From Bacteroidetes bacterium OLB12 (GTDB lineage: Bacteria > Bacteroidota > Bacteroidia > Cytophagales > Cyclobacteriaceae): DNA of 64,000 nucleotides. This document shows positions 1-64,000 of this stretch, in pieces (the stretch's first letter is position 1; every line of letters starts with the position of its first letter). The DNA lies in the NCBI GenBank assembly GCA_001567185.1, contig LNFR01000083.1, forward strand, positions 18,014-82,013, in the 5' to 3' direction. The notes under the pieces were generated by a model. That model saw nothing but the letters and a program-made list of their open reading frames with translations. It was not told where the DNA came from and ran no database searches. Both the position numbers and the translations under genes were made by a program.

Positions 1-127
1 CATAGGCAAGGTTGGTGGTGAGTTGATCGTATGCGGCATAATCAACCGGGCGTGTTCGGGTACGGTCTTGCTGGCCCGCCACCGAATGTGAAAAAAACAC
101 AATCGCTAAAAATATACCCAGTCGCAT
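1..127 (-). CDS. Secreted protein of unknown function, N-terminus only
   Basis: The reverse strand reads an ATG at 127 followed by 42 codons that run off the left edge. The first 20 or so residues (MRLGIFLAIVFFSHSVAGQQ) form a typical signal peptide: one Arg, a hydrophobic core, then a small-residue cleavage site before QQD. Only about 20 mature residues are visible, so no family can be named. It is divergent from the ABC permease at 206, with about 78 bases between the two starts that must hold both promoters. Confidence 0.6.
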   Translation of the reverse strand, partial: MRLGIFLAIVFFSHSVAGQQDRTRTRPVDYAAYDQLTTNLAY

Positions 128-205
128 ACACGCAGTAAACACCTCCTGCAACTTACTCCATCGGCCTCGCTTCGTAAAGTTAAAAATTGACTATTTTAGC
201 CGGTC

Positions 206-1682
206 ATGATTCAAGCCTTGTTCGTTCACAGCTGGAAGAAGTTTACCCGTTCGGTTTCATTTTCAAAAGAGCTTGCCACCCATCTGTTCCTGGCATTTAT
301 TGCGCTGACGCTGGTGGGGTATTCGCTGGCCCTGGGTTTCGTGCTGGAGAATATTATCACCAAAGGTTTGAAACAAGCCGATAGCTTTCAGTTTCTAAAT
401 GGCCTGGTGCTGTATTACTTCGGATTTGAATTTATGATGCGTTACTTCATGCAAAACCTGCCGGTGCTGGACGTACAGCCTTACCTGCACCTGCCCATGA
501 AACGCAGCCGCATTGTCCATTACCTGCTTCTTAAATCCGAAGTCCATGTACTCAATATCCTGGTGCCCCTGCTCTTTGCTCCCTTTGCCTTTACAACGGT
601 TGCCGCACGCTTTGGTACCGGGGCCTGGAACTGGCTGCTCTCGCTATGGATGATCAGCATCGGCATGCATTATGTCATTCTTCTTTTTAAAAAGGGATGG
701 GACGATACCCTGCCCGGGTTTCTTGCTCTGATCGCCTTCTTCGGATTGCTGGGGGCTTCCGACTACTATGGCTGGTTTAAATTGTCGGAGGTTTCTTCCT
801 GGCTGTTTGCCTACACGGTGCAAGGTCCCATCCTGCTGCTGATCATCACACTGTTTGTATTGTTGTTGTACTTCTTCAGTTTCCGGTTCTTTCTCCACAG
901 CATGTACCCCGATGAAAGGACCTTGCAAAAGACAACCTGGGGACGTACGCAAGACTGGAGTTTTCTTAATTCCTTTGGGGCTGTTGGCGATTGGATCAAC
1001 CTCGAGATAAAATTGATTTTGCGCAACAAGCGCACACGTAATGTTCTTTTTCTCAGTTCTTTCTTCTTGCTATACGGGTTGATTTTCTATACCCGCGATC
1101 GCTATACCGAAGGCATGCCCGGCTTTTTGCTTTTTATCGGCACTTTCATTACCGGAATTTTTATGATCAACTATGGCCAGTTCCTTTTCAGCTGGCAGGG
1201 CGGGCATTTTTGATTTTATTCTTACGCGACCCGTTTCATTGACACAGTACGTAGAATCAAAATACTGGTTGCTGAGCGGGGTTACCGTAATCTGTTTTCT
1301 GCTCAGCATCCCCTATGTCTATTTTGGGTGGAAGATATTACTCATCCAGACGGCAATGACCTTATTTAATCTGGGCGTAAATAGTTATGTAATCATGAAC
1401 ATGGCCATGTGGGAGCCAAAGAAAATTGATTTAGGCAAAGGAACAACTTTCAACTACGAAGGGGTGGGTGCTGCCCAGTGGGTAATGGGTATTCCCATTT
1501 TGATCGGCCCTTATCTTTTTTATCTGCCTTTCAGTTGGGCGGGGTATCCCACTCTTGGTCTGTTGGCTGTAGGGATTGTAGGATTGATTGGCATTGTACT
1601 GCGGCCCTACTTTTTGAAAATAACTACTCAACGACTCGAATCCCGTAGGTACGTGATTGCTGCGGGCTTTAGAAAAGACTAA
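206..1682 (+). CDS. DUF5687-type ABC transporter permease (one frameshift)
   Basis: Membrane subunit of an ABC exporter, about 491 residues once a frameshift is corrected. Reading from 206 gives many hydrophobic segments and a DUF5687-like course, then stops at 1211-1213. Removing one T from the run at 1207-1211 continues straight into FDFILTRPVSLTQYVESKYW and the rest of the protein to 1682. The uninterrupted similarity across the join suggests one gene, with the shift either a sequencing error or recent. Five bases downstream starts the matching ATP-binding subunit, so the two form an operon. The substrate cannot be told from sequence; family assignment is from recall of the fold and the partner gene. 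Confidence 0.8.
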
Positions 1683-1687
1683 CTAAT

Positions 1688-2381
1688 ATGATCTCCATTC
1701 AGGCATTAAAAAAATCTTACAAAAACACCCCCGTGGTTGACATCCCTCAACTTGGCATTAGTCAAAATGAAAGTTTTGGATTGGTGGGAAACAACGGAGC
1801 CGGTAAGACCACCTTGTTTAGAATGATCTTAGACCTGGTGCGCCCCACGGAAGGCGAAGTGCAGATCAATGGCAGAAATGGGCAGGGCAATGATGAATGG
1901 AAGCATTATGTTGGCTCATTCCTGGATGAAAATTTTCTGATTCCCTATCTCACCCCGGATGAGTATTTTAAATTCGTTGGGAAGCTTCACAATTATTCGG
2001 ATGCGGATCTCAAACATTTCACTCAAAAATTTGAAGACCTTTTTCACGGGGAGATTACCGGAAAAGACAAATACATTGGCGATCTTAGCAAAGGGAATTT
2101 AAAAAAAGTAGGCATTGCCGCAGCCTTTCTTGGCAACCCGCAAGTTGTTATCCTGGACGAACCGTTTGAAAACCTGGATCCCACTTCTCAAATCCGGCTC
2201 AAGCAACTGTTGCAACAGGAACGCCAGTCGCGATCGCTCACCTATCTGATTTCCAGCCACGAACTTAAACCACATTACGGAAATTTGCGAGCGCATTGTG
2301 GTATTGGAAAAGGGCCGCATAATCAAAGACCTGAAAGGAACCAACCTGCTGGCCGAGTTGGAAGCATACTTCAACGCATAA
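1688..2381 (+). CDS. ABC transporter ATP-binding protein (one frameshift)
   Basis: Nucleotide-binding subunit, about 230 residues, that would drive the permease encoded just upstream. It has a Walker A (GNNGAGKTT near residue 35), a signature-like LSKGNLKKVG in place of LSGGQ, a Walker B (VVILDEPFENLDP) and the switch-histidine region SSHEL. After SSHEL the frame is lost at the A run 2267-2269; dropping one A restores NHITEICERIVVLEKGRIIK and a natural end at 2379-2381. The gene ends directly against the stop codon of the convergent hydrolase at 2382, with no spacer for a separate terminator. Confidence 0.85.
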
Positions 2382-3416
2382 CTATTGGATGGCGCTCCAC
2401 CAGGTTGTAGCGGGCAGTGACTCTTTCAACATCACCGGCTCGCCAATCCGGGGTGTGGTTACGTTCACGTTCAACAAACCTGCTTTTTGCCAGGCGCGGT
2501 CGATCGGATCTTTCCAGGCGTGGTTGGACAATACAAATTTCCCCCAATGTACCGGCATCAATACCCGTGCATTCAGATCAATGCTGGCCTGCACGGTTTC
2601 TTCCGGCATCATGTGAATATTCGGCCATTGGCGGTCGTACTGGCCGCATTCCAGAATAGCCAAATCAAACGATCCAAACTTTTCGCCAATGGTTTTGAAG
2701 GTGGTATCGTAACCCGAATCGCCACCTACGAAAATCTTTTGATGCGGAGTCTGAAGCACATACGATGTCCATAAAGTTTTATTACGAATCAGTCCGCGCC
2801 CTGAAAAGTGCCGGGCCGGTGTGGCGGTAAGGTGAATCTCATCCAACACCTCTGCGCCCTCCCACCAATCGAATTCTGTAATGCGGGCAGCGTCAATGCC
2901 CCAATGCTCGAGATGCGCGCCAACGCCCAATGGAGCCACAATTTTTTTCACATTTGATTTCAATTGAATTATGCTGCCATAATCCAGGTGATCGTAATGG
3001 TCGTGGGTTAGCAGCAACAAATCGATGGATGGAAAATCGCTGGGCGCATAAATCCGGCCGGCAAATGATTTTGTGCCAATAAACTGAAGCGGAGACGGGC
3101 GATCGCTGAAAACCGGATCTACCAAAATGTGCTTTCCTTCCAACACCAGTAAGTAAGAGGAATGTCCAAACCAAATCAACTGGGGCTGGTTGGTAGGCAG
3201 CAATTTCAAATCTGTTTTTACAACGGGAATTGTTGCTTTCGGGTAGCGCCCGGGTTTGTCTTTCATAAACTCGCGCATGATGGTAAAGTACGATGCGCCT
3301 TTTACCAGCATGGAAGTTTGAGTGAGGTTTTGAAAACTTCCCGCTCTGTAATTGGGCGATTGTTCAATGCGCGCTTGCCGGTTCCCGAAAGGCAACTTTC
3401 CAAAAGATAAATTCAT
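2382..3416 (-). CDS. Metallo-beta-lactamase-fold hydrolase (NAPE-PLD/UlaG-like)
   Basis: A 344-residue soluble hydrolase of the metallo-beta-lactamase fold. It shows the metal-binding motif LTHDHYDHLD (HxHxDH), a downstream His (PARHFSGRG), the Asp of GGDSGYD and a late His in MPVHWGKF, the ligand set of a dinuclear zinc site. The layout, with a long N-terminal segment and IWFGHSSYLL before the first beta strand, resembles the NAPE-phospholipase D / UlaG-like group, but the substrate cannot be inferred. It lies 44 bases downstream of the P-type ATPase on the same strand and could be co-transcribed with it. No signal peptide is seen. Confidence 0.8.
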   Translation of the reverse strand: MNLSFGKLPFGNRQARIEQSPNYRAGSFQNLTQTSMLVKGASYFTIMREFMKDKPGRYPKATIPVVKTDLKLLPTNQPQLIWFGHSSYLLVLEGKHILVDPVFSDRPSPLQFIGTKSFAGRIYAPSDFPSIDLLLLTHDHYDHLDYGSIIQLKSNVKKIVAPLGVGAHLEHWGIDAARITEFDWWEGAEVLDEIHLTATPARHFSGRGLIRNKTLWTSYVLQTPHQKIFVGGDSGYDTTFKTIGEKFGSFDLAILECGQYDRQWPNIHMMPEETVQASIDLNARVLMPVHWGKFVLSNHAWKDPIDRAWQKAGLLNVNVTTPRIGEPVMLKESLPATTWWSAIQ

Positions 3417-3460
3417 CTGATTGCAATATATAAGATTGACGCACCTTGCCTCATTTTATT

Positions 3461-5935
3461 CTATTCGCTGCCCAATCGCTTTCGCCATTTATACAACTCA
3501 ATCCACATTACCCCAACAAAAGCCAGTACCAGGCATAATACAATCTTATCGGGGGCGATCGCTTCAAATCCAAATTCACGCTGCACCGGTTCAACATAAA
3601 TAGAGAGAAACAGAATCACTAAAGAAATAATCAGGATCATGGGAATTAGCGGATTGCGGTAACGCAGCGTAGTAAGTACCGAGTAATAAAAGGAACGATT
3701 GGCCAGTGTTAAAAACAGGTTGCTGAAAATTAATGTGGTGTAAACAATCGTGCGCACAAAGGCTTCGCTGTGGCCGGTCTTCATAAAATAATATCCGGTT
3801 GCAAGGCACACCGCGGTAATGATCAGACCCTGCGCCATACTCAGCGAAAGCTCAGACCATGAAAAAAAAGTGCGGGTCATTTTGCGGGGTGGGCGCGCCA
3901 TGGAATTGGCTTCGATGGGCTCGTTCTCAAAAATTACAGAACACGTGGGCCCCATGATTAACTCCAGAAAAATAACATGCACGGGTGAAAACAAATCGAT
4001 GTATTCCCAAAGGAGAATCAACGGAATGGTAACGATCAGAATGATGGGAATGTGAATGGAGATAATGTATTGAATTGCTTTCTTCAGGTTTTCATAAATG
4101 CGTCTTCCTAACTCAATCGCTTCGGGCATGTGCTCCAGGTTATCATCGGCCAACACAAACGATGCCGCCTTGCGGGCCACCTCGCTGCCGCGCAGCCCCA
4201 TGGCCACACCAATGTGGGCAGCTTTTAATGCCGGGCCATCGTTCACACCATCACCGGTCATGGCTACCACTTCGCCATTGGCTTTCAACGCTTCGATCAC
4301 TCTTAATTTTGCCTCCGGAAACATGCGCGCAAAAATCGTAGTGTTGCCCACCTGCTGCTGCAACGCTGCTTGCGTCATCTGCATTACCTGCGTTCCCGTT
4401 AAGGGTTGGCCAACCATTTTCATTTCAACCTGCCGGGCAATAGAGATTGCTGTTTCGGTGTAATCGCCTGTAACCATCTTTACCTGGATGCCCGCCCGGT
4501 AAAATTTTTGAAGTATAGAACGAATGTTTTTCCTGGGTGGATCGGAAAATCCTACTAACCCCAAAAGTTCAAATTTTAATTCATGCTGCGAAGCGGGAAG
4601 AGTTTCCTGATGAAGAGACCGCGCTACTGCCAATACCCTAAATCCACGGGTGCCCAACTCACGCGCGATAGCTTCGGTTTTACTACGATCCTGTTCACTC
4701 AACCCGCATTGTGCAAGAACGGTTTCCACGCCTCCCTTGCAGGCAATGAGTCGGTTCCTTCCATCGTGCCATACGTGCGTCATGATGGGCGGCTTGCCGC
4801 CAAGCGGATACTCATGCACAAACGAAAGCTGCGGCCGCTTGTCTGTGGGTGCCAACCGGCCGTACAATTCATGAATGGATTTCTCCATCGGGTCGAATGG
4901 CTTTTTCTCGGAGGCCATCATGGCGTATTCCAGTACTTCTGTAAAAACAGGATGTTCGGTGTAGTTGTGGAGCGTATCTTTCTGAAAATCATAGACGGCC
5001 GACAGCCGCATTTCATTTTCAGTAAGCGTACCCGTTTTATCCAGGCAGATAACCGTGGCGGCTCCAAGTGCTTCCACCGATGTGGGCGTGCGCGCAATCA
5101 CGCGCTTCTTGTAAAGATGATATGCCCCCAGCGCCATGAACGTGCTAAAGGCAACCGGAATTTCTTCCGGCAATACCGACATGGCCAGCGTAAGACCACG
5201 CAACAGGCTTTGTAATAATTCTCCGGACAAATAATAGTTGATGCCCCATACAATCAGGAACGCAACCACCCCGGCTGCCACCATCTTTCTAACAAAATTT
5301 TTGATCTGAATTTGCAACGGGGTTTTTTCAACATCAACCTTTTGCAGGCTTTGGCCGATTTTACCAAACTCAGTTTGCTTGCCAATTGCTACCACACGGG
5401 CTATGCACGAACCGGTTTGAATCAATGTGCCCTGAAACAGTTTATCATTCACCTGTTTTTCAACGGGAACGGATTCACCGGTAATTACACTTTCATTAAC
5501 TGAAAAATCATGGCTCTGCAACAGCACGGCATCGGCCGGTACCACGTTGCCATCTTCCAACACGAGTAAATCCTCCATTACAATTTCTTCGATGGCAATC
5601 TTCTGTTCGGCTCCGTTGCGGATCACTTTCGCAAGCGGGGTGGAGAGTTTTTTAAGTGCATCCACCGCTGTCCGGCTCCGGCTTTCCTGGAAAAGTGAAA
5701 TTCCTGAAACAAAGCCAAGCGCAACGAGCATGATGATGCCCTCGCCCGTTTCGCCAAGAAAGAAATAGATACCCGCGGTGCAAACTAAAATAATGAACAA
5801 GGGCTCGGTGGCAATTTCTCCTGCCGCTTGCAAGAACCGGTTTTGTTTATTACCAACAGAAACATTACGCCCATAGCGGGCCCGGTTTGCCCGCACCTCG
5901 TTATCGCTGAGCCCAAAAAGTTTTTCGTTTGTCAA
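3461..5935 (-). CDS. Cation-translocating P-type ATPase
   Basis: An 824-residue ion pump of the inner membrane. Visible motifs are an N-terminal cation ATPase domain, the actuator TGESVPVEK, the phosphorylation site DKTGTLT (Asp near residue 299), the hinge MTGDGVNDGPALK and the TM4 motif SVLPEEIPVAF. The PEEIP form of TM4 is close to the PEGLP of Ca2+-type (class II) pumps, so a divalent cation such as Ca2+ or Mg2+ is more likely than a heavy metal; there is no Cys-Pro-Cys. Several hydrophobic helices follow the catalytic domain at the C-terminus. The reading frame is intact and of normal length. Confidence 0.85.
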   Translation of the reverse strand: MTNEKLFGLSDNEVRANRARYGRNVSVGNKQNRFLQAAGEIATEPLFIILVCTAGIYFFLGETGEGIIMLVALGFVSGISLFQESRSRTAVDALKKLSTPLAKVIRNGAEQKIAIEEIVMEDLLVLEDGNVVPADAVLLQSHDFSVNESVITGESVPVEKQVNDKLFQGTLIQTGSCIARVVAIGKQTEFGKIGQSLQKVDVEKTPLQIQIKNFVRKMVAAGVVAFLIVWGINYYLSGELLQSLLRGLTLAMSVLPEEIPVAFSTFMALGAYHLYKKRVIARTPTSVEALGAATVICLDKTGTLTENEMRLSAVYDFQKDTLHNYTEHPVFTEVLEYAMMASEKKPFDPMEKSIHELYGRLAPTDKRPQLSFVHEYPLGGKPPIMTHVWHDGRNRLIACKGGVETVLAQCGLSEQDRSKTEAIARELGTRGFRVLAVARSLHQETLPASQHELKFELLGLVGFSDPPRKNIRSILQKFYRAGIQVKMVTGDYTETAISIARQVEMKMVGQPLTGTQVMQMTQAALQQQVGNTTIFARMFPEAKLRVIEALKANGEVVAMTGDGVNDGPALKAAHIGVAMGLRGSEVARKAASFVLADDNLEHMPEAIELGRRIYENLKKAIQYIISIHIPIILIVTIPLILLWEYIDLFSPVHVIFLELIMGPTCSVIFENEPIEANSMARPPRKMTRTFFSWSELSLSMAQGLIITAVCLATGYYFMKTGHSEAFVRTIVYTTLIFSNLFLTLANRSFYYSVLTTLRYRNPLIPMILIISLVILFLSIYVEPVQREFGFEAIAPDKIVLCLVLAFVGVMWIELYKWRKRLGSE

Positions 5936-6155
5936 TCGTTTGGCTGTTTGTCGTTGCGGACATTGGAGGGTACGAAAATGGAGCGTAGCGAAATGTCAAG
6001 ACCGGGCTGTACCGGTAGTGCCTTCCGTGACCAAACCACTACTTGAAACATACAGGTTAATTTAATACCAAATGCCCATACTGCAAACACATTTTTATTG
6101 CCTGACGCATGCCCGGGCGTAGTGGAAAAAATTCCTTTTTACTCATTTCAATAAT

Positions 6156-6470
6156 TTACTTTCCCTTTTTTACAATAATGCCAATCGCATTGGTTTTCTC
6201 TACCCATTCCGAAACACTAACTACAAAACTGGGTAGTCCGGCCTGCATTTTAAAGTGGTCAAATTCCACCACTTTAAATGTGGGATTGTGAATTTGCTCC
6301 CAGGTACCTAAAAATTCAAGTGTATAGCGTGTTCTCAGCCAATTTTTTATAATATCTGCTGCCCTGCTTTCGCCCCCCTTGGCGTTGGCCATATCAGTTA
6401 GTGAAATGTAATCTCGGTCATTAACCGTAAGTATTGCTATTTCTGTATTTTCAACTCTGATTTTTGCCAT
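6156..6470 (-). pseudogene. Truncated KilA-N domain protein
   Basis: From the ATG at 6470 (MAKIRVENTEIAIL) the 104-residue product matches the start of Bacteroidota KilA-N domain proteins: DYISLTDMANAKGG, AADIIKNWLRTRYTLEFLG and FVVSVSEWVEKTNAIGI are recognisable. It stops right after IIVKKGK. Full-length relatives continue for well over 100 more residues, beginning with a Tyr-Gly-Gly stretch that I cannot find in any frame downstream. So this is a true 3' truncation or deletion and not a simple frameshift. KilA-N is a DNA-binding domain of phage and accessory genes. An upstream reading to 6554 exists but has no family support. Confidence 0.6.
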
Positions 6471-6710
6471 AATCTTTTTTATCCCCAATACCCGTTCCCT
6501 AAAAAATTTCGTTTTCGGATTCTCCGTCAAATAGTACTCGGAATGAAATCCCAATAACCCATTTTTCTGAAAAGTCTAGCTTAAACAAATTTAACCCATT
6601 TGCGGCTAGAATCAGAGTTTTGGTGAGGACGGGGATGGTTCTTGCCGTCACTTTGGAATCGCAGGGATGCCATGTTCAAAGTTGTATATGTACTCCGTTC
6701 TGCCCCGCAC

Positions 6711-8048
6711 TCAAATCTCTTTATTACGCCAGCGTCCTGATTTCATGTAAGCAATTGCCATTGTAAACATGCTGAGCCAATATACCCACTCGCTGCCCCA
6801 GCCCCAGGCTATCGAAAGATTCAGGTACTCCAGCACCACATATACATACACCACGTAAATCACAATGGTGATCAGTTCAATTAAAAGATTTACGCGCGAG
6901 TTTCCGGTACCGGTTACCGCATTGAGCCAGATGGTGCCCACCGCCATGCCCAACAGTGCCACCGATACGATGCGCACAATGGGCACCGCCTCGGCAATGA
7001 AGGCATCGCCCTGGCTATAAAAAGAAAGGAACCACTCCGGAATTAAGTTGAGAATAATGAAAATGAAAAAACAGATGCCAAGGCTGAGACGCACCACCCT
7101 GCGGATCAACGGCATCACTTCGTCCGAACGGCCCTGGCCAATGATGTTGCTGACCATCGCGTTGGTAGTAGCTGCAAACGCCCAGCAAAAAACACCAAAC
7201 AATCCAAAGATGTTGCGCATCGTGTTGCTGATGGCCAATGCCCGCGGACCGTGATGTTCTATCAGGATATAAAAATATTCCCAGCTCATGATGCTGATGG
7301 CAAATTGTACAATCAACGGGGCCGAGATGGTTAAGATGAGCTTAATAACCGAGGCATCTACTTTGGTTTGCTCAAAGAATGCAAACGATTTGTGGATTCC
7401 CTTTATGCGAATGACGGCATAAATCACCAACAAGCCCGATACTTCGGCCAGAATGGAGGCATACGCTGCCCCATTAAAACCTATTGCCGGAAATCCGAAA
7501 TGACCAAAGATCATGGTATAGTCCAGCACAATATTGACGATCGCTTCGGCCAGCGTTCCCCAAATCAAAAACCGGGTTTGGTTGGTGCCCACCAGCAACG
7601 CATTGCGCATAACATACAAATAAAGAAAGGGCAGGCCCCAGATGCGGATCAACAAAAAGCCGATTACTTCGTTGGCGATAGCCGTATCGTGAATGAATGC
7701 CCGCATCACTACAGGCGCAAACAGATAGGTGATGGCAATGCCCATTGCTGCAATGGCCAGGGCAACCCAAACTCCGTTGTAAAACAATCGCCCGATTTCT
7801 TTCGGAAGGTTTTGTCCGGCCCTGCGGGCAATCAGTGCTTGCAGGCCATTGTTCAGGCCGCTGCCAATTACTGCAAAGATGAGGTAGTACACGCCCGTAA
7901 TGCCTGCGCTGGCCAACTCCTGCTCGCCCAACATGCCCAGAAAAATATTGTTGGTAATGAAATTGATCTGCGGCACCAGCATGGCCAGCGAAATGGGCAG
8001 CGCCATAAACAGAATTTGTTTATAACCGGTATTTAAGCGCAGTTCCAT
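6711..8048 (-). CDS. MATE family efflux transporter
   Basis: A 445-residue integral membrane protein with about 12 hydrophobic segments arranged as two related halves, as in the multidrug and toxin extrusion (MATE) family. Typical stretches are QINFITNNIFLGMLGEQELA near the N-terminus, GLNNGLQALIARRAGQ in the first half and TNAMVSNIIGQGRSDEV in the second. Such proteins export organic cations, drugs or flavins in exchange for Na+ or H+; the substrate is not predictable. It is divergent from the DUF885 gene, with 150 bases between the two starts. Frame intact. Confidence 0.85.
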   Translation of the reverse strand: MELRLNTGYKQILFMALPISLAMLVPQINFITNNIFLGMLGEQELASAGITGVYYLIFAVIGSGLNNGLQALIARRAGQNLPKEIGRLFYNGVWVALAIAAMGIAITYLFAPVVMRAFIHDTAIANEVIGFLLIRIWGLPFLYLYVMRNALLVGTNQTRFLIWGTLAEAIVNIVLDYTMIFGHFGFPAIGFNGAAYASILAEVSGLLVIYAVIRIKGIHKSFAFFEQTKVDASVIKLILTISAPLIVQFAISIMSWEYFYILIEHHGPRALAISNTMRNIFGLFGVFCWAFAATTNAMVSNIIGQGRSDEVMPLIRRVVRLSLGICFFIFIILNLIPEWFLSFYSQGDAFIAEAVPIVRIVSVALLGMAVGTIWLNAVTGTGNSRVNLLIELITIVIYVVYVYVVLEYLNLSIAWGWGSEWVYWLSMFTMAIAYMKSGRWRNKEI

Positions 8049-8198
8049 AAAGCGGTGGTGAAGGTAACAATCTTCTAAATTCCCAATGTGGCTATGTAGT
8101 AAAGAAAATTATAACCACATAGAATCGTAGTTTACCATATTCACAATCTTTATGAGATTTTCGCTGAAAAACTTTTAGCTTTCTAAAAATCATTTGTT

Positions 8199-9890
8199 AT
8201 GCGCTTCCTTACGTTACTCCTTTTACTCATCTGTACACTCTCCTTCGCTCAAACTGAAATGCCCAGCGAGGTGTATCCGCTCATCACGCAATACGAAGCC
8301 GACCGGGGCAGCTTACAGCGTTTTTATTTTATACAAGGATCGCCCGAACGCAGGGAACGTTTCACCACCTTTTATAAAGATTACCTCACGCGCCTGCAGC
8401 AACTACCGTTCGAAAGTTTTTCAACCGGGGGCAAGGTGGACTACATTATGATGAAGCGCATTTTTGAAAATGAACTTGCCTTGCTGGCGCAGGAAGAAAA
8501 AGAGGCTGCCCAGGTTGCCAAACTAACCGGCTATGCCAATCCGGTTTATGAAATTGAAAAGAACCGCAGGCGGGGCATTCAGTTGAAAAGTGAAGAGGTG
8601 GCCCAACAGCTCAGCAACATCCGGAAAGAAATACTCGCGGCACAGAAAAAGCTTTCGCAGGAACCCAACTTAACGGTAGCCCTCGCCAACCGGGCCGCAG
8701 AAATTATTGGTGGCCAGCAAATGGCACTCAAGAGTGCATTTGAATTTTACGATGGGTACGATCCGCAATTTTCATGGTGGGTGAAGCGGCCCTACCAGCA
8801 ACTGGATAGTGTAATGAGTAAATATGCGGGTGCGTTAAAAAATAAAATCGATCCGGCTACACGCCCGAAAGACGATGGCAGTGGCATTATCGGCAACCCG
8901 ATTGGCCGCGAGGAGTTGTTGCGTTTGCTGCAACTGGATATGATTCCGTATTCGCCCGAAGAGTTGGTAAACATTGCCAACAAAGAATTTGCCTGGTGCG
9001 ATGCTGAACTTCTAAAAGCCAGCCGCGAGATGGGCTTTGGCGATAACTGGAAAGCAGCCCAGGAAAAAGTAAAGCAAGCCTACGTACCGGCAGGCCAGCA
9101 ACCGGAAGCAATGCTAAAACTTTACGAGGAGTCGGTTGCCTTCCTGAAGAAAAACGATTTGATCACCATCCCCCCCATTGCGGAAGAAACCTGGCGCATG
9201 CGCATGATGCCGCCCAAACAACAACTAATCAGTCCGTTCTTTTTGGGTGGCGAAGTGTTGCAAATTGCCTATCCCACCGATGCCATGAGTCATGAAGACA
9301 AGCTGATGAGCATGCGGGGCAACAACCCGCACTTTTCGCGGGCCACCGTGCATCACGAACTGATTGCCGGCCACCACCTGCAAGGGTTTATGAACAACCG
9401 CTACAAAGCGTATCGTCATTACCGCACTCCGTTCTGGACGGAAGGGTGGGCCTTGTATTGGGAGTTGATTTTGTGGGACATGAACTTTCCGCGTGGGCCC
9501 GAAGATAAAATCGGCATGTTGTTCTGGCGCATGCACCGCTGTGCGCGGATTATTTTTTCACTCAACTATCACTTAGGCAAATGGACTCCGCAGCAGTGCA
9601 TCGACTTTCTGGTTGACCGCGTTGGTTTTGAGCGCGCCAATGCAGAAGCCGAAGTGCGCAGAAGTTTCACCGCCAACTACGGCCCGCTGTATCAACTTGC
9701 TTACATGACCGGGGCCTTCCAGTTTTATGCATTAAAAAAAGAATTGGTTGACAGCGGCAAGATGACCTACAAACAATACCACGATGCCGTGCTGCGCGAA
9801 AACAGCATGCCGGTGGAAATGGTACGCGCCATACTCACTAACCAACCGCTTACGCGCGATTTTAAAACGAATTGGAAGTTTTATAAGTAG
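8199..9890 (+). CDS. DUF885 family secreted peptidase-like protein
   Basis: A 563-residue protein with a signal peptide (MRFLTLLLLLICTLSFAQT) and the all-helical DUF885 body. The zinc site is visible as HHELIAGHHLQG near residues 384-394, an HExxGHH variant of the family motif, with a downstream Glu in FWTEGWALYWE as the probable third ligand. DUF885 proteins are related to M32-like zinc carboxypeptidases and are presumed exported metallopeptidases; the substrate is unknown. The last eleven codons (DFKTNWKFYK, stop at 9890) recur at 11643-11676, part of a recombination scar described separately. Confidence 0.8.
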   Translation: MRFLTLLLLLICTLSFAQTEMPSEVYPLITQYEADRGSLQRFYFIQGSPERRERFTTFYKDYLTRLQQLPFESFSTGGKVDYIMMKRIFENELALLAQEEKEAAQVAKLTGYANPVYEIEKNRRRGIQLKSEEVAQQLSNIRKEILAAQKKLSQEPNLTVALANRAAEIIGGQQMALKSAFEFYDGYDPQFSWWVKRPYQQLDSVMSKYAGALKNKIDPATRPKDDGSGIIGNPIGREELLRLLQLDMIPYSPEELVNIANKEFAWCDAELLKASREMGFGDNWKAAQEKVKQAYVPAGQQPEAMLKLYEESVAFLKKNDLITIPPIAEETWRMRMMPPKQQLISPFFLGGEVLQIAYPTDAMSHEDKLMSMRGNNPHFSRATVHHELIAGHHLQGFMNNRYKAYRHYRTPFWTEGWALYWELILWDMNFPRGPEDKIGMLFWRMHRCARIIFSLNYHLGKWTPQQCIDFLVDRVGFERANAEAEVRRSFTANYGPLYQLAYMTGAFQFYALKKELVDSGKMTYKQYHDAVLRENSMPVEMVRAILTNQPLTRDFKTNWKFYK

Positions 9891-9968
9891 TGAGACCCAG
9901 GCCAATCCCTTGAGCAACAAAACCATTAGAATTTTGTAAATTTGTTCTTATAACACTTTACATTCTAT

Positions 9969-10199
9969 ATGAGAATATTAAATGTTTCGATCTCAGAACT
10001 TGAACTTGATAAATTTGGAATTAAAAAAGATAAAATTTCATTTTCTGAATTTTTGGAGTTGGTTAGTCAGGAATTAATGAAGCAAAACCTTAACAAAACA
10101 GTAGAGCTTGCTGAAAAATACGGACTTTCGAAAATGACAATGGATGAAATTAGCAAAGAGGTTAAAGCTGTTAGAAAGCATGCAAAGAATCGTTATTGA
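9969..10199 (+). CDS. Antitoxin of a PIN toxin pair
   Basis: A 76-residue charged helical protein (begins MRILNVSISELELDKFGI). It ends at 10199 inside the first codons of the PIN toxin gene, the normal order and overlap of a type II antitoxin-toxin pair. The C-terminal half (KMTMDEISKEVKAVRKHAKNRY region) is basic and amphipathic, suited to wrapping the toxin or binding the operator. It resembles small antitoxins next to COG1569-type PIN toxins, but the assignment rests mainly on context. The sequence is A/T-richer than the flanking peptidase gene, which suits recent acquisition. Confidence 0.65.
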   Translation: MRILNVSISELELDKFGIKKDKISFSEFLELVSQELMKQNLNKTVELAEKYGLSKMTMDEISKEVKAVRKHAKNRY

Positions 10200-10605
10200 T
10201 ACGAACGTATTTGTCTCAGCGCTCATCCAAAAATCCTATCCCTATCTTATTATACATGAATTATTTCTTACAGATAAAATCATGTTGTGTATTTCCGATC
10301 CTGTATTTGAAGAATACTATGCTGTTTTAGGTCGTAAAAAATTTTTTAAGATTTCCAGAATTTCACGAAAGAGCCAAAAAAATTACTAGCGATATAGAGA
10401 TTAAATCCACGCGATTTATCCCTAAAAAGAAAGTAACCATTATCACTGACGCGGGCGATAATAAATTTCTGGAACTGGCTTGGGAGAGTAAGGCTCACTT
10501 TCTAATAACCGATAACACAAGTGATTTTAAAAATCAAAAAAATATAGACGAACTCAAATTGTAACCCCGAAAGAATATTGGGAAGTATTCAAAACAAAAT
10601 TATAA
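10180..10605 (+). CDS. PIN domain toxin, COG1569-like (two frameshifts)
   Basis: A putative ribonuclease toxin of about 141 residues. The start MQRIVIDTNVFVSAL at 10180 carries the first PIN aspartate (IDTNVF). The frame breaks at the A run 10336-10341 (one A too many): correction gives GRKNFLRFPEFHERAKKIT, the classic PIN body, then ITDAGDNKFLELAWESKAHF with the catalytic Asp residues and FLITDNTSDF. A second break at the AAA 10556-10558 (one A short) restores IVTPKEYWEVFKTKL and the stop at 10603-10605. The two indels cancel in length. With both corrected the protein is full length, so errors are more likely than decay. Confidence 0.7.
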
Positions 10606-10614
10606 AGTTGTTCA

Positions 10615-11094
10615 ATGCGTATCCGAAAAGAAATAGCTCCATTTAACAGCAAGATGTTCACCTACATTACACTTATTGCCTTTGTCATTTTTAGTGGATT
10701 GATGATGGCCATGAAAGCACTGGATGGCGTACCGTTGTTTTCCATTTCTTACAGTTGGGTTTTCTCCTGCATCATCCAACCGCTCATCCTTGGTTATGTT
10801 TATTCGAATGCTTCGCGCAGATTAATCCTGTATGTAAACGATTACCAGCACATCGACTCTTTTAAAGAAAAACTTAATCAAAACATTCTGAACAAAGGTG
10901 TGCTGGCAGAACGAATTACTGAAACCGAATCGCGGTTTGTTGCCACCGGTTGGTTTTATAAATTGTTCAACCGCTGGAATGGCAGTGAAACCATTACGGT
11001 ACAATGGGGCGATGAAGTAGTTATTGCCGGTTCTTCCCGAATTGTATCGCAGGTGGAAGATTCTCTCATATGGAATCTCCAATTCCGGAATTAA
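10615..11094 (+). CDS. Small membrane protein of unknown function
   Basis: A 159-residue protein with two hydrophobic segments in the first 65 residues (MFTYITLIAFVIFSGLMMAM and a second around WVFSCIIQPLILGYVY), followed by a soluble C-terminal part of about 95 residues ending with SSRIVSQVEDSLIWNLQFRN. I do not recognise the family. It starts 9 bases after the PIN toxin on the same strand and lies within the accessory segment bounded by the duplicated gene tails, so it may be cargo of that segment. Confidence 0.55.
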   Translation: MRIRKEIAPFNSKMFTYITLIAFVIFSGLMMAMKALDGVPLFSISYSWVFSCIIQPLILGYVYSNASRRLILYVNDYQHIDSFKEKLNQNILNKGVLAERITETESRFVATGWFYKLFNRWNGSETITVQWGDEVVIAGSSRIVSQVEDSLIWNLQFRN

Positions 11095-11121
11095 AATTGA
11101 AGCGGATTAAAAAGCAAACGA

Positions 11122-11568
11122 TCAATCTCTATTGAAATATCTTTTGGCAAGAACAACGAGTACTACTCCTCCAATCAGAAGCATAATTGAAAGGGTGACG
11201 TCCTTATTATGGGCTTCTTCAAATGAATAAATTTCTTTATCCCCCTTTCTGATTCCATAAATCTTAAGTCCGTATAACCTTACAATAACCTCATCCCCTT
11301 TCCTGATTGATTTGATTAAATCTGAGTAATCCTGACTTGCTCGATAAATTGAGTAGGTGCCATGATTTTCTAGTTCAAGAATGCAGGAATTTCTATTGTA
11401 AGACCCCCCAGCTTGTATTTTACAGCTGATAACTTTTGTAAAGTATTCGCGCGTTTGCTTTTGAGTTGGGGCTTTATTATAACCAAAAATACCAGCCACA
11501 ATAAGGAGCCCACCAAGCGCATACCCAAAGAGTGTTCCCAGAACTTTAAATTCAATTGAATCGGACAT
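11122..11568 (-). CDS. Membrane protein of unknown function
   Basis: A 148-residue protein with an N-terminal membrane segment (FGYALGGLLIVAGIFGY), a central soluble domain of about 80 residues rich in beta strands (GSYNRNSCILELENHGTYSI) and a C-terminal membrane segment (LSIMLLIGGVVLVVLAKRYF). This membrane-domain-membrane plan recalls DUF3592-like proteins, but the match is only in shape. It is convergent with the preceding gene and sits in the same accessory segment. Confidence 0.5.
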   Translation of the reverse strand: MSDSIEFKVLGTLFGYALGGLLIVAGIFGYNKAPTQKQTREYFTKVISCKIQAGGSYNRNSCILELENHGTYSIYRASQDYSDLIKSIRKGDEVIVRLYGLKIYGIRKGDKEIYSFEEAHNKDVTLSIMLLIGGVVLVVLAKRYFNRD

Positions 11569-11612
11569 CTTGTGAAATTACAAATTTGTCTAATCTATTA
11601 CTCTTTTGGCTA

Positions 11613-11676
11613 CAACTTAGGCGCCAGCCACACAAACCCGATCGATTTTAAAACGAACTGGAAGTTTTATAAGTAG
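11613..11676. repeat. Recombination scar: fused tails of two neighbouring genes
   Basis: Positions 11613-11645 repeat, almost base for base, the 3' end of the minus-strand membrane-protein gene at 12215-12250 (encoding GFVWLAPKL and a stop). Positions 11643-11676 repeat the 3' end of the DUF885 gene at 9857-9890 (encoding DFKTNWKFYK and a stop). Each copy differs by one or two bases. The order, second-gene tail then first-gene tail in their original orientations, is what a tandem duplication of the DNA between those two tails would leave at its junction. Confidence 0.75.
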
Positions 11677-11691
11677 AAGGCATCAAAACTT

Positions 11692-12117
11692 TTAGTCCAC
11701 ATTCAATTCAGTTTTTGCAAGCATAGCCATTGCTTGATGCCAATTTTTGTAAGCAACCCAAACGCTGGAACACCATTCTCTGATTTTCCCGTCCCTTGCT
11801 TGGCCAGGCTCCGCTTTCAAAACATCAGATACGGTTACTTTGCCGCGCTGTTGGGGTAAGGAAAGGATTGTCCATGTCTTTTTGTTTCGTGCCAATTTCA
11901 TGTGTGCCAACTGAACCTGCTTGCCTGTATATGCTTTTTCAAGATACAGATATAAGCCAATGAGAGAAAATATCAAGGTTATTCGCTTTGTTTCATGGGT
12001 TGCATTTTGGGCTTGATATGCATCAACAACATGCTGATGAATGAAATAGGTTGTGTCCGGGTGCCCCAAGGTATAGTAAGAAAGTTCTTCAAATTCCTTA
12101 TCGTGTAATATATTCAT
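11692..12117 (-). CDS. DUF5946 family protein
   Basis: A 141-residue soluble protein matching the DUF5946 pattern: YYTLGHPDTTYFIHQHVVDAY near the N-terminus, LIGLYLYLEKAYTGKQVQLAH in the middle, and RGKVTVSDVLKAEPG followed by IREWCSSVWVAYKNW at the end. The function of DUF5946 is not known. It is the only gene of the second duplicated segment (11643-12250), between the scar and the tail of the next gene. Confidence 0.65.
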   Translation of the reverse strand: MNILHDKEFEELSYYTLGHPDTTYFIHQHVVDAYQAQNATHETKRITLIFSLIGLYLYLEKAYTGKQVQLAHMKLARNKKTWTILSLPQQRGKVTVSDVLKAEPGQARDGKIREWCSSVWVAYKNWHQAMAMLAKTELNVD

Positions 12118-12214
12118 GGTTTCCTCCTCTTAATCAATGCTACTCATATCCTGTCTCATGTCTAATATCAACCAGACATGAAAATAGGATTTTCGTTTTA
12201 TATAACAAGAAACA

Positions 12215-13911
12215 TCACAACTTAGGCGCCAGCCACACAAAGCCGATCGACAACACAAACAACACAAAAAACCAAAGCGGTTCAACAGAGCGGTGGATGG
12301 GTATGTCTTTACCGGATTTTAATACACCTCCGGCTTTTGCTTTTGTACTCGTTTGAAGGTTCGCGGCCCGCAAGGCCGTCCACGTGTTTGCCTCCGAAAC
12401 AAAAAAATTATATAAAACAGAATCGGTAGCCGACAGTACCTGATGCCATCCTCTCTCTTGAGGCCAGCCCGTGGTGCTCGCGTAGCCATCAATGAGGGCA
12501 TGCCCGCGCAAGGGCAACCGGATGCTGTCCAAATACAACCCGGGTTGTGGTAAAGACGAAAGAACTTCTATGACAAGAGGTTCGTTCGCGTACATTGGAA
12601 AAGGATTTTTAATCTTTATAGCTGTGGATTGCATGGAAAGGCGGGCCAGCTTTTCTATCACCTCAGTCCATAAATGATTGTAGAAGCGACTTTGCCCTTT
12701 GCCAATCAGCGGGTACGTTTCCGTCAGCAACTGGTATCCCACGTTGCCTGCACCTTCCATTTTATATCCGGATAGCACGCGGTTCTTATTCGCCACAATG
12801 GAAAAATCTTTAGATGTTACCGGCCATGCGGGCAGGGTAAGCGTTTGCGTTTCGAAGGTCAACTGCGCGGTGTCGGCAGCAACTTTCGTAAACATAAAAC
12901 CAAAAGGAGGTTTTGCCAATTCACTTTCGGCAGGCAGCCACAGTACGCCCAACCCGTTGCGCACCGCATCACGAACGGCCGTAGCATCGCTTCCCGCGCT
13001 TTCGTTGGCAAGCACCAGCAAATCAAAACCATTTAACAAATCCGAAGTAATCCGCGTAAGCGAGGCTGGCTCACGATTGCCGTACTCATACCTGAAATTG
13101 TTTTTCGAAATTTGGGTGCGCACAATTACCCGATGACCCTGATCGATTAAAAAATTTTTAAGTAGCGAATCTCCGCAGACGGATAATCCTGAAGAATCAA
13201 CACATCCAACGGTTGGGGGGGCTGAATTTCCAACGGCAACATTTCGCTTTTACCCTCCGCTTCCAATTCATATAAAAATTTACCGGGTTGCTGCGGTGTA
13301 AACGAAAGTTGAAACGCTCCCGGCTTTACCGCAACTGAATCAATCCTTCCTTCCGGGCCAATCAACGTCAGGTTGGTGGCTTCACCGATCCATTCTCCGT
13401 AAAACGTTACTTTGCGATTGGCAACTATTCTTGGCGGAACCTGCAGCCGCGTGATGCCTTTTGGTAGTTGTCCCTGCAAAAAATAAAAACCTGAATCGGG
13501 CAACACGTACGCAGGCAATCCTGTGCCCAGAACAAACCGGATCTGATCCCGGTATTCCAACAACTGGTTGAGGTGTTCCAACTGTTGCCCCGATCCGTTT
13601 CCTGTAACATCCGGTGTAATCAGCACATGGCTTTGCGGATAAATTTTTGTAAGACTGTCGGCTGTGGATGGATTATAGCCCGGAGTGAGCACAATCACTC
13701 CTTCCGAACCTGCATGCGTGGAATAAGATGGGCGCAGCACAAACGCCATCAGACTGAGTGTGGCTATCAGCAATGCCATCCATCGCGCCACTAAAAATCT
13801 TGCCTCTCGTTTCCATTCTAACCAACCAAAAAAAAGCAATAACGCACCCGCTACTGCGATGACCACACCGACAGGAAACTGGGAGTTAAATTGGATGGCC
13901 GCGCTAATCAT
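12215..13911 (-). CDS. Large membrane-anchored protein ending the MoxR/Bat-type operon (one frameshift)
   Basis: About 565 residues once corrected. It starts at 13911 with two membrane helices (PVGVVIAVAGALLLFFGWLE and a second), then carries a long exported region and a C-terminal helix (WFFVLFVLSIGFVWLAPKL). The central part (LLNGFDLLVLANESAG, VRDAVRNGLGVLWLPA) has the look of a glutamine-amidotransferase-like fold as found in last genes of such operons, without a visible catalytic triad. The frame breaks at the T run 13155-13159 (plus-strand view); adding one T joins YLKNFLIDQGHRVIV. The start overlaps the DUF4175 stop by 8 bases, so translation is probably coupled. Confidence 0.7.
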
Positions 13912-16138
13912 TCAAACTTTTTAAGAATTGCTGATCGAGCGGATGCACCGCTTGTTTCTTTTCAGAAGGTGTCTCCTGCCCCTCGGCCAGCTGCATAAAA
14001 ATCGTGCGCAACGCAGCCACGCGGGCGAGCCGTTCCGTTTCCGGTAAATTGTCTTCGGTCAGGTTTTTCACGATGGATAATCCGTGCAAATATTTTTCAG
14101 GATGCTCAAGGGCTGCAGCGGCCAGTTCGTTACCCGCTATTGTCAAGATGGTTTTGTCCTGATCGGTAAAGGGTTTACGATCCAGCATCCATCGCTCCAG
14201 CACTTGCTGTGCCTGGCGAATGGCGGGATAATCTTGTTTATCCGGTTGAAGGGAAGTTCCGGTATAAGATCTCACTTCAGCTAAATCACCACTCAATCGT
14301 TTCTCTTCTTTTAACGGGGGCGGATCAAACCCGGTGCGATGCACATAAATGCGCGAGTCGTTGCTGATCTCTTTTAACAATTTCAACGCAGTGTATTGAT
14401 ACGGCAATGATTTTTCAGGTTCGTACAATCGCAAATACAACTCCGCATCCCACATCACCGTAAGGGCCGCTTTCAGTTTGGCGCGCACCGATTCAATAAA
14501 GAACGTAGCGGTTTCGCCATCGTCATGCTGATGCGCAAAAGCGGCAAGCGGATCTTTTTCATTTCCCTCGTGTTCATGATCGTGCGCATCGGTGGTTGTC
14601 TTTTTCTGCTCAACCAGGTTGTGCTCGTTCTCTGTATCGTGCTGGTGGCTCAGCCGCTGAAGCGTTTCTTCGGTGGTCTCGTCTTTATCCAGGTCGGCCG
14701 CAGACAATACCACGCCTCCAATCTGGTCTTCAAATTCTTCGCCCATAAATTGTCCATACCGCAAGCGCAGCACTTTCTGATCATAACCCAATTCGTTGCT
14801 GGTCGATTTGAATTGTTGTGTGGTAATCTTCTTTTTCTCCTTCAGCAGTTTTTCCGTATCAATAATGATTTGCCGCTGACTGCGAAAATATTCCGGCATC
14901 AGATCAACCCCCAGGCCTTCATCTTCTACCACGTTGTATTGCGTAGTGTCTTGTATGGCGATAAAATAGGTTTCCGTGCGCGAGTAATTGGGCGTGGGTA
15001 TTTTAATATCAGTCGCCTCTATATAAAAATAAAGTTCATCGCCCGGCTCTAATCCCAGCTTGATCAGATCTAATACAACCGATGCCTGCACCTGCTTGCC
15101 GCTGATCCGCACGGGGTTATCAAACTTCAATCGCTCTTCACGAAATTTTACCGACTCGCCACTGCCTTTGCTTACTGTGGCAATTACAGCCGCATCGGCC
15201 AAACCAAAATCATCCTGCAACGAAGCCCGCACATCTACTTTAAGCGGATTTGTAAACTCAAACTTTGTAAACTGCTCCAGGTTTGTGATGTCAAGTTTTG
15301 GGGACTGATCTTTGATGATTTCGATTTTATAATAATCCGAACGAATCCATTTCTCCTTGTCCTTCCAGGTTAATTGATAAAATCCCGACTCATTTACTTT
15401 GCGCGTGTGGATCTTCTCTTTCTCAGTTGATGCCAGCGTAACCGTATCGCGTCCGGAAAAAATCAACACAGCCGGAGCCGGCTTATTCAAGGATACCTTC
15501 CACGTTACCACACTTCCTTCAGGCACTACCAGGTGCAACTCTTTTGCGATAAAGAGCGGTTGACTCGTGTAAGTTGGCGGAGTGATAGTAACCACCATGG
15601 ATTCCAGTTTTACTTCTTCAACGGTTGTGTTAAGTTCGGCAATCGTCTCTTTCATTTCACGGCTTTGCACATCAGCCGAAGGATTGAATGCCATCAGCAA
15701 CAGACCTACCAACACACAGGCCCCGGAAATTAAACCGGTAGTGCGCGAGGCGGTAGGTAATTTTACTTGCGGATACAACTGATCAAACCGCGATTGAACG
15801 CGCCCCAGCTGTACCTGTTGCAAAAGACTTAAGGCGGCAGGCTCCATTAACATCAGATCGGCACTTTCTTCTAAAACCGGGTAATGTGCATTGAGGTAAG
15901 ACACCAGGTAGTGCGCATTGGACTCAAAGAGATTTTTAGATTTTGCCAATCGCCACCCGATCGCCAGCGTGGAAACAATCACCACCGGAATTTGTATGCC
16001 TAACTCTACACGAAACCATGCAAGTGTTGCCCAGATCAAAAAACCAATTGCCAAAGAAAGCAGCGCAACCTCTGCACTTCGTGTAAGCGTAAGGCGTGTG
16101 CTCAGTTGTACCAGGCGATATGGTAGTTGAGTTTTCAT
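13904..16138 (-). CDS. DUF4175 family membrane protein
   Basis: About 744 residues from the ATG at 16138 (MKTQLPYRLVQLS), which overlaps the stop of the BatA-like gene by four bases in the ATGA arrangement; a longer reading to 16207 exists but would overlap far into that gene. Two N-terminal helices (VALLSLAIGFLIWATLAWF and IPVVIVSTLAIGWRL) are followed by a third near residue 150 and then a long exported region. A His/Asp/Glu-rich stretch (LSHQHDTENEHNLVEQ through DAHDHEHEGNEKD) near residues 530-580 could bind metal. DUF4175 proteins accompany MoxR/DUF58 genes in Bacteroidota; molecular role unknown. Confidence 0.75.
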   Translation of the reverse strand: MKTQLPYRLVQLSTRLTLTRSAEVALLSLAIGFLIWATLAWFRVELGIQIPVVIVSTLAIGWRLAKSKNLFESNAHYLVSYLNAHYPVLEESADLMLMEPAALSLLQQVQLGRVQSRFDQLYPQVKLPTASRTTGLISGACVLVGLLLMAFNPSADVQSREMKETIAELNTTVEEVKLESMVVTITPPTYTSQPLFIAKELHLVVPEGSVVTWKVSLNKPAPAVLIFSGRDTVTLASTEKEKIHTRKVNESGFYQLTWKDKEKWIRSDYYKIEIIKDQSPKLDITNLEQFTKFEFTNPLKVDVRASLQDDFGLADAAVIATVSKGSGESVKFREERLKFDNPVRISGKQVQASVVLDLIKLGLEPGDELYFYIEATDIKIPTPNYSRTETYFIAIQDTTQYNVVEDEGLGVDLMPEYFRSQRQIIIDTEKLLKEKKKITTQQFKSTSNELGYDQKVLRLRYGQFMGEEFEDQIGGVVLSAADLDKDETTEETLQRLSHQHDTENEHNLVEQKKTTTDAHDHEHEGNEKDPLAAFAHQHDDGETATFFIESVRAKLKAALTVMWDAELYLRLYEPEKSLPYQYTALKLLKEISNDSRIYVHRTGFDPPPLKEEKRLSGDLAEVRSYTGTSLQPDKQDYPAIRQAQQVLERWMLDRKPFTDQDKTILTIAGNELAAAALEHPEKYLHGLSIVKNLTEDNLPETERLARVAALRTIFMQLAEGQETPSEKKQAVHPLDQQFLKSLND

Positions 16139-17301
16139 TGCCTGCGCACAAATGCTAAAATCCTCTCGGCTACGAGTGAAACAAGAAACAAAATGAACAA
16201 CGGCCAACTCACTTTTTCCGATGCACCGCCCATCGCCCTGGCTTGTGTGGAAGTTGTTAGTTGCTGACTGGATATTGACCTGCGGTCGTTCGCAGCAATT
16301 ACCTGTTCCGTTTCCGGATGGGTTGTTAACAGCGAAGCTAATTGAACCGTGAAGTTTTCCTGTATGGCTCTTTCCATTGTTAAGTCATGCACCCTCCATT
16401 GCTTTGCAGCAACCTGCTCTAAAAGTTTTCCTGCGGTAGCTTTTACCACAATTACGTTTGCCTGCGTTGCCGGAATTGTTTTTCCCGACAACCAGAATAC
16501 CCAATCGGCCTGGGCGATTTCGGTTGTAACCATTTCGATGGGCAGTATCTTTTTGATGGCGGTTAATGATGCCTCCACAAGGCGCGTTTCTGATTCAAAG
16601 CCTTTATCCGCCTGGATGGCAACCTGTATTGGTGCCCATGTACGCAAGGTATCTGGCAAAGCAGCAACCGTATCCGTTACGAACCGTGTATGTGATGAAT
16701 TTGAAATTCCGTTTCTTACTATATTGAATTTGCTTTGCTTCACCCCAAAGGTTGAAAACCTGTGCTCCGGCAACTCAAAAGTTTGCCAGGAAATTTGATC
16801 AGGCAAAGGTTGAAGCGCGCCATTAAAATTTTTCAACAAACTTGCTGAGACCACAACCGCCTCGCTTAATCTCTGCGTCTTCAACTCGTTTATTACTTGC
16901 CAATAATTTTGCAACGGCTCCGGACTTTGATCTTTCGTGGGGAATCCGGTGGCCATCCAATGCCATTCGTAGCCTTGTGCCTGCAGGCTATCGGCAAACG
17001 TGTTTGCTTCCTGATGCCCGATGAGTATCGGATCGTACACCAGCCATTTTTTCTGTTCGCCTGTGTTCAACATTAATCCGGCCAGCAACAACACAAACAA
17101 CAGCAATACCCACAGTCGCAACGCCAGCAACACCAGTTCATTTAATTTTATTCCCCGAAATTGTTGAGAGGCACTTTCGTGCAGATGTCGTAAACTCCCC
17201 ATTGGAATTACGCGGCCCTCCTTGCGACTAAGCAAATGAATGGCAATTGGAATTGATAATGCCAGGAATGCCCAGAGATATGCAGGTTGTGCCAACATCA
17301 T
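16135..17301 (-). CDS. BatA-domain membrane protein
   Basis: A 388-residue protein that starts with the BatA (aerotolerance-type) N-terminal domain: MMLAQPAYLWAFLALSIPIA, then IHLLSRKEGRVIPMGSLRHL and a second helix (LVLLALRLWVLLLFVLLLAG). The middle is exported and lacks a visible MIDAS DxSxS motif. It ends with a C-terminal helix (SWPLFILFLVSLVAERILAF). The start overlaps the DUF58 stop by four bases and its stop overlaps the DUF4175 start, so the three are translated as a unit. It probably forms a membrane complex with the DUF58 and DUF4175 products; that is inference from gene order. Confidence 0.8.
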   Translation of the reverse strand: MMLAQPAYLWAFLALSIPIAIHLLSRKEGRVIPMGSLRHLHESASQQFRGIKLNELVLLALRLWVLLLFVLLLAGLMLNTGEQKKWLVYDPILIGHQEANTFADSLQAQGYEWHWMATGFPTKDQSPEPLQNYWQVINELKTQRLSEAVVVSASLLKNFNGALQPLPDQISWQTFELPEHRFSTFGVKQSKFNIVRNGISNSSHTRFVTDTVAALPDTLRTWAPIQVAIQADKGFESETRLVEASLTAIKKILPIEMVTTEIAQADWVFWLSGKTIPATQANVIVVKATAGKLLEQVAAKQWRVHDLTMERAIQENFTVQLASLLTTHPETEQVIAANDRRSISSQQLTTSTQARAMGGASEKVSWPLFILFLVSLVAERILAFVRRQ

Positions 17302-18197
17302 CGCGCTAATCGCTTACGGGTAACTAAAAAATCGCGCAGCACACTATCTGCTCCTTGTTGCAAGGTTACCACGTGATAGCTGATGTCCTTCTCCAACATC
17401 CACATGCGGGTGTTTTGTATCCACGCAGCCACGCGTGCGGCATACTCTTTTCTCTGTAGCACGGTGTTCACTTTGGTGCGGGCCTTTGTCTCAAGGTCTT
17501 CGAATGTTAAGGAGCCTTCGTATTCCAGTTCCAGTTCCTGTTTGCCCATCAGGTGAAAAATGACCACTTCGTTGCGCGGGGTTTTCAATCGCGAAATAAA
17601 GTTCAGCAAATCACCATCGGCATCGTATAAGTCGGTAAAGAAAACAATCATCTCTTTTCCGTGGTGATCAAACAGTTGTTCTTCACGACCGGAGCTTTCC
17701 CACTTGCCTTCACTTTGTATGTTAATCAACTCCAGCAAAAACCGCATGAACTGCTGCTGTTCAAATCGCGGTAGCAGGGCTTTTATTTGTTTATCGTTTA
17801 CCGCAAACAAACCAAACGTATCGCTTTGCTTGCGCGCCAGAAATGCCAGGGCTGCCATCAGCACTTTGGCAAACTGAAGTTTACTGAGGCCGTCTTCGGC
17901 ATAAGCCATTGAGCGGCTGGCATCCAACATAAACTTTACCGTGATGTTGGTTTCGATTTCTGCTTCTTTAATGTAATAGCGTTCAGAGCGGGCAAACATT
18001 TTCCAATCGAGTTGGCGCAAATCATCGCCCGGCTGGTAATTGCGATACTGACTAAACTCCTGCCCCGAGCCCACCGACTGGCTTTTATTGCTGCCACTCA
18101 TGAAGCCCTCTACTATTACGCGCGCAATAAGTTCCAATCCGCTTACTGTATTTAATACAGCGGGATTCAGCAACTCTTTGACGCGCGCATCAATCAT
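17298..18197 (-). CDS. DUF58 domain protein (vWA-like)
   Basis: A 299-residue soluble protein. The DUF58 signature is clear: YQPGDDLRQLDWKMFARSER near residue 55, followed by a von Willebrand A-like fold with the MIDAS motif FMLDASRSM (DxSxS) near residue 92 and FFTDLYDADGD further on. DUF58 proteins are the usual partners of MoxR AAA+ ATPases. Its start overlaps the MoxR stop by four bases. It would be a metal-dependent adaptor between MoxR and the membrane proteins encoded downstream. Confidence 0.85.
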   Translation of the reverse strand: MIDARVKELLNPAVLNTVSGLELIARVIVEGFMSGSNKSQSVGSGQEFSQYRNYQPGDDLRQLDWKMFARSERYYIKEAEIETNITVKFMLDASRSMAYAEDGLSKLQFAKVLMAALAFLARKQSDTFGLFAVNDKQIKALLPRFEQQQFMRFLLELINIQSEGKWESSGREEQLFDHHGKEMIVFFTDLYDADGDLLNFISRLKTPRNEVVIFHLMGKQELELEYEGSLTFEDLETKARTKVNTVLQRKEYAARVAAWIQNTRMWMLEKDISYHVVTLQQGADSVLRDFLVTRKRLAR

Positions 18198-19210
18198 TGG
18201 ATTATGAATTTTGTGCGATGCGTATGTTTTTCAAGCAAGTGCGTGGTTACATCATCGGATGTAATCCCCTCTGCTTCTGCTTTAAAGTTGGTGAGTATGC
18301 GATGCCGCAACACCGGAAATGCTACACTGCGAATATCTTCCTGTGTAACCGCTAATCTTCCTGACAACAACGCGCGGGCTTTTGCCGTGAGAATCATCGC
18401 TTGCCCGGCACGCGGACCGGCACCCCAACGTACCCAATCGCGCACATATTTTACATCTGTTTCTTTGGGGCGCGTGGCGCGCACAAGATCACTCACCCAA
18501 CCAATCAAATCAGCATTGATGTGAACTTCGCGTACAAACTTTTGTGCTTCCAGAATTTTATGGCCTTCCATTACACGCTCGATGGCTGCGCCTTTTCGGC
18601 CCGTGGTGCCGGCAAGGATGGCGCGTTCTTCTTCGGAGGTTGGATAATTTACTTTGATGTATAACAGGAAGCGATCGAGCTGCGCTTCGGGCAGGGGAAA
18701 TGTTCCTGCTTGTTCAATCGGGTTTTGTGTGGCGAGAATGAAAAAGGGGCGATCGAGCGGATAGGTTACACCGCCATACGTTACCTCAAACTCCTGCATG
18801 GCTTCGAGCAAAGCCGATTGGGTTTTGGGCGAGGTGCGGTTAATCTCATCGGCCAGAATGATGTTGGCGAAGATGGGCCCTTTATTGAATTTGAAAACCC
18901 GCTTGCCGGTTCCATGATCTTCCTCCAGGATTTCCGTTCCGATGATGTCGGTAGGCATTAAGTCGGGCGTAAACTGAATGCGTTTAAACTTCAGATCAAT
19001 GGCTTCGGAAAGCGAACGGATCATTAAGGTTTTGGCCAGGCCGGGCACCCCTTCCAGCAAGCCGTGTCCACCGGCCAGAAAGGTAATCAACAACTGGTCG
19101 ATGATTTCTTCCTGGCCTACAATGGTTTTGTGAATCTCCTGCTTGAGTTTACCCAGGCTGGCAATTACTTCCTGTACTGATTTTTCTGCGGTGCTTACTG
19201 CTGTCTCCAT
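18194..19210 (-). CDS. MoxR family AAA+ ATPase
   Basis: A 338-residue AAA+ ATPase. Walker A is GVPGLAKT near residue 57, Walker B is ILADEINRTSPKTQSALLEA, with sensor 1 in FFILATQNPIEQAGTFPLPEAQLDRF and a C-terminal lid domain. MoxR ATPases act as chaperones for maturation of metal-bound or vWA-containing partners. It sits between DUF4159 (two-base gap) and DUF58 (four-base overlap), so it belongs to the same operon. Frame and length are normal. Confidence 0.9.
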   Translation of the reverse strand: METAVSTAEKSVQEVIASLGKLKQEIHKTIVGQEEIIDQLLITFLAGGHGLLEGVPGLAKTLMIRSLSEAIDLKFKRIQFTPDLMPTDIIGTEILEEDHGTGKRVFKFNKGPIFANIILADEINRTSPKTQSALLEAMQEFEVTYGGVTYPLDRPFFILATQNPIEQAGTFPLPEAQLDRFLLYIKVNYPTSEEERAILAGTTGRKGAAIERVMEGHKILEAQKFVREVHINADLIGWVSDLVRATRPKETDVKYVRDWVRWGAGPRAGQAMILTAKARALLSGRLAVTQEDIRSVAFPVLRHRILTNFKAEAEGITSDDVTTHLLEKHTHRTKFIIQ

Positions 19211-19212
19211 GG

Positions 19213-19839
19213 TTATCTTGTCAAAGCGTACATAATAATATTTACACTAAAGCGTGTGTTATCAATTTTATAAAAACGTTTGTTGCGAAAGTCATAATCC
19301 CATTCGCAGCCATAGTCTTTGTTGCTGTATAAAACACCTATGCGGTTGTTCACTTCAATGGCTTTCAGGTAATCGTGTACAATGTCATCGCCCCAGCCAT
19401 TCAGCTCCTGGGCTGTTGTGGGCGGACCATCAAACTGAAAAAAGGAAGAATAAAGCGCATGGTTATTGGGAATCTTTTTCAACGCATTTTTTCCAAAGGT
19501 ACGCTCCATTTCAGTCTCGAACGATTTGGCAAACAAACCGTCTATGTCGTGGTTGCAGTCATCCACAAACACAAAGCCTCCGCTCTCCACATACTTTTTA
19601 AAATTTTCGCGCTCTTGTGCAGTAAACTCTACCAGCTTGTGGCCGCTTAGGTAACAAAAAGGGCAACGGAAAATCTCATCGCTGGAAAGTGAAACGATAT
19701 TTTCGTTGGTATCAATTTTAAGCGTGGTATATTCAATAAGCGAGTTGAGCACGTTCACAGGCATGCGCTGGTCCACATCCCAATCGCCCGATTCATATTG
19801 AATGCGTGTAAAGAAAAACTTATTGCCAGCCCGTGTCAT
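19213..19839 (-). CDS. DUF4159 family protein
   Basis: A 208-residue protein of the DUF4159 family, recognised from FFFTRIQYESGDWDVDQRMP at the start, FCYLSGHKLVEFTAQE and FVFVDDCNHDIDGLF in the middle and GVLYSNKDYGCEWDYDF near the end. The fold is glutamine-amidotransferase-like. No signal peptide is encoded; the product begins MTRAGNKFFFTR. It heads the tightly packed MoxR gene set, and about 215 bases separate it from the TldE gene upstream, including a palindromic repeat. Function unknown beyond the genomic association. Confidence 0.8.
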   Translation of the reverse strand: MTRAGNKFFFTRIQYESGDWDVDQRMPVNVLNSLIEYTTLKIDTNENIVSLSSDEIFRCPFCYLSGHKLVEFTAQERENFKKYVESGGFVFVDDCNHDIDGLFAKSFETEMERTFGKNALKKIPNNHALYSSFFQFDGPPTTAQELNGWGDDIVHDYLKAIEVNNRIGVLYSNKDYGCEWDYDFRNKRFYKIDNTRFSVNIIMYALTR

Positions 19840-19923
19840 TGCCGAATTGCAACCTGCAATTTTGGATTTTATACGCTCAGATAACTACTCTGGAGCCTAC
19901 ATTTATATGAGTGGCATTGAATT

Positions 19924-20048
19924 AAGAGGCTGTATCAAAAGTCGAAATAAAAGCGTGTGTCCGGGCTCGGAATCGCTTTTGAGTACAATGGAATCGAGAT
20001 CGCGGAATAAATCCGCGATGACAGAATGACTTTTGTATACAGCCTCTT
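19924..20048. repeat. Palindromic intergenic repeat, family 1, copy A
   Basis: The element is bounded by inverted ends AAGAGGCTGTAT (19924-19935) and ATACAGCCTCTT (20037-20048), extended inside by AAAAGTC and GACTTTT. An inner palindrome at 19999-20019 (ATCGCGGAATAAATCCGCGAT) can form its own hairpin. The same inner palindrome, and related ends, occur at 33709-33797 and 44261-44388. It lies between co-directional genes (TldE and DUF4159). The size and shape are those of a small MITE- or REP-like element. Confidence 0.75.
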
Positions 20049-20054
20049 TAAAAA

Positions 20055-21389
20055 CTACACCGCATCCGATAAGCTCGAGAAGGTAAAGTCTCTCACCTTT
20101 AAAGGCGGCAACAGGTAATTCTGGTTTGACTCAACACTTACCGTACGCTCTACCTTGCCCAATTCTTCCAGGTTGTTGAGCATAATGATCGGGCTTTCGT
20201 TAAAGCGAAAGTTCTTAATCGGGTATTGAATCCTTCCGTTTTCAATATAGAAAGTACCATCGCGGGTAAGCCCGGTTAACAACAAGCTTTGCGGATCCAC
20301 ATCGCGGATATACCAGAGCCGTGTAACCAATACGCCTTTCTTCGTTCCGGCAATCAATTCTTCCAGTGATTTGGTTCCGCCTTCCATAATGGCCGCATCG
20401 GGGCCGGGTACTGCCTTCACTCCTTTTTTCTCTGCCCAGTATCTTTCATAAGAAAGATTTTTGATCACGCCTTTTTCTATCCACGATACTTTTTCCTGTG
20501 GTCGTCCATCGCCATTCCATGTGCTTGTAGGCAAATCGGGATTCAACGGATCGGAGTAAATGTTAACACGTTCGTCAACCAGTTTTTCACCCAGGCGTGT
20601 TCCGCCTCCGGCCTTGCTTAAAAAACTGCGGCCTTCATCAGCCTGTCGCGCATCTAATCTGAAAAAGATATTCTCCAACAAAACGGCCACCGCTGCAGGT
20701 TCAAGAATTACGGTGTACTTGCCCGGTTCAATAGCTCTTGCCTTTACAGATTTTACAGCCTTCTGCGTTGCAATCTGTGTGGCCGTTTTGGTGTCGAGCT
20801 TGGTGATGTCGTTGTACCCGCGGGTGGCATACCCCGAACCGGTACCATCAGCTGTTCTTACCGTTACCGAGAAGTTGGTATTGGTGGAAGTGTTGTAGGC
20901 AAACAAACCCTTCGAATTCATCATGGCTACAAAGCCGGTGTTGTCTTCGAGAAATCCTGCTGCCACTGCGCCTGCCTCTTTCGCTACCTTAATACTTTGT
21001 TCAACCAAATCGGATCTGAGTTTGGGTGTAATGGCCGCGGTAGCTGCTATATAGGTTTTCGATTCAGCGTATGTCTGTGGCCCCAGAAACGGAACATACT
21101 CCGGATTTTCCGGTGCCAGGCGCGCTAATTCTTCCGCGCGTTCCACTACTTTCTTTAGCGAGGCATCGTCAAACTCGTTGATCGTGGCAATGCCCAGCTT
21201 TTTACCAAACGCAGAAGAAACCACCAGTTGGTGCTGGCTTACTCTTCCGCTGGTACTTACTGAATTGCGTGCGTAGCGGATATTGCCGCTGTCAGTACCA
21301 CTCAGATTTACTTCGCATTCGTCAGCCTTTGAATAGCTCAGTACTTTTTTCAATAAAGCCTGGGCTTCGTCTTTACTCATGATGGGCAT
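20055..21389 (-). CDS. TldE/PmbA family protein (copy 1)
   Basis: A 444-residue member of the TldE/PmbA family, the partner subunit of TldD metalloproteases. Family landmarks are GNIRYARNSVSTSG near residue 35, VAAGFLEDNTGFVAMMNSKG, IEPGKYTVILEPAAVAVLL, ADEGRSFLSKAGGGT and the C-terminal LLTGLTRDGTFYIENG with FRFNESPIIMLNN. There is no HExxxH, as expected for TldE. It carries no signal peptide although its TldD partner does. The start lies one base after the stop of the upstream TldD gene, so both are made together. Confidence 0.85.
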   Translation of the reverse strand: MPIMSKDEAQALLKKVLSYSKADECEVNLSGTDSGNIRYARNSVSTSGRVSQHQLVVSSAFGKKLGIATINEFDDASLKKVVERAEELARLAPENPEYVPFLGPQTYAESKTYIAATAAITPKLRSDLVEQSIKVAKEAGAVAAGFLEDNTGFVAMMNSKGLFAYNTSTNTNFSVTVRTADGTGSGYATRGYNDITKLDTKTATQIATQKAVKSVKARAIEPGKYTVILEPAAVAVLLENIFFRLDARQADEGRSFLSKAGGGTRLGEKLVDERVNIYSDPLNPDLPTSTWNGDGRPQEKVSWIEKGVIKNLSYERYWAEKKGVKAVPGPDAAIMEGGTKSLEELIAGTKKGVLVTRLWYIRDVDPQSLLLTGLTRDGTFYIENGRIQYPIKNFRFNESPIIMLNNLEELGKVERTVSVESNQNYLLPPLKVRDFTFSSLSDAV

Positions 21390-21390
21390 A

Positions 21391-23028
21391 TTATCCTATG
21401 TTTCGTGCGGTGTTAATTACGTTTACTCCATTAAAGCGGGCTGTAGATGAGCCGTGCGATACAGCATTACTTTGTGCCGGCTGGCCTTTGCCATCGCCAA
21501 ACGCACCCCCTAAGCGGTAATCATTCTGATCGGCTATTGCTACACAGGAATTCCAAAACTCCTGCGAGTTGGCCTGATAAGCCACATCTTTTAACATTCC
21601 GGTTATCTTGCCGTTCTTGATTTCGTAGAACAACTGGCCACCAAACTGAAAGTTGTAGCGTTGCTGATCAATCGAGAAAGAACCATCGCCAATAATGTAA
21701 ATGCCTTTCTCCACATCTTTAATCAAATCGTTCACGCTCTTGCCATCTTTACCCGGTTGCAACGATACATTGGGCATGCGTTGAAACTGGACACTGCTCC
21801 AGTTATCGGCATAACAACATCCTTGCGAGGCCTTCAATCCAAGAATATGCGCCTGATCGCGGATGGTTTGATAGTTCACCAGAATTCCATCTTTGATGAG
21901 ATCCCACTGGCCGCATTGCACGCCTTCATCATCATAACCAACGGCACCCAATGAACCCACCTGCGTTTTATCGGCCACGATGTTTACGATCTTGCTGCCG
22001 TAATTAAATTTCTTCGACTCCCATTTATCCAACGTTAAGAAACTCGTTCCGGCAAAGTTGGCTTCATAGCCCAACACGCGATCCAGTTCGGTCGGGTGGC
22101 CGGTTGATTCGTGAATGGTTAACCACAGGTGCGATGGATCCAGAATCAGATCGTACTTACCTGCTTCTACCGATTTAGCTTTTAATTTTTCTCCGGCCTG
22201 TGCGCCACCTGCTTTCGCATCTTCCAGCATGTCGTAGCGACCTTTATACAATGTAGTTACACTTTGAATTTTATCCTGCGGCCGCACATCCAGGTATTCA
22301 TAACCCATGCCCATGGGGGCGCTTAGTGAGTTGCGCGTTTCAAACTTACCGGTGGCTGCGTCAATCTTGGTAACAAAGAAGGCCGGCCAGATGCGGTGGA
22401 TGTCCTGATCGATGTACGAACCATCGGTGGACGCAAAATACTTTTGCTCGTTGATCATAAATAACAACGAGGTAATATAGTTGGCTCCGCTTTGCATAGC
22501 GGCACTGTTCACACCCAGCAGCAAATCAACTTTTTCTTTGATCGGAACTTCAAACGCATTCTTTTGAATGGGCGCTTTCCAACTCACTTCTCCATAGCCT
22601 TTTTGTGGTGCCAGGCGAACGGGTTCTGTAAGCAAGCGCGAATTCTCTTTTGCAATGGCAACGGCAAGTTCCGCTGCTTTCGCGATGCTGTCGTTGTCCA
22701 GTTTGTCGGTAGCGGCAAATCCCCAACTGCCGTTGGCAATAACACGCACACCCAGTCCATAAGATTCGGTGTTCACAATGTTCTGTACTTTGTCTTCGCG
22801 GGTAACCACAAACTGGTTGAGGTAACGCCCGATACGTACATCGGTATAGGTGGCACCTTTGCCGCGGGCCGCATTGAGGGCCACATCGGCCATGCGTTTC
22901 TTCAATGCGGTATCAACAGGCTCCAAAGCCTTTGCCGGATCAATCGGATTTCCGATTACCGGAATGGACGGGATCATGGAGGCAGCTGCGCCCATGCCCG
23001 TGAGGTAAATAAAATCTCTGCGTTTCAA
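21391..23028 (-). CDS. Tat-signal TldD-type metalloprotease (copy 1)
   Basis: A 545-residue TldD-family protein, the only one of three here with an unbroken frame. It begins MKRRDFIYLTGMGAAASMIP, a twin-arginine export signal. The zinc motif is TIHESTGHPTELDR (HExxxH) near residue 305. TldD/TldE pairs are known from E. coli to hydrolyse unfolded or modified peptides. At the C-terminus, where E. coli TldD has a Cys ligand before GKEGQ, this protein reads GAFGDGKGQP, with Asp at that place; this alignment is by eye. Upstream lies a hairpin terminator (23146-23175) separating it from TldE copy 2. Confidence 0.85.
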   Translation of the reverse strand: MKRRDFIYLTGMGAAASMIPSIPVIGNPIDPAKALEPVDTALKKRMADVALNAARGKGATYTDVRIGRYLNQFVVTREDKVQNIVNTESYGLGVRVIANGSWGFAATDKLDNDSIAKAAELAVAIAKENSRLLTEPVRLAPQKGYGEVSWKAPIQKNAFEVPIKEKVDLLLGVNSAAMQSGANYITSLLFMINEQKYFASTDGSYIDQDIHRIWPAFFVTKIDAATGKFETRNSLSAPMGMGYEYLDVRPQDKIQSVTTLYKGRYDMLEDAKAGGAQAGEKLKAKSVEAGKYDLILDPSHLWLTIHESTGHPTELDRVLGYEANFAGTSFLTLDKWESKKFNYGSKIVNIVADKTQVGSLGAVGYDDEGVQCGQWDLIKDGILVNYQTIRDQAHILGLKASQGCCYADNWSSVQFQRMPNVSLQPGKDGKSVNDLIKDVEKGIYIIGDGSFSIDQQRYNFQFGGQLFYEIKNGKITGMLKDVAYQANSQEFWNSCVAIADQNDYRLGGAFGDGKGQPAQSNAVSHGSSTARFNGVNVINTARNIG

Positions 23029-23145
23029 GTGATGGGGGTTTTAGGATTAATTCAATGTTGATAGGACGACACGACCATATAAAAGGTTTTCTACAAGTAA
23101 AAGATTTTGACAATCGGTTCAAAATGAATGTCCGGTTTCGAAACA

Positions 23146-23175
23146 AAAAAGGCCATCCCAAAGAGATGGCCTTTT
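23146..23175 (-). terminator. Hairpin terminator between TldE copy 2 and TldD copy 1
   Basis: An 11-base perfect stem, AAAAGGCCATC (23148-23158) with GATGGCCTTTT (23165-23175), and a 6-base loop. On the minus strand the stem is followed by a run of T. It sits 29 bases past the TldE stop at 23204, so it fits a rho-independent terminator for the upstream three-gene set and would make the TldD copy 1 gene depend on its own promoter. Confidence 0.75.
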
Positions 23176-23203
23176 GTAGCGCGATTAGAATCAGGAATCA
23201 CAA

Positions 23204-24595
23204 TTATACCGCATCCGATAAGCTGGTGAAGGTAAAGTCGCGGATTTTCATGGCCGGTATCAAAGAGCTGCCTCCGCCACCAGGTCCTCCGCCACTGGCC
23301 ACGCGCATCTGTTTGCCGAGGGTCTCCAGATTATTGAGCATGATGATCGGACTCTCATTAAAGCGGAAGTTTTTGATTGGATGTTTGATCTTGCCGTTTT
23401 CAATAAAGAAAGTTCCATCGCGGGTAAGTCCTGTGTATAACAATGTTTGCGGATCTACCGCCCGGATATACCAGAAGCGGGTTACCAACACCCCTTTCTT
23501 AGTGTCTTTGATCATATCTTCAATTGAAGCACTGCCGCCTTCCATAATCCGGTTGGCCGGAAATGAGTTAGCTTCCACTCCTTTTTGTTGTGCCCAGTAG
23601 CGATCATAAATCAGGTTTGACACAACCCCATTCTTCAGTAAATCCATTTTCTTACGGGCAAGGCCACCACCTCCACCACCGCCTCCGCCAAAGAAGCCAC
23701 CGCCTCCACCGCCTCCTGCCCATGGCGATACAGGAACCTCTTCATTCCATGGATCGGTATAAATGTTGACGCGCTCATCAACAATTTTCTCGCCCAGCTT
23801 GGTGCCACCGCCTTTCTTCGACATGAAACTGCGGCCTTCATCGGCTGTACGGGCATTGAATCCGCCAAACATTAAGCCGATCAAATCCGCTGCCGCATTG
23901 GGTTCAAGAATTACGGTGTACTTGCCCGGTTCAATGGCTTTCGCATTTCTTGATTGCAGTGCTTTTTCAATGGCAATGGCGGATGCTTCGGCTGTATTCA
24001 ATTTGCTCACATCATTAAAGTTGCGGGCCACCCATCCCGAGCCGGTGCCATCGTTGGTGCGCATGGTTACCGTAAAGTCTACGCCCGTGGCCTGGTTATA
24101 GGCAAACAAACCCTTGCTGTTCATCAGGGCACTAAAGCCACGACTGTCTTCCAGGAAGCCTGCTGCCGTAATGTCTTTCTTTGTAGCCGGGCCAATGCTA
24201 TCGGCTGCCGCCTGTGCGCGATACTCGGGAGTAATCTTCGCAGTAGCTTCTGAAAATGTTTTTGAATCCGGGCCATAGGTTTGCGGACCAAGCGGTTCCA
24301 TAAACTCGGGATTCTCCGGAGCCAGTTTAGCAAGCTCTTCTGCGCGTCTCACTACTTTTTCAAGCGAGGCATCATCGAATTCATTGATGGATGCAGAGCC
24401 TGACTTCTTTCCGAAATAAACACTGACGCTCAGACTTACATTGCTGTCTTCACCTGCAGTGGAAACACTGTTTCGCGCATAGCGGATGTTGCCTCCGTCA
24501 TTTCCGCCCAGGCTGGCCTCAATGCCATCCGCCTTCGAATAGCCCACTACCTTTTCCAGGATTTTCTTTGCTTCTTCTTTTGAAAGTATTGCCAT
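23204..24595 (-). CDS. TldE/PmbA family protein with glycine-rich insert (copy 2)
   Basis: A 463-residue TldE/PmbA protein, parallel to copy 1 along its length (GNIRYARNSVSTAG, ITAAGFLEDSRGFSALMNSK, IEPGKYTVILEPNAAADLI, ADEGRSFMSKKGGGT, LYTGLTRDGTFFIENG). It differs by an almost pure glycine stretch at about residues 291-312 (DNA 23660-23722), placed in the loop where copy 1 has PTSTWNGDGRPQ, and by a second Gly-rich patch (ASGGGPGGGGSS) near the C-terminus. No signal peptide. It starts 95 bases after the TldD copy 2 stop. Confidence 0.85.
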   Translation of the reverse strand: MAILSKEEAKKILEKVVGYSKADGIEASLGGNDGGNIRYARNSVSTAGEDSNVSLSVSVYFGKKSGSASINEFDDASLEKVVRRAEELAKLAPENPEFMEPLGPQTYGPDSKTFSEATAKITPEYRAQAAADSIGPATKKDITAAGFLEDSRGFSALMNSKGLFAYNQATGVDFTVTMRTNDGTGSGWVARNFNDVSKLNTAEASAIAIEKALQSRNAKAIEPGKYTVILEPNAAADLIGLMFGGFNARTADEGRSFMSKKGGGTKLGEKIVDERVNIYTDPWNEEVPVSPWAGGGGGGGFFGGGGGGGGGLARKKMDLLKNGVVSNLIYDRYWAQQKGVEANSFPANRIMEGGSASIEDMIKDTKKGVLVTRFWYIRAVDPQTLLYTGLTRDGTFFIENGKIKHPIKNFRFNESPIIMLNNLETLGKQMRVASGGGPGGGGSSLIPAMKIRDFTFTSLSDAV

Positions 24596-24690
24596 TTTTA
24601 ATTCAATATTTAAAATTTAAGATTCTACTATTTAGGTAATTCCTGATTTCAAATTCAACTGTTCTTGAATATCAAATTTGAAATTTTGAA

Positions 24691-26330
24691 TTATATCGTT
24701 CTTCCGGTATTGATCACATTCACGCCATTAAAACGGGCGGTGGCAGAACCGTGCGAAACGGAGTTGGATTGACTGGGCTGACCTTTTCCATCACTAAAGG
24801 CACCGTTCAACCGGTAATCGCGTTCATCGCAAATCGCCACGCAAGAATTCCAGAATTCCTGTGTGTTGGCTGGTAGGCCACATCTTTTAACATGCCCGCT
24901 ATTTTTCCATTCTTGATTTCGAAGAAGAGCACACCACCAAACTGGAAGTTGTAACGCTGCTGATCGATGGAGAACGAACCGTCTTTTACAATGTAAATTC
25001 CTTTCTCCACTCCGCTAATCATTTGCTCGGGTGTGAGCGGGCTCTTACCCGGCTGCAACGAAACGTTGGGCATGCGTTGAAACTGTACATCGCTCCAGCT
25101 TTGTGAATAGCAACAACCGTGAGATTCTTTCTGACCCAGCAGGCTTACCTGATCGCGAATGGCCTGGTAGTTGACCAGAATTCCATCTTTGATCAGATCC
25201 CACTTTTTACATTTTACGCCTTCGTCATCGTATCCAACAGCACCGAGTGATCCCACCTGTGTTTTGTCTGCCACAAAATTCACGATGTCGCTGCCAAACT
25301 TGAATTTCTTCGATTGCCATTTATCGAACGTGAGGAAACTGGTTCCGGCATAGTTGGCTTCATAACCCAATACACGATCCAGTTCGGTAGGGTGGCCAAC
25401 CGACTCGTGAATGGTAAGCCACATGTGTGAAGGTTCGAGCACCAGGTCATATTTACCGGGTTCAACCGATTTGGCGGCAATCATTTCCTTTGCCTGTTCT
25501 GCAGCCATGGTGGCGTCTTCAATAATATCGTACGATTTGTTGTAAAGAATAATACCGCCCGGCCCGCTGATTTTATCTTCCGGTTTTCCATCCAGATACT
25601 CATAACCCATTCCTACCGGAGCGCTAAATGCAGAACGTGTTTTAAATGATCCCGACTGCCTGTCCACCATAGAAACCGTAAAGCCCGGCTGAAAGCGATA
25701 CACATCCTGATCGATGTAAGAGCCTTCGCTGGATGCAAAATATTTTTGTTCATTGATCAAAAACATCTGGCTGTTTACAAAACTGGCTCCCTTCTCCAGT
25801 GCCTTTGCATTGGCAGCAAGCAGCAAATCCACTTTCTCTTTAACCGGAACCTCAAATGCATTTTTTACAATAGGTGTTTTCCAACTCACTTCTCCATACG
25901 AAGGGTTCGCTGCCAGCTTAACCGGTTCTTTCTGAAACTTGGAGTTTGCTTTTGCAATAGCTACTGCTTTTTCAGCTGCCTTCTTTATTCCATCGGCTGT
26001 TACCTGGTTGGTAGCCGCAAAGCCCCACGTGCCGTTGGCGATTACCCGAATTCCAATACCAAACGACTCGGTATTGCTCACTCCCTGCACGCGCTTTTCG
26101 CGGGTAGTTACAAATTGATTCAGGTAGCGGCCAATGCGCACATCGGTATAAGTTGCTCCTAACGATCGCGTGGTGTTCAGGGCAATATCTGCCAATTGTT
26201 TCTTTTGCTTCGCATCCATCAAAGGCGTAAGCAGCTCTGCAAGATCAACCTCGCGCCCAAAACCGGTAAAGGGCAACATCATCGCTCCCGCACTCAGCCC
26301 TGCCATTTGAATAAAATTCCGTCTCTTCAT
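24691..26330 (-). CDS. Tat-signal TldD-type metalloprotease (copy 2, one frameshift)
   Basis: About 546 residues after correction. It starts MKRRNFIQMAGLSAGAMMLP, a Tat-type signal, and carries the zinc motif TIHESVGHPTELDR. The frame is lost at 24869-24872, where one G appears to be missing: restoring it gives VAYQANTQEFWNSCVAICDE and runs through SDGKGQPSQSNSVSHGSATA to a stop at 24691-24693. The restored end is nearly the same as in the two other copies, so the gene is probably intact in the organism. The Cys ligand of E. coli TldD again appears as Asp (FSDGKGQ). Confidence 0.8.
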
Positions 26331-26429
26331 AGTATAAATTCAAAATTTAAAATTCAAGATTTAAAATTCAAGATTTAAAAAGGGTGTAGTTCCGGATTCC
26401 ATCTTGAATTTTGAATCCGGAATTTTGAA

Positions 26430-28069
26430 TTAAATCGTTCTTCCCGTATTAATCACGTTCACACCATTAAACCGTGCGGTTGAACTTCCATGCGACACAG
26501 CACTTACCTGCGAAGGCTGGCCCTTGCCATCGAAGAAAGAACCAAAGAGGCGATAATCTTTCTCATCGCAGATTTTTACGCAACTGTTCCAAAACTCCTG
26601 CGTGTTCGATTGGTACGCCACATCGTTTAACATGCCGGCAATCTGTCCGTTCTTGATTTCATAAAACACGGTACCTCCAAACTGGAAGTTGTACCGTTGC
26701 TGATCGATGGAATACGAACCCCTTCCTGCTATGTAAATTCCTTTCTCTACATCTTTTATCATTTGCGCAGCACTGTAGGGTTCTTTGCCCGGTGCCAGCG
26801 ATACGTTGGGCATGCGCTGAAACTGTACATCGCCCCACCCTTGCGCATAGCAACAGCCGTGCGATTCGTTTTGCCCCAGCATGTGTACCTGATCGCGAAT
26901 GGCCTGGAAGTTTACCAACACACCCTCTTTAATCAAGTCCCAGCGTTTGCATTTCACGCCTTCATCGTCATATCCTACTGCACCTAATGAACCGGGTTGT
27001 GTTTTATCGGCAAAAATGTTTACCAATTTGCTTCCGTAGTTGAAGGTTCCTGATTTGAGTTTCTCGATCGATGCAAAACTGGTTCCGGCATAGTTGGCTT
27101 CGTAACCTAAAATCCGGTCTAACTCCAGCGGGTGGCCTACCGACTCATGAATGGTTAACCCTAAATGATTCGGCTCAAGGACCATATCGTATTTACCGGG
27201 CTCAACCGATTTGGCAGAAATCATTTCCTTCGCCTGCCGTGCTGCCGTAGCGGCATCTTCAATCATGTCGTAGCTGTTGCGATACAGCGTCATGCCCATG
27301 GGGGTTTGCAATTTGTCTTCCGCCCTGGGAATCATGTATTCGTAGCCCAAACCCATGGGCGCACTCAGCGCATCGCGCGATTTGAATTTACCACTGGCCC
27401 GGTCCGTTACCGATACAGTAAATGTGGGCCAGATGCGGTGGATATCCTGATCAATGTACGAGCCATCGGTAGATGCAAAATACTTTTGCTCATTTACCTG
27501 AAACAGGTTGGAGTTTACAAAGGAGGCTCCTTCCTTCAGGGCCGCGCTGTTTGCATTTATCAGCAGATCAACCTTTTCAGACACCGGCACTTCGAATGCA
27601 TTTTTTACAATGGGTGTATTCCACACCACTTCGCCATAAGCCGGCACGGGAGCCAACTTAACCGGTTCTTTCTGAAACTTTGAGTTTGCTTTGGCAATGG
27701 CTAAGGCCTGCTCGGTGGCTTTCTTAATGCCATCGGCTGTAACCTGGTTGGTAGCTGCAAACCCCCAGGTGCCTTTCGCAATTACGCGAATGCCTACACC
27801 AAACGACTCGGTGTTGGTAATTCCCTGCACACGTCTTTCACGCGTGCTGATAAACTGATTCAGGTAGCGGCCAATGCGTACATCGGCATAGGTAGCACCG
27901 CCTGCCTTTGCGGTATTCAACGCTACATCGGCCAACGACTTTTTTGTGCATTGGAAAGCGGAACCTCCAACAAGGCTTCCACCGAAACCGGATTACCAAA
28001 CAAACTGGTGGGTAACATCAACCCGCCTAATCCCAGGCCCGACAGTTGAACAAAATCTCTTCGCTTCAC
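26430..28069 (-). CDS. Tat-signal TldD-type metalloprotease (copy 3, one frameshift)
   Basis: About 546 residues after correction, matching copies 1 and 2 in length. The likely start is a GTG at 28069, giving the Tat-type signal MKRRDFVQLSGLGLGGLMLP; no in-frame ATG lies between it and the upstream stop. At the T run 27940-27945 (plus-strand view) one base is missing; adding it joins PLSNAQKKSLADVALNTAKA. The zinc motif is TIHESVGHPLELDR and the C-terminal Asp variant is FFDGKGQ. It is the first gene of the TldD/TldE series, with copy 2 starting 99 bases downstream. Confidence 0.8.
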
Positions 28070-28335
28070 AATTCCTAAAGTTTAGTTCTTCAGGTTTGAA
28101 AAGTATAAAACAAGAACAAAGAGGCACCGAAAAAATACGCAAGCCCTCCAAATCGGGGATCAACGGCAAATACACCAAATAAGAAAATCAGCCACAGCTA
28201 TATCTGTCTGCCGCCCGGTTGTTACCAACAGCCAACCCGCAGGCGCGCAACCTTGCAAACGATTTAACCAGGCTAAAATAACGCGTTCCATTAGTTGATA
28301 AAAAACCTCTGTAACTTGAAACTCAAACCAGAAAT
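28070..28335. other. Divergent intergenic region upstream of the TldD series and proC
   Basis: This 266-base gap separates two divergent transcription units and should hold both promoters. The only open frame is a 43-codon minus reading (28160-28291, starting MERVILAWLNRLQG) with no recognised family; I do not call it a gene. No hairpin or repeat of note was seen. Confidence 0.4.
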
Positions 28336-29132
28336 ATGAAGATGCAAAACATTGCCATTATTGGTGGCGGAAACTTAGGAACCGCTATTGCCGAAGGCTT
28401 TTAAAAAGCGGGTTTTCAACGCCTGCACAAATTACCATTACCCGCAGAAACGTTGACCGATTAGCTGCACTACGGGATGCGGGTGTAACCGTAACCAGCA
28501 ACAACAAAGAGGCTATTGAAAAAAGTGATGTGATTGTTGTAGCGCTCAAGCCTTACAACGTTAAAGAAATATTGGAGGGGTTAAAGAATTCTTTTGATTC
28601 GAAAAAACACCTGGTAATAAGTGTAGTAACCGGTGTTTCCCTTAAGGAACTCGCTGCTATTTTACCTCATGAAGTTCCGATTTTTCGTGCCATGCCCAAC
28701 ACAGCCATTGCCATACAGGAATCGGTAACGTGTTTGTGTTCTGCCCATGCCACGAATGCACAGGTTAATTATGTTACCGATTTATTCCATCAACTGGGCA
28801 TCAGTATCTCCATCGATGAAAAACTGATGGATGCGGCCACCGTATTGGGTGCGTGCGGCATTGCTTATGCCCTGCGGTTTATCCGGGCTGCCACCCAGGG
28901 AGGCATCGAAATCGGGTTTGATGCAAAAACTGCAAACCTGATTGCCGCACAAACGGTAAAAGGTGCGGCCGAGTTATTATTAAAAGGCAACCGCCACCCG
29001 GAAGAAGAGATTGACAAAGTAACCACGCCCAAAGGCTGCACGATTGTGGGCTTAAACGAAATGGAACACCGCGGATTCAGCTCTTCGCTTATCCGCGGCA
29101 TTAGTGCTTCGTATAATAAGATTGGGTCTTAA
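28336..29132 (+). CDS. proC: Pyrroline-5-carboxylate reductase (one frameshift)
   Basis: The last enzyme of proline synthesis, reducing 1-pyrroline-5-carboxylate with NAD(P)H. The N-terminal Rossmann motif is IAIIGGGNLGTAIAEG. The frame breaks at the T run 28399-28402 (one T short); adding it gives FLKSGFSTPAQITITRRNVD and joins the main reading, for 265 residues, the normal size. Later landmarks are VSVVTGVSLKELA, FRAMPNTAIAIQESVT, TVLGACGIAYALRFI and the closing DKVTTPKGCTIVGLNEMEHRG. A housekeeping gene broken by one base in a homopolymer points to sequencing error. Confidence 0.85.
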
Positions 29133-29551
29133 AATTGTCGAAGCCTGATAAATTCATCCGGAGTATAAACAGGAAGTGAAACAATAGTGTGTTTATAATC
29201 CTTTTTGTTTCGGGTTATGAAATAATCGGCCCCAGCCCGTAAAGCCGTGTAATATTGAAGGGCATCTTCTTTGTCTTTAAAGGTGGAGTTCAATGATAAA
29301 ATTATTGAATCCTTTCCTGCATGTGCTATTTCACAAGTGCTAATGAAATCATTGAGCTTCGATTGAGCGTTTTTAATTTTGTATATATCAAAACAGAGAT
29401 AGTACAGGTTAGCGAGGCTGCTTTCAGATATCATCAATTGGATAACCCCCTGCGCGGCTAATTCCACTAGTTTTATTGAATTAGAAAAATGTGGCTCACG
29501 TTTCGAAAGTATATCTAACGAAACGTCTGTATCCAGAAAAACATCAGGCAT
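29129..29551 (-). CDS. PIN domain toxin
   Basis: A 140-residue putative ribonuclease toxin of the PIN fold. It begins MPDVFLDTDVSLDILSKREP with the first acidic pair, has an acidic centre (STFKDKEDALQYYTALRAGA) and a closing ADYFITRNKKDYKHT, the usual PIN pattern. Its start overlaps the stop of the DUF6364-type antitoxin by 8 bases. It is convergent with proC, overlapping that gene's last four bases. Confidence 0.75.
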   Translation of the reverse strand: MPDVFLDTDVSLDILSKREPHFSNSIKLVELAAQGVIQLMISESSLANLYYLCFDIYKIKNAQSKLNDFISTCEIAHAGKDSIILSLNSTFKDKEDALQYYTALRAGADYFITRNKKDYKHTIVSLPVYTPDEFIRLRQF

Positions 29552-29795
29552 ATTTTTCTTTGATATGTTTTCTTAGCAAACTTTTATCATCAAGAACAGC
29601 AGCCTCGGTAGCCTTCTCTAACTGCAATAGCAAACGCTTGGCTGCTCGTTGTGGTTCCGACTGAATCCCATGCGATTCTTTTTCTTCAAAAACTTCTTCA
29701 AACAAACCAGATATAGATTTTCCGGTTTTTCGAGAACGTTTTCTGGCGGCTTGCACAATTTTCTTCTGAACCGTTAGAGTTAGTTTTGTTTTCAT
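29544..29795 (-). CDS. DUF6364-type antitoxin
   Basis: An 83-residue basic protein from the ATG at 29795 (MKTKLTLTVQKKIVQAARKR). The N-terminal beta strand followed by helices (RSRKTGKSISGLFEEVFEE) is the ribbon-helix-helix pattern of DUF6364 antitoxins that pair with PIN toxins. The longer reading to 29924 is rejected because it runs into the divergent methyltransferase gene and adds no conserved sequence. The RHH part probably binds its own promoter in the gap to 29875. Confidence 0.7.
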   Translation of the reverse strand: MKTKLTLTVQKKIVQAARKRSRKTGKSISGLFEEVFEEKESHGIQSEPQRAAKRLLLQLEKATEAAVLDDKSLLRKHIKEKYA

Positions 29796-29874
29796 AACAC
29801 GTGTATATGCAAAAATACGTGTTCTTTTTGATTTTTTTGCAATTTCATCTGATTTCTGTGGTGTATATTGCGGC

Positions 29875-31044
29875 ATGTCTGTAATTTTTACAACCCCCAG
29901 CCGCATCATCATCACGTGCAGCAAACGCCTTGCTCCTTATTTAGAGCAAGAGGTACGCGAACTTGGCTTTGAACCCACGCGCACATTTATCACCGGGGTG
30001 GAATTAACCGGTACGGTTAATGATTGCATTAAACTTAATTTGAATCTGCGCTGTGCCAGCCAGGTGCTTTATTCATTAAAACAATTCCGGTGCAATGGCC
30101 CCGATGATTTGTACGAAACACTTATTCGCTACCCCTGGGAAACACTCTTAACATCCGATGGCTATTTCTCCGTTACCAGCAATGCCACGCACTTTACGGT
30201 GAACAACGACATGTTTGTGAACGTGAAAGTAAAAGACGCCATTGCCGATCGCATGCGGAGAGAAACCATGCGCAGACCCAACTCAGGTTCTGAGTTAAGT
30301 GGTGCGGTGTTTCATTTATATTGGAAAGACGAGCAGGCTGAAATTTTTTTAGATACATCGGGCGAAACGCTGGCCAAACACGGCTATCGCAAAATCCCCG
30401 GAAAGGCACCCATGCTGGAGGCGCTTGCTGCCGCCACGATCATGGCCACCCGGTGGGATCGCCAATCGGCTTTCGTTAATCCCATGTGTGGATCAGGTAC
30501 CGTTGCAATTGAAGCCGCCATGATGGCCACCAACCGAAGGCCGGGTTTGTACCGAAACAATTATTCGTTCATGCACGTAACGGGTTATGATGCCGCGTTA
30601 TATAAAAACGAATGGAAGAATCTTCAACAACAAATTACCGCTGTACCCGGTTTGCGCATTGTTGCTACGGATATCAGTGAGGATGCTATAAAAATTTCGA
30701 AAGTGAATGCCGGCATTGCCGGTGTAGAATCCATGATTGAGTTTAAGCGTTGCGACTTTGAAGAAACCCCGGTGCCTGATGCGCCTGGAGTCGTTTACTT
30801 CAACCCCGAATATGGCGAACGCCTCGGTGACGTTTCCGCGTTGGAAGAAACCTATGCCCGCATGGGCGACTTCCTGAAAAAGAAATGCCAGGGTTATCAT
30901 GGCTACATTTTTACCGGCAACCTGGACCTTGCCAAAAAGATTGGACTAAAAGCCAGCAAACGAATAGAGTTTTACACCAGTAAGATTGATTGCCGGTTGC
31001 TGGAATATGAATTGTACGGGGGAAGCCGAAGAATCCCCAAATAA
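29875..31044 (+). CDS. THUMP-domain class I SAM-dependent RNA methyltransferase
   Basis: A 389-residue protein related to the N-terminal half of RlmL (23S rRNA m2G methyltransferase) and YpsC. It has an N-terminal ferredoxin-like/THUMP region (CSKRLAPYLEQEVRELGFEP), the SAM motif NPMCGSGTVAIEAAMMATNR near residue 202, an acidic motif II (VATDISEDAIKIS) and the catalytic-loop sequence FNPEYGERLG near residue 308. RlmL has Asn-Pro-Pro-Tyr at that loop; here it is Asn-Pro-Glu-Tyr, which seems to be a lineage variant. It likely methylates a guanine in 23S rRNA. Confidence 0.8.
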   Translation: MSVIFTTPSRIIITCSKRLAPYLEQEVRELGFEPTRTFITGVELTGTVNDCIKLNLNLRCASQVLYSLKQFRCNGPDDLYETLIRYPWETLLTSDGYFSVTSNATHFTVNNDMFVNVKVKDAIADRMRRETMRRPNSGSELSGAVFHLYWKDEQAEIFLDTSGETLAKHGYRKIPGKAPMLEALAAATIMATRWDRQSAFVNPMCGSGTVAIEAAMMATNRRPGLYRNNYSFMHVTGYDAALYKNEWKNLQQQITAVPGLRIVATDISEDAIKISKVNAGIAGVESMIEFKRCDFEETPVPDAPGVVYFNPEYGERLGDVSALEETYARMGDFLKKKCQGYHGYIFTGNLDLAKKIGLKASKRIEFYTSKIDCRLLEYELYGGSRRIPK

Positions 31045-31075
31045 AAAACCGGTCATAACCTGATTATCTTTCAAC

Positions 31076-32929
31076 ATGAAAAAAATTCTGCTCCTTCTCC
31101 TTTTCTGCACCACAGTTTCTGTTTACGGTCAAACCGCTAAGGAAGATTCCACCTTTCTTCGTGAGAACTATGTGAAGATTGAACGCCTGATTCCTATGCG
31201 CGATGGTGTAAAACTTTTTACAGCTATTTACATCCCGAAAGATGCTTCGCAGAAGTATCCGTTCTTATTAACCCGCACTCCTTATTCCTGCGCACCTTAT
31301 GGCGAAGACAATTATCCGCGCAGGCTTACTTCCAACCAGGCTTTGTTTCGGGAGAAATACATTTTTGTAAGACAAGATGTGCGCGGACGGTATATGAGCG
31401 AAGGTCAGTTTGAAGAAGTAACTCCGCACAAGCCGAAGAAATCAAAAAAAGATACAGACGAGAGCAGCGATACTTTTGATACCATCGAGTGGTTGTTGAA
31501 GAACATCCGGAATAACAACGGGCGCGTTGGCCTTACGGGAATTTCATACCCCGGCTTTTATGCTACTGCAGCATTGCCCGATGCCCATCCGGCCCTTAAA
31601 GCCGTTTCGCCCCAGGCTCCTGTTACGGATGAATTTATTGGGGATGATGCCTACCATAACGGAGCCTTTTTCTTGTTGGATAATGCGAGTTTCATGAACA
31701 GTTTTGATGCTCCGCGCAACGGCCCGGTGCAACAATATGGCAGGCTCAGTAACCATCGATTTAAAAACGCCTATGATTTTTATCTTGAACTGGGGCCCAT
31801 CAAAAATGTAAACGAATTATATTTTAAACAGCGCGGTAAAATCTGGAACGAATACCTGGAACACAACACCTACGATGCCTACTGGCAGGCCCGCAACATT
31901 CGTCAGCATTTGAAAAACATTAAACCGGCTGTGCTGGTGGTGGGCGGCTGGTTTGATGCCGAAGATTTATTTGGAGCGCTGCGAACTTACGAAGCCATTG
32001 AAAAACAAAGTCCGGCAAATAAGAATCACCTGGTTATGGGACCATGGACACACGGAGCGTGGGCCGCGGCAACGTGGGATAAATATGCCGGCTACACGTT
32101 TGGCAGCAACACAGCCGATTACTTTAAGGATATTGAAACCCGATTCTTCAACTACTATCTGAAAGACAAGGGTAGCTTTAACCAGGCCGAAGCCAGCATT
32201 TTTGAAACAGGATCCAATCAATGGCGGGAATATGAAAGCTGGCCTCCACGCCATGCAAAATCTGAGAAACTTTATTTGCAGGCGGGAGGTAAATTATCTT
32301 TTACAGCCCCCGAAACAGAAAACACGCACATAGAATATATTTCTGATCCGGCCCGGCCTGTTCCTTACACCGCCAATCACATCGCCTGGCGCGATCCGGA
32401 ATACATGGCGGCCGACCAACGTTTTGTTTCCACCCGCCCCGATGTGCAGGTTTTTCAATCTGAAATTCTGACAGAAGACATTACCCTAAGCGGCCCGCTG
32501 GTTGTAAACTTTTTCTTTTCTACTTCAGGTTCGGATGCAGATTTTGTAGTGAAGCTGGTTGATGTGTTGGCCGAACAGGAAAATGCCCCGGCCAATCCCC
32601 GCGCCCCCAGCCAGGAAGGCTTGCAACAGTTGGTGCGCGGAGATGTGCTGCGCGGAAAATTCAGAAACAGTTTTGAGAAACCCGAGCCGTTTATTCCCGG
32701 TGCGATTACTCCTGTAACGTTTACGCTTAATGATGTGGCCCATACCTTTAAGAAAGGGCATCGCATCATGATACAAGTGCAACACTCCTGGTTTCCGCTG
32801 GTAGATCGCAACCCGCAAAAGTTTATTGACATTAGCAAAGCGGAGGCTTCTGATTTTCAAAAGGCAACACACCAACTGTATTTTTCAAAGCAGTATCCTT
32901 CGCATGTAGAAGTATTGATTTCCCGGTAA
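31076..32929 (+). CDS. CocE/NonD family hydrolase (S15-type)
   Basis: A 617-residue secreted alpha/beta hydrolase of the CocE / X-Pro dipeptidyl-peptidase group. A signal peptide (MKKILLLLLFCTTVSVYGQT) is present. The nucleophile motif is GLTGISYPGFY (Ser near residue 156), the Asp is in GGWFDAEDLFG and the His in GPWTHGAWAA. A C-terminal jelly-roll domain follows (LSGPLVVNFFFSTSGSDADF, ending before YPSHVEVLISR). Natural substrates may be N-terminal X-Pro peptides or acyl esters. The glycerophosphodiesterase starts 16 bases downstream, suggesting co-transcription. Confidence 0.85.
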   Translation: MKKILLLLLFCTTVSVYGQTAKEDSTFLRENYVKIERLIPMRDGVKLFTAIYIPKDASQKYPFLLTRTPYSCAPYGEDNYPRRLTSNQALFREKYIFVRQDVRGRYMSEGQFEEVTPHKPKKSKKDTDESSDTFDTIEWLLKNIRNNNGRVGLTGISYPGFYATAALPDAHPALKAVSPQAPVTDEFIGDDAYHNGAFFLLDNASFMNSFDAPRNGPVQQYGRLSNHRFKNAYDFYLELGPIKNVNELYFKQRGKIWNEYLEHNTYDAYWQARNIRQHLKNIKPAVLVVGGWFDAEDLFGALRTYEAIEKQSPANKNHLVMGPWTHGAWAAATWDKYAGYTFGSNTADYFKDIETRFFNYYLKDKGSFNQAEASIFETGSNQWREYESWPPRHAKSEKLYLQAGGKLSFTAPETENTHIEYISDPARPVPYTANHIAWRDPEYMAADQRFVSTRPDVQVFQSEILTEDITLSGPLVVNFFFSTSGSDADFVVKLVDVLAEQENAPANPRAPSQEGLQQLVRGDVLRGKFRNSFEKPEPFIPGAITPVTFTLNDVAHTFKKGHRIMIQVQHSWFPLVDRNPQKFIDISKAEASDFQKATHQLYFSKQYPSHVEVLISR

Positions 32930-32945
32930 CCATATTTTATTTATC

Positions 32946-33707
32946 ATGAAATTACTCTTTGTCTGTTTGCTTTTGGGAAGTTTAGCCATGACTCCACAGC
33001 CACCTAAAACCAAAGTAATCGCCCACCGCGGTGCGTGGAAAAATACGAACGTGCCTGAAAATTCAATTGCTGCCTTGCAACATGCTATCGCACTGAAATG
33101 CTATGGCAGCGAGTTTGATGTACACCTGAGTGCCGACTCGGTTCCGTTCGTGTTGCACGATCATTCCATTCAGGGTGTGTTTATTGAAAAGACCTCCGCA
33201 GCCGAGTTATCAAAAATAAAATTGAGCAATGGCGAAACGTTGCCCACGCTTGAGTCTTATCTACTCGCAGGAAAAAATCAAACACAAACCAGGCTCATTC
33301 TCGAAATCAAAACCTCGCAGCTTGGCAAAGCCCGTTCACTTGCTTTAACCAAAAAATGTGTGGAGCTGGTAACCAAAGCGGGCGTGGCTTCTATCACTGA
33401 TTACATTGCCTTTGATTTTGATGTGTGCCTGGAAGTAAAAAAACTTTCGCCCCGCGCCCATGTGCAATACCTGAATGGCGATAAAACACCCGGGCAATTG
33501 GCTGCTGCCGGATTGGATGGGTTTGATTATCACTTTAGTGTGTTACAGAAAAACGAAAGCTGGTTAGCCGATGCACATCAGCGTAAGCTAAGCACCAACG
33601 CGTGGACGGTGAATGATGAAACCATTATGCAGTGGCTGATGGATCGCCACGTGGAAATGATTACCACCAACGAGCCCGAAAAGCTGATTCAGCTTTTAAA
33701 CAAATAA
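32946..33707 (+). CDS. Glycerophosphodiester phosphodiesterase
   Basis: A 253-residue GDPD-family enzyme that splits glycerophosphodiesters into glycerol-3-phosphate and an alcohol. It has a short signal peptide (MKLLFVCLLLGSLAMTPQP). The TIM-barrel signature is VIAHRGAWKNTNVPENSIAA with the metal ligands EFDVHLSAD and catalytic His in VLHDHSI; the C-terminal NAWTVNDETIMQWLMDR also fits. It ends at 33707, two bases before palindromic repeat copy B. Confidence 0.85.
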   Translation: MKLLFVCLLLGSLAMTPQPPKTKVIAHRGAWKNTNVPENSIAALQHAIALKCYGSEFDVHLSADSVPFVLHDHSIQGVFIEKTSAAELSKIKLSNGETLPTLESYLLAGKNQTQTRLILEIKTSQLGKARSLALTKKCVELVTKAGVASITDYIAFDFDVCLEVKKLSPRAHVQYLNGDKTPGQLAAAGLDGFDYHFSVLQKNESWLADAHQRKLSTNAWTVNDETIMQWLMDRHVEMITTNEPEKLIQLLNK

Positions 33708-33708
33708 A

Positions 33709-33797
33709 AGAGGTTGTCTTAAAAGTTACATTTCATCGCGGATTTATTCCGCGATCCCGGCACATGGCCCTGATTTGTAACTACTGAGACAACCTCT
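33709..33797. repeat. Palindromic intergenic repeat, family 1, copy B
   Basis: An 89-base element with inverted ends AGAGGTTGTC (33709-33718) and GAGACAACCTCT (33786-33797), an inner inverted pair around AAAGTTAC and GTAACTAC, and the shared core palindrome ATCGCGGATTTATTCCGCGAT at 33735-33755. It fills the space between two convergent genes, starting 2 bases after one stop codon and ending 9 bases before the other, so it may also end transcription from both sides. Confidence 0.75.
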
Positions 33798-33806
33798 GCC
33801 AATTTT

Positions 33807-34295
33807 TTAATACCGTTTTTGAAAATCTTTATCGCTCAGATTAAACCGTGCCATCGTAGCTTCGTAGTCGGCATAGTTTGGTCTGCCCACTAAATCGGCC
33901 GGAACTACCACCACTCTAAAAACCTGATCGTCCGTCCACTCGCTACTCAATGCGGACAATGGGAAGGTTGCATCCATAAAGATGTTTACATCCACATCGG
34001 TAAAATCAAAATTGTATTGCAGCAGCCCTTCTTCAAAGAAAACCTGCTGCGGCAACAAGCGCCAGATGTCTTTACCGTTTTCTGAACCCCAAAGTGCATA
34101 CACCAGGGTTACATCCGATGCCAGTACATTAAATCCATACTCTTCCAGGTGGGCGTAATTATTTGCCTCATTAAAATCGACCTGAATTTCAAATGCCTTG
34201 GAGGCAATAATTTCGCCATCCTCACCGGGAGGGCCCATCGGGCCTTCGCATGCAAATCCCACAACAGCTATCAACAAAAACATTAATTTTTTCAT
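33807..34295 (-). CDS. Lipoprotein with a short collagen-like segment
   Basis: A 162-residue protein with a lipoprotein signal (MKKLMFLLIAVVGFAC) whose Cys is residue 16. The mature part begins EGPMGPPGEDGE, three collagen-like Gly-X-Y triplets, then a mixed beta-rich domain (FEIQVDFNEANNYAHLEEYG) with no recognised family. Short collagen-like starts of this kind occur in many Bacteroidota surface lipoproteins. Function unknown. Confidence 0.7.
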   Translation of the reverse strand: MKKLMFLLIAVVGFACEGPMGPPGEDGEIIASKAFEIQVDFNEANNYAHLEEYGFNVLASDVTLVYALWGSENGKDIWRLLPQQVFFEEGLLQYNFDFTDVDVNIFMDATFPLSALSSEWTDDQVFRVVVVPADLVGRPNYADYEATMARFNLSDKDFQKRY

Positions 34296-34502
34296 CTGTA
34301 ATTAATTTTTAGAGTAATACACATAACCAAAAAAGTACCAAACCTGGAATTATATACGATTTATGGGCTGTTGGTTCAGGTTCTGGCATAACTACCACCC
34401 GCCAAACCACATGTATAGCCCGGTGGCCCATTTTATCCACTGGTATAAACGCTGTTGGTAATACAAGTAAAGACTGTAATCTTGCCTTATAATTTCTAAT
34501 CT

Positions 34503-35972
34503 ATGAATCGCATCTTTATTTCTTTCTTTATTCTTTCCTGTGTGCTTGTGGCGCAAGCACAGGAACGCGCACTCCCAGCCGAATCGGCTGTAACTTCTAC
34601 CAGCCAGGTAAACATTAAAGGCAAGGTTGTTCCTTATAAAGTAACTGCGGGTACGCAACCTGTATGGAATGCCGAGGGTAAACCCAGCGCGGCCTTGTTC
34701 TATACCTACTATGAACGTACTGATGTGAGCGATAAAAGCCGCAGGCCATTGGTGATTTCATTCAATGGCGGCCCGGGCTCAGCATCGGTGTGGATGCACA
34801 TTGCCTACACCGGCCCTAAAGTATTAAATATCGACAGTGAAGGTTATCCTGTTCAACCGTATGGTGTAAAAGATAATCCACATTCGATATTGGATGTTGC
34901 TGATATTGTGTACATCGATCCGGTGAACACGGGCTTCTCCCGCATCCTGGATCCGAAAGCAGAAAAGTCAACCTTCTTTGGTGTGAATGCCGACATCAAA
35001 TACCTGGGCGATTGGCTCGATAACTTTGTTTCGCGTGTAGGGCGTTGGACTTCCCCAAAATATCTAATTGGTGAAAGCTATGGCACCACGCGTGTGTCTG
35101 GGCTTGCCCTGGAACTTCAAAACAACCATTGGATGTATTTGAATGGGGTAATTTTGGTATCGCCAACTGAACTGGGTATTAAGCGCGATGGCCCGGTTAA
35201 CGATGCGCTTTCATTGCCCTACTATACAGCTACAGCGTGGTATCATAAAAAACTACCTGCCGATCTTCAGGCAAAAGATTTAATGGATGTATTGGCTGAA
35301 TCTGAAAAGTTTACCATTGATGAATTTATTCCTGCGTTATCCAAAGGTGGATTTATCGATCCCGCAAAGAGAAAAGAAATCGCAGGCAAAGCCGCCCGGT
35401 ATTCTGGTTTAAAGGAAGAATCGGTTTTGAATCACAACTTAGCCGTGCCCACTCAATATTTCTGGAAAGATTTATTGCGCACCGAAGGATTTACCGTGGG
35501 CCGCCTGGATTCGCGCTACAAAGGAATTGATAAAATGGCAGCCGGTGAGCGTCCCGATTTTAATTCCGAGCTCACTTCGTGGTTGCATTCGTTTACACCT
35601 GCCATTAACTACTACCTGCGCGATGTGCTGAAGTACAAAACCGATTTGCAATACAATATGTTTGGCCCGGTACACCCTTGGGATAACACAAGAGATAACA
35701 CGGGTGAAAACCTGCGTTTGGCTATGGCCGAAAATCCATACCTGCACGTAATGATTCAATCCGGGTATTACGATGGCGCCACTACCTACTTCGATGCCAA
35801 GTATTCCATGTGGCAACTTGATCCATCTGGTAAGATGAAAGACCGGCTTCGTTTTGAAGGCTACCGCAGCGGGCACATGATGTACCTGCGGGCCGAAGAT
35901 CTGGTTTCGAGCAACGACCACATTCGTGATTTTATCAAGAAGTCGACTGCAACAGGATCGGCTAAGTATTGA
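34503..35972 (+). CDS. S10 family serine carboxypeptidase-like protein
   Basis: A 489-residue exported serine peptidase of family S10. The signal peptide is MNRIFISFFILSCVLVAQAQ. The oxyanion-hole sequence FNGGPGSASVWMH is near residue 90, the nucleophile in LIGESYGTTRVSG near 191, the Asp in SGYYDGATTYFD near 421 and the His in YRSGHMMYLR near 457, the complete S10 triad. It would release C-terminal residues from peptides in the periplasm. The upstream 207 bases are a divergent promoter region. Confidence 0.85.
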   Translation: MNRIFISFFILSCVLVAQAQERALPAESAVTSTSQVNIKGKVVPYKVTAGTQPVWNAEGKPSAALFYTYYERTDVSDKSRRPLVISFNGGPGSASVWMHIAYTGPKVLNIDSEGYPVQPYGVKDNPHSILDVADIVYIDPVNTGFSRILDPKAEKSTFFGVNADIKYLGDWLDNFVSRVGRWTSPKYLIGESYGTTRVSGLALELQNNHWMYLNGVILVSPTELGIKRDGPVNDALSLPYYTATAWYHKKLPADLQAKDLMDVLAESEKFTIDEFIPALSKGGFIDPAKRKEIAGKAARYSGLKEESVLNHNLAVPTQYFWKDLLRTEGFTVGRLDSRYKGIDKMAAGERPDFNSELTSWLHSFTPAINYYLRDVLKYKTDLQYNMFGPVHPWDNTRDNTGENLRLAMAENPYLHVMIQSGYYDGATTYFDAKYSMWQLDPSGKMKDRLRFEGYRSGHMMYLRAEDLVSSNDHIRDFIKKSTATGSAKY

Positions 35973-36008
35973 TGGTTAGGTCTCGGCGGAACGCCCGGAC
36001 GACCTATA

Positions 36009-36482
36009 TCATTTCATTTTCAGGATTCTTCTTAAGGCGAGAATATCTTGTTGATCAACCAGGCCTTTTTCATCTTTCCTGTTCAGGCTTTCCTTATTCT
36101 TTAACAGATCTCTCAGGTCAATCACCTTCAATTTCAAATCATCTATCTTATGAACCTGAGCGTTTCTAAATACGGTCTCCACATCAAGACCAATTGTATA
36201 GGTAAGAATATCTACCGCATCGGGTTCCATCCCAAAAGTAAAGACATTTTGTGAAGCAAAATCTTCAGGTGCGATCCCTGAGGTATCAAGTTTAAGAGCC
36301 TTAAAGGCCTTCATAATGCGCTCACCGTTTGCAAGAGTCGGCTTCACGAGTATGTCTATGTCAGCGGTTGTTCTTCTTACCCCATAAAAAACAGCCGCAT
36401 GTCCTCCCATCAAAACAAACTCCACCTCTTCATCCAAGAACTTCTGAATAATTCTTTTATGCGTTTTCCCAAAAAAACTCAT
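36009..36482 (-). CDS. Nucleotidyltransferase-fold protein (AbiEii/DUF6036-like)
   Basis: A 157-residue protein with the minimal nucleotidyltransferase pattern: VEFVLMGGHAAVFYGVRRTT followed by ADIDILVKP, the second acidic motif in DAVDILTY, and a C-terminal helical tail ending with DQQDILALRRILKMK. It follows a 66-residue protein with a four-base overlap, so the two probably form a toxin-antitoxin-like pair. The target is unknown; related proteins modify tRNA or proteins. Confidence 0.65.
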   Translation of the reverse strand: MSFFGKTHKRIIQKFLDEEVEFVLMGGHAAVFYGVRRTTADIDILVKPTLANGERIMKAFKALKLDTSGIAPEDFASQNVFTFGMEPDAVDILTYTIGLDVETVFRNAQVHKIDDLKLKVIDLRDLLKNKESLNRKDEKGLVDQQDILALRRILKMK

Positions 36483-36679
36483 TCAAATTTCCTTTTAGTA
36501 ACCTTCAATCCCTTAAGCGTAAGTTTATTGTATCGGGAGCCCCAGATTCGCTTACGCATTATTTCGTGAAGTTGTAATCGCTGAGCCGGTGTAAGCTTTA
36601 AGAACTCCAGATCCTTTCGCTGCTGCTCTTCCTCGAATGTTACCTTTATTAGCTTCTGTTTTGAGTTTGCTGGTTTCAT
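36479..36679 (-). CDS. Small basic protein paired with nucleotidyltransferase
   Basis: A 66-residue charged protein (MKPANSKQKLIKVTFEEEQQ at the start, RIWGSRYNKLTLKGLKVTKR near the end). It has no recognised domain. Its stop overlaps the start of the nucleotidyltransferase-fold gene by four bases, the arrangement of antitoxin-toxin pairs, so I suggest a partner or antitoxin role from context alone. Confidence 0.5.
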   Translation of the reverse strand: MKPANSKQKLIKVTFEEEQQRKDLEFLKLTPAQRLQLHEIMRKRIWGSRYNKLTLKGLKVTKRKFE

Positions 36680-36856
36680 AGGCGTATTAAAATTAGCGGA
36701 ATCTACTCATTCGTTCAAATTGTAACTTATCTCTTTATAGTCAAAAGGATTGACCCTTCACTTCTATTGTTGAGTTAAATCGCCTGCATTTTCTTCCAGC
36801 CATTGCGAGGGCAGAAGGTGCGCTGAAGGCATAGCCCCAACATGTTTCTGATGCGA

Positions 36857-36958
36857 TCATTCATACTTTAACGACTTGACCGGATTAGCCAGAGCCGCGC
36901 CCAACGATTGAATGGAAACAATCAGTACCGTAAGTAACAACATAGATACCTTTGTGAA
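36857..36958 (-). pseudogene. Remnant of a MacB/FtsX-type ABC permease C-terminus
   Basis: Minus-strand reading from 36958 gives about 33 codons: a hydrophobic helix (SMLLLTVLIVSIQSLG) followed by AALANPVKSLKYE and a stop at 36857-36859. The ANPVxSLRYE tail right after a last membrane helix is the standard end of Bacteroidota FtsX-domain permeases. The frame has a stop directly upstream and no other part of the gene is present. This is the only content I see in the 332-base gap between 36680 and 37011. Confidence 0.6.
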
Positions 36959-37011
36959 TCATGTTCTCTAAAGAAAACTAATCCATATCTTTCGACCAAG
37001 ATTTAATTTCT

Positions 37012-39901
37012 ATGAAAATACTTTTACTCCTGGTCGCAATTGTGGCTTCCCAGTATTGTATAGGACAAGATAGTATGTGGGGAATGACCTCTGGTGGAGG
37101 GAGAGACGGATTGGGGGTTATCTTTAAAACGGATGCCAATGGTCTCAATCCCTCAGCTGAGATGGCTTTTACTTCAGAGGCACCGGGGGCAGTTCCTTTA
37201 AATACGACATTATGTCCACTGAACGGGAAGCTTTATGGATTGACTTCCGAAGGAGGTTCGCATAACCGAGGGGTAATATTTGAGTTCGACCCGGCTAGTT
37301 CAGTATATAAACCGCTTCAATCCTTTCAGGGACCTAATGGAAGCGCCCCACGGGGAAGCCTCATCGTAGGGGCTAACGGAAAATTATACGGTATGACCTC
37401 CGCTGGTGGAAATACCGATGATGGCGTTCTATTTGAATATGACCTCTCAACTAATGAACTCAATAAAAAATTTGATTTTAGTTCAACTCAGGGAGCAATT
37501 CCTCATGGAAGTCTTACCCTTTCAAGCACCGGTTCTCTTTTAGGATTGACGTACAGTGGTGGTGAAAATGGCCGGGGTGTTCTTTTCGAGTATAATCCTA
37601 TAACGAATGACTATGTGATTTTGCATCAGTTTGAAATTTTATCAGGCGGCCATCCAAAAGGAGATTTGCTTTTAACCAACGGGAAGTTGTATGGTCTAAC
37701 CTATATGGGGGGTCTGAACGGTAAGGGTGTTATTTTTCAATTTGATCTCTCAACAAAAGACTATAGCGCTATACAAGAATTTGGAGGAGACATTGGAGAA
37801 TACCCGGAAGGATCACTTATACAAGCATCAAATGGCTTGCTGTATGGAAATACCCAGGCTGGTGGCGATTCTGGCAATGGCGTACTCTTTGAATTCAATC
37901 CAGAGTTAGGAGTGGCATCAAAAATGTATGATTATACTTACTCCACAGGCTACAATGCTATCGGTAAGCTTACAGAGGCCCAACCCGGAAAATTAATTGG
38001 GTTAGCTCGATCAGGAGTAATTTATGAATACGACCTATTATCAGGTATCTATTCTGCAAAAATAAATCTCAATAACGTGGCGGGAGGAGGAAGCGCTCCG
38101 CTGGGAGGTCTTATATTACACACAGACAACAAATATTACGGTTTGACTTCTGCAGGTGGATCAGAAAATGCTGGTGTTATTTTTGAATATCAACTCTCTT
38201 CAAATACCTACAATAAGCTCCTTGACTTTAATCGCATTATAAATGGTGGTGGCCCTAGAAGCAAACTGGTTCAAGCGGAAACAGGGAAACTCTATGGGAT
38301 GACGCCAAAAGGAGGAGCCCATGGTTTAGGAACCATCTTTGAATTTGATCCTTACACACGCGAGTTCCACAAAAAATTGATTTTGATGGACTCAATGGGC
38401 AGGCGCCAAACGGTGGGTTTATATTAGCCTCCAATAAAAAGTTATACGGATTAACTCGAACCAGTCTAAGCTACCCCGGGGCATTAATTGAATATAGCCC
38501 TTATGAAAACACCGTTGTAGTGAGACATTTTTTTGATGGACTTTTTACTGGTGCGGGCCCAAATGCTAACCTGATCGAATCAGAAAATGGCAAATTATAT
38601 GGAATGACAAGCAGGGGGGTGTTTATAATCGAGGTGTTATTTTTGTGTTTGATCCTAATACAAATAGTTTGGAAAAGTTATATGACTTTAATCCAACAGA
38701 TGAAGGACACGCACCGCTTGCGAGCCTTGTTGAATTTAATGGAATACTCTACGGTACAACAAATGGCGGTGGTAGTTTTAATCTGGGAATAATATTTTCT
38801 TTTGATCCGGATACTAAGGCCTTTCAAAAATTATTTGATTTTGACATTACCACAGGTTATGCTCCACAAAGCAGCCTGACAAATGTTAACGGAAAGTTAT
38901 ATGGAACCACCTCTGCTGGACCCGGTTTTTTATTTGAGTTTGATCCCTCTAACAATGCTTTACAAAATAAGGTTGAGTTTAACGGAGTGAATGGGTACCA
39001 ACCAAGTGGAGATTTATACTTGTCACCCAATGGAAAATTGTACGGCACAACTCAATATGGTGGGGTTAATAATAGGGGTGTGTTGTTTGAGTTTAATCCT
39101 GAGAATGGTGCTTTTGAAAAGAAAATAGATTTTGATGGATTAATCGGGTCATATCCGACAGCCGCAGGACTTACCCTGGTTAAATCACGCCAAGATCAAG
39201 AAATAAGTTTCGCAACTATTGGAGATAAAACGATGGGGGATCCTCCATTTACAATAAATGCCACATCTTCATCATCATTAGGTGTTTCCTTTTTCACTAC
39301 CTCCAATAAAATAGAACTAAACAATAACGAGGCAAAAATTCTGTTTCCGGGAAGGGCTTCAATAACTGCAAAACAAGAAGGGAACATTGATTTTAATCCG
39401 GCACAAGATGTAACTCAAGATTTCTGTATTAATCCTGAAAAACCAGTCGTAACACTCGATAACACAAGTGTTTTGCATCCTGTCTTAATTTCAAGTTCAT
39501 CGCACTCTAACCAATGGTATAAGGATGGTGTTATTATTTCAGGAGCAGCATCTCAGAATTATACGGTAAATTCATCTGGCATCTATTATGTTGTGGTGTC
39601 GATAGAGGGATGCACAAACCAATCAAACGACCAACCTGTCATCATCACGGGTATTGAAGATCGTACAGCGCATCAACTTAATATTTCACCGAATCCAGCA
39701 GATCAACGTGTCACTATAACTTTACCTGGCAGCAGCCACAAGGCATTGAAAATATTTTCAATTGCTGGCAAAGCAATGTATAACCAAAGTCATTCATTAA
39801 ATGAAGTAACTATAGATATTAATTCATATCCTGCTGGTTATTACATTACAATTGTTTCCACGGATGCAGGGTTCTACTACGGACGGTTTGTTAAGAAATA
39901 A
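37012..39901 (+). CDS. T9SS-sorted protein with GloVer-type beta repeats (two frameshifts)
   Basis: About 963 residues after correction. A signal peptide (MKILLLLVAIVASQYCIGQ) is followed by some 15 repeats of about 50 residues built on GKLYGMTSxGGxxxxGVIFEFDP, the tandem GloVer-type pattern. Next comes an Ig-like stretch and a C-terminal T9SS type A sorting domain (LNISPNPADQRVTITLPG to YYGRFVKK). The frame breaks at the A run 38371-38376 and the G run 38614-38619, each one base short; both repairs restore a repeat. It should be an outer-membrane-secreted, surface or released protein; repeat function is unknown. Confidence 0.8.
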
Positions 39902-42774
39902 TTAAAGTAGTTTCCCCTTCAAAAACTCAGCGGTATAACTGCTCTTCGCTTTCTTCGCCATCTCTTCGGGTGTGCCTTCAAATAATAGTTTGCCTCCGTG
40001 TTTTTCGCCACCTTCCGGGCCGAGGTCAATTATCCAATCGGCACACTTGATAATTTCAAGGTTGTGTTCAATAACCAAAACTGAATGCCCCTGATCCACC
40101 AGCGCATTGATGGCTTTCAACAATTTTGAAATGTCGTGAAAATGCAGACCGGTAGTGGGTTCATCAAAAATGAAAAGGATGTGGCCGGTGGTGTCGGAAT
40201 TATTCTTGCCTAAGAACGAAGCAAGTTTAACCCGTTGGGCTTCTCCGCCTGAAAGGGAATTGGAGGACTGACCCAGTTTCACATAACCCAACCCCACTTC
40301 GTACAAAGGAAGGATGCGTTCATACACTGCTTTCTTGTCTTTAAAAAATTCAAGCCCTTCTTCCACCGTCATGTCCAACACATCGGCAATGTTCTTACCC
40401 TGGTGTTGCACTTCCAGCACTTCCTGTTTAAAGCGTTTGCCGCCACAACTTTCGCACTTCAGAAAGATGTCGGCCATAAACTGCATTTCAATTTTTATTT
40501 CGCCTTCTCCTTCACAGGTTTCGCATCGGCCACCTTCCACATTAAACGAAAAGTGCGAAGGCTTATACCCACGTTGCTTACTCAAAGGCTGATCGGCATA
40601 TAAATTTCGAATGGCATCGTATGCTTTTACATAACTGATGGGATTGGAGCGCGAGGATTTCCCGATCGGGTTCTGATCTACAAACTCCACTTGCGTGATC
40701 TTGTTGATGTCGCCTTCCAGCCGATCGTACTTACCAGGCGTTTCGGCAACGGAACCACTTACACGACCCAATGCCGGATATAAAATCTTCTTTACTAAAG
40801 TTGATTTGCCCGAACCACTTACTCCCGTTACAACGGTTAACACGCCCAATGGAAATTTCACCGTCAGGTTTTTCAAATTGTTCTCACGTGCACCCGAAAC
40901 CGTAACAGCATCTTTCCACTTTCTGCGAACTTTTGGAACAGGAATTTTTTCAGTGCCATTCAGGTAATCAACCGTGTGCGACTTTATCTTTCCATTCAGT
41001 TCCTTTTGCAAGCCCTGAAAGATCAACTCGCCTCCGTGCGAACCGGCATCGGGGCCAATGTCGATGATCTGATCGGCCGCCCGCATGATCTCCTCCTCGT
41101 GTTCCACCACAATCACCGTGTTGCCCATATCGCGCAGCGACTTCAGTACCTCTACCATGCGCGCGGTATCGCGCGGGTGCAAGCCAATGCTCGGCTCGTC
41201 CATGATGTACATAGAACCCACCAACGCACTGCCCAACGAGGTGGCCAGTTTGATGCGCTGAAACTCTCCGCCCGATAAAGTGGATGTTACCCGATTAAGG
41301 GTCAGGTATCCAAGCCCCACTTTGTCCATGTACTCCAACCGCGATTTGATTTCCGTAAGAATGCGTTCGGAGACTTTTTGTTCATAGGCCGGTAACTTCA
41401 GGGAATTGAAGAACTGCAATGTTTCTTCAATGGGCATCAGCACCAGGTCGGTAATGGATGTGTCTGCAATCTTTACATAGGCTGCGTCTTTGCGCAGCTT
41501 CGTGCCGCGGCAATCCGGGCAGGTGGTTCTTCCGCGGTAACGCGAAAGCATAACGCGGTATTGAATCTTATGCGTTTTGGATTCGAGGTATTTGAAAAAA
41601 TCGTTGATGCCATCGAAGTGTTCGTTGCCATGCCACAACAACTCGCGTTGCTTCTGTGTAAGCTCGCTGTAGGGCCGGTGGATGGGAAAATCGAACTTGA
41701 TACCATTCTTAATTAATGGCTTTGCCCACTCGCTCATCACCTCGCCCCGCCAGGGCGCAATGGCACCTTCATACACAGAAAGACTTTTGTCCGGAATCAC
41801 CAGGTCTTCATCAATGCCCAGAATTTTTCCAAACCCTTCGCACGTAGTGCAAGCACCATAAGGATTGTTGAAGCTAAACAGGTTAACTGTAGGTTCGGTA
41901 AACGTAATGCCATCCAGTTCGAAGCGATCTGAAAAATTATATTTGCTTCCTTCCACATACAGCACACAATCGCCATGACCTTCGAAGAAGGCTGTTTGAA
42001 CAGAGTCGGACAGGCGGAAGGTCAGGTCTTCATCGGAAGCATTTACAGAGGCGCGGTCAATGAGGATTTCAACTGCATCGGATTGGATTGCAGGAGCAGG
42101 TTTCTTTTTGGTCTTTCCCTTTTCCCGGGGGAGAGCGGCATTAGCCGTGGCCTGACGGGACGAAGTCATCTCTTCAATAAACTTCATCTCGCCATTTACC
42201 AGTACCCGCGCAAAGCCTTTGCTCAAGAGCAGGTTCAATTCATCGGCCAGTTTGCGCCCTTTGGTAACCTTAAGCGGGCAAGCAATCATAATGCGGGTTC
42301 CGGCTGCTTGCTTGTTGATGAAATCAACCACCTCGGTAACGGTATCGCGTTTTACTTCCATACCACTAACCGGTGAATACGTTTTGCCCACCCGCGCAAA
42401 AAGCAATTTCAGGTAATCGTAAATCTCGGTGGTGGTGCCAACCGTTGAGCGCGGGTTTCGGGTGTTCACCTTTTGCTCGATGGCTATGGCAGGCGAAACT
42501 CCTTTGATGTAATCCACTTCCGGTTTTTCCATGCGCCCCAAAAACTGGCGCGCGTAGGAACTCAAACTCTCCACGTACATGCGCTGCCCTTCGGCAAACA
42601 ACGTATCGAACGCCAGCGATGATTTTCCCGAACCGGAAAGGCCGGTAATTACAACCAGTTTGTTGCGCGGAATGGCTACACTCAGGTTCTTGAGGTTGTT
42701 AACCCGTGCCCGTTTAATGATGATATACTCTTTGGGGTCGAGTTCGGCTAAGTGAGAATCGTTGGAGCCTGCAT
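39902..42774 (-). CDS. uvrA: Excinuclease ABC subunit A (probable one-base frameshift at the start)
   Basis: The damage-recognition ATPase of nucleotide excision repair, about 957 residues. Both ABC modules are present: Walker A motifs [13 protein letters not shown] and [13 protein letters not shown], signatures [13 protein letters not shown] and [13 protein letters not shown], and zinc-binding Cys pairs in [25 protein letters not shown] and CESCGGKR. The coding frame is open through [20 protein letters not shown] but has no ATG. One base added to the AA at 42750-42751 (plus-strand view) links it to the ATG at 42774 ([13 protein letters not shown]), giving a normal-length UvrA. Start therefore inferred. 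Confidence 0.85.
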
Positions 42775-42837
42775 GCGAAACGGCAAAATTAAAAAATCGT
42801 GAAGGCTTGTCCTACCCGCAGTGCAAAGCTGGACTAC

Positions 42838-42876
42838 CTAAAAACAAAAACACCACCCGTTTTGTGCAGGTGGTGC
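42838..42876 (-). terminator. Rho-independent terminator of the acidic-protein gene
   Basis: On the minus strand a GCACCACC stem pairs with GGTGGTG (42869-42875 with 42851-42857 in plus view) around an 11-base loop, directly followed by TTTTTGTTTTT. It lies 22 bases past the stop of the gene at 42898 and ahead of uvrA, so uvrA should have its own promoter. Confidence 0.8.
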
Positions 42877-42897
42877 TCACTAATTTCTTTACATCGA

Positions 42898-43275
42898 TCA
42901 ATTATCAAAATCCGGATCGTAGCTAGCTTCCTTACCGGAGCCACCTCCGTCTTCGTCATAGTCATTGCTGTTGTCAAATTCATCCTCATTATCCGAAGAG
43001 GATTTCAGATCATCATCGCTTTCTCCATCAAATTCCTGACGCTCACCCGACTCCACATCGTAGCCGCCATCGCTGTTTTTGGTGGCCGGTACTTTTACCA
43101 GGTACACCGAGTCGTCTGTTTCCAGCGGAAAAACAAAGATTGGTTCTTTCTTTGCGTTTGTAATGCGGGTTAAACTTCCTTCATATCCATTGGGATATTG
43201 TTCTTTCATTAAGTCCCGGAGTTCGTCATTCAGGTTCTCCAGACTTTTAATTACACGTTTCTTTGTTACGGCCAT
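42898..43275 (-). CDS. Conserved acidic protein of unknown function
   Basis: A 125-residue protein with two parts. Residues 1-65 are a conserved, ordered-looking region (VIKSLENLNDELRDLMKEQY, then GSLTRITNAKKEPIFVFPLE). Residues 70-125 are a disordered acidic tail, mostly Asp, Glu, Ser, Asn and Gly (GESDDDLKSSSDNEDEFDNS). Similar small proteins occur in Cytophagales genomes without known function. Its own terminator follows; the gene is divergent from the sigma factor. Confidence 0.65.
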   Translation of the reverse strand: MAVTKKRVIKSLENLNDELRDLMKEQYPNGYEGSLTRITNAKKEPIFVFPLETDDSVYLVKVPATKNSDGGYDVESGERQEFDGESDDDLKSSSDNEDEFDNSNDYDEDGGGSGKEASYDPDFDN

Positions 43276-43444
43276 TGTATTTAAAAATCGAGGCCAAATA
43301 GCATAAGAAACCCATATGAAGGCAAATTTTTTTTTAAATTTTTTTGTCTTTTTCCGGAATCTTTCTACTTTTCAATTCACAAACAATTCCATTTAACCCA
43401 CATACTATCGAGCGAGACATCTACGTTACCTAAACGCAAAGCAG

Positions 43445-44097
43445 ATGATTGACAGCAGATGCAGCGACAGCCAGTTGGTTTCGCTTTATCAAACCGGTAA
43501 CGAAGAGGCGTTCGAAATGCTACTTCACAGACACAAGTCCCGTATTTATACGGCCATTTACATGATCGTGAAAGACCGCTACGAAGCAGAAGATTTGCTT
43601 CAGGATACCTTTATAAAGGCGGTAAACACAATTAAGGGTGGCCGGTATAACGAAGAGGGTAAATTTTTACCCTGGATTAGTCGTATTGCTCATAACCTGG
43701 CCATCGACCGCTTCCGCAGAAACAAGCGCTACCCTGAAGTGGTGCTCGAAGACGGAAGCGGGTATTCGACTCCATGCAATTTTCGGAGGAGTCGTACGAG
43801 GCCAAGCAACTAATGCGCGATACCAAATCAAGGTTGCGGGACCTGGTTAAGGAACTACCTGAAGAACAAAAGCAGGTGCTGATAATGCGGCATTACTTAG
43901 AAATGAGTTTTCAGGAAATTGCCGACCGCACAGGGGTGAGCATTAACACGGCATTGGGGCGTATGCGGTATGCGTTAATCAACTTGAGAAAGAAAATGAT
44001 TAAAAACCATATTGCCTATGACAAAGACCTTTACCCAAAACGATCTGATCAGGTTTATATACCGCGAGACCTCGGAAGAGGAAACGAAGGAGATTAA
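43445..44097 (+). CDS. ECF-type RNA polymerase sigma factor (one frameshift)
   Basis: About 217 residues after correction. Region 2 is clear: LVSLYQTGNEEAFEMLLHRH, AIYMIVKDRYEAEDLLQDTF and FLPWISRIAHNLAIDRFRR. The frame breaks at the GGG 43760-43762, one G short; the repair gives EDGSGVFDSMQFSEESYEAK and continues into region 4 (ELPEEQKQVLIMRHYLEMSF, EIADRTGVSINTALGRMRYA). The product overlaps the next gene by 80 bases and its last 25 residues (after MIKNHIAYD) look unconserved, so the true end may be earlier or affected by another error. Confidence 0.8.
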
Positions 44098-44248
44098 CAA
44101 AGCCCTTCTTTGCGATAGTACCCTGCAAGCTCAGTACAACGAGTTGAATGCTGCCTACAAGCAATTGAACCAGGCAAAACTGGAACCTTCTGCCGCCAGC
44201 ATTCAAAACATCTTGAACTACGCCCACGGGCTGCAGGAACACACCTGA
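44018..44248 (+). CDS. Small protein paired with the ECF sigma factor
   Basis: A 76-residue soluble protein from the ATG at 44018 (MTKTFTQNDLIRFIYRETSE). It begins inside the sigma-factor gene in another frame and ends AASIQNILNYAHGLQEHT. Its helical, charged N-terminus (LIRFIYRETSEEETKEINKA) resembles the sigma-binding start of zinc-less anti-sigma factors, but there is no membrane helix. Small cytosolic partners at this position are common in Bacteroidota; an anti-sigma role is inferred from position only. Confidence 0.6.
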   Translation: MTKTFTQNDLIRFIYRETSEEETKEINKALLCDSTLQAQYNELNAAYKQLNQAKLEPSAASIQNILNYAHGLQEHT

Positions 44249-44260
44249 TTTAAAAATACA

Positions 44261-44388
44261 AGGGGTTATCTCAAGAATCGTTCTGTCATCGCGGATTTAT
44301 TCCGCGATCTCAATTTCGTAGTACTAAAAAGTTGATTCCGAAGGCCGGAATGACGTACGCTCTTATTTCGACTTTTAAGACAACCTCT
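44261..44388. repeat. Palindromic intergenic repeat, family 1, copy C
   Basis: The right end CTTTTAAGACAACCTCT (44372-44388) matches copy B's left end in reverse complement; the left end AGGGGTTATCTCAAG (44261-44275) is an imperfect partner. The core palindrome ATCGCGGATTTATTCCGCGAT is at 44288-44308 and is identical to copy B. It fills most of the gap between two convergent genes. Confidence 0.7.
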
Positions 44389-44431
44389 CTTATTTATTCC
44401 CTCGCTGCCTTCTAACAGCGCATCCGCTTTT

Positions 44432-45016
44432 CTACAACTCCTTAATGGAGATATTCCGCCACCGCACTTTCACTCCGCCCCCATCGTGTATCTGTAAAGC
44501 AATTTTACCGGTACGCGATCCAATCTTTTCATCCGTAAGGGTAATCATCTGCTCTCCGTTCAGCCAGGTGGTAACCACATTGCCCTGCACCAACACTTTC
44601 ATTTTGTTCCACTTGCCTTCTTTCAGGGCTTTCTCTTTTTCGGGCGCAGGCTTTATCAGCCAGCCCCTGCCATACGACTCATAAATACCTCCGCTATGAC
44701 TATTCAGGGGTGCCACTTCGGCCTGCCAGCCACTTACGGTGGTGCCTTCAATCTGGCTGTGGAAAAACACCCCGCTGTTTCCGTTCGATTCCTGTTTGAA
44801 TTCCAATGTCAGTTCAAAATCCTTGTACTCCTTTTCGGTGGCAAAGTAGCCATATTGCTTGTCGGGCCCGCTTTCGCAAACCAACTCGCCTTTATCTACA
44901 TACCACTTCTCCGTGCCATAAATTTTCCAACCGGTTAAATCTTTACCATTAAAAATTGATTGCTGGGCTGTAGCCGATGCCGCAACAAAAACAAGTACAA
45001 CAAGCAGGTTTTTCAT
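44432..45016 (-). CDS. DUF1080 (3-keto-disaccharide hydrolase-type) secreted protein
   Basis: A 194-residue exported protein: signal peptide MKNLLVVLVFVAASATAQQ, then a single DUF1080 lectin-like beta-sandwich. Landmarks are SIFNGKDLTGWKIYG at the start, FELTLEFKQESNGNSGVFFH in the middle, GWQAEVAPLNSHSGGIYES and the closing GGGVKVRWRNISIKEL. DUF1080 proteins hydrolyse 3-keto-glycosides or bind glycans. The gene stands alone between a convergent sigma-factor locus and a divergent lipoprotein. Confidence 0.8.
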   Translation of the reverse strand: MKNLLVVLVFVAASATAQQSIFNGKDLTGWKIYGTEKWYVDKGELVCESGPDKQYGYFATEKEYKDFELTLEFKQESNGNSGVFFHSQIEGTTVSGWQAEVAPLNSHSGGIYESYGRGWLIKPAPEKEKALKEGKWNKMKVLVQGNVVTTWLNGEQMITLTDEKIGSRTGKIALQIHDGGGVKVRWRNISIKEL

Positions 45017-45089
45017 CTTTGATTAACATTTAATAATCGAAAGTAGGGAAAATAAAAACAGATAAATTGCCGTCTGAAACAATTTCTAT

Positions 45090-45584
45090 ATGAAGCCTCT
45101 TGCCCTGTTGAATTCGCTTGTTTTCCTGGCGCTGGTATTTGCCTGCAACAAACCTGCAGAGAATACACAGGATACAATTACTGAAATACCGGAAGCGGAA
45201 GCCCCGCCCGCAGAAAGCCTGGAGGGCGAGTGGCACATGATTACGGAGGTGGATGGCGAATGGGTTTTGTTCTACCCGTGCGATGCCGACAATACCTTTA
45301 TCCAGATCCAGGCCGACTCGATTGTAATTGGCTGGGGCCAGGATGCAACGGCCGGTAAAATCGAAAGCTGGGCGAACGATGGAAACAAACTGACTCTTGC
45401 CGTAAACGATTCGTATGCCGTAAATACCTACCAGGTAAATACCGGCCTGAACGGATACACCGAATGGTGGCTGTGGGAAGATACAGAGAAACCCTCGCGG
45501 TTCATTCATGCCCGCAACAAGTCGCAATACAAAGAAGTGCGCCAACCCTGTAAAGAATGTTGGGAAGATTGTGAGGAAGAGTAG
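45090..45584 (+). CDS. Lipoprotein of unknown function
   Basis: A 164-residue protein with a lipobox (LVFLALVFAC, Cys near residue 19), an acidic linker rich in Glu, Ala and Pro, and a small lipocalin-like body (SLEGEWHMITEVDGEWVLFY and VVIGWGQDATAGKIESWAND-like strands). It ends CKECWEDCEEE with four cysteines counting the one just before. The beta-rich body suggests a small barrel, but I recognise no family. Confidence 0.6.
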   Translation: MKPLALLNSLVFLALVFACNKPAENTQDTITEIPEAEAPPAESLEGEWHMITEVDGEWVLFYPCDADNTFIQIQADSIVIGWGQDATAGKIESWANDGNKLTLAVNDSYAVNTYQVNTGLNGYTEWWLWEDTEKPSRFIHARNKSQYKEVRQPCKECWEDCEEE

Positions 45585-45635
45585 CCGATCGTTTTTTAAT
45601 TATCTCCCCGGCCCGCGATTTATATTTCTTTGCCC

Positions 45636-46811
45636 GTGAAAGTTTTGATCCTGCATCAGCATTATAAAACACCGGCTACCGGTGGGGCTATCCGTTCGTA
45701 TTACCTCGCAAAAGCTTTGGCCGACAAGGGCGTAACTACCGTGGTAATTACCGCCCACAACGAAAAATTTTACAAACAGGAAATAACAGATGGCATTGAA
45801 GTGCACTACTTGCCCATTGCCTACGACAACCGGTTTGGATTTTTTGCCCGCAGCTGGTCGTTCTTAAAATACGTGCGCGCCTCGGTAACCCTTGCACACC
45901 GCTTTCGCGATGCGGACTACTGCTATGCCATTTCCGTTCCGCTTACCGTTGGCCTTGCTGCCCTGTGGATAAAGATGCGGTATAAAATTCCATATATTTT
46001 TGAAGTGGGCGACTTGTGGCCCGAAGCTCCCGTTCAATTAGGCTTTATCAAAAACATTGTGTTTGCACAATCGCTTTATGCGTTGGAAAAAAGAATTTAT
46101 AAATCGGCTAAAAGCATCGTAGCCCTTTCGCCTTCCATCCAAACAGCCATCGAAAAAAAAAAAGTGCCGGGCAAAACTGTGCACCTGATTCCCAACATGG
46201 CCGACTGCGATTTTTATAAACCCGAAAAAAAAAGATGCGGTCCTGGAAGTTCAGTTTGCTGTGCAAAACAAATTGGTTGTATCGTACATCGGGGCGCTGG
46301 GTGTTGCCAACGGGTTGGATTATTTCCTGGAGTGTGTAAACGCTACACGCAAAGCACAACTGCCCGTTCATTTTTTATGTGTGGCGATGGGGCCGAGCTG
46401 GAGCGGCTGAAAGGGCACGCACAATCGCTGGGGCTAACCAACCTTACGTTTCTCGATTTCAGAAACCGCGATGGTGTAAAAGCGTTGCTCAACATTACCG
46501 ATGCGGTGTTTGTTTGTTACAAGCAGGTGCCCGTGCTGGAGACCGGCTCGCCCAATAAATTTTTTGATGGCCTGGCCGCGGGCAAACTTATCATTATCAA
46601 TTTTGGAGGGTGGATAAAAGCAGAAGTGGAAGCTGCGCGCTGTGGATTTTATTACAACCCCCAGCAACCAACAGAATTTGTAAAAAAACTTTCGGCTTAC
46701 CTGTATGAAGGCGGGTTACTGGAGCGCGCACAAGCTGCAGCCCGCAACCTGGCGGAAGAAAAGTATTCCAGAAAGAAGTTGAGTGAGGTGTTTGGGGGGG
46801 TGTTCCGTTGA
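45636..46811 (+). CDS. Glycosyltransferase family 4 protein (two compensating frameshifts)
   Basis: A GT-B glycosyltransferase of about 391 residues. The likely start is GTG at 45636 (MKVLILHQHYKTPATGGAIR). N-terminal GT4 features and IFEVGDLWPEAPVQLGFIKN are clear, and the C-terminal donor site shows VLETGSPNKFFDGLAAGKL. Between the A run 46225-46233 (one A too many) and the GG at 46383-46384 (one G short) the reading is shifted and gives nonsense. The other frame there reads LEVQFAVQNKLVVSYIGALG and LPVHFLCVGDGAE, the expected sequence. The long open frame thus hides about 50 wrong residues. Confidence 0.8.
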   Translation: MKVLILHQHYKTPATGGAIRSYYLAKALADKGVTTVVITAHNEKFYKQEITDGIEVHYLPIAYDNRFGFFARSWSFLKYVRASVTLAHRFRDADYCYAISVPLTVGLAALWIKMRYKIPYIFEVGDLWPEAPVQLGFIKNIVFAQSLYALEKRIYKSAKSIVALSPSIQTAIEKKKVPGKTVHLIPNMADCDFYKPEKKRCGPGSSVCCAKQIGCIVHRGAGCCQRVGLFPGVCKRYTQSTTARSFFMCGDGAELERLKGHAQSLGLTNLTFLDFRNRDGVKALLNITDAVFVCYKQVPVLETGSPNKFFDGLAAGKLIIINFGGWIKAEVEAARCGFYYNPQQPTEFVKKLSAYLYEGGLLERAQAAARNLAEEKYSRKKLSEVFGGVFR

Positions 46812-46972
46812 ACAATAAGATTAATAATTCAAAATTCAATATTATGTAAGAGACTCGCTCCGTGCATTTGACGCATGCCAGAGCCTCACAATCCCGCGAT
46901 ACTGAAACTATGGCCAGAGCCAAATTTCAGAAATAATAAACAAGTATGCTATTTATATTAATTTAGCTAACA

Positions 46973-49900
46973 ATGAAGTCAATTGCTTTCATAGATACCG
47001 AGATTGAACCTAAAAGTGGAAAGATTCTTGACATTGGAAGCGTCAAGGGTGATGGAAATTCTTTTCATAAAACTTCGCTAGCTGAGTTCATTAAATTTAT
47101 TAACGGAACACAATTCATTTGTGGACACAATATTTTCAATCACGACATAAAGTATATTGGGAAAGCCTTGAATGATGCAGGAGTAAACCCAGAAAACATC
47201 ATTGACACTTTGTTTCTCTCTCCGCTTTTGTTTCCAACAAGGCCTTATCATGCTTTGCTTAAAGACGACAAACTTCAATCGGACGACACAAATAATCCAC
47301 TTAATGACTCAATCAAGGCGAAAGATTTATTCTTTGATGAGATAGCGGCATTCCAGCAAAAAGACGAAACTTTAAAGCAAATTTTGTATTTGCTTTTGAA
47401 TGACAAAGGGGAGTTTCACTCCTTTTTCCATTTCATTGCATACACAAGCAGCGAAACCAATCTTGAAAAGCTAATCCGCTCAAAATTCCACTCTGAAATT
47501 TGTGAAAATGCGGGTCTTACAAGAATAATCTTAGAACATCCAATTGAATTAGCTTACTGCTTGGCATTAATAGATTGCCGAAACCGATATTCAATCACCC
47601 CACCTTGGGTACTGAAAACTTATAAAGAAGTAGAAAGGGTAATGATTGCCCTAAGAAACAAGCCATGTCTAACTGGTTGTGTGTACTGTAATCAGGCATT
47701 AGACATACACAAAGGGCTAAAAAGCTTTTTCGGTTTTGACTCCTTTCGAACTTATGCTGGTGAACCATTGCAAGAAAAAGCAGTAAAAGCAGCGATTGAC
47801 AACAAATCAATCCTAGCCGTTTTTCCAACTGGCGGTGGCAAGTCTATCACTTTTCAAGTCCCCGCATTAATGAGTGGGATTTCCACCAAGGGTCTAACTG
47901 TTGTGATTTCACCATTGCAATCACTAATGAAAGACCAAGTCGACAATCTTGAAAAAATTGGAATCACAGACGCAGTAACTATAAATGGTTTACTTGACCC
48001 AATTGAAAGAGGGAAATCTTTTGAAAGGGTTGAAGACGGCTCGGCATCTCTGCTTTACATTTCTCCCGAATCTTTGCGTTCAAAAACAATTGAACGGCTC
48101 TTACTAGGAAGAAAAATTGTTCGCTTTGTGATTGATGAGGCCCACTGCTTTTCATCTTGGGGGCAAGATTTCAGAGTTGACTATCTATACATTGGAGATT
48201 TCATCAAGCAAATTCATGAGAAGAAAAATCTAGAGGACACAATTCCAGTCTCGTGCTTTACGGCAACAGCAAAGAAAAAAGTTATAGAAGACATTTGTAC
48301 TTATTTTAAAGAAAAGCTTTCGCTCGATTTAGAAATATTTAGCTCTACCGCTACAAGAACAAACTTGCAATACAAAGTTTTTGAAAAAGGTGATGAAGAC
48401 GAGAAATATCAAGCGGTAAGAGACTTGGTTGAAGAAAAAAACTGCCCAACTATCATCTATGTTTCAAGGACCAAAAAGGCCTATTCGCTTGCAGAAAGAT
48501 TGACTGAGGATGGGTTCAGTGCGAAGCCTTATCATGGCAAAATGGACGTGAAAGAAAAGACCGCTAATCAAGATGCTTTCATAAAAGGTGAAGTCCCAAT
48601 AATGGTCGCAACTTCCGCTTTTGGAATGGGGGTAGACAAGAAAGATATTGGAATGGTAATTCACTATGAGATTTCAGATTCACTTGAGAACTATATTCAG
48701 GAAGCTGGGAGAGCAGGACGAGATGAAAAAATAACAGCTGATTGTTTTGTGTTATTCAATGAAGAAGACCTTGGCAAACATTTCATCTTGCTCAATCAAA
48801 CTAAACTTTCAATCAAAGAGATTCAACAGGTTTGGAAAGCGGTAAAAGACATCACAAAATTTCGTTCCTCAGTCTCAAACTCAGCCTTAGAAATTGCACG
48901 GAAAGCTGGATGGGATGATAATGTCGTTGAGATTGAAACAAGGGTAACAACTGCAATTGCAGCACTCGAAGATGCTGGGTACTTGAAACGAGGGCAGAAT
49001 ATGCCCAGAGTTTTTGCTAACAGTATCATTTCAAAAAATGTACAAGAAGCTATTGAAAAAATTAATGCCTCTCAACGATTTGAGGAAAAGCAAAAGGAAA
49101 AAGGAATCAGAATTATTAAGAAACTTTTTTCTAGCAAAAGTCGAAAACAATCAAATGATGAAGCAGCTGAATCAAGAGTGGATTACATCAGCGACCACCT
49201 AGGAATTGTAAAGGAAGAAGTAATTAATATTGTGAATCTACTTCGTGAAGAAAAGATTTTAGCCGATGCGAAAGATTTGACGGCATTCATAAAAAAAGGT
49301 GAAAGCACAAACCGTTCATTAAAGATTGTAGAAACCTTTAGTCAAATTGAGAATTTTCTTTTAGTAGTATTTGAGGAAAGGGAAAGTACATTTCATATCA
49401 AAGAATTGAATGAAGATGCAGAGGGGAAAGGCTGTAAAGATGTTACTCCAAATAAAATCAAAACTATTATCAATTTTTGGGCAATCAAAAACTGGATTAA
49501 GCGGCATAACGAAGAGTATTCAAAAAATCATGTTGTAATCATTTGCATTCAACCAAAAGAATCACTCAAGGAGAAGTTGGAGAAGCGCCACGAGTTAGCA
49601 AAGTTTTTGGTTGAATATCTATATGAGAAAAGTAATTTGAACATCCAAGATAATGAAAAGGAAAAAGAGGAAGTGTTAGTCGAATTTTCTGTCCATGAAC
49701 TAAAAGAGAAGTTTGAGCAAAAGCCGAAGCTATTTGACGTGAAAGTTTCCATTGAAGACATCGAGGACACGCTCTTTTATCTTTCAAGAATTGACGCAAT
49801 AAAAATTGAAGGAGGATTCTTGGTTGTTCATAATCGTTTAACCATTGACCGAGTCGAACAAGATAACAAGAGAAGATACAAGAATGAAGATTACCAGAAG

Positions 49901-51776
49901 TTAAATCAGTTTTACGAAAACAAGGTGCAACAAATTCATATTGTGGGCGAATACGCTAAGAAAATGATTAGCGACTACAAAGGAGCACTCCAGTTTGTTG
50001 ATGACTATTTTCAATTGAACTATGCTTCTTTTCTAAACAAGTATTTCAAGGGCAGCAGACAAAACGAAATTAAAAGGAATTTAACCCCTGCCAAGTTCCG
50101 GCAGTTATTTGGTTCATTATCTCCAACTCAATTAGAAATAATTAAGGACAATGAACCCAAACACATTGCAGTTGTAGCTGGTCCTGGGAGTGGTAAAACT
50201 AGAGTGCTAGTTCACAAATTGGCTTCACTGCTTTTGATGGAGGACGTAAAACATGAGCAGCTTTTGATGATTACATTTTCAAGAGCTGCAGCAACAGAGT
50301 TCAAGAAGCGCTTGCTTTCGCTTATTGGAAACGCAGCCCATTACATTGAAATAAAAAACGTTTCACTCATACTGCTTTGATTTGTTAGGAAAGGTTGGAA
50401 GTCTGGAAAAATCAGATGTCATTTTGAAAAGCACAATTGAGAAAATCAGAAGCGGAGAAGTTGAGGTCAATCGCATTACAAAAACTGTCTTAGTGATTGA
50501 TGAAGCACAGGACATGAATGCTGATGAGTTTGCATTGATAAGCACTTTGATGGAGCTTAATGAAGACATGAGAGTAATTGCAGTCGGAGACGATGACCAA
50601 AACATCTACGAATTCAGGGGAGCTAGTTCAAAATATCTAGAGCAATTCATAACGGAAAGGAAAGCTACCAAGCATGAGTTGATTGAAAATTATAGGAGCA
50701 AAAATAACTTAGTCGAATTCACAAACGGGTTTGCAAAAAAGATTGGCCACCGCTTAAAAGAAACAACAATTTCCGCAAAACAAACCGACAATGGAAATAT
50801 AAAATTAGTTTGTTACCAAAATGGGAATCTCATTTCACCACTGGTACACGACATACTTACAACAGACCTTTCAGGAACTACTTGTGTACTGACTAAAACA
50901 AATGATGAGGCATTGCAAATTACTGGGTTACTCCTAAAGAATGGGATGCAAGCAAAGTTGATTCAAAGCAATGACGGGTTCGGTTTGCAAAACCTTCTAG
51001 AGATTAGATCCCTCCTCAATGCGATAAACTTAGAAGATGAAATGAAGGTTATCAGCGATGAGATTTGGGCAAACGCTAAGAGAGAATTGAAAACTCAATT
51101 CCGGCTGAGCTCAAAGTTGGAATTGTGTGAAAATCTTATCAAACAGTTTGAAGAAAGTAACTCAAAAAAGAAATACAAATCCGATTTAGAAGTTTTCATC
51201 AGAGAATCAAAACTTGAAGATTTTTACAATGAAAACGGAGAGACCATTTTTGTTTCTACTATTCACAAGTCAAAAGGAAAAGAGTTTGATAATGTTTTCC
51301 TGATGCTTGAAAACTTCAACGCATCGACCGATGAAAGTAAACGCCAACTTTACGTTGGAATGACGCGAGCAAAACGCAATTTGACAATTCATTCAAACGG
51401 AAACTACCTTGACAACATCACAGCGGAAAATTTGGAGCGAATGGAAGACAGAGGAACACATCTGCCTCCAAATGAGTTAGCAATGCACTTGTCACTAAAA
51501 GATGTTTGGTTGGACTATTTTACAACAAGGCAACATCTAGTCTCAGGACTTACAAGTGGTGAAAATCTATTAATAAACGGTGACGAATGTACGACCTCTA
51601 AAGGACAATCAGTCCTGAGGTTTTCAAGACAAGCTCTCAATACAATTGAAGCACAAAGGCAAAGGGGTTATCACTTGAAGCAAGCTAAAGTGAATTTTAT
51701 TGTTTACTGGTTGAAAGAAGGTGCAGATCAAGAAATAAAGATTGTTTTGCCTGAACTATACTTTGAAAAAAGGTAG
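46973..51776 (+). CDS. Exonuclease-RecQ-UvrD fusion helicase (one frameshift)
   Basis: A 1600-residue protein after dropping one A at 50353-50358, which joins YIEIKTFHSYCFDLLGKVGS. Domains in order: a DEDD-type 3'-5' exonuclease-like part (FIDTEIEP with D8 and E10; GHNIFNHD with D58; H93 and D112); a CxxC segment near 233; a complete RecQ SF2 helicase (PTGGGKSITFQ near 285, DEAHCFSSWGQDFR near 388, YIQEAGRAGRD); a helical linker of about 450 residues; and a UvrD-type SF1 helicase (GPGSGKTRVL near 1068, DEAQDMNADE near 1173, TIHKSKGKEFDNVF, LYVGMTRAKRNL). It is A/T-richer than the flanks and is followed by two nuclease-like genes. Confidence 0.85.
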
Positions 51777-51921
51777 TAAACAATGGAAAGCATAGAAATT
51801 GCGACTTTTGCGCAAGCTGCACTTATTTCATAACAAATGCCGGTTCTATCTTTACTCCATTGAGCCAGATATGATTTTTTGAAAATGTTTTTCTCTAAAT
51901 TTCGAATAAAGCTATAAATCA

Positions 51922-52776
51922 ATGGCAAGCAAACTGTGGTCAAGGGAAGAACTTATACTTGCATTCAATCTCTATTTAAAGTTGCCGTTTGGTAAAATGC
52001 ACAGTAGAACACATGAAATAGTTCAGTTATCCAAAATAATAAACAGAACACCCGCCTCTGTAGCAATCCGTCTTACAAATTTTGCGCATTTAGATCCATT
52101 TCATAAAAATCGAGGTGTTAGCGGAATGTCTGGAGGGAAGAAGCAATGTGAGCCAATTTGGAATGAATTTATTCATAATAGAGAAAGATTGCTCTTCGAA
52201 AGTGAAAGAATCCTGGCAGAAGCCGAAAAGCAAACCATAGAGACAAAGTTTTCGGAAATTCTCAAAGGAACAGAGAATCTTAAAGGGGATGTAAAATTGA
52301 GAGAAGTTAAAACCAGAGTAAATCAAAATATCTTCCGCCAAATTGTAATTGCCAATTATTCCGTCAAATGTGCGATCTCCGGAATAGATATCCCTGATCT
52401 TTTGGTTGCAAGCCACATCATTCCATGGGCAGAAAATGAAGAACACCGACTGAATCCAGAAAATGGCCTTTGTTTATCATCACTCTACGATAAAGCATTC
52501 GATAAAGGTTACATTGGAATAAATCACAATTTTGAAATTATACTTTCAACCTTTCTAAAAAAGAAAAATAAGGAGGAATACTTCGCCAAATTCTTTTCTC
52601 CTTTTGATGGCAAAAAAATCATCCTACCAAGAAAGTATCACCCCAACAAAATTTTTTACAATATCACCTTGACACAATCTTTGAGGGGTGACATTCCTTC
52701 AATCCTATATACTAATGTAGTTAAGCAACATTCAGAGGCACTTCAATCCGAGGTGCTGAAAGATTCCCACATTTAG
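51922..52776 (+). CDS. HNH endonuclease
   Basis: A 284-residue nuclease-like protein. The N-terminal 70 residues are a Myb/SANT-like helical module (LWSREELILAFNLYLKLPFG, INRTPASVAIRLTNFAHLDP) found on this type of restriction-like HNH protein. The HNH_2-type catalytic part reads CAISGIDIPDLLVASHIIPW, then NPENGLCLSSLYDKAFDKGY, with the general-base His in ASHIIPW and the Asn in NPENG. It lies 145 bases after the helicase on the same strand. It could cut foreign DNA alone, or DNA opened by the helicase; that is inference. Confidence 0.85.
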   Translation: MASKLWSREELILAFNLYLKLPFGKMHSRTHEIVQLSKIINRTPASVAIRLTNFAHLDPFHKNRGVSGMSGGKKQCEPIWNEFIHNRERLLFESERILAEAEKQTIETKFSEILKGTENLKGDVKLREVKTRVNQNIFRQIVIANYSVKCAISGIDIPDLLVASHIIPWAENEEHRLNPENGLCLSSLYDKAFDKGYIGINHNFEIILSTFLKKKNKEEYFAKFFSPFDGKKIILPRKYHPNKIFYNITLTQSLRGDIPSILYTNVVKQHSEALQSEVLKDSHI

Positions 52777-52859
52777 ATAAATCTCAAAAACATCCAGACC
52801 GAAACATTTGACCACAAACAGAAAACAATATCTTTGTCTAGTTAAGTTGTATCAATTCT

Positions 52860-53366
52860 ATGCTACAATATCAACTGTTCCCCCGTTCATTTGGCATTAC
52901 CTCTGAAGTTGAAGCCGTCATTAAATGTTTTGATAAGAATTACAACAAAATAAAATCACCCGAAAATAATCTGAACAGTGATGGGGTACTGAAAGTTATT
53001 TCTAACGAATTGAAGAATCTCAATTTTAAAGTTGAGCAGAGCAAAGCGAAAGAGGATAAAATCAAAATTCCGGTTCTCTTTAGCTTGAATAATAAAATAG
53101 ATAAATTTTTTGACGCGGATGCCGTAAGTGCCGATGGGAAAATTGTTTTGGAGGTTGAGGCAGGAAGAGCGTATGTAAATAATCAATTTTTGAAAGATGT
53201 CTTTCAAGCTTGTATGATGCCCAGTGTTGACTATTTGATTTTAGCTGTTAGGAATGACTATAGGGGGAGCGATGATTTTTCAAGGATTTTTCAATTCTTT
53301 GAAACACTTTACATTAATGGAAGATTGCAACTTCCACTTAAAGGAATTGTCTTGATTGGGTATTGA
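52860..53366 (+). CDS. Putative PD-(D/E)XK-like nuclease, third gene of the helicase island
   Basis: A 168-residue soluble protein. The centre reads FFDADAVSADGKIVLEVEAG: an Asp, a beta hairpin, then Glu-x-Glu, which resembles the acidic core of PD-(D/E)XK nucleases of the BglII-like kind, with a helix (NNQFLKDVFQACMM) and a buried strand (VDYLILAVRNDYRG) after it. The C-terminus RLQLPLKGIVLIGY is well formed. The family has no name I can recall, so the nuclease role is inference. It shares strand and composition with the HNH and helicase genes, 83 bases downstream. Confidence 0.55.
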   Translation: MLQYQLFPRSFGITSEVEAVIKCFDKNYNKIKSPENNLNSDGVLKVISNELKNLNFKVEQSKAKEDKIKIPVLFSLNNKIDKFFDADAVSADGKIVLEVEAGRAYVNNQFLKDVFQACMMPSVDYLILAVRNDYRGSDDFSRIFQFFETLYINGRLQLPLKGIVLIGY

Positions 53367-53399
53367 CCTTAGGACACATCCCCTAAAGCCCCTCCGCAA

Positions 53400-53523
53400 T
53401 TATAAAATCAGTTTAACTACCACCATCACCCCCACAAGCAATAACCGGTAACCACGGGTTGCATCCTTAGCCCGCGATGTACTACCTTGTAGATCGTGTA
53501 TGGCTAACCTCTTTAACCCGATT
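53400..53523 (-). other. Possible membrane-helix tail fragment in the gap before the CE15 gene
   Basis: A minus-strand open stretch ends at 53400-53402 with a basic segment followed by one hydrophobic helix (TRGYRLLLVGVMVVVKLIL). It looks like the last helix of a membrane protein, but it has no start codon and no family match. It may be a decayed gene end or chance. Confidence 0.25.
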
Positions 53524-53576
53524 TTATGTTTTTACAATACCTTCTGCCCGCGCAATCCGGTTTGCATTCTTTCCTG

Positions 53577-54851
53577 ATGCACAACGCCACCCCAATACTT
53601 TTACCCGTTGCCCTTGTGCTGTGCCTGGCGCTGCAGGCCGCGGCCCAGGGTTTTGTTCCCAACTATGACGAATCAAAAGTGCCCCCCTACACACTGCCCG
53701 ATCCGCTGATAACCCGTGCGGGAGAACCGGTGCGGTCGGTTGCTGCGTGGAAGAATAAACGTGTCCCGGAAATTGCAGCGTTGTTCAGCGAGCATGTGTA
53801 TGGTTCCTTTCCGGCCGGCCCGCGCTCAACCCGCTTTGAAGTGTTGCGCGAAAGCAACCAGCTGCTGGGGGGCAAAGCCCTGGCCCGGCAGGTGCGGGTT
53901 TATTTCGGCACTACGGCCGGGTACATGGATGTGCTGCTCTTTCTTCCTGCTAAAGCAAAAAAACCCGTTCCTGTTTTTGTGGGGCTCAACTTTATGGGCA
54001 ACCATACCGTGTTGAACGATCCGTGGATTCCCCTCACCACGCGCTGGGTAAGCAACAACACCACCTACCACATTACCGACAACCGCACCAATGAAGGCAC
54101 CCGCGGTGTGCAGGCCGACCGTTGGTGTGTAGAAATGATATTGGATGCCGGCTATGGTGTAGCCACTGCCTACTACGGTGATCTGGAACCCGATCATGCA
54201 GAAGGATGGAAAACCGGCATACGCACTACGATGCAACCCTACACGGCACTAAAGCCGGAACAATGGGGCGCACTGGGTGCCTGGGGCTGGGGCTTATCGC
54301 GCATGATGGATTACCTGGAGACCGACAAAAACGTAGATGCCAGAAAGGTGATGGTTATGGGCCACTCGCGGTTGGGCAAAGCAGCTTTGTGGGCGGCTGC
54401 CAACGATGCGCGTTTTGCGATGGTTATCTCCAACAACTCCGGAGAAGGAGGCGCAGCACTTACGCATCGCAACTTTGGCGAAACGGTAGGCTTTATTACT
54501 TCCACTTTTCCGCATTGGTTTGTAAAAAAATTCAGCACGTATGCCGATGATCTTTCAGCCCTTCCGGTGGATCAGCACATGCTGATGGCACTGATGGCAC
54601 CGAGGCCGTTGTATGTGGCCAGTGCCCAGGAAGATCAGTGGGCCGATCCGCATGGCGAATTTCTGAGTGCATACCATGCGGGGCCTGTTTATGCGTTATT
54701 CGGAAAGACCGGACTGGGTACCGATAAGATGCCGGCAACTGAACAACCCGTTGGTGATTTTGTGCGGTATCACATTCGCCAGGGCGAGCATGATGTAAAG
54801 CCGTACGACTGGCAACAGTATATTTCCTTTGCCAACAAACATTTTCGGTAA
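53577..54851 (+). CDS. CE15-type carbohydrate esterase (glucuronoyl methylesterase-like)
   Basis: An exported esterase of about 424 residues. The ATG at 53577 gives a good signal peptide (PILLPVALVLCLALQAAAQG); an upstream ATG at 53526 is in frame but spoils it. The catalytic Ser is in VMVMGHSRLGKAALW near residue 262, matching the G-x-S-R-x-G-K motif of CE15, with an oxyanion Arg after it. A Glu in NNSGEGGAALTHRN and the His in IRQGEHDVKPYDW complete the site. CE15 enzymes cut ester links between lignin and glucuronoxylan. G+C rises again here compared with the helicase island. Confidence 0.8.
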   Translation: MHNATPILLPVALVLCLALQAAAQGFVPNYDESKVPPYTLPDPLITRAGEPVRSVAAWKNKRVPEIAALFSEHVYGSFPAGPRSTRFEVLRESNQLLGGKALARQVRVYFGTTAGYMDVLLFLPAKAKKPVPVFVGLNFMGNHTVLNDPWIPLTTRWVSNNTTYHITDNRTNEGTRGVQADRWCVEMILDAGYGVATAYYGDLEPDHAEGWKTGIRTTMQPYTALKPEQWGALGAWGWGLSRMMDYLETDKNVDARKVMVMGHSRLGKAALWAAANDARFAMVISNNSGEGGAALTHRNFGETVGFITSTFPHWFVKKFSTYADDLSALPVDQHMLMALMAPRPLYVASAQEDQWADPHGEFLSAYHAGPVYALFGKTGLGTDKMPATEQPVGDFVRYHIRQGEHDVKPYDWQQYISFANKHFR

Positions 54852-54877
54852 GCGAAATTTTCTTTCTGTTTTCCTGT

Positions 54878-54908
54878 TGTCAGGTGTTACCACGAAAGAC
54901 CTGACAGC
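54878..54908. repeat. Palindromic repeat, family 2 (TCAGGT/ACCTGA), single copy
   Basis: A short inverted repeat, TGTCAGGT and ACCTGACA arms around about 12 bases, placed 27 bases after the CE15 gene. The same arms recur at 57511-57667 and in part at 63975-63990. It could serve as a transcription end, but no T run follows. Confidence 0.5.
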
Positions 54909-55010
54909 AAATAAAATAGCGGACTCAAAAAGAACGGATTCAAAAATGTTCTAACAACGGAGAGAGAGCAAATGAAAAAAATGACGTCTAAAAATTAAGT
55001 ATATTTGTAA

Positions 55011-55346
55011 ATGGACTTAATGGCTATCCTAAAGGAGAGGTATTCCGATTTTGTTGAGCTCTGCCGTACACACAAGGTGGACAAAATCTATGCCTTTGGG
55101 TCATCGGTTACCAACCATTTTAATCCCCAAAAAAGTGATATTGATCTTGTGGTTAAGGTTGATATTGACGACCCTGTTGACCGCGGAGAAGCGCTTCTTT
55201 CACTATGGGACAACCTGGAGGAGCTTTTTAAAAGGAAAGTTGACTTACTAACGGAGGACTCTATTCGAAATCCTTATCTGAAGGCTAACATTAATCGGAC
55301 AAAAAAATTGATCTATGACGGAGAAGGAGAAAAAGTTTTTGTCTGA
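55011..55346 (+). CDS. MNT-type nucleotidyltransferase antitoxin
   Basis: A 111-residue minimal nucleotidyltransferase (MntA type). The GSxxT/S...DxD motif is plain: YAFGSSVTNHFNPQKSDIDL with the Asp pair in SDIDLVVKV and a third Asp in KVDLLTEDSI. In known MNT/HEPN modules the MNT protein adds AMP to the HEPN toxin and blocks it. It overlaps the HEPN gene downstream by 32 bases. A/T-rich, with a likely start at the ATG at 55011. Confidence 0.8.
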   Translation: MDLMAILKERYSDFVELCRTHKVDKIYAFGSSVTNHFNPQKSDIDLVVKVDIDDPVDRGEALLSLWDNLEELFKRKVDLLTEDSIRNPYLKANINRTKKLIYDGEGEKVFV

Positions 55347-55648
55347 CATATTAACTTCGATTGAACTAATTGAAAATTTTACCAAAGATTTAGCATCCTT
55401 TACCGATTACCAAAAGCGACCTCAAGACCAAAGGGGCTGTTGAAAGACATTTAGGAATTATTGGGGAAGCAGTAAATAAATTTCTGAAAGAATCCGAAGC
55501 GAACCACTTAAAGAGTGCTTCTAAAATAATTAGCCTGAGAAATAGGTTGATTCATTCATACGACAATATTGACGACTCTATTATTTGGTCAATTCTTACC
55601 CGGTATTTGCGCCCTCTTAAAGTGGAGGTGAAGAAGAAAATGGAATGA
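55315..55648 (+). CDS. HEPN-domain toxin, HepT-like (one frameshift)
   Basis: About 110 residues once one extra base near 55416-55418 is removed. The start MTEKEKKFLSDILTSIELIE leads to FTDYQKDLKTKGAVERHLGI after the join, and then to the HEPN catalytic motif SLRNRLIHSYDNID (R-x4-H-x-Y). HepT toxins are ribonucleases that cut mRNA or tRNA and are kept off by their MNT partner, encoded just upstream in overlapping fashion. The corrected length is that of intact HepT proteins. Confidence 0.75.
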
Positions 55649-55821
55649 AGGATCTCTGCCTTGCACAAGCAAACAAGCCTCTCTGCCTTCACCAATAGCA
55701 ACGCGAAAATATCTTTTTTACTCATTTTCGTCCGGGCGTAAAAGTATCATTCAAAGGCTCTTTCCTACCTTTTACAGTTTTAAGGCTTAATGCAATTTTG
55801 AATCGTAAAACACAAAGAAAA

Positions 55822-56469
55822 ATGAAAATTGCAGTAATTGGCACAACCGGTTTTGTGGGCTCAAGCATCACAACCGAATTAACAAACCGTAACCACCGTG
55901 TTACCGGAATTTCACGAAGCAACAAAACGTCTGACAAACAAAATCTGACTCACGTAAACGTTGACATTCTCAATGTAAATGAGCTTTCCAATGCTTTAAA
56001 AGGAAACGATGTGGTTGTAAGCGCCTTTAATGCCGGCTGGACAAATCCGAATCTCTACAACGAGTTTATAGCAGGATCAAAAGCTATTCAGGAAGCGGTA
56101 AAACTTGCAGGCGTTAAACGTTACCTTGTGATTGGCGGTGCCGGAAGCTTGTACGTAGCTGAGGGAATTCAGGCGGTAGATACTCCTTCTTTTCCCAAAG
56201 AGTTTTATGCCGGGGCAAGTGCTGCCCGCGATTACCTTAAGCTGCTCAGGAATGAACAGGATCTGGACTGGGTGTTTTTCAGTCCGGCACTCGAAATGCA
56301 CCAGGGCATTACAACGGGCCGCACCGGCAACTATCGATTAGGAAAGGATGTGCCGGTATTTGATGAAAACAAAAGAAGTGTTTTGTCGGTGGAAGACTTA
56401 GCCGTTGTTATTGCTGACGAGGTGGAAAACCCAAAACATCACAAAGAAAGATTTACAGCAGCGTATTAA
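55822..56469 (+). CDS. NAD(P)-dependent oxidoreductase, NmrA-like
   Basis: A 215-residue atypical short-chain reductase or NAD(P)H-binding protein. The start MKIAVIGTTGFVGSSITTEL holds the Rossmann motif GTTGFVGSS. RYLVIGGAGSLYV and VFFSPALEMHQGI fit NmrA-like/SDR family members (compare YwnB-type proteins). An earlier TTG at 55798 is in frame but adds only a charged stub. It is probably a cytosolic reductase with unknown substrate. The esterase at 56535 is on the same strand 65 bases on. Confidence 0.8.
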   Translation: MKIAVIGTTGFVGSSITTELTNRNHRVTGISRSNKTSDKQNLTHVNVDILNVNELSNALKGNDVVVSAFNAGWTNPNLYNEFIAGSKAIQEAVKLAGVKRYLVIGGAGSLYVAEGIQAVDTPSFPKEFYAGASAARDYLKLLRNEQDLDWVFFSPALEMHQGITTGRTGNYRLGKDVPVFDENKRSVLSVEDLAVVIADEVENPKHHKERFTAAY

Positions 56470-56534
56470 GAAAGTTATTGCGCTCCTGCAAAATCCTTGG
56501 TTGCTAAATCATACAACTAAAACAAACATATCAT

Positions 56535-57470
56535 ATGAAGAAGTTTATCTTTCTATTTCTTCTGAGCACACAATTAGTTGCTCAGCCAGGGCCTCCGGAT
56601 TATTCAAAGTTTTTTATTGAGGCTTCCAAATCCTGGGTGGACGTAGATTATGTTGGCGATGGCATTATCGGCCATAAGTTGGATGTGTTCCTGCCCAAAA
56701 CAGGTAACGGTCCGTTTCCTGTGGTAATTGTTATTTACGGAAGTGCGTGGTTTTCTAATTCCTCTAAATCTGCAAATTATCATGTGGGTTTAGATCAGGC
56801 TCTTTTAGGTGCAGGCTTTGCCGTAGTAAATATCAATCACCGTTCGAGCATGGATGCAAAATGGCCCGCACAGATACACGATGTGAAAGCAGCTATTCGT
56901 TTTATCCGGGCCAATGCCGCAACCTTTTCGCTGGATAATTCATTCATTGGTGTTACCGGATTTTCGTCCGGAGGGCACTTGTCTGCAATGGCGGGCGCAA
57001 CGAGCAATACAAAAACCGATAAGATAAATGGTTTAGATATTGATTTGGAAGGCAACCTCGGCAAATTTCTGGAAACAAGCAGCCATGTAGATGCCGTGGT
57101 GGACTGGTTTGGCCCCACCAATTTTTTGACGATGGACGAATGTGATAAGAATATGAATCACAACGATGCAAAATCACCTGAGTCCACCTTAATTGGTGGC
57201 GCGATCCAGGAAAATAAAGAGAAGGTAGCCTTAGCCAACCCGTTATCATACGTAAACAAGAATGACCCGCCCTTCTTGATTTTCCATGGTAATAAAGACC
57301 CTTTGGTGCCTCATTGCCAGAGTGAACAATTGTTTGAAAAATTACAAAAAGAAGGACCCCGCAGTGAACTGGTAATTGTAGAGGGTGGCGGCCACGGGCC
57401 TTTGGTTTTTGTGGAGAATAATTTTCAAAAAATGAATGCCTTTTTCAAAGCACAAGCTAAACGCAAATAA
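56535..57470 (+). CDS. Secreted alpha/beta-hydrolase esterase
   Basis: A 311-residue exported esterase of the alpha/beta hydrolase fold (BD-FAE/esterase-like). The signal peptide is MKKFIFLFLLSTQLVAQ. The nucleophile is in VTGFSSGGHLSAMAG near residue 142, the Asp in FHGNKDPLVPHCQ near 254 and the His in EGGGHGPLVF near 286. The oxyanion region VIYGSAWF departs from the usual HGG. Small carboxyl esters are likely substrates. Confidence 0.8.
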   Translation: MKKFIFLFLLSTQLVAQPGPPDYSKFFIEASKSWVDVDYVGDGIIGHKLDVFLPKTGNGPFPVVIVIYGSAWFSNSSKSANYHVGLDQALLGAGFAVVNINHRSSMDAKWPAQIHDVKAAIRFIRANAATFSLDNSFIGVTGFSSGGHLSAMAGATSNTKTDKINGLDIDLEGNLGKFLETSSHVDAVVDWFGPTNFLTMDECDKNMNHNDAKSPESTLIGGAIQENKEKVALANPLSYVNKNDPPFLIFHGNKDPLVPHCQSEQLFEKLQKEGPRSELVIVEGGGHGPLVFVENNFQKMNAFFKAQAKRK

Positions 57471-57510
57471 AAAGTATTACCAACTAATTAACTCAGGTTG
57501 TGATTAACTG

Positions 57511-57667
57511 GCCGTCAGGTTTCTCCGCTGACAGTACCGCCTGACAGCCTTTACCACGATGATTACAGTTATCTCTGCCGTCAGGTGCTACCACCTGACG
57601 GCCTTTACCCGGATGATTACAGTAAAAAAGTTCTTATGCTATCAGGTCGAAAAGACCTGACAGCAAA
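57511..57667. repeat. Cluster of family 2 palindromes and a tandem 23-base unit
   Basis: Three palindromes lie in one gap: GCCGTCAGGT with CCTGACAGC (57511-57549, imperfect), GCCGTCAGGTGCTACCACCTGACGGC (57578-57603), and ATCAGGTCGAAAAGACCTGACAG (57640-57663). Between them a 23-base unit GCCTTTACC(A/C)(C/G)GATGATTACAGT occurs at 57547-57569 and again at 57601-57623. The cluster lies between the esterase and the AraC regulator genes, ending 65 bases before the latter's start. Confidence 0.65.
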
Positions 57668-57732
57668 TGGGCTCATAAGAAATTTCACCGATCGGAGATT
57701 TCGTCTATTTTAGTGGACGACTTCCCCGGCAA

Positions 57733-58599
57733 ATGGCAGAGAAAATTATCAATTACAAATTCAAACCCGGTCTAAAACTCGAAATTGAGATTCTGCCCAT
57801 TCAATCCTTATACAAAAAGCATAAGAACATTCTCACCGTTCCGCACCGGGCCGATTTTTACCATGTGCTTTTTATACGAAAAGGGAAGGGCCAGCATCTA
57901 ATCGATTTCCAGCCCATTCAGCTTTCATCCAATACCCTGCTATTTATAAAAAAGGGTAAGGTTCATTTTTTTGATAAGTCGGGAAAGCTGGAAGGCGACT
58001 TGATTCTTTTTACTGAAGATTTTTTTTGCCGCAACGAAGATGACTTAACCTTTCTGCACAGCACCATTTTGTTCAACGACTTGCTGGATAATACGGCAAT
58101 AAAAACAAGTGCTTCCAATACATTTTTCAGCGATGTAATTGAAGCCATGAAAAAGGAACTGAACAATCAGGCAAAGGAATTCCATCATGAAATGCTTCAA
58201 AACCTCTTGCACAATCTGCTGATGGCCGCACACCGCGAAAAGCGAGCGCAAGGATACCGCGAATTGCCAAAGGGAGCAGACCTGGACTACACCTTGCTTT
58301 TTAATGAACTGATCGACAAATATTTTTTAACCAGAAAATCAGTGAACGAATATGCCGCCAACATTCACATTACTGAAAAAAGACTCAGCAAAGCAACTTC
58401 GAATATCCTGGGTAAATCCCCAAAGGAGTTAATAAGCCAACGGGTAGTTTTAGAGGCAAAGCGGCTTTTGGTTCACACCAATCAGCCCATCAAAGAGATT
58501 GCATTTCACTTAGGATTTGTTGAAACCACAAATTTTATCAAGTACTTCAAATCCCACACAGGCTCTACTCCTACCGAGTTCAGAGAATCTCATCTTTAA
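57733..58599 (+). CDS. AraC family transcriptional regulator
   Basis: A 288-residue DNA-binding protein with an N-terminal cupin-like sensing domain (FYHVLFIRKGKGQHLIDFQP) and the C-terminal AraC double HTH (VNEYAANIHITEKRLSKATS, then PIKEIAFHLGFVETTNFIKY and the closing FKSHTGSTPTEFRESHL). It would respond to a small ligand. The DMT transporter next to it is the nearest possible target. Frame intact. Confidence 0.85.
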   Translation: MAEKIINYKFKPGLKLEIEILPIQSLYKKHKNILTVPHRADFYHVLFIRKGKGQHLIDFQPIQLSSNTLLFIKKGKVHFFDKSGKLEGDLILFTEDFFCRNEDDLTFLHSTILFNDLLDNTAIKTSASNTFFSDVIEAMKKELNNQAKEFHHEMLQNLLHNLLMAAHREKRAQGYRELPKGADLDYTLLFNELIDKYFLTRKSVNEYAANIHITEKRLSKATSNILGKSPKELISQRVVLEAKRLLVHTNQPIKEIAFHLGFVETTNFIKYFKSHTGSTPTEFRESHL

Positions 58600-58686
58600 A
58601 CAGTCATCAGAAAAACCATTGACAGATTGTTTCCCTTTTGGAATCGGGCAGCGTTTTAATTTAGCTTTGACTAAAATTCAAAATAT

Positions 58687-59103
58687 ATGTGGTGGATTTA
58701 CGCAATTCTATCAGCCCTCTTCGCTTCTCTGACAGCAATTTTCGCCAAGTTGGGTGTAGCAAACATCAACTCAAATCTTGCAACAGGAATACGGACAGTC
58801 GTCATATTGATAATGATTTGGAGCATTGTGTTGGCAAGAGGCGAAGCAAAAGGAATTAATTCTTTATCAAAACAAGGAATTATCTTTCTTATTATTTCAG
58901 GGATTGCCACGGGTTTGTCCTGGTTGTTTTATTTCAAAGCCTTGCAATTGGGAAATGTGTCACAAGTGGCATCCGTTGATAAACTAAGTGTAGCCCTGAC
59001 AATAATCTTAGCGATTACCTTTTTAGGAGAAACATTGACACTAAGAACTGCAATTGGAGCAGTCTTAATCATCGCAGGGACTTTTACTATGATTGTAAAA
59101 TAG
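58687..59103 (+). CDS. EamA-domain small transporter
   Basis: A 138-residue protein made of one EamA (DMT superfamily) unit with about five membrane helices: MWWIYAILSALFASLTAIFA, then IRTVVILIMIWSIVLARGEA, a GLSWLFYFKALQLGNVSQVA region and two C-terminal helices. Single-domain EamA proteins act as dimers and move small metabolites. It is A/T-richer than the genes at 53.6-54.8 kb and is followed by a gap with an imperfect inverted repeat. Confidence 0.75.
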   Translation: MWWIYAILSALFASLTAIFAKLGVANINSNLATGIRTVVILIMIWSIVLARGEAKGINSLSKQGIIFLIISGIATGLSWLFYFKALQLGNVSQVASVDKLSVALTIILAITFLGETLTLRTAIGAVLIIAGTFTMIVK

Positions 59104-59154
59104 CACCACATAGTCGCACACCCATTGCCTGCCACCCTTCCCGCCACTGTTTAT

Positions 59155-59175
59155 GCACCGCAACGTTGTGCGGTC
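59155..59175. repeat. Imperfect inverted repeat GCACCGCAAC/GTTGTGCGGT
   Basis: At 59155-59175 the bases GCACCGCAACGTTGTGCGGTC can pair ACCGCAAC with GTTGTGCGGT, leaving one bulged T. It lies 52 bases after the EamA gene, before the DUF4386 remnant. Its form recalls integron-type recombination sites, but the box sequences do not match the consensus, so I call it only an inverted repeat. Confidence 0.35.
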
Positions 59176-59236
59176 ATTGTATATCAACACCTGTAACAAA
59201 AAGCTACATTATTCGTCTTTCAATACAAATTCATTT

Positions 59237-59326
59237 ATGGTAAAGAAAAATACAATAGCAAGAATTGCAGGTCTAATATATTTTAAGATGGTTCTTACAA
59301 TGAAAACAAACAGCAATCACAAATAA
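59237..59326 (+). pseudogene. N-terminal remnant of a DUF4386-like membrane protein
   Basis: An ATG at 59237 opens 29 codons beginning MVKKNTIARIAGLIYFKMVL. The NTIARIAGLxYL start is typical of DUF4386 membrane proteins, which are about 220 residues; here the reading stops at 59324-59326 after a short unrelated end. It is a fragment left of a gene, next to another small membrane-protein gene. Confidence 0.5.
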
Positions 59327-59335
59327 AGAAATAGA

Positions 59336-59755
59336 ATGACAACACATTTAGAAGACTTCAAAATAAACATAAGAATAAAACTTTCTGCATTATGGACATC
59401 TGTGATGTTTTGCTACATCTATGGTGACTATTTTGAGCTATATGTTCCTGAGAAAGTGCAAGGGCTTTTGAACGGACACAATATGTTAGACACACCAATA
59501 AAATTGTTCACAGCAACTTTTATTCTAACAGTTCCAGCTTTGATGATTTTTCTTTCTTTAATGCTATCAGCCAAATTGACAAAATGGCTTAATATCGGAA
59601 TTGGAATTTTTTTTACCATCTTAACCTTTTTAGTAGGAATTTCATCAATTTCTGAATGGAGAATGTTTTATGTTTTTTTGTCATTCCTTGAAAGTATAAT
59701 TACACTGATAGTTATTTGGCAGGCCTGGACTTGGAAAAAATCGAATGTCGAATAA
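59336..59755 (+). CDS. Small four-helix membrane protein of unknown function
   Basis: A 139-residue protein with four hydrophobic segments (IKLSALWTSVMFCYIYGDYF, LFTATFILTVPALMIFLSLM, WLNIGIGIFFTILTFLVGIS, MFYVFLSFLESIITLIVIWQ). The pattern LSALWTSVMFCYIYGDYFELY resembles small DUF6326-type membrane proteins, from memory. It starts 10 bases after the DUF4386 remnant. Function unknown. Confidence 0.55.
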   Translation: MTTHLEDFKINIRIKLSALWTSVMFCYIYGDYFELYVPEKVQGLLNGHNMLDTPIKLFTATFILTVPALMIFLSLMLSAKLTKWLNIGIGIFFTILTFLVGISSISEWRMFYVFLSFLESIITLIVIWQAWTWKKSNVE

Positions 59756-59895
59756 AAAACAACCTGACCTGCCCCCCTATAGACTGCTAAGAATCAGAAC
59801 GGGATAGTATATGGAAATATGCCGTAAGCAGTAAAGTGTTTGACAACCACTGATTAGCCTGCACGATTGCTAAGACCTTCGTAAAAACAACCCCA

Positions 59896-61956
59896 TCACA
59901 ACAGTCCCTGCTCTTCCAGTTTCTGTTTTAATTTTTCGTGGTTGGTCCAAAACTTCTCTTTCACTTCCTGCATCAGCTTGATGAATTCCGGTGAGCGCTC
60001 CGCCTCGGTCAGGTGCGGGCCTTTATCCATAAACAGGATAATCCAATATGGCACATCCCCTTCGCGGGCAAAAAGTTTCAAATGCTCGATTGCTTTCGCG
60101 CTGTCGTTCAGTTGGCAATAGTAAACAGCCAGCCCAAGATTTCTGTAGATCGTCTGGTCGGTATCGAGGTATTTTCGATATCGTTCATAGAATGCCTTTG
60201 CCTTCTCTTTTTCACCTGCAAGTTCATATACCCTGCCAATAAGGAGGTTTTCGTGTTCAAACACATCCAGTTTATTTACTTCGCGGTAGCGGTTAAAGCG
60301 CACATAGTATTTATACGCGGTGTCATACTCTTCCAGGTAATAACTTACTTTGGCAATATCCTGCAGAATATCAAAGCGGGTGGTGTCTCTCCGGTACTCT
60401 GCCTGCAAAAGATCGCGTGTGTGTTTCAGGTTTCCTTCTTTGGCATAAAGTACAAACGCCCGCACATAACGCGAAAAAGAATTTTCCGGGTAGAACTCCA
60501 GCGATTTGTCGATGTGTTCAAGAGACTGATCTACAAAACCGGTTTGAATGAGTGCGTTGGCCAGGCGCAAATGAAAATAACTGATCGCCACAGAATCGCC
60601 CGATTGGGCATTCCGCGTTAAGCCCATCAAGGCATACTCCAGGTACTTGCCGGTATTGGGCAAATACATGTAATAAAAATCGGCCAGCAGCCCGAGCACT
60701 TCTGTTGAGTTGGGATTGTATTCAAGCGCCCGTTCCAGGTAGGGCAATGCTTCCTTGTACTCCTTTCGGGTCAGGTAATACATTCCCTTCGTCATTAAAC
60801 TTTCAGCCAGCGAGGGATCATGAAGCACTGCCTTATCCGCGTAAGCGCCAAGTTTATCAACATAGATTTTTTCGGCCTGAAACATATCGAGGTAATAGCA
60901 CGCCATGCCCGCACACGCGTAGGCTAACGCAAACGCAGGATCTTTCGAAATGGCTTCATCAAAATGCACCAGCGACTGCATGAGGTTTGCGCCACCCCCC
61001 ACTTTCAACAAGTCAACTCCCTTTAAAAAGGCATCGTACGCTTCCAGGTTTTGTGTCGGTCGTTTTTGTATCCGGCTTCTTTCATCGGGAGTAATTACCG
61101 CCTGAATTTCGTTTGCAATGTCTTCTGAAATTTCCTGTTGCAAAGCAAAAATATCAACCGCCTCGCGCCTGTATTGCCGGCTCCACAAATGGGTGTCGGT
61201 GGTGCCGTCTATCAATTGAATATTCAGCACGATGCGCTCCCCCATTTTCTGGCCGCTGCCCTCCACAAAGTAAGTTACATTCAGTTCCTTTGCGATCTCG
61301 GGTATGGTTTTAGAACTGCTTCGGTATTTCTCTGCCGAGGTGCGACTCAACACACGCAGGGCCTTTATCTTTTGAAGGTTGTTGAGGGTTGCTTCCATCA
61401 AGCCGTTGATGAGATATACATTGGTAGAATCGCTGCTGTCGTTTTTGAAAGGCAATACCACAATTGATTTTTCCTTCGCCAGAGGTTCCTCCTTTTTTAA
61501 ATGAGGAAATAAAAACCAACCTGCGGCTACAAGGCCGGTTAACAACACCACAAGCAGCAGCCATTTTATTTTCTTACTTGAAGAAGGTGGTGGCGATACC
61601 GGAACGGGTTCTTGTTCTGAAATTCTTTTTCCGGCTTCACCGGGCGGGTAGCCGTAATATTCGCGAAAGCATTTTATAAAATAAGAGGTACTGTTAAAAC
61701 CAACCTGGTGTGCTACTTCCGAAACATTAAAAGAACCAGTGCGCAGCAATTGCATGCCTTTGGTGAGGCGGGCCTGGCTTATCAGTTGGCTCACTGAAAG
61801 GTTGGTGGCTTTCTTCACCTTGCGCAGCAGGTTAGAGCGGCTCATGTTCAGTGCATCGGCCAGTTCGCTTACACCAAACTGCTCATTGGCCAGGTGCTCG
61901 TTAATCTTTGCCGAGAGTTGATTCAGAAATTCGGTATCCTGGGGCGATTCGGACAT
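59896..61956 (-). CDS. Membrane-spanning AraC-type HTH regulator with TPR domain
   Basis: A 686-residue protein from the ATG at 61956 (MSESPQDTEFLNQLSAKINE). Residues 5-105 are an AraC double HTH (VSELADALNMSRSNLLRKVK, NVSEVAHQVGFNSTSYFIKC). A membrane helix (WLLLVVLLTGLVAAGWFLF) near 135-155 follows, then a FlgO/TolB-like segment (KSIVVLPFKNDSSDSTNVYL, NVTYFVEGSGQKMGERIVLN) and at least seven TPR units to the end. DNA-binding in the cytosol with a periplasmic sensor gives a ToxR-like one-component regulator. It is divergent from the ankyrin lipoprotein and acyltransferase genes, its likely targets. Confidence 0.8.
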   Translation of the reverse strand: MSESPQDTEFLNQLSAKINEHLANEQFGVSELADALNMSRSNLLRKVKKATNLSVSQLISQARLTKGMQLLRTGSFNVSEVAHQVGFNSTSYFIKCFREYYGYPPGEAGKRISEQEPVPVSPPPSSSKKIKWLLLVVLLTGLVAAGWFLFPHLKKEEPLAKEKSIVVLPFKNDSSDSTNVYLINGLMEATLNNLQKIKALRVLSRTSAEKYRSSSKTIPEIAKELNVTYFVEGSGQKMGERIVLNIQLIDGTTDTHLWSRQYRREAVDIFALQQEISEDIANEIQAVITPDERSRIQKRPTQNLEAYDAFLKGVDLLKVGGGANLMQSLVHFDEAISKDPAFALAYACAGMACYYLDMFQAEKIYVDKLGAYADKAVLHDPSLAESLMTKGMYYLTRKEYKEALPYLERALEYNPNSTEVLGLLADFYYMYLPNTGKYLEYALMGLTRNAQSGDSVAISYFHLRLANALIQTGFVDQSLEHIDKSLEFYPENSFSRYVRAFVLYAKEGNLKHTRDLLQAEYRRDTTRFDILQDIAKVSYYLEEYDTAYKYYVRFNRYREVNKLDVFEHENLLIGRVYELAGEKEKAKAFYERYRKYLDTDQTIYRNLGLAVYYCQLNDSAKAIEHLKLFAREGDVPYWIILFMDKGPHLTEAERSPEFIKLMQEVKEKFWTNHEKLKQKLEEQGLL

Positions 61957-62199
61957 AAACAATTTTCAATTCAGGGCGAAATAACAAAAACTGTTTGAGT
62001 ATCCGGCTACATGCCGTTGCCCGATCCGATTTTAAAGCAGATCAACCCGCTTTGCTTCAAAAGTGATACGCCTGCTTCAAATTTTATGCTTATTCCTTCA
62101 AAATTGACGCTTTTCTGCACATCGCTGCTTAGTCGCCCCGGGGCTGTTGCCGTTCATTTGCACCATCAGAAAACAAAATTTTAACTCAAACAAAAACGT

Positions 62200-62751
62200 A
62201 TGAAAACTCCGAGTCCTGTTTATTTGCTGGTGACCCTCTTTCTTCTGGCAGCCTGCACCGCTAAAGAAACCAGCCAAACTGCTTCCGCAGTAAAAGCCCC
62301 TGCGGTGGACCTGCACACCGCGGTAGTGAGTGGTAACCTTGAAGCGGTAAAACAACACATTGCTGCCGGCAGCGATTTGAATGTACCCGATCCCTTTGGG
62401 GGATCAAGTCCCTTGATCAGCGCGGCTGTGTTTGGTAAAAGCGAAATCGCCAAAGTATTGATCGATGCCGGGGTTGATCTTAATTTTCAGAATAGCGATG
62501 GATCTACCGCTTTGCATTCGGCCGCCTTCTTTTGTCATCCGGACATTGTGAAGATGCTGTTGGAAAAACAAGCTGATAAAACGATCAAAAATAAATACGA
62601 AGCCACTGCTTACGACAATGTGGCTCTTCCCTTTGCACAAATGAAAGATGCCTACGACATGATGGGTAATGTGCTTGGGCCCATGGGGCTTAAGCTTGAT
62701 TATGCTTACATCGAAAAAACCCGGCCGGAGATTGCTGAGATGTTAAAATAA
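62200..62751 (+). CDS. Ankyrin-repeat lipoprotein
   Basis: A 183-residue protein with a lipoprotein signal (VYLLVTLFLLAAC) and three or so ankyrin repeats: DLHTAVVSGNLEAVKQHIAA, SPLISAAVFGKSEIAKVLID and STALHSAAFFCHPDIVKMLL. A C-terminal helix (TRPEIAEMLK) closes it. It would sit at a membrane facing the periplasm or cell surface and bind a protein partner. Its promoter lies in the 243-base divergent region shared with the HTH-TPR regulator. Confidence 0.75.
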   Translation: MKTPSPVYLLVTLFLLAACTAKETSQTASAVKAPAVDLHTAVVSGNLEAVKQHIAAGSDLNVPDPFGGSSPLISAAVFGKSEIAKVLIDAGVDLNFQNSDGSTALHSAAFFCHPDIVKMLLEKQADKTIKNKYEATAYDNVALPFAQMKDAYDMMGNVLGPMGLKLDYAYIEKTRPEIAEMLK

Positions 62752-62834
62752 AAAAGTTGGCAATAGGCAAATTGCAGTAGGCAGTTATAACCTGCTTACT
62801 GCTATACCAAATTTCTAATCATCAAACTGTAAAA

Positions 62835-63884
62835 ATGAGACGCTACGACATTGACTGGCTGCGTGTAATCGCAATCGGGTTATTATTGATCTACCATGTG
62901 GCCATCGGCTTTCAACCCTGGGGCCGGATGATCGGCTTCATTACCTCGTCACAATCGTGGGATGCTTTGTGGATACCCATGGCCATGCTGAATGTGTGGC
63001 GGATTCCGCTCTTGTTCTTTGTTTCGGGAATGGGTGTGTACTTTGCTATGCGCCAACGCAACTGGAAAGAATTGATAACCGAACGCACCCTGCGCATCTG
63101 GCTGCCGTTTGTCTTTGGCATGTTTGCGATTGTTCCGCTGCATGTGTTTGTCCTGTTCTACTACAGCAAAATGGAATTGCGATACATAATTGACCCCGGG
63201 CACTTATGGTTTCTGGGCAATATCTTTGTGTATGTTTTGCTGCTGTCTCCCCTCTTCTACTATCTGAAAAATAATGAGCATGGAAAAGTGGTTCGTGCCA
63301 TCAGGACTGTATTCCATACTCCGTTGGGTTTGCTTGTGGTGATGGCTGCTTTCGTGGCTGAAGTTCTGATTGTAAAACCTATTCCTTATGAATTGTATGC
63401 CATGACCTGGCATGGATTTTTTCTCGGACTGCTTGCCTTCTTCTTTGGTTTCTGTTTTGTGCTGAGCGGAGACCGGTTCTGGAAAATGCTGTTAACGTGG
63501 CGTTGGATGTTCCTGGTGCTTGCGGCTGGTTTGTTTGCATTGCGCTTCTTTTACTTCAAGCTGCAGGCTCCTGCCTACTTGCTTGTAGCAGAATCGCAGC
63601 TGTGGATTTACAGCGTGCTGGCATTTGGGCATAAGTATTTAAACCGTGGCGGAAAAGTATTGCAATACCTGAGCGCTGCGGCCTACCCGGTTTACATTTT
63701 GCACATGGTATTTCTTTACCTGGCATCAATGTTTGTGTTTTCATTTAACCTGCCGGTACAACTTCAGTTTTTGTTGGTGTTGCTGTTAACCCTGGGCGGG
63801 TGTTTGCTTTCGTACGAGGTAATCCGAAGAATAAAATGGGTGCGTGTGTTATTTGGGATGAAATTGAACGCTGCCAAAAATTAA
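62835..63884 (+). CDS. Acyltransferase 3 family membrane protein
   Basis: A 349-residue integral membrane acyltransferase with about ten helices. The family start MRRYDIDWLRVIAIGLLLIY carries the conserved Arg-x-x-x-hydrophobic pattern; RIPLLFFVSGMGVYFAMRQR, ERTLRIWLPFVFGMFAIVPL and HLWFLGNIFVYVLLLSPLFY are typical of OpgC/acyltransferase-3 proteins, with a possible catalytic His in the latter. It may O-acetylate a surface glycan. It follows the ankyrin lipoprotein on the same strand after 83 bases. Confidence 0.8.
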   Translation: MRRYDIDWLRVIAIGLLLIYHVAIGFQPWGRMIGFITSSQSWDALWIPMAMLNVWRIPLLFFVSGMGVYFAMRQRNWKELITERTLRIWLPFVFGMFAIVPLHVFVLFYYSKMELRYIIDPGHLWFLGNIFVYVLLLSPLFYYLKNNEHGKVVRAIRTVFHTPLGLLVVMAAFVAEVLIVKPIPYELYAMTWHGFFLGLLAFFFGFCFVLSGDRFWKMLLTWRWMFLVLAAGLFALRFFYFKLQAPAYLLVAESQLWIYSVLAFGHKYLNRGGKVLQYLSAAAYPVYILHMVFLYLASMFVFSFNLPVQLQFLLVLLLTLGGCLLSYEVIRRIKWVRVLFGMKLNAAKN

Positions 63885-63974
63885 ATTGGGCTGGTCTGGT
63901 CTGGTCTGTGTCACCACAGACAATTAAATCATTAAATCTCTTATTGACTACACCAACTAACCAACTTCCGGGCC

Positions 63975-63990
63975 GAAAAGACCTGACAGC
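63975..63990. repeat. Partial copy of family 2 palindrome at the window edge
   Basis: GAAAAGACCTGACAGC repeats the right arm of the palindrome at 57640-57664. The left arm is not seen before it (CTTCCGGGCC instead). The last 116 bases of the window (63885-64000) hold this and a short CTGGT tandem near 63891, with no gene. Confidence 0.4.
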
Positions 63991-64000
63991 TAACAGAAAA

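Follow-up and report, generated by a model that had tools for sequence, protein, structure and literature searches.

Exonuclease, RecQ and UvrD helicase modules on one chain in Bacteroidetes bacterium OLB12, a candidate machine against foreign DNA

Gene layout and domain architecture

The stretch of DNA analyzed here (hereafter the window, 64,000 nt) derives from Bacteroidetes bacterium OLB12 (Cyclobacteriaceae; GCA_001567185.1, contig LNFR01000083.1, 18,014-82,013, forward strand), and all coordinates are positions in this window, with its first letter as position 1. Two open reading frames lie head to tail on the plus strand: ORF1 (46973..50380, 1135 aa), which encodes the exonuclease domain, the RecQ core, the winged-helix linker and the first part of UvrD, and ORF2 (50382..51776, 464 aa), which encodes the remaining UvrD and the C-terminal tail and is fused to the ORF1 part in relatives. 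Across both frames, the modules are arranged as a DEDD-type exonuclease, a RecQ (SF2) core, a winged-helix linker and a UvrD/GajB-like (SF1) helicase. One frame break, in a region (50350..50381, +) where the interruption is found in this contig alone, separates the two ORFs.

A species-genome scan revealed at least 80 related loci, and in 68 of the best 80 (56 to 87% identity in the best segment) a single ORF of 1580-1677 aa spans both window ORFs. The alignment of relatives with ORF1 ends at about residue 1128, beyond which the relatives continue in one frame and the final residues of ORF1 run out of frame. The same-genus genome G008 also possesses an intact copy of 1600 aa, with 93% identity over the 404-residue linker. 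The remaining 12 loci comprise six truncated by contig ends (L042, L043, L050, L057, L067 and L084) and six apparently broken at scattered places (L015, L022, L039, L074, L082 and perhaps L059), and the frame of the G062 copy is shortened to 1292. Comparison of the window with G008, in which most dS values exceed 1 and are thus near saturation, gave dN/dS values of 0.074, 0.028, 0.028 and 0.014 for the successive portions of ORF1; past the break, the UvrD part yielded 0.056 and the short tail 0.27. Given the single-frame relatives and the low dN/dS, the break, as judged from these sequence comparisons, is recent or an assembly error. Programmed frameshifting was rejected, as the relatives use one frame and the few broken copies break elsewhere. 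The earlier note had read the locus as a single gene joining the three modules and split by one frame break; both points are borne out by the relatives, which contradict the alternative of two separate proteins. The three-module anatomy on one chain is near certain.

The N-terminal DEDD (DnaQ-fold) exonuclease-like domain (residues 1-129; 46973..47359, +) carries the putative catalytic residues D8, E10, D58, H93 and D112. Conservation was counted in 92 aligned proteins, including plasmid copies of ~30-37% identity. The four acidic residues D8, E10, D58 and D112 are identical wherever a row has a letter (88, 87, 89 and 88 of 92 rows, with gaps in the remainder), and H93 is conserved in 87 of 89 such rows, so that the five residues named in the earlier note proved nearly invariant. 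No Pfam model matched the window domain, and sequence searches with it gave weak matches only. The AlphaFold model of residues 1-260 has a mean pLDDT of 90.8, and a Foldseek search returned Staphylococcus aureus DinG as the sole match with E < 0.001 (9.7e-5; TM-score 0.41 by query length). Lower matches were DNA polymerases, RNase AS, EXD2, a Cas2-DEDDh and retroviral integrases, the last of which share the wider RNase-H-like fold. The predicted fold class is surely DnaQ/RNase-H-like, while the subfamily is not certain. By sequence and model, the domain combines an RNase-H-like (DnaQ) fold with the four acidic residues, the features that define DEDD exonucleases. It lacks the signature of the DEDDh subgroup, a His placed five positions ahead of the final Asp; N107 occupies that position (67 Asn and 6 Ser in 73 rows with a letter), whereas H93 is located 19 residues before D112, beside the loop 94-105 (pLDDT < 50). 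The following helical segment (residues 130-245; 47360..47707, +) contains four near-invariant cysteines: C177 (87 of 89 rows with a letter), C232 (87 of 89), C236 (87 of 87) and C239 (88 of 89). They perhaps form a metal site; copies from Nostoc and Deinococcus have lost or altered them, and those from Aliarcobacter mostly lack them.

The RecQ SF2 helicase core (residues 249-632; 47717..48868, +) matches Pfam DEAD (265-440) and Helicase_C (477-583). NCBIfam TIGR00614 (RecQ family) scored 279.4 bits, above its cut-off of 219.8, and the recQ equivalog TIGR01389 scored 317 bits, far under its cut-off of 640.2. K290 is conserved in 91 of 91 rows with a letter, H391 in 91 of 92, and both R580 and R583 in 92 of 92, so the core belongs to the RecQ family by its Walker A, DEAH and arginine-finger residues. 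After this core, no RecQ zinc-binding, RQC or HRDC domain was matched by Pfam at E 0.01.

The linker (residues 640-1045; 48890..50107, +) was modeled within residues 600-1045, with a pLDDT of 72.2 and a pTM of 0.48. From the order of the predicted strands and helices, we read it as about four winged helices followed by a helical bundle. Foldseek matches were mostly winged-helix proteins, none of them at E 0.001, and HTH_Crp_2 matches 30 of 68 members at E up to 1, with a best value of 2.8e-5.

The UvrD SF1 helicase is composed of a first part with Walker A and motif Ia (residues 1046-1127; 50108..50353, +) and a second part in ORF2 (50382..51401, +). Pfam assigns UvrD-helicase to residues 1050-1124 of ORF1, and UvrD-helicase together with UvrD_C to ORF2. 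K1075 is conserved in 91 of 92 rows, whereas T1076 and the ORF2 residues E41 and R329 are found in all 92, and the motif set is that of a UvrD/Rep SF1A helicase. The catalytic residues checked in both motors are therefore nearly invariant, in keeping with the complete helicase motifs first noted from the sequence. The UvrD core is compact, and the best PADLOC match of ORF2 is GajB (2.5e-35). The C-terminal tail (51402..51773, +; ~125 aa) has no convincing match, and a sequence search of solved structures with linker and tail gave nothing useful. Among the matches listed, no PADLOC or NCBIfam model covers the whole exonuclease-RecQ-UvrD architecture.

Comparison with known helicase-nuclease systems

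WRN is a RecQ helicase in which a DEDD exonuclease precedes the RecQ core, an arrangement shared by the window protein. Unlike RecQ helicases including WRN, however, the window protein has a winged-helix linker and a UvrD helicase after the core. The compact UvrD-type helicase resembles GajB of Gabija. GajB is a separate subunit working with the nuclease GajA, whereas the UvrD-type helicase here is part of a larger chain; no GajA partner was found in the three window neighbors scanned with PADLOC, and none recurs among relatives. In PADLOC, the RecQ core best matches PsyrT of PsyrTA and DpdF of Dpd, RecQ-type helicases in known defense systems, and these matches are confined to the core.

The earlier note had also compared the protein to RecBCD and AddAB. 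As a functional analogy this holds, in the idea of two motor domains and a nuclease acting on DNA ends, but the nuclease is of a different type, with no Pfam match to a RecB-type PD-(D/E)XK domain in ORF1 or ORF2 at E 0.01, and the motor pair is presumed to share one polarity. Both RecQ and UvrD families move 3'-5', whereas the motors of RecBCD are not of one polarity. Moreover, we know of no Chi-type regulation of an exonuclease-RecQ-UvrD protein.

Firmicutes DinG (S. aureus, PDB 9ii8; Bacillus subtilis) likewise fuses an N-terminal DEDD exonuclease to an SF2 helicase. B. subtilis DinG is reported to be a DEDD exonuclease-helicase that degrades single-stranded DNA 3'-5', and the motor of DinG is XPD-like (PMC12525004), whereas the motor following the exonuclease here is RecQ, with UvrD in addition. 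Hachiman HamAB is reported to be a defense helicase-nuclease that senses DNA damage (PMC12278908); it has two subunits, compared to the one chain of the present family.

Genomic setting and spread of the family

The gene lies in a variable cassette of 6.6 kb (46844..53439), which is replaced by an unrelated 1.7 kb in the same-genus genome G023, where the flanking DNA on the left and on the right matches the window at 92.4% and 98.6% identity, respectively. The replacing 1.7 kb encodes the candidate defense protein PDC-S13 (PADLOC, 1.7e-133). With 36.8% GC, the cassette lies below the window as a whole (44.8%), and in 200-base steps the stretch of that size with the lowest GC begins at 46801. 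Besides the helicase gene, the cassette harbors an HNH endonuclease gene (51922..52776, +; PADLOC PDLC04132, 8.7e-84; Pfam HNH_2), an occasional neighbor in relatives, and a gene for a 168 aa protein (52860..53366, +) without a family match or a relative within the fetched loci. HNH relatives occur in only 6 of the 108 linker-holding loci, a number that includes L093-L100, short pieces repeating other loci; in L008, L012 and L032 they immediately precede the helicase in the same orientation. Because of this low frequency, a fixed two-gene system of helicase and HNH was rejected.

The family is patchy: counting the own genome, it was found in 8 of 146 relatives, 2 of 62 genus genomes and 15 of 395 phylum genomes. 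Record names span eight phyla (Bacteroidota, Bacillota, Thermodesulfobacteriota, Lentisphaerota, Campylobacterota, Pseudomonadota, Cyanobacteriota and Deinococcota), partly from metagenome bins, where contigs can be misplaced. Most records carry the plain name RecQ, and records are automatically labeled DNA recombination. Among 430 matching plasmid records, 26 cover at least 80% of ORF1, every one at < 60% identity. The linker query had zero matches in 50,697 phage records and matched in 8 viral contigs; among 65 other proteins from these contigs were matches to integrases, DNA invertases and methyltransferases, along with one major head protein. On these counts a phage-borne gene was rejected. 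As 32 of the best 80 related loci are on contigs > 100 kb, five of them > 1 Mb, chromosomal copies are common. On a 68-row tree, 6 changes are required to explain the phylum labels (minimum possible 3; shuffled mean 10.6), which are thus clustered, a pattern that would fit some transfer without proving it. Sets A1-A3 omit L083, and A3 also omits L053. The genome that carries the window gene also contains a UvrD-like frame of 788 aa and two further RecQ-like frames, of 662 and 638 aa. There is good support for reading the helicase-nuclease gene as accessory and transferred.

No obligate or conserved partner gene was found among the neighbors of the relatives, the commonest neighbor cluster, which by eye looks like an ABC transporter ATPase, being present in only 7 of 81 loci; an obligate operon partner was rejected on this count. 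A same-strand ORF ends close to the helicase start in 9 of 63 loci, three of which are HNH genes. By eye, we take others to be AbiEii-like (L021), McrC-like (L048) and RloC-type ATPase-like (L087), and those of L037, L038 and L046 show nothing defense-like. The L030 protein, read by eye as McrC, is without a PADLOC match.

A PADLOC scan at E 1e-25, which counts families rather than proteins, matched 41 and 70 families for 264 neighbor ORFs of 36 loci, compared to 0 and 3 for 249 control ORFs of 31 regions, the controls being from nine Chitinophagales-side genomes that are not taxon-matched, with 31 of 39 regions scanned (L147-L154 left out). Among the matches listed (the first 25 of 41 and the first 25 of 70), the neighbor families include restriction enzymes, methyltransferases, AbiE, SoFic and candidate PDC genes. 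A single RecQ-like protein probably accounts for both the DpdF and the PsyrT row, models that also catch a probable plain RecQ in L064. Excluding the RecQ-like match, we estimate from the listed family names, several of which could be one protein, that defense-type genes make up ~17 of the 264 neighbor ORFs and no more than 4 of the 249 in the controls (Fisher p 0.007).

Hand-picked neighbors with matches comprise type I restriction genes by L025, a type IV enzyme by L072, Upx by L078, an HNH gene adjoining L126 and a type IIG enzyme adjoining L106, and 4 of 10 in one set and 7 of 10 in another had no PADLOC match. The annotated plasmid regions (n=10) include a type I restriction system directly downstream in L091, a Cas6 gene in L092 and toxin-antitoxin type genes by L089, L090, L158 and L160; those of L088, L089, L159 and L162 hold mainly replication, partition, insertion-sequence or ordinary genes. 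Altogether, the spread and the contexts of the family appear accessory and defense-like, not housekeeping, as the defense reading first put forward from the sequence had anticipated.

Proposed function and alternatives

Destruction of foreign DNA is the most likely function, as suggested by the genomic setting and the nature of the parts. We propose, at about even odds (roughly 0.5), that the product is an autonomous helicase-nuclease whose gene moves horizontally and which attacks the ends or forks of foreign DNA, with a presumed anti-phage role. This reading is favored by the single frame and conserved catalytic residues of the relatives, the DinG-like exonuclease model, the patchy spread, the plasmid copies, the other RecQ- and UvrD-like frames in the genome, the low-GC cassette, the swap for PDC-S13 and the defense-type neighbors; counted against it are the lack of a listed model for the whole architecture, the missing conserved partner, the hand-picked neighbors without a PADLOC match, the ordinary plasmid neighborhoods, the phyla standing partly together on the tree and the sampling of the controls. 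The protein would load on the DNA of phages or plasmids entering the cell, at ends, at single-strand gaps, or where it is forked or recombining. There the RecQ motor would open the duplex while the winged helices keep hold of the junction; the UvrD motor would work on the other strand or push past bound proteins, the DEDD domain would trim 3' ends of the unwound strand, and foreign replication or recombination intermediates would be destroyed. Host DNA may be spared by ends and gaps being commoner on replicating foreign DNA. A more specific version, in which a one-gene machine against invaders in eight phyla uses two same-polarity motors of different superfamilies to drive a 3'-5' exonuclease, is put forward only tentatively.

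Patchiness and mobility can also be features of accessory repair genes. The protein might instead serve the host genome in DNA repair or the restart of forks, as a bacterial counterpart of WRN that carries an extra UvrD motor and has spread by transfer. Its domain logic is like that of WRN and DinG, and its records are automatically labeled DNA recombination; in addition, B. subtilis DinG is implicated in overcoming replication stress (PMC12525004). We nevertheless consider a repair role rather unlikely, as the gene is very patchy even inside one genus (2/62), the host already has other RecQ- and UvrD-like genes, the neighbors are of defense type and the site holds a candidate defense gene in G023. 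A helper that aids plasmids or prophages to replicate, recombine or exclude rival elements would agree with the plasmid copies adjoining ParA/ParB genes (Aliarcobacter) or a replication initiator (Deinococcus), and with the integrases, invertases, methyltransferases and head protein of the viral contigs. With no linker match in the phage records and chromosomal copies common, such a role is distinctly less probable. That this genome encodes two separate proteins, or a decayed pseudogene, is improbable: although the contig as given shows two frames and about six of the 80 relatives are also apparently broken, the relatives are single-frame and dN/dS vs G008 is low on both sides of the break, with the short tail higher.

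No title or abstract start among the open-access papers listed describes a RecQ-UvrD-exonuclease fusion, consistent with the earlier statement that no characterized machine carries RecQ and UvrD on a single chain. Within that literature, this is apparently the first combination of RecQ (SF2), UvrD (SF1) and an exonuclease on one chain, and it represents a sizeable family hidden beneath generic annotation. It raises the questions of why two motors presumed to run in the same direction are fused, and whether one gene suffices against invading DNA. If the more specific version above is true, a single chain would do what RecBCD or Gabija do with several.

Genes and residues in relatives of the helicase gene

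In three loci carrying relatives of the exonuclease-RecQ-UvrD helicase gene, an HNH nuclease gene leads directly into the helicase gene (L008, 9194-9967; L012, 2183-2944; L032, 9009-10001), as if the two sometimes formed one operon. Alignment showed that the four-cysteine site (C177, C232, C236 and C239) is absent from the copies of Nostoc and Deinococcus (L161 and L162), and that His93 of the exonuclease-like domain is replaced by Gln in the Deinococcus copy.

Genes and repeat to the right of the cassette

To the right of the variable cassette that holds the helicase gene, a nucleotidyltransferase gene (window 55011-55650) matches PDC-S09 and, below the cut-off, the MntA antitoxin family. Judged by eye, the stretch after it looks like a HEPN partner, the frame of which seems to be broken. 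A palindromic repeat (window 57578-57670) pairs by blastn, at 80-86% identity, with two places in the same-genus genome G023, at the right edge of the cassette and 1.5 kb beyond.

The cassette site in G023

In G023, the alternative content of the site comprises a candidate defence gene of the PDC-S13 family (L163, 9395-10543) and a preceding 99-residue ORF, the latter having no PADLOC match. Identity to G023 changes sharply across the cassette, from 92.4% in the left flank (window 39909-46843) to 98.6% in the right flank (window 53440-59732), which hints at recombination at the cassette.
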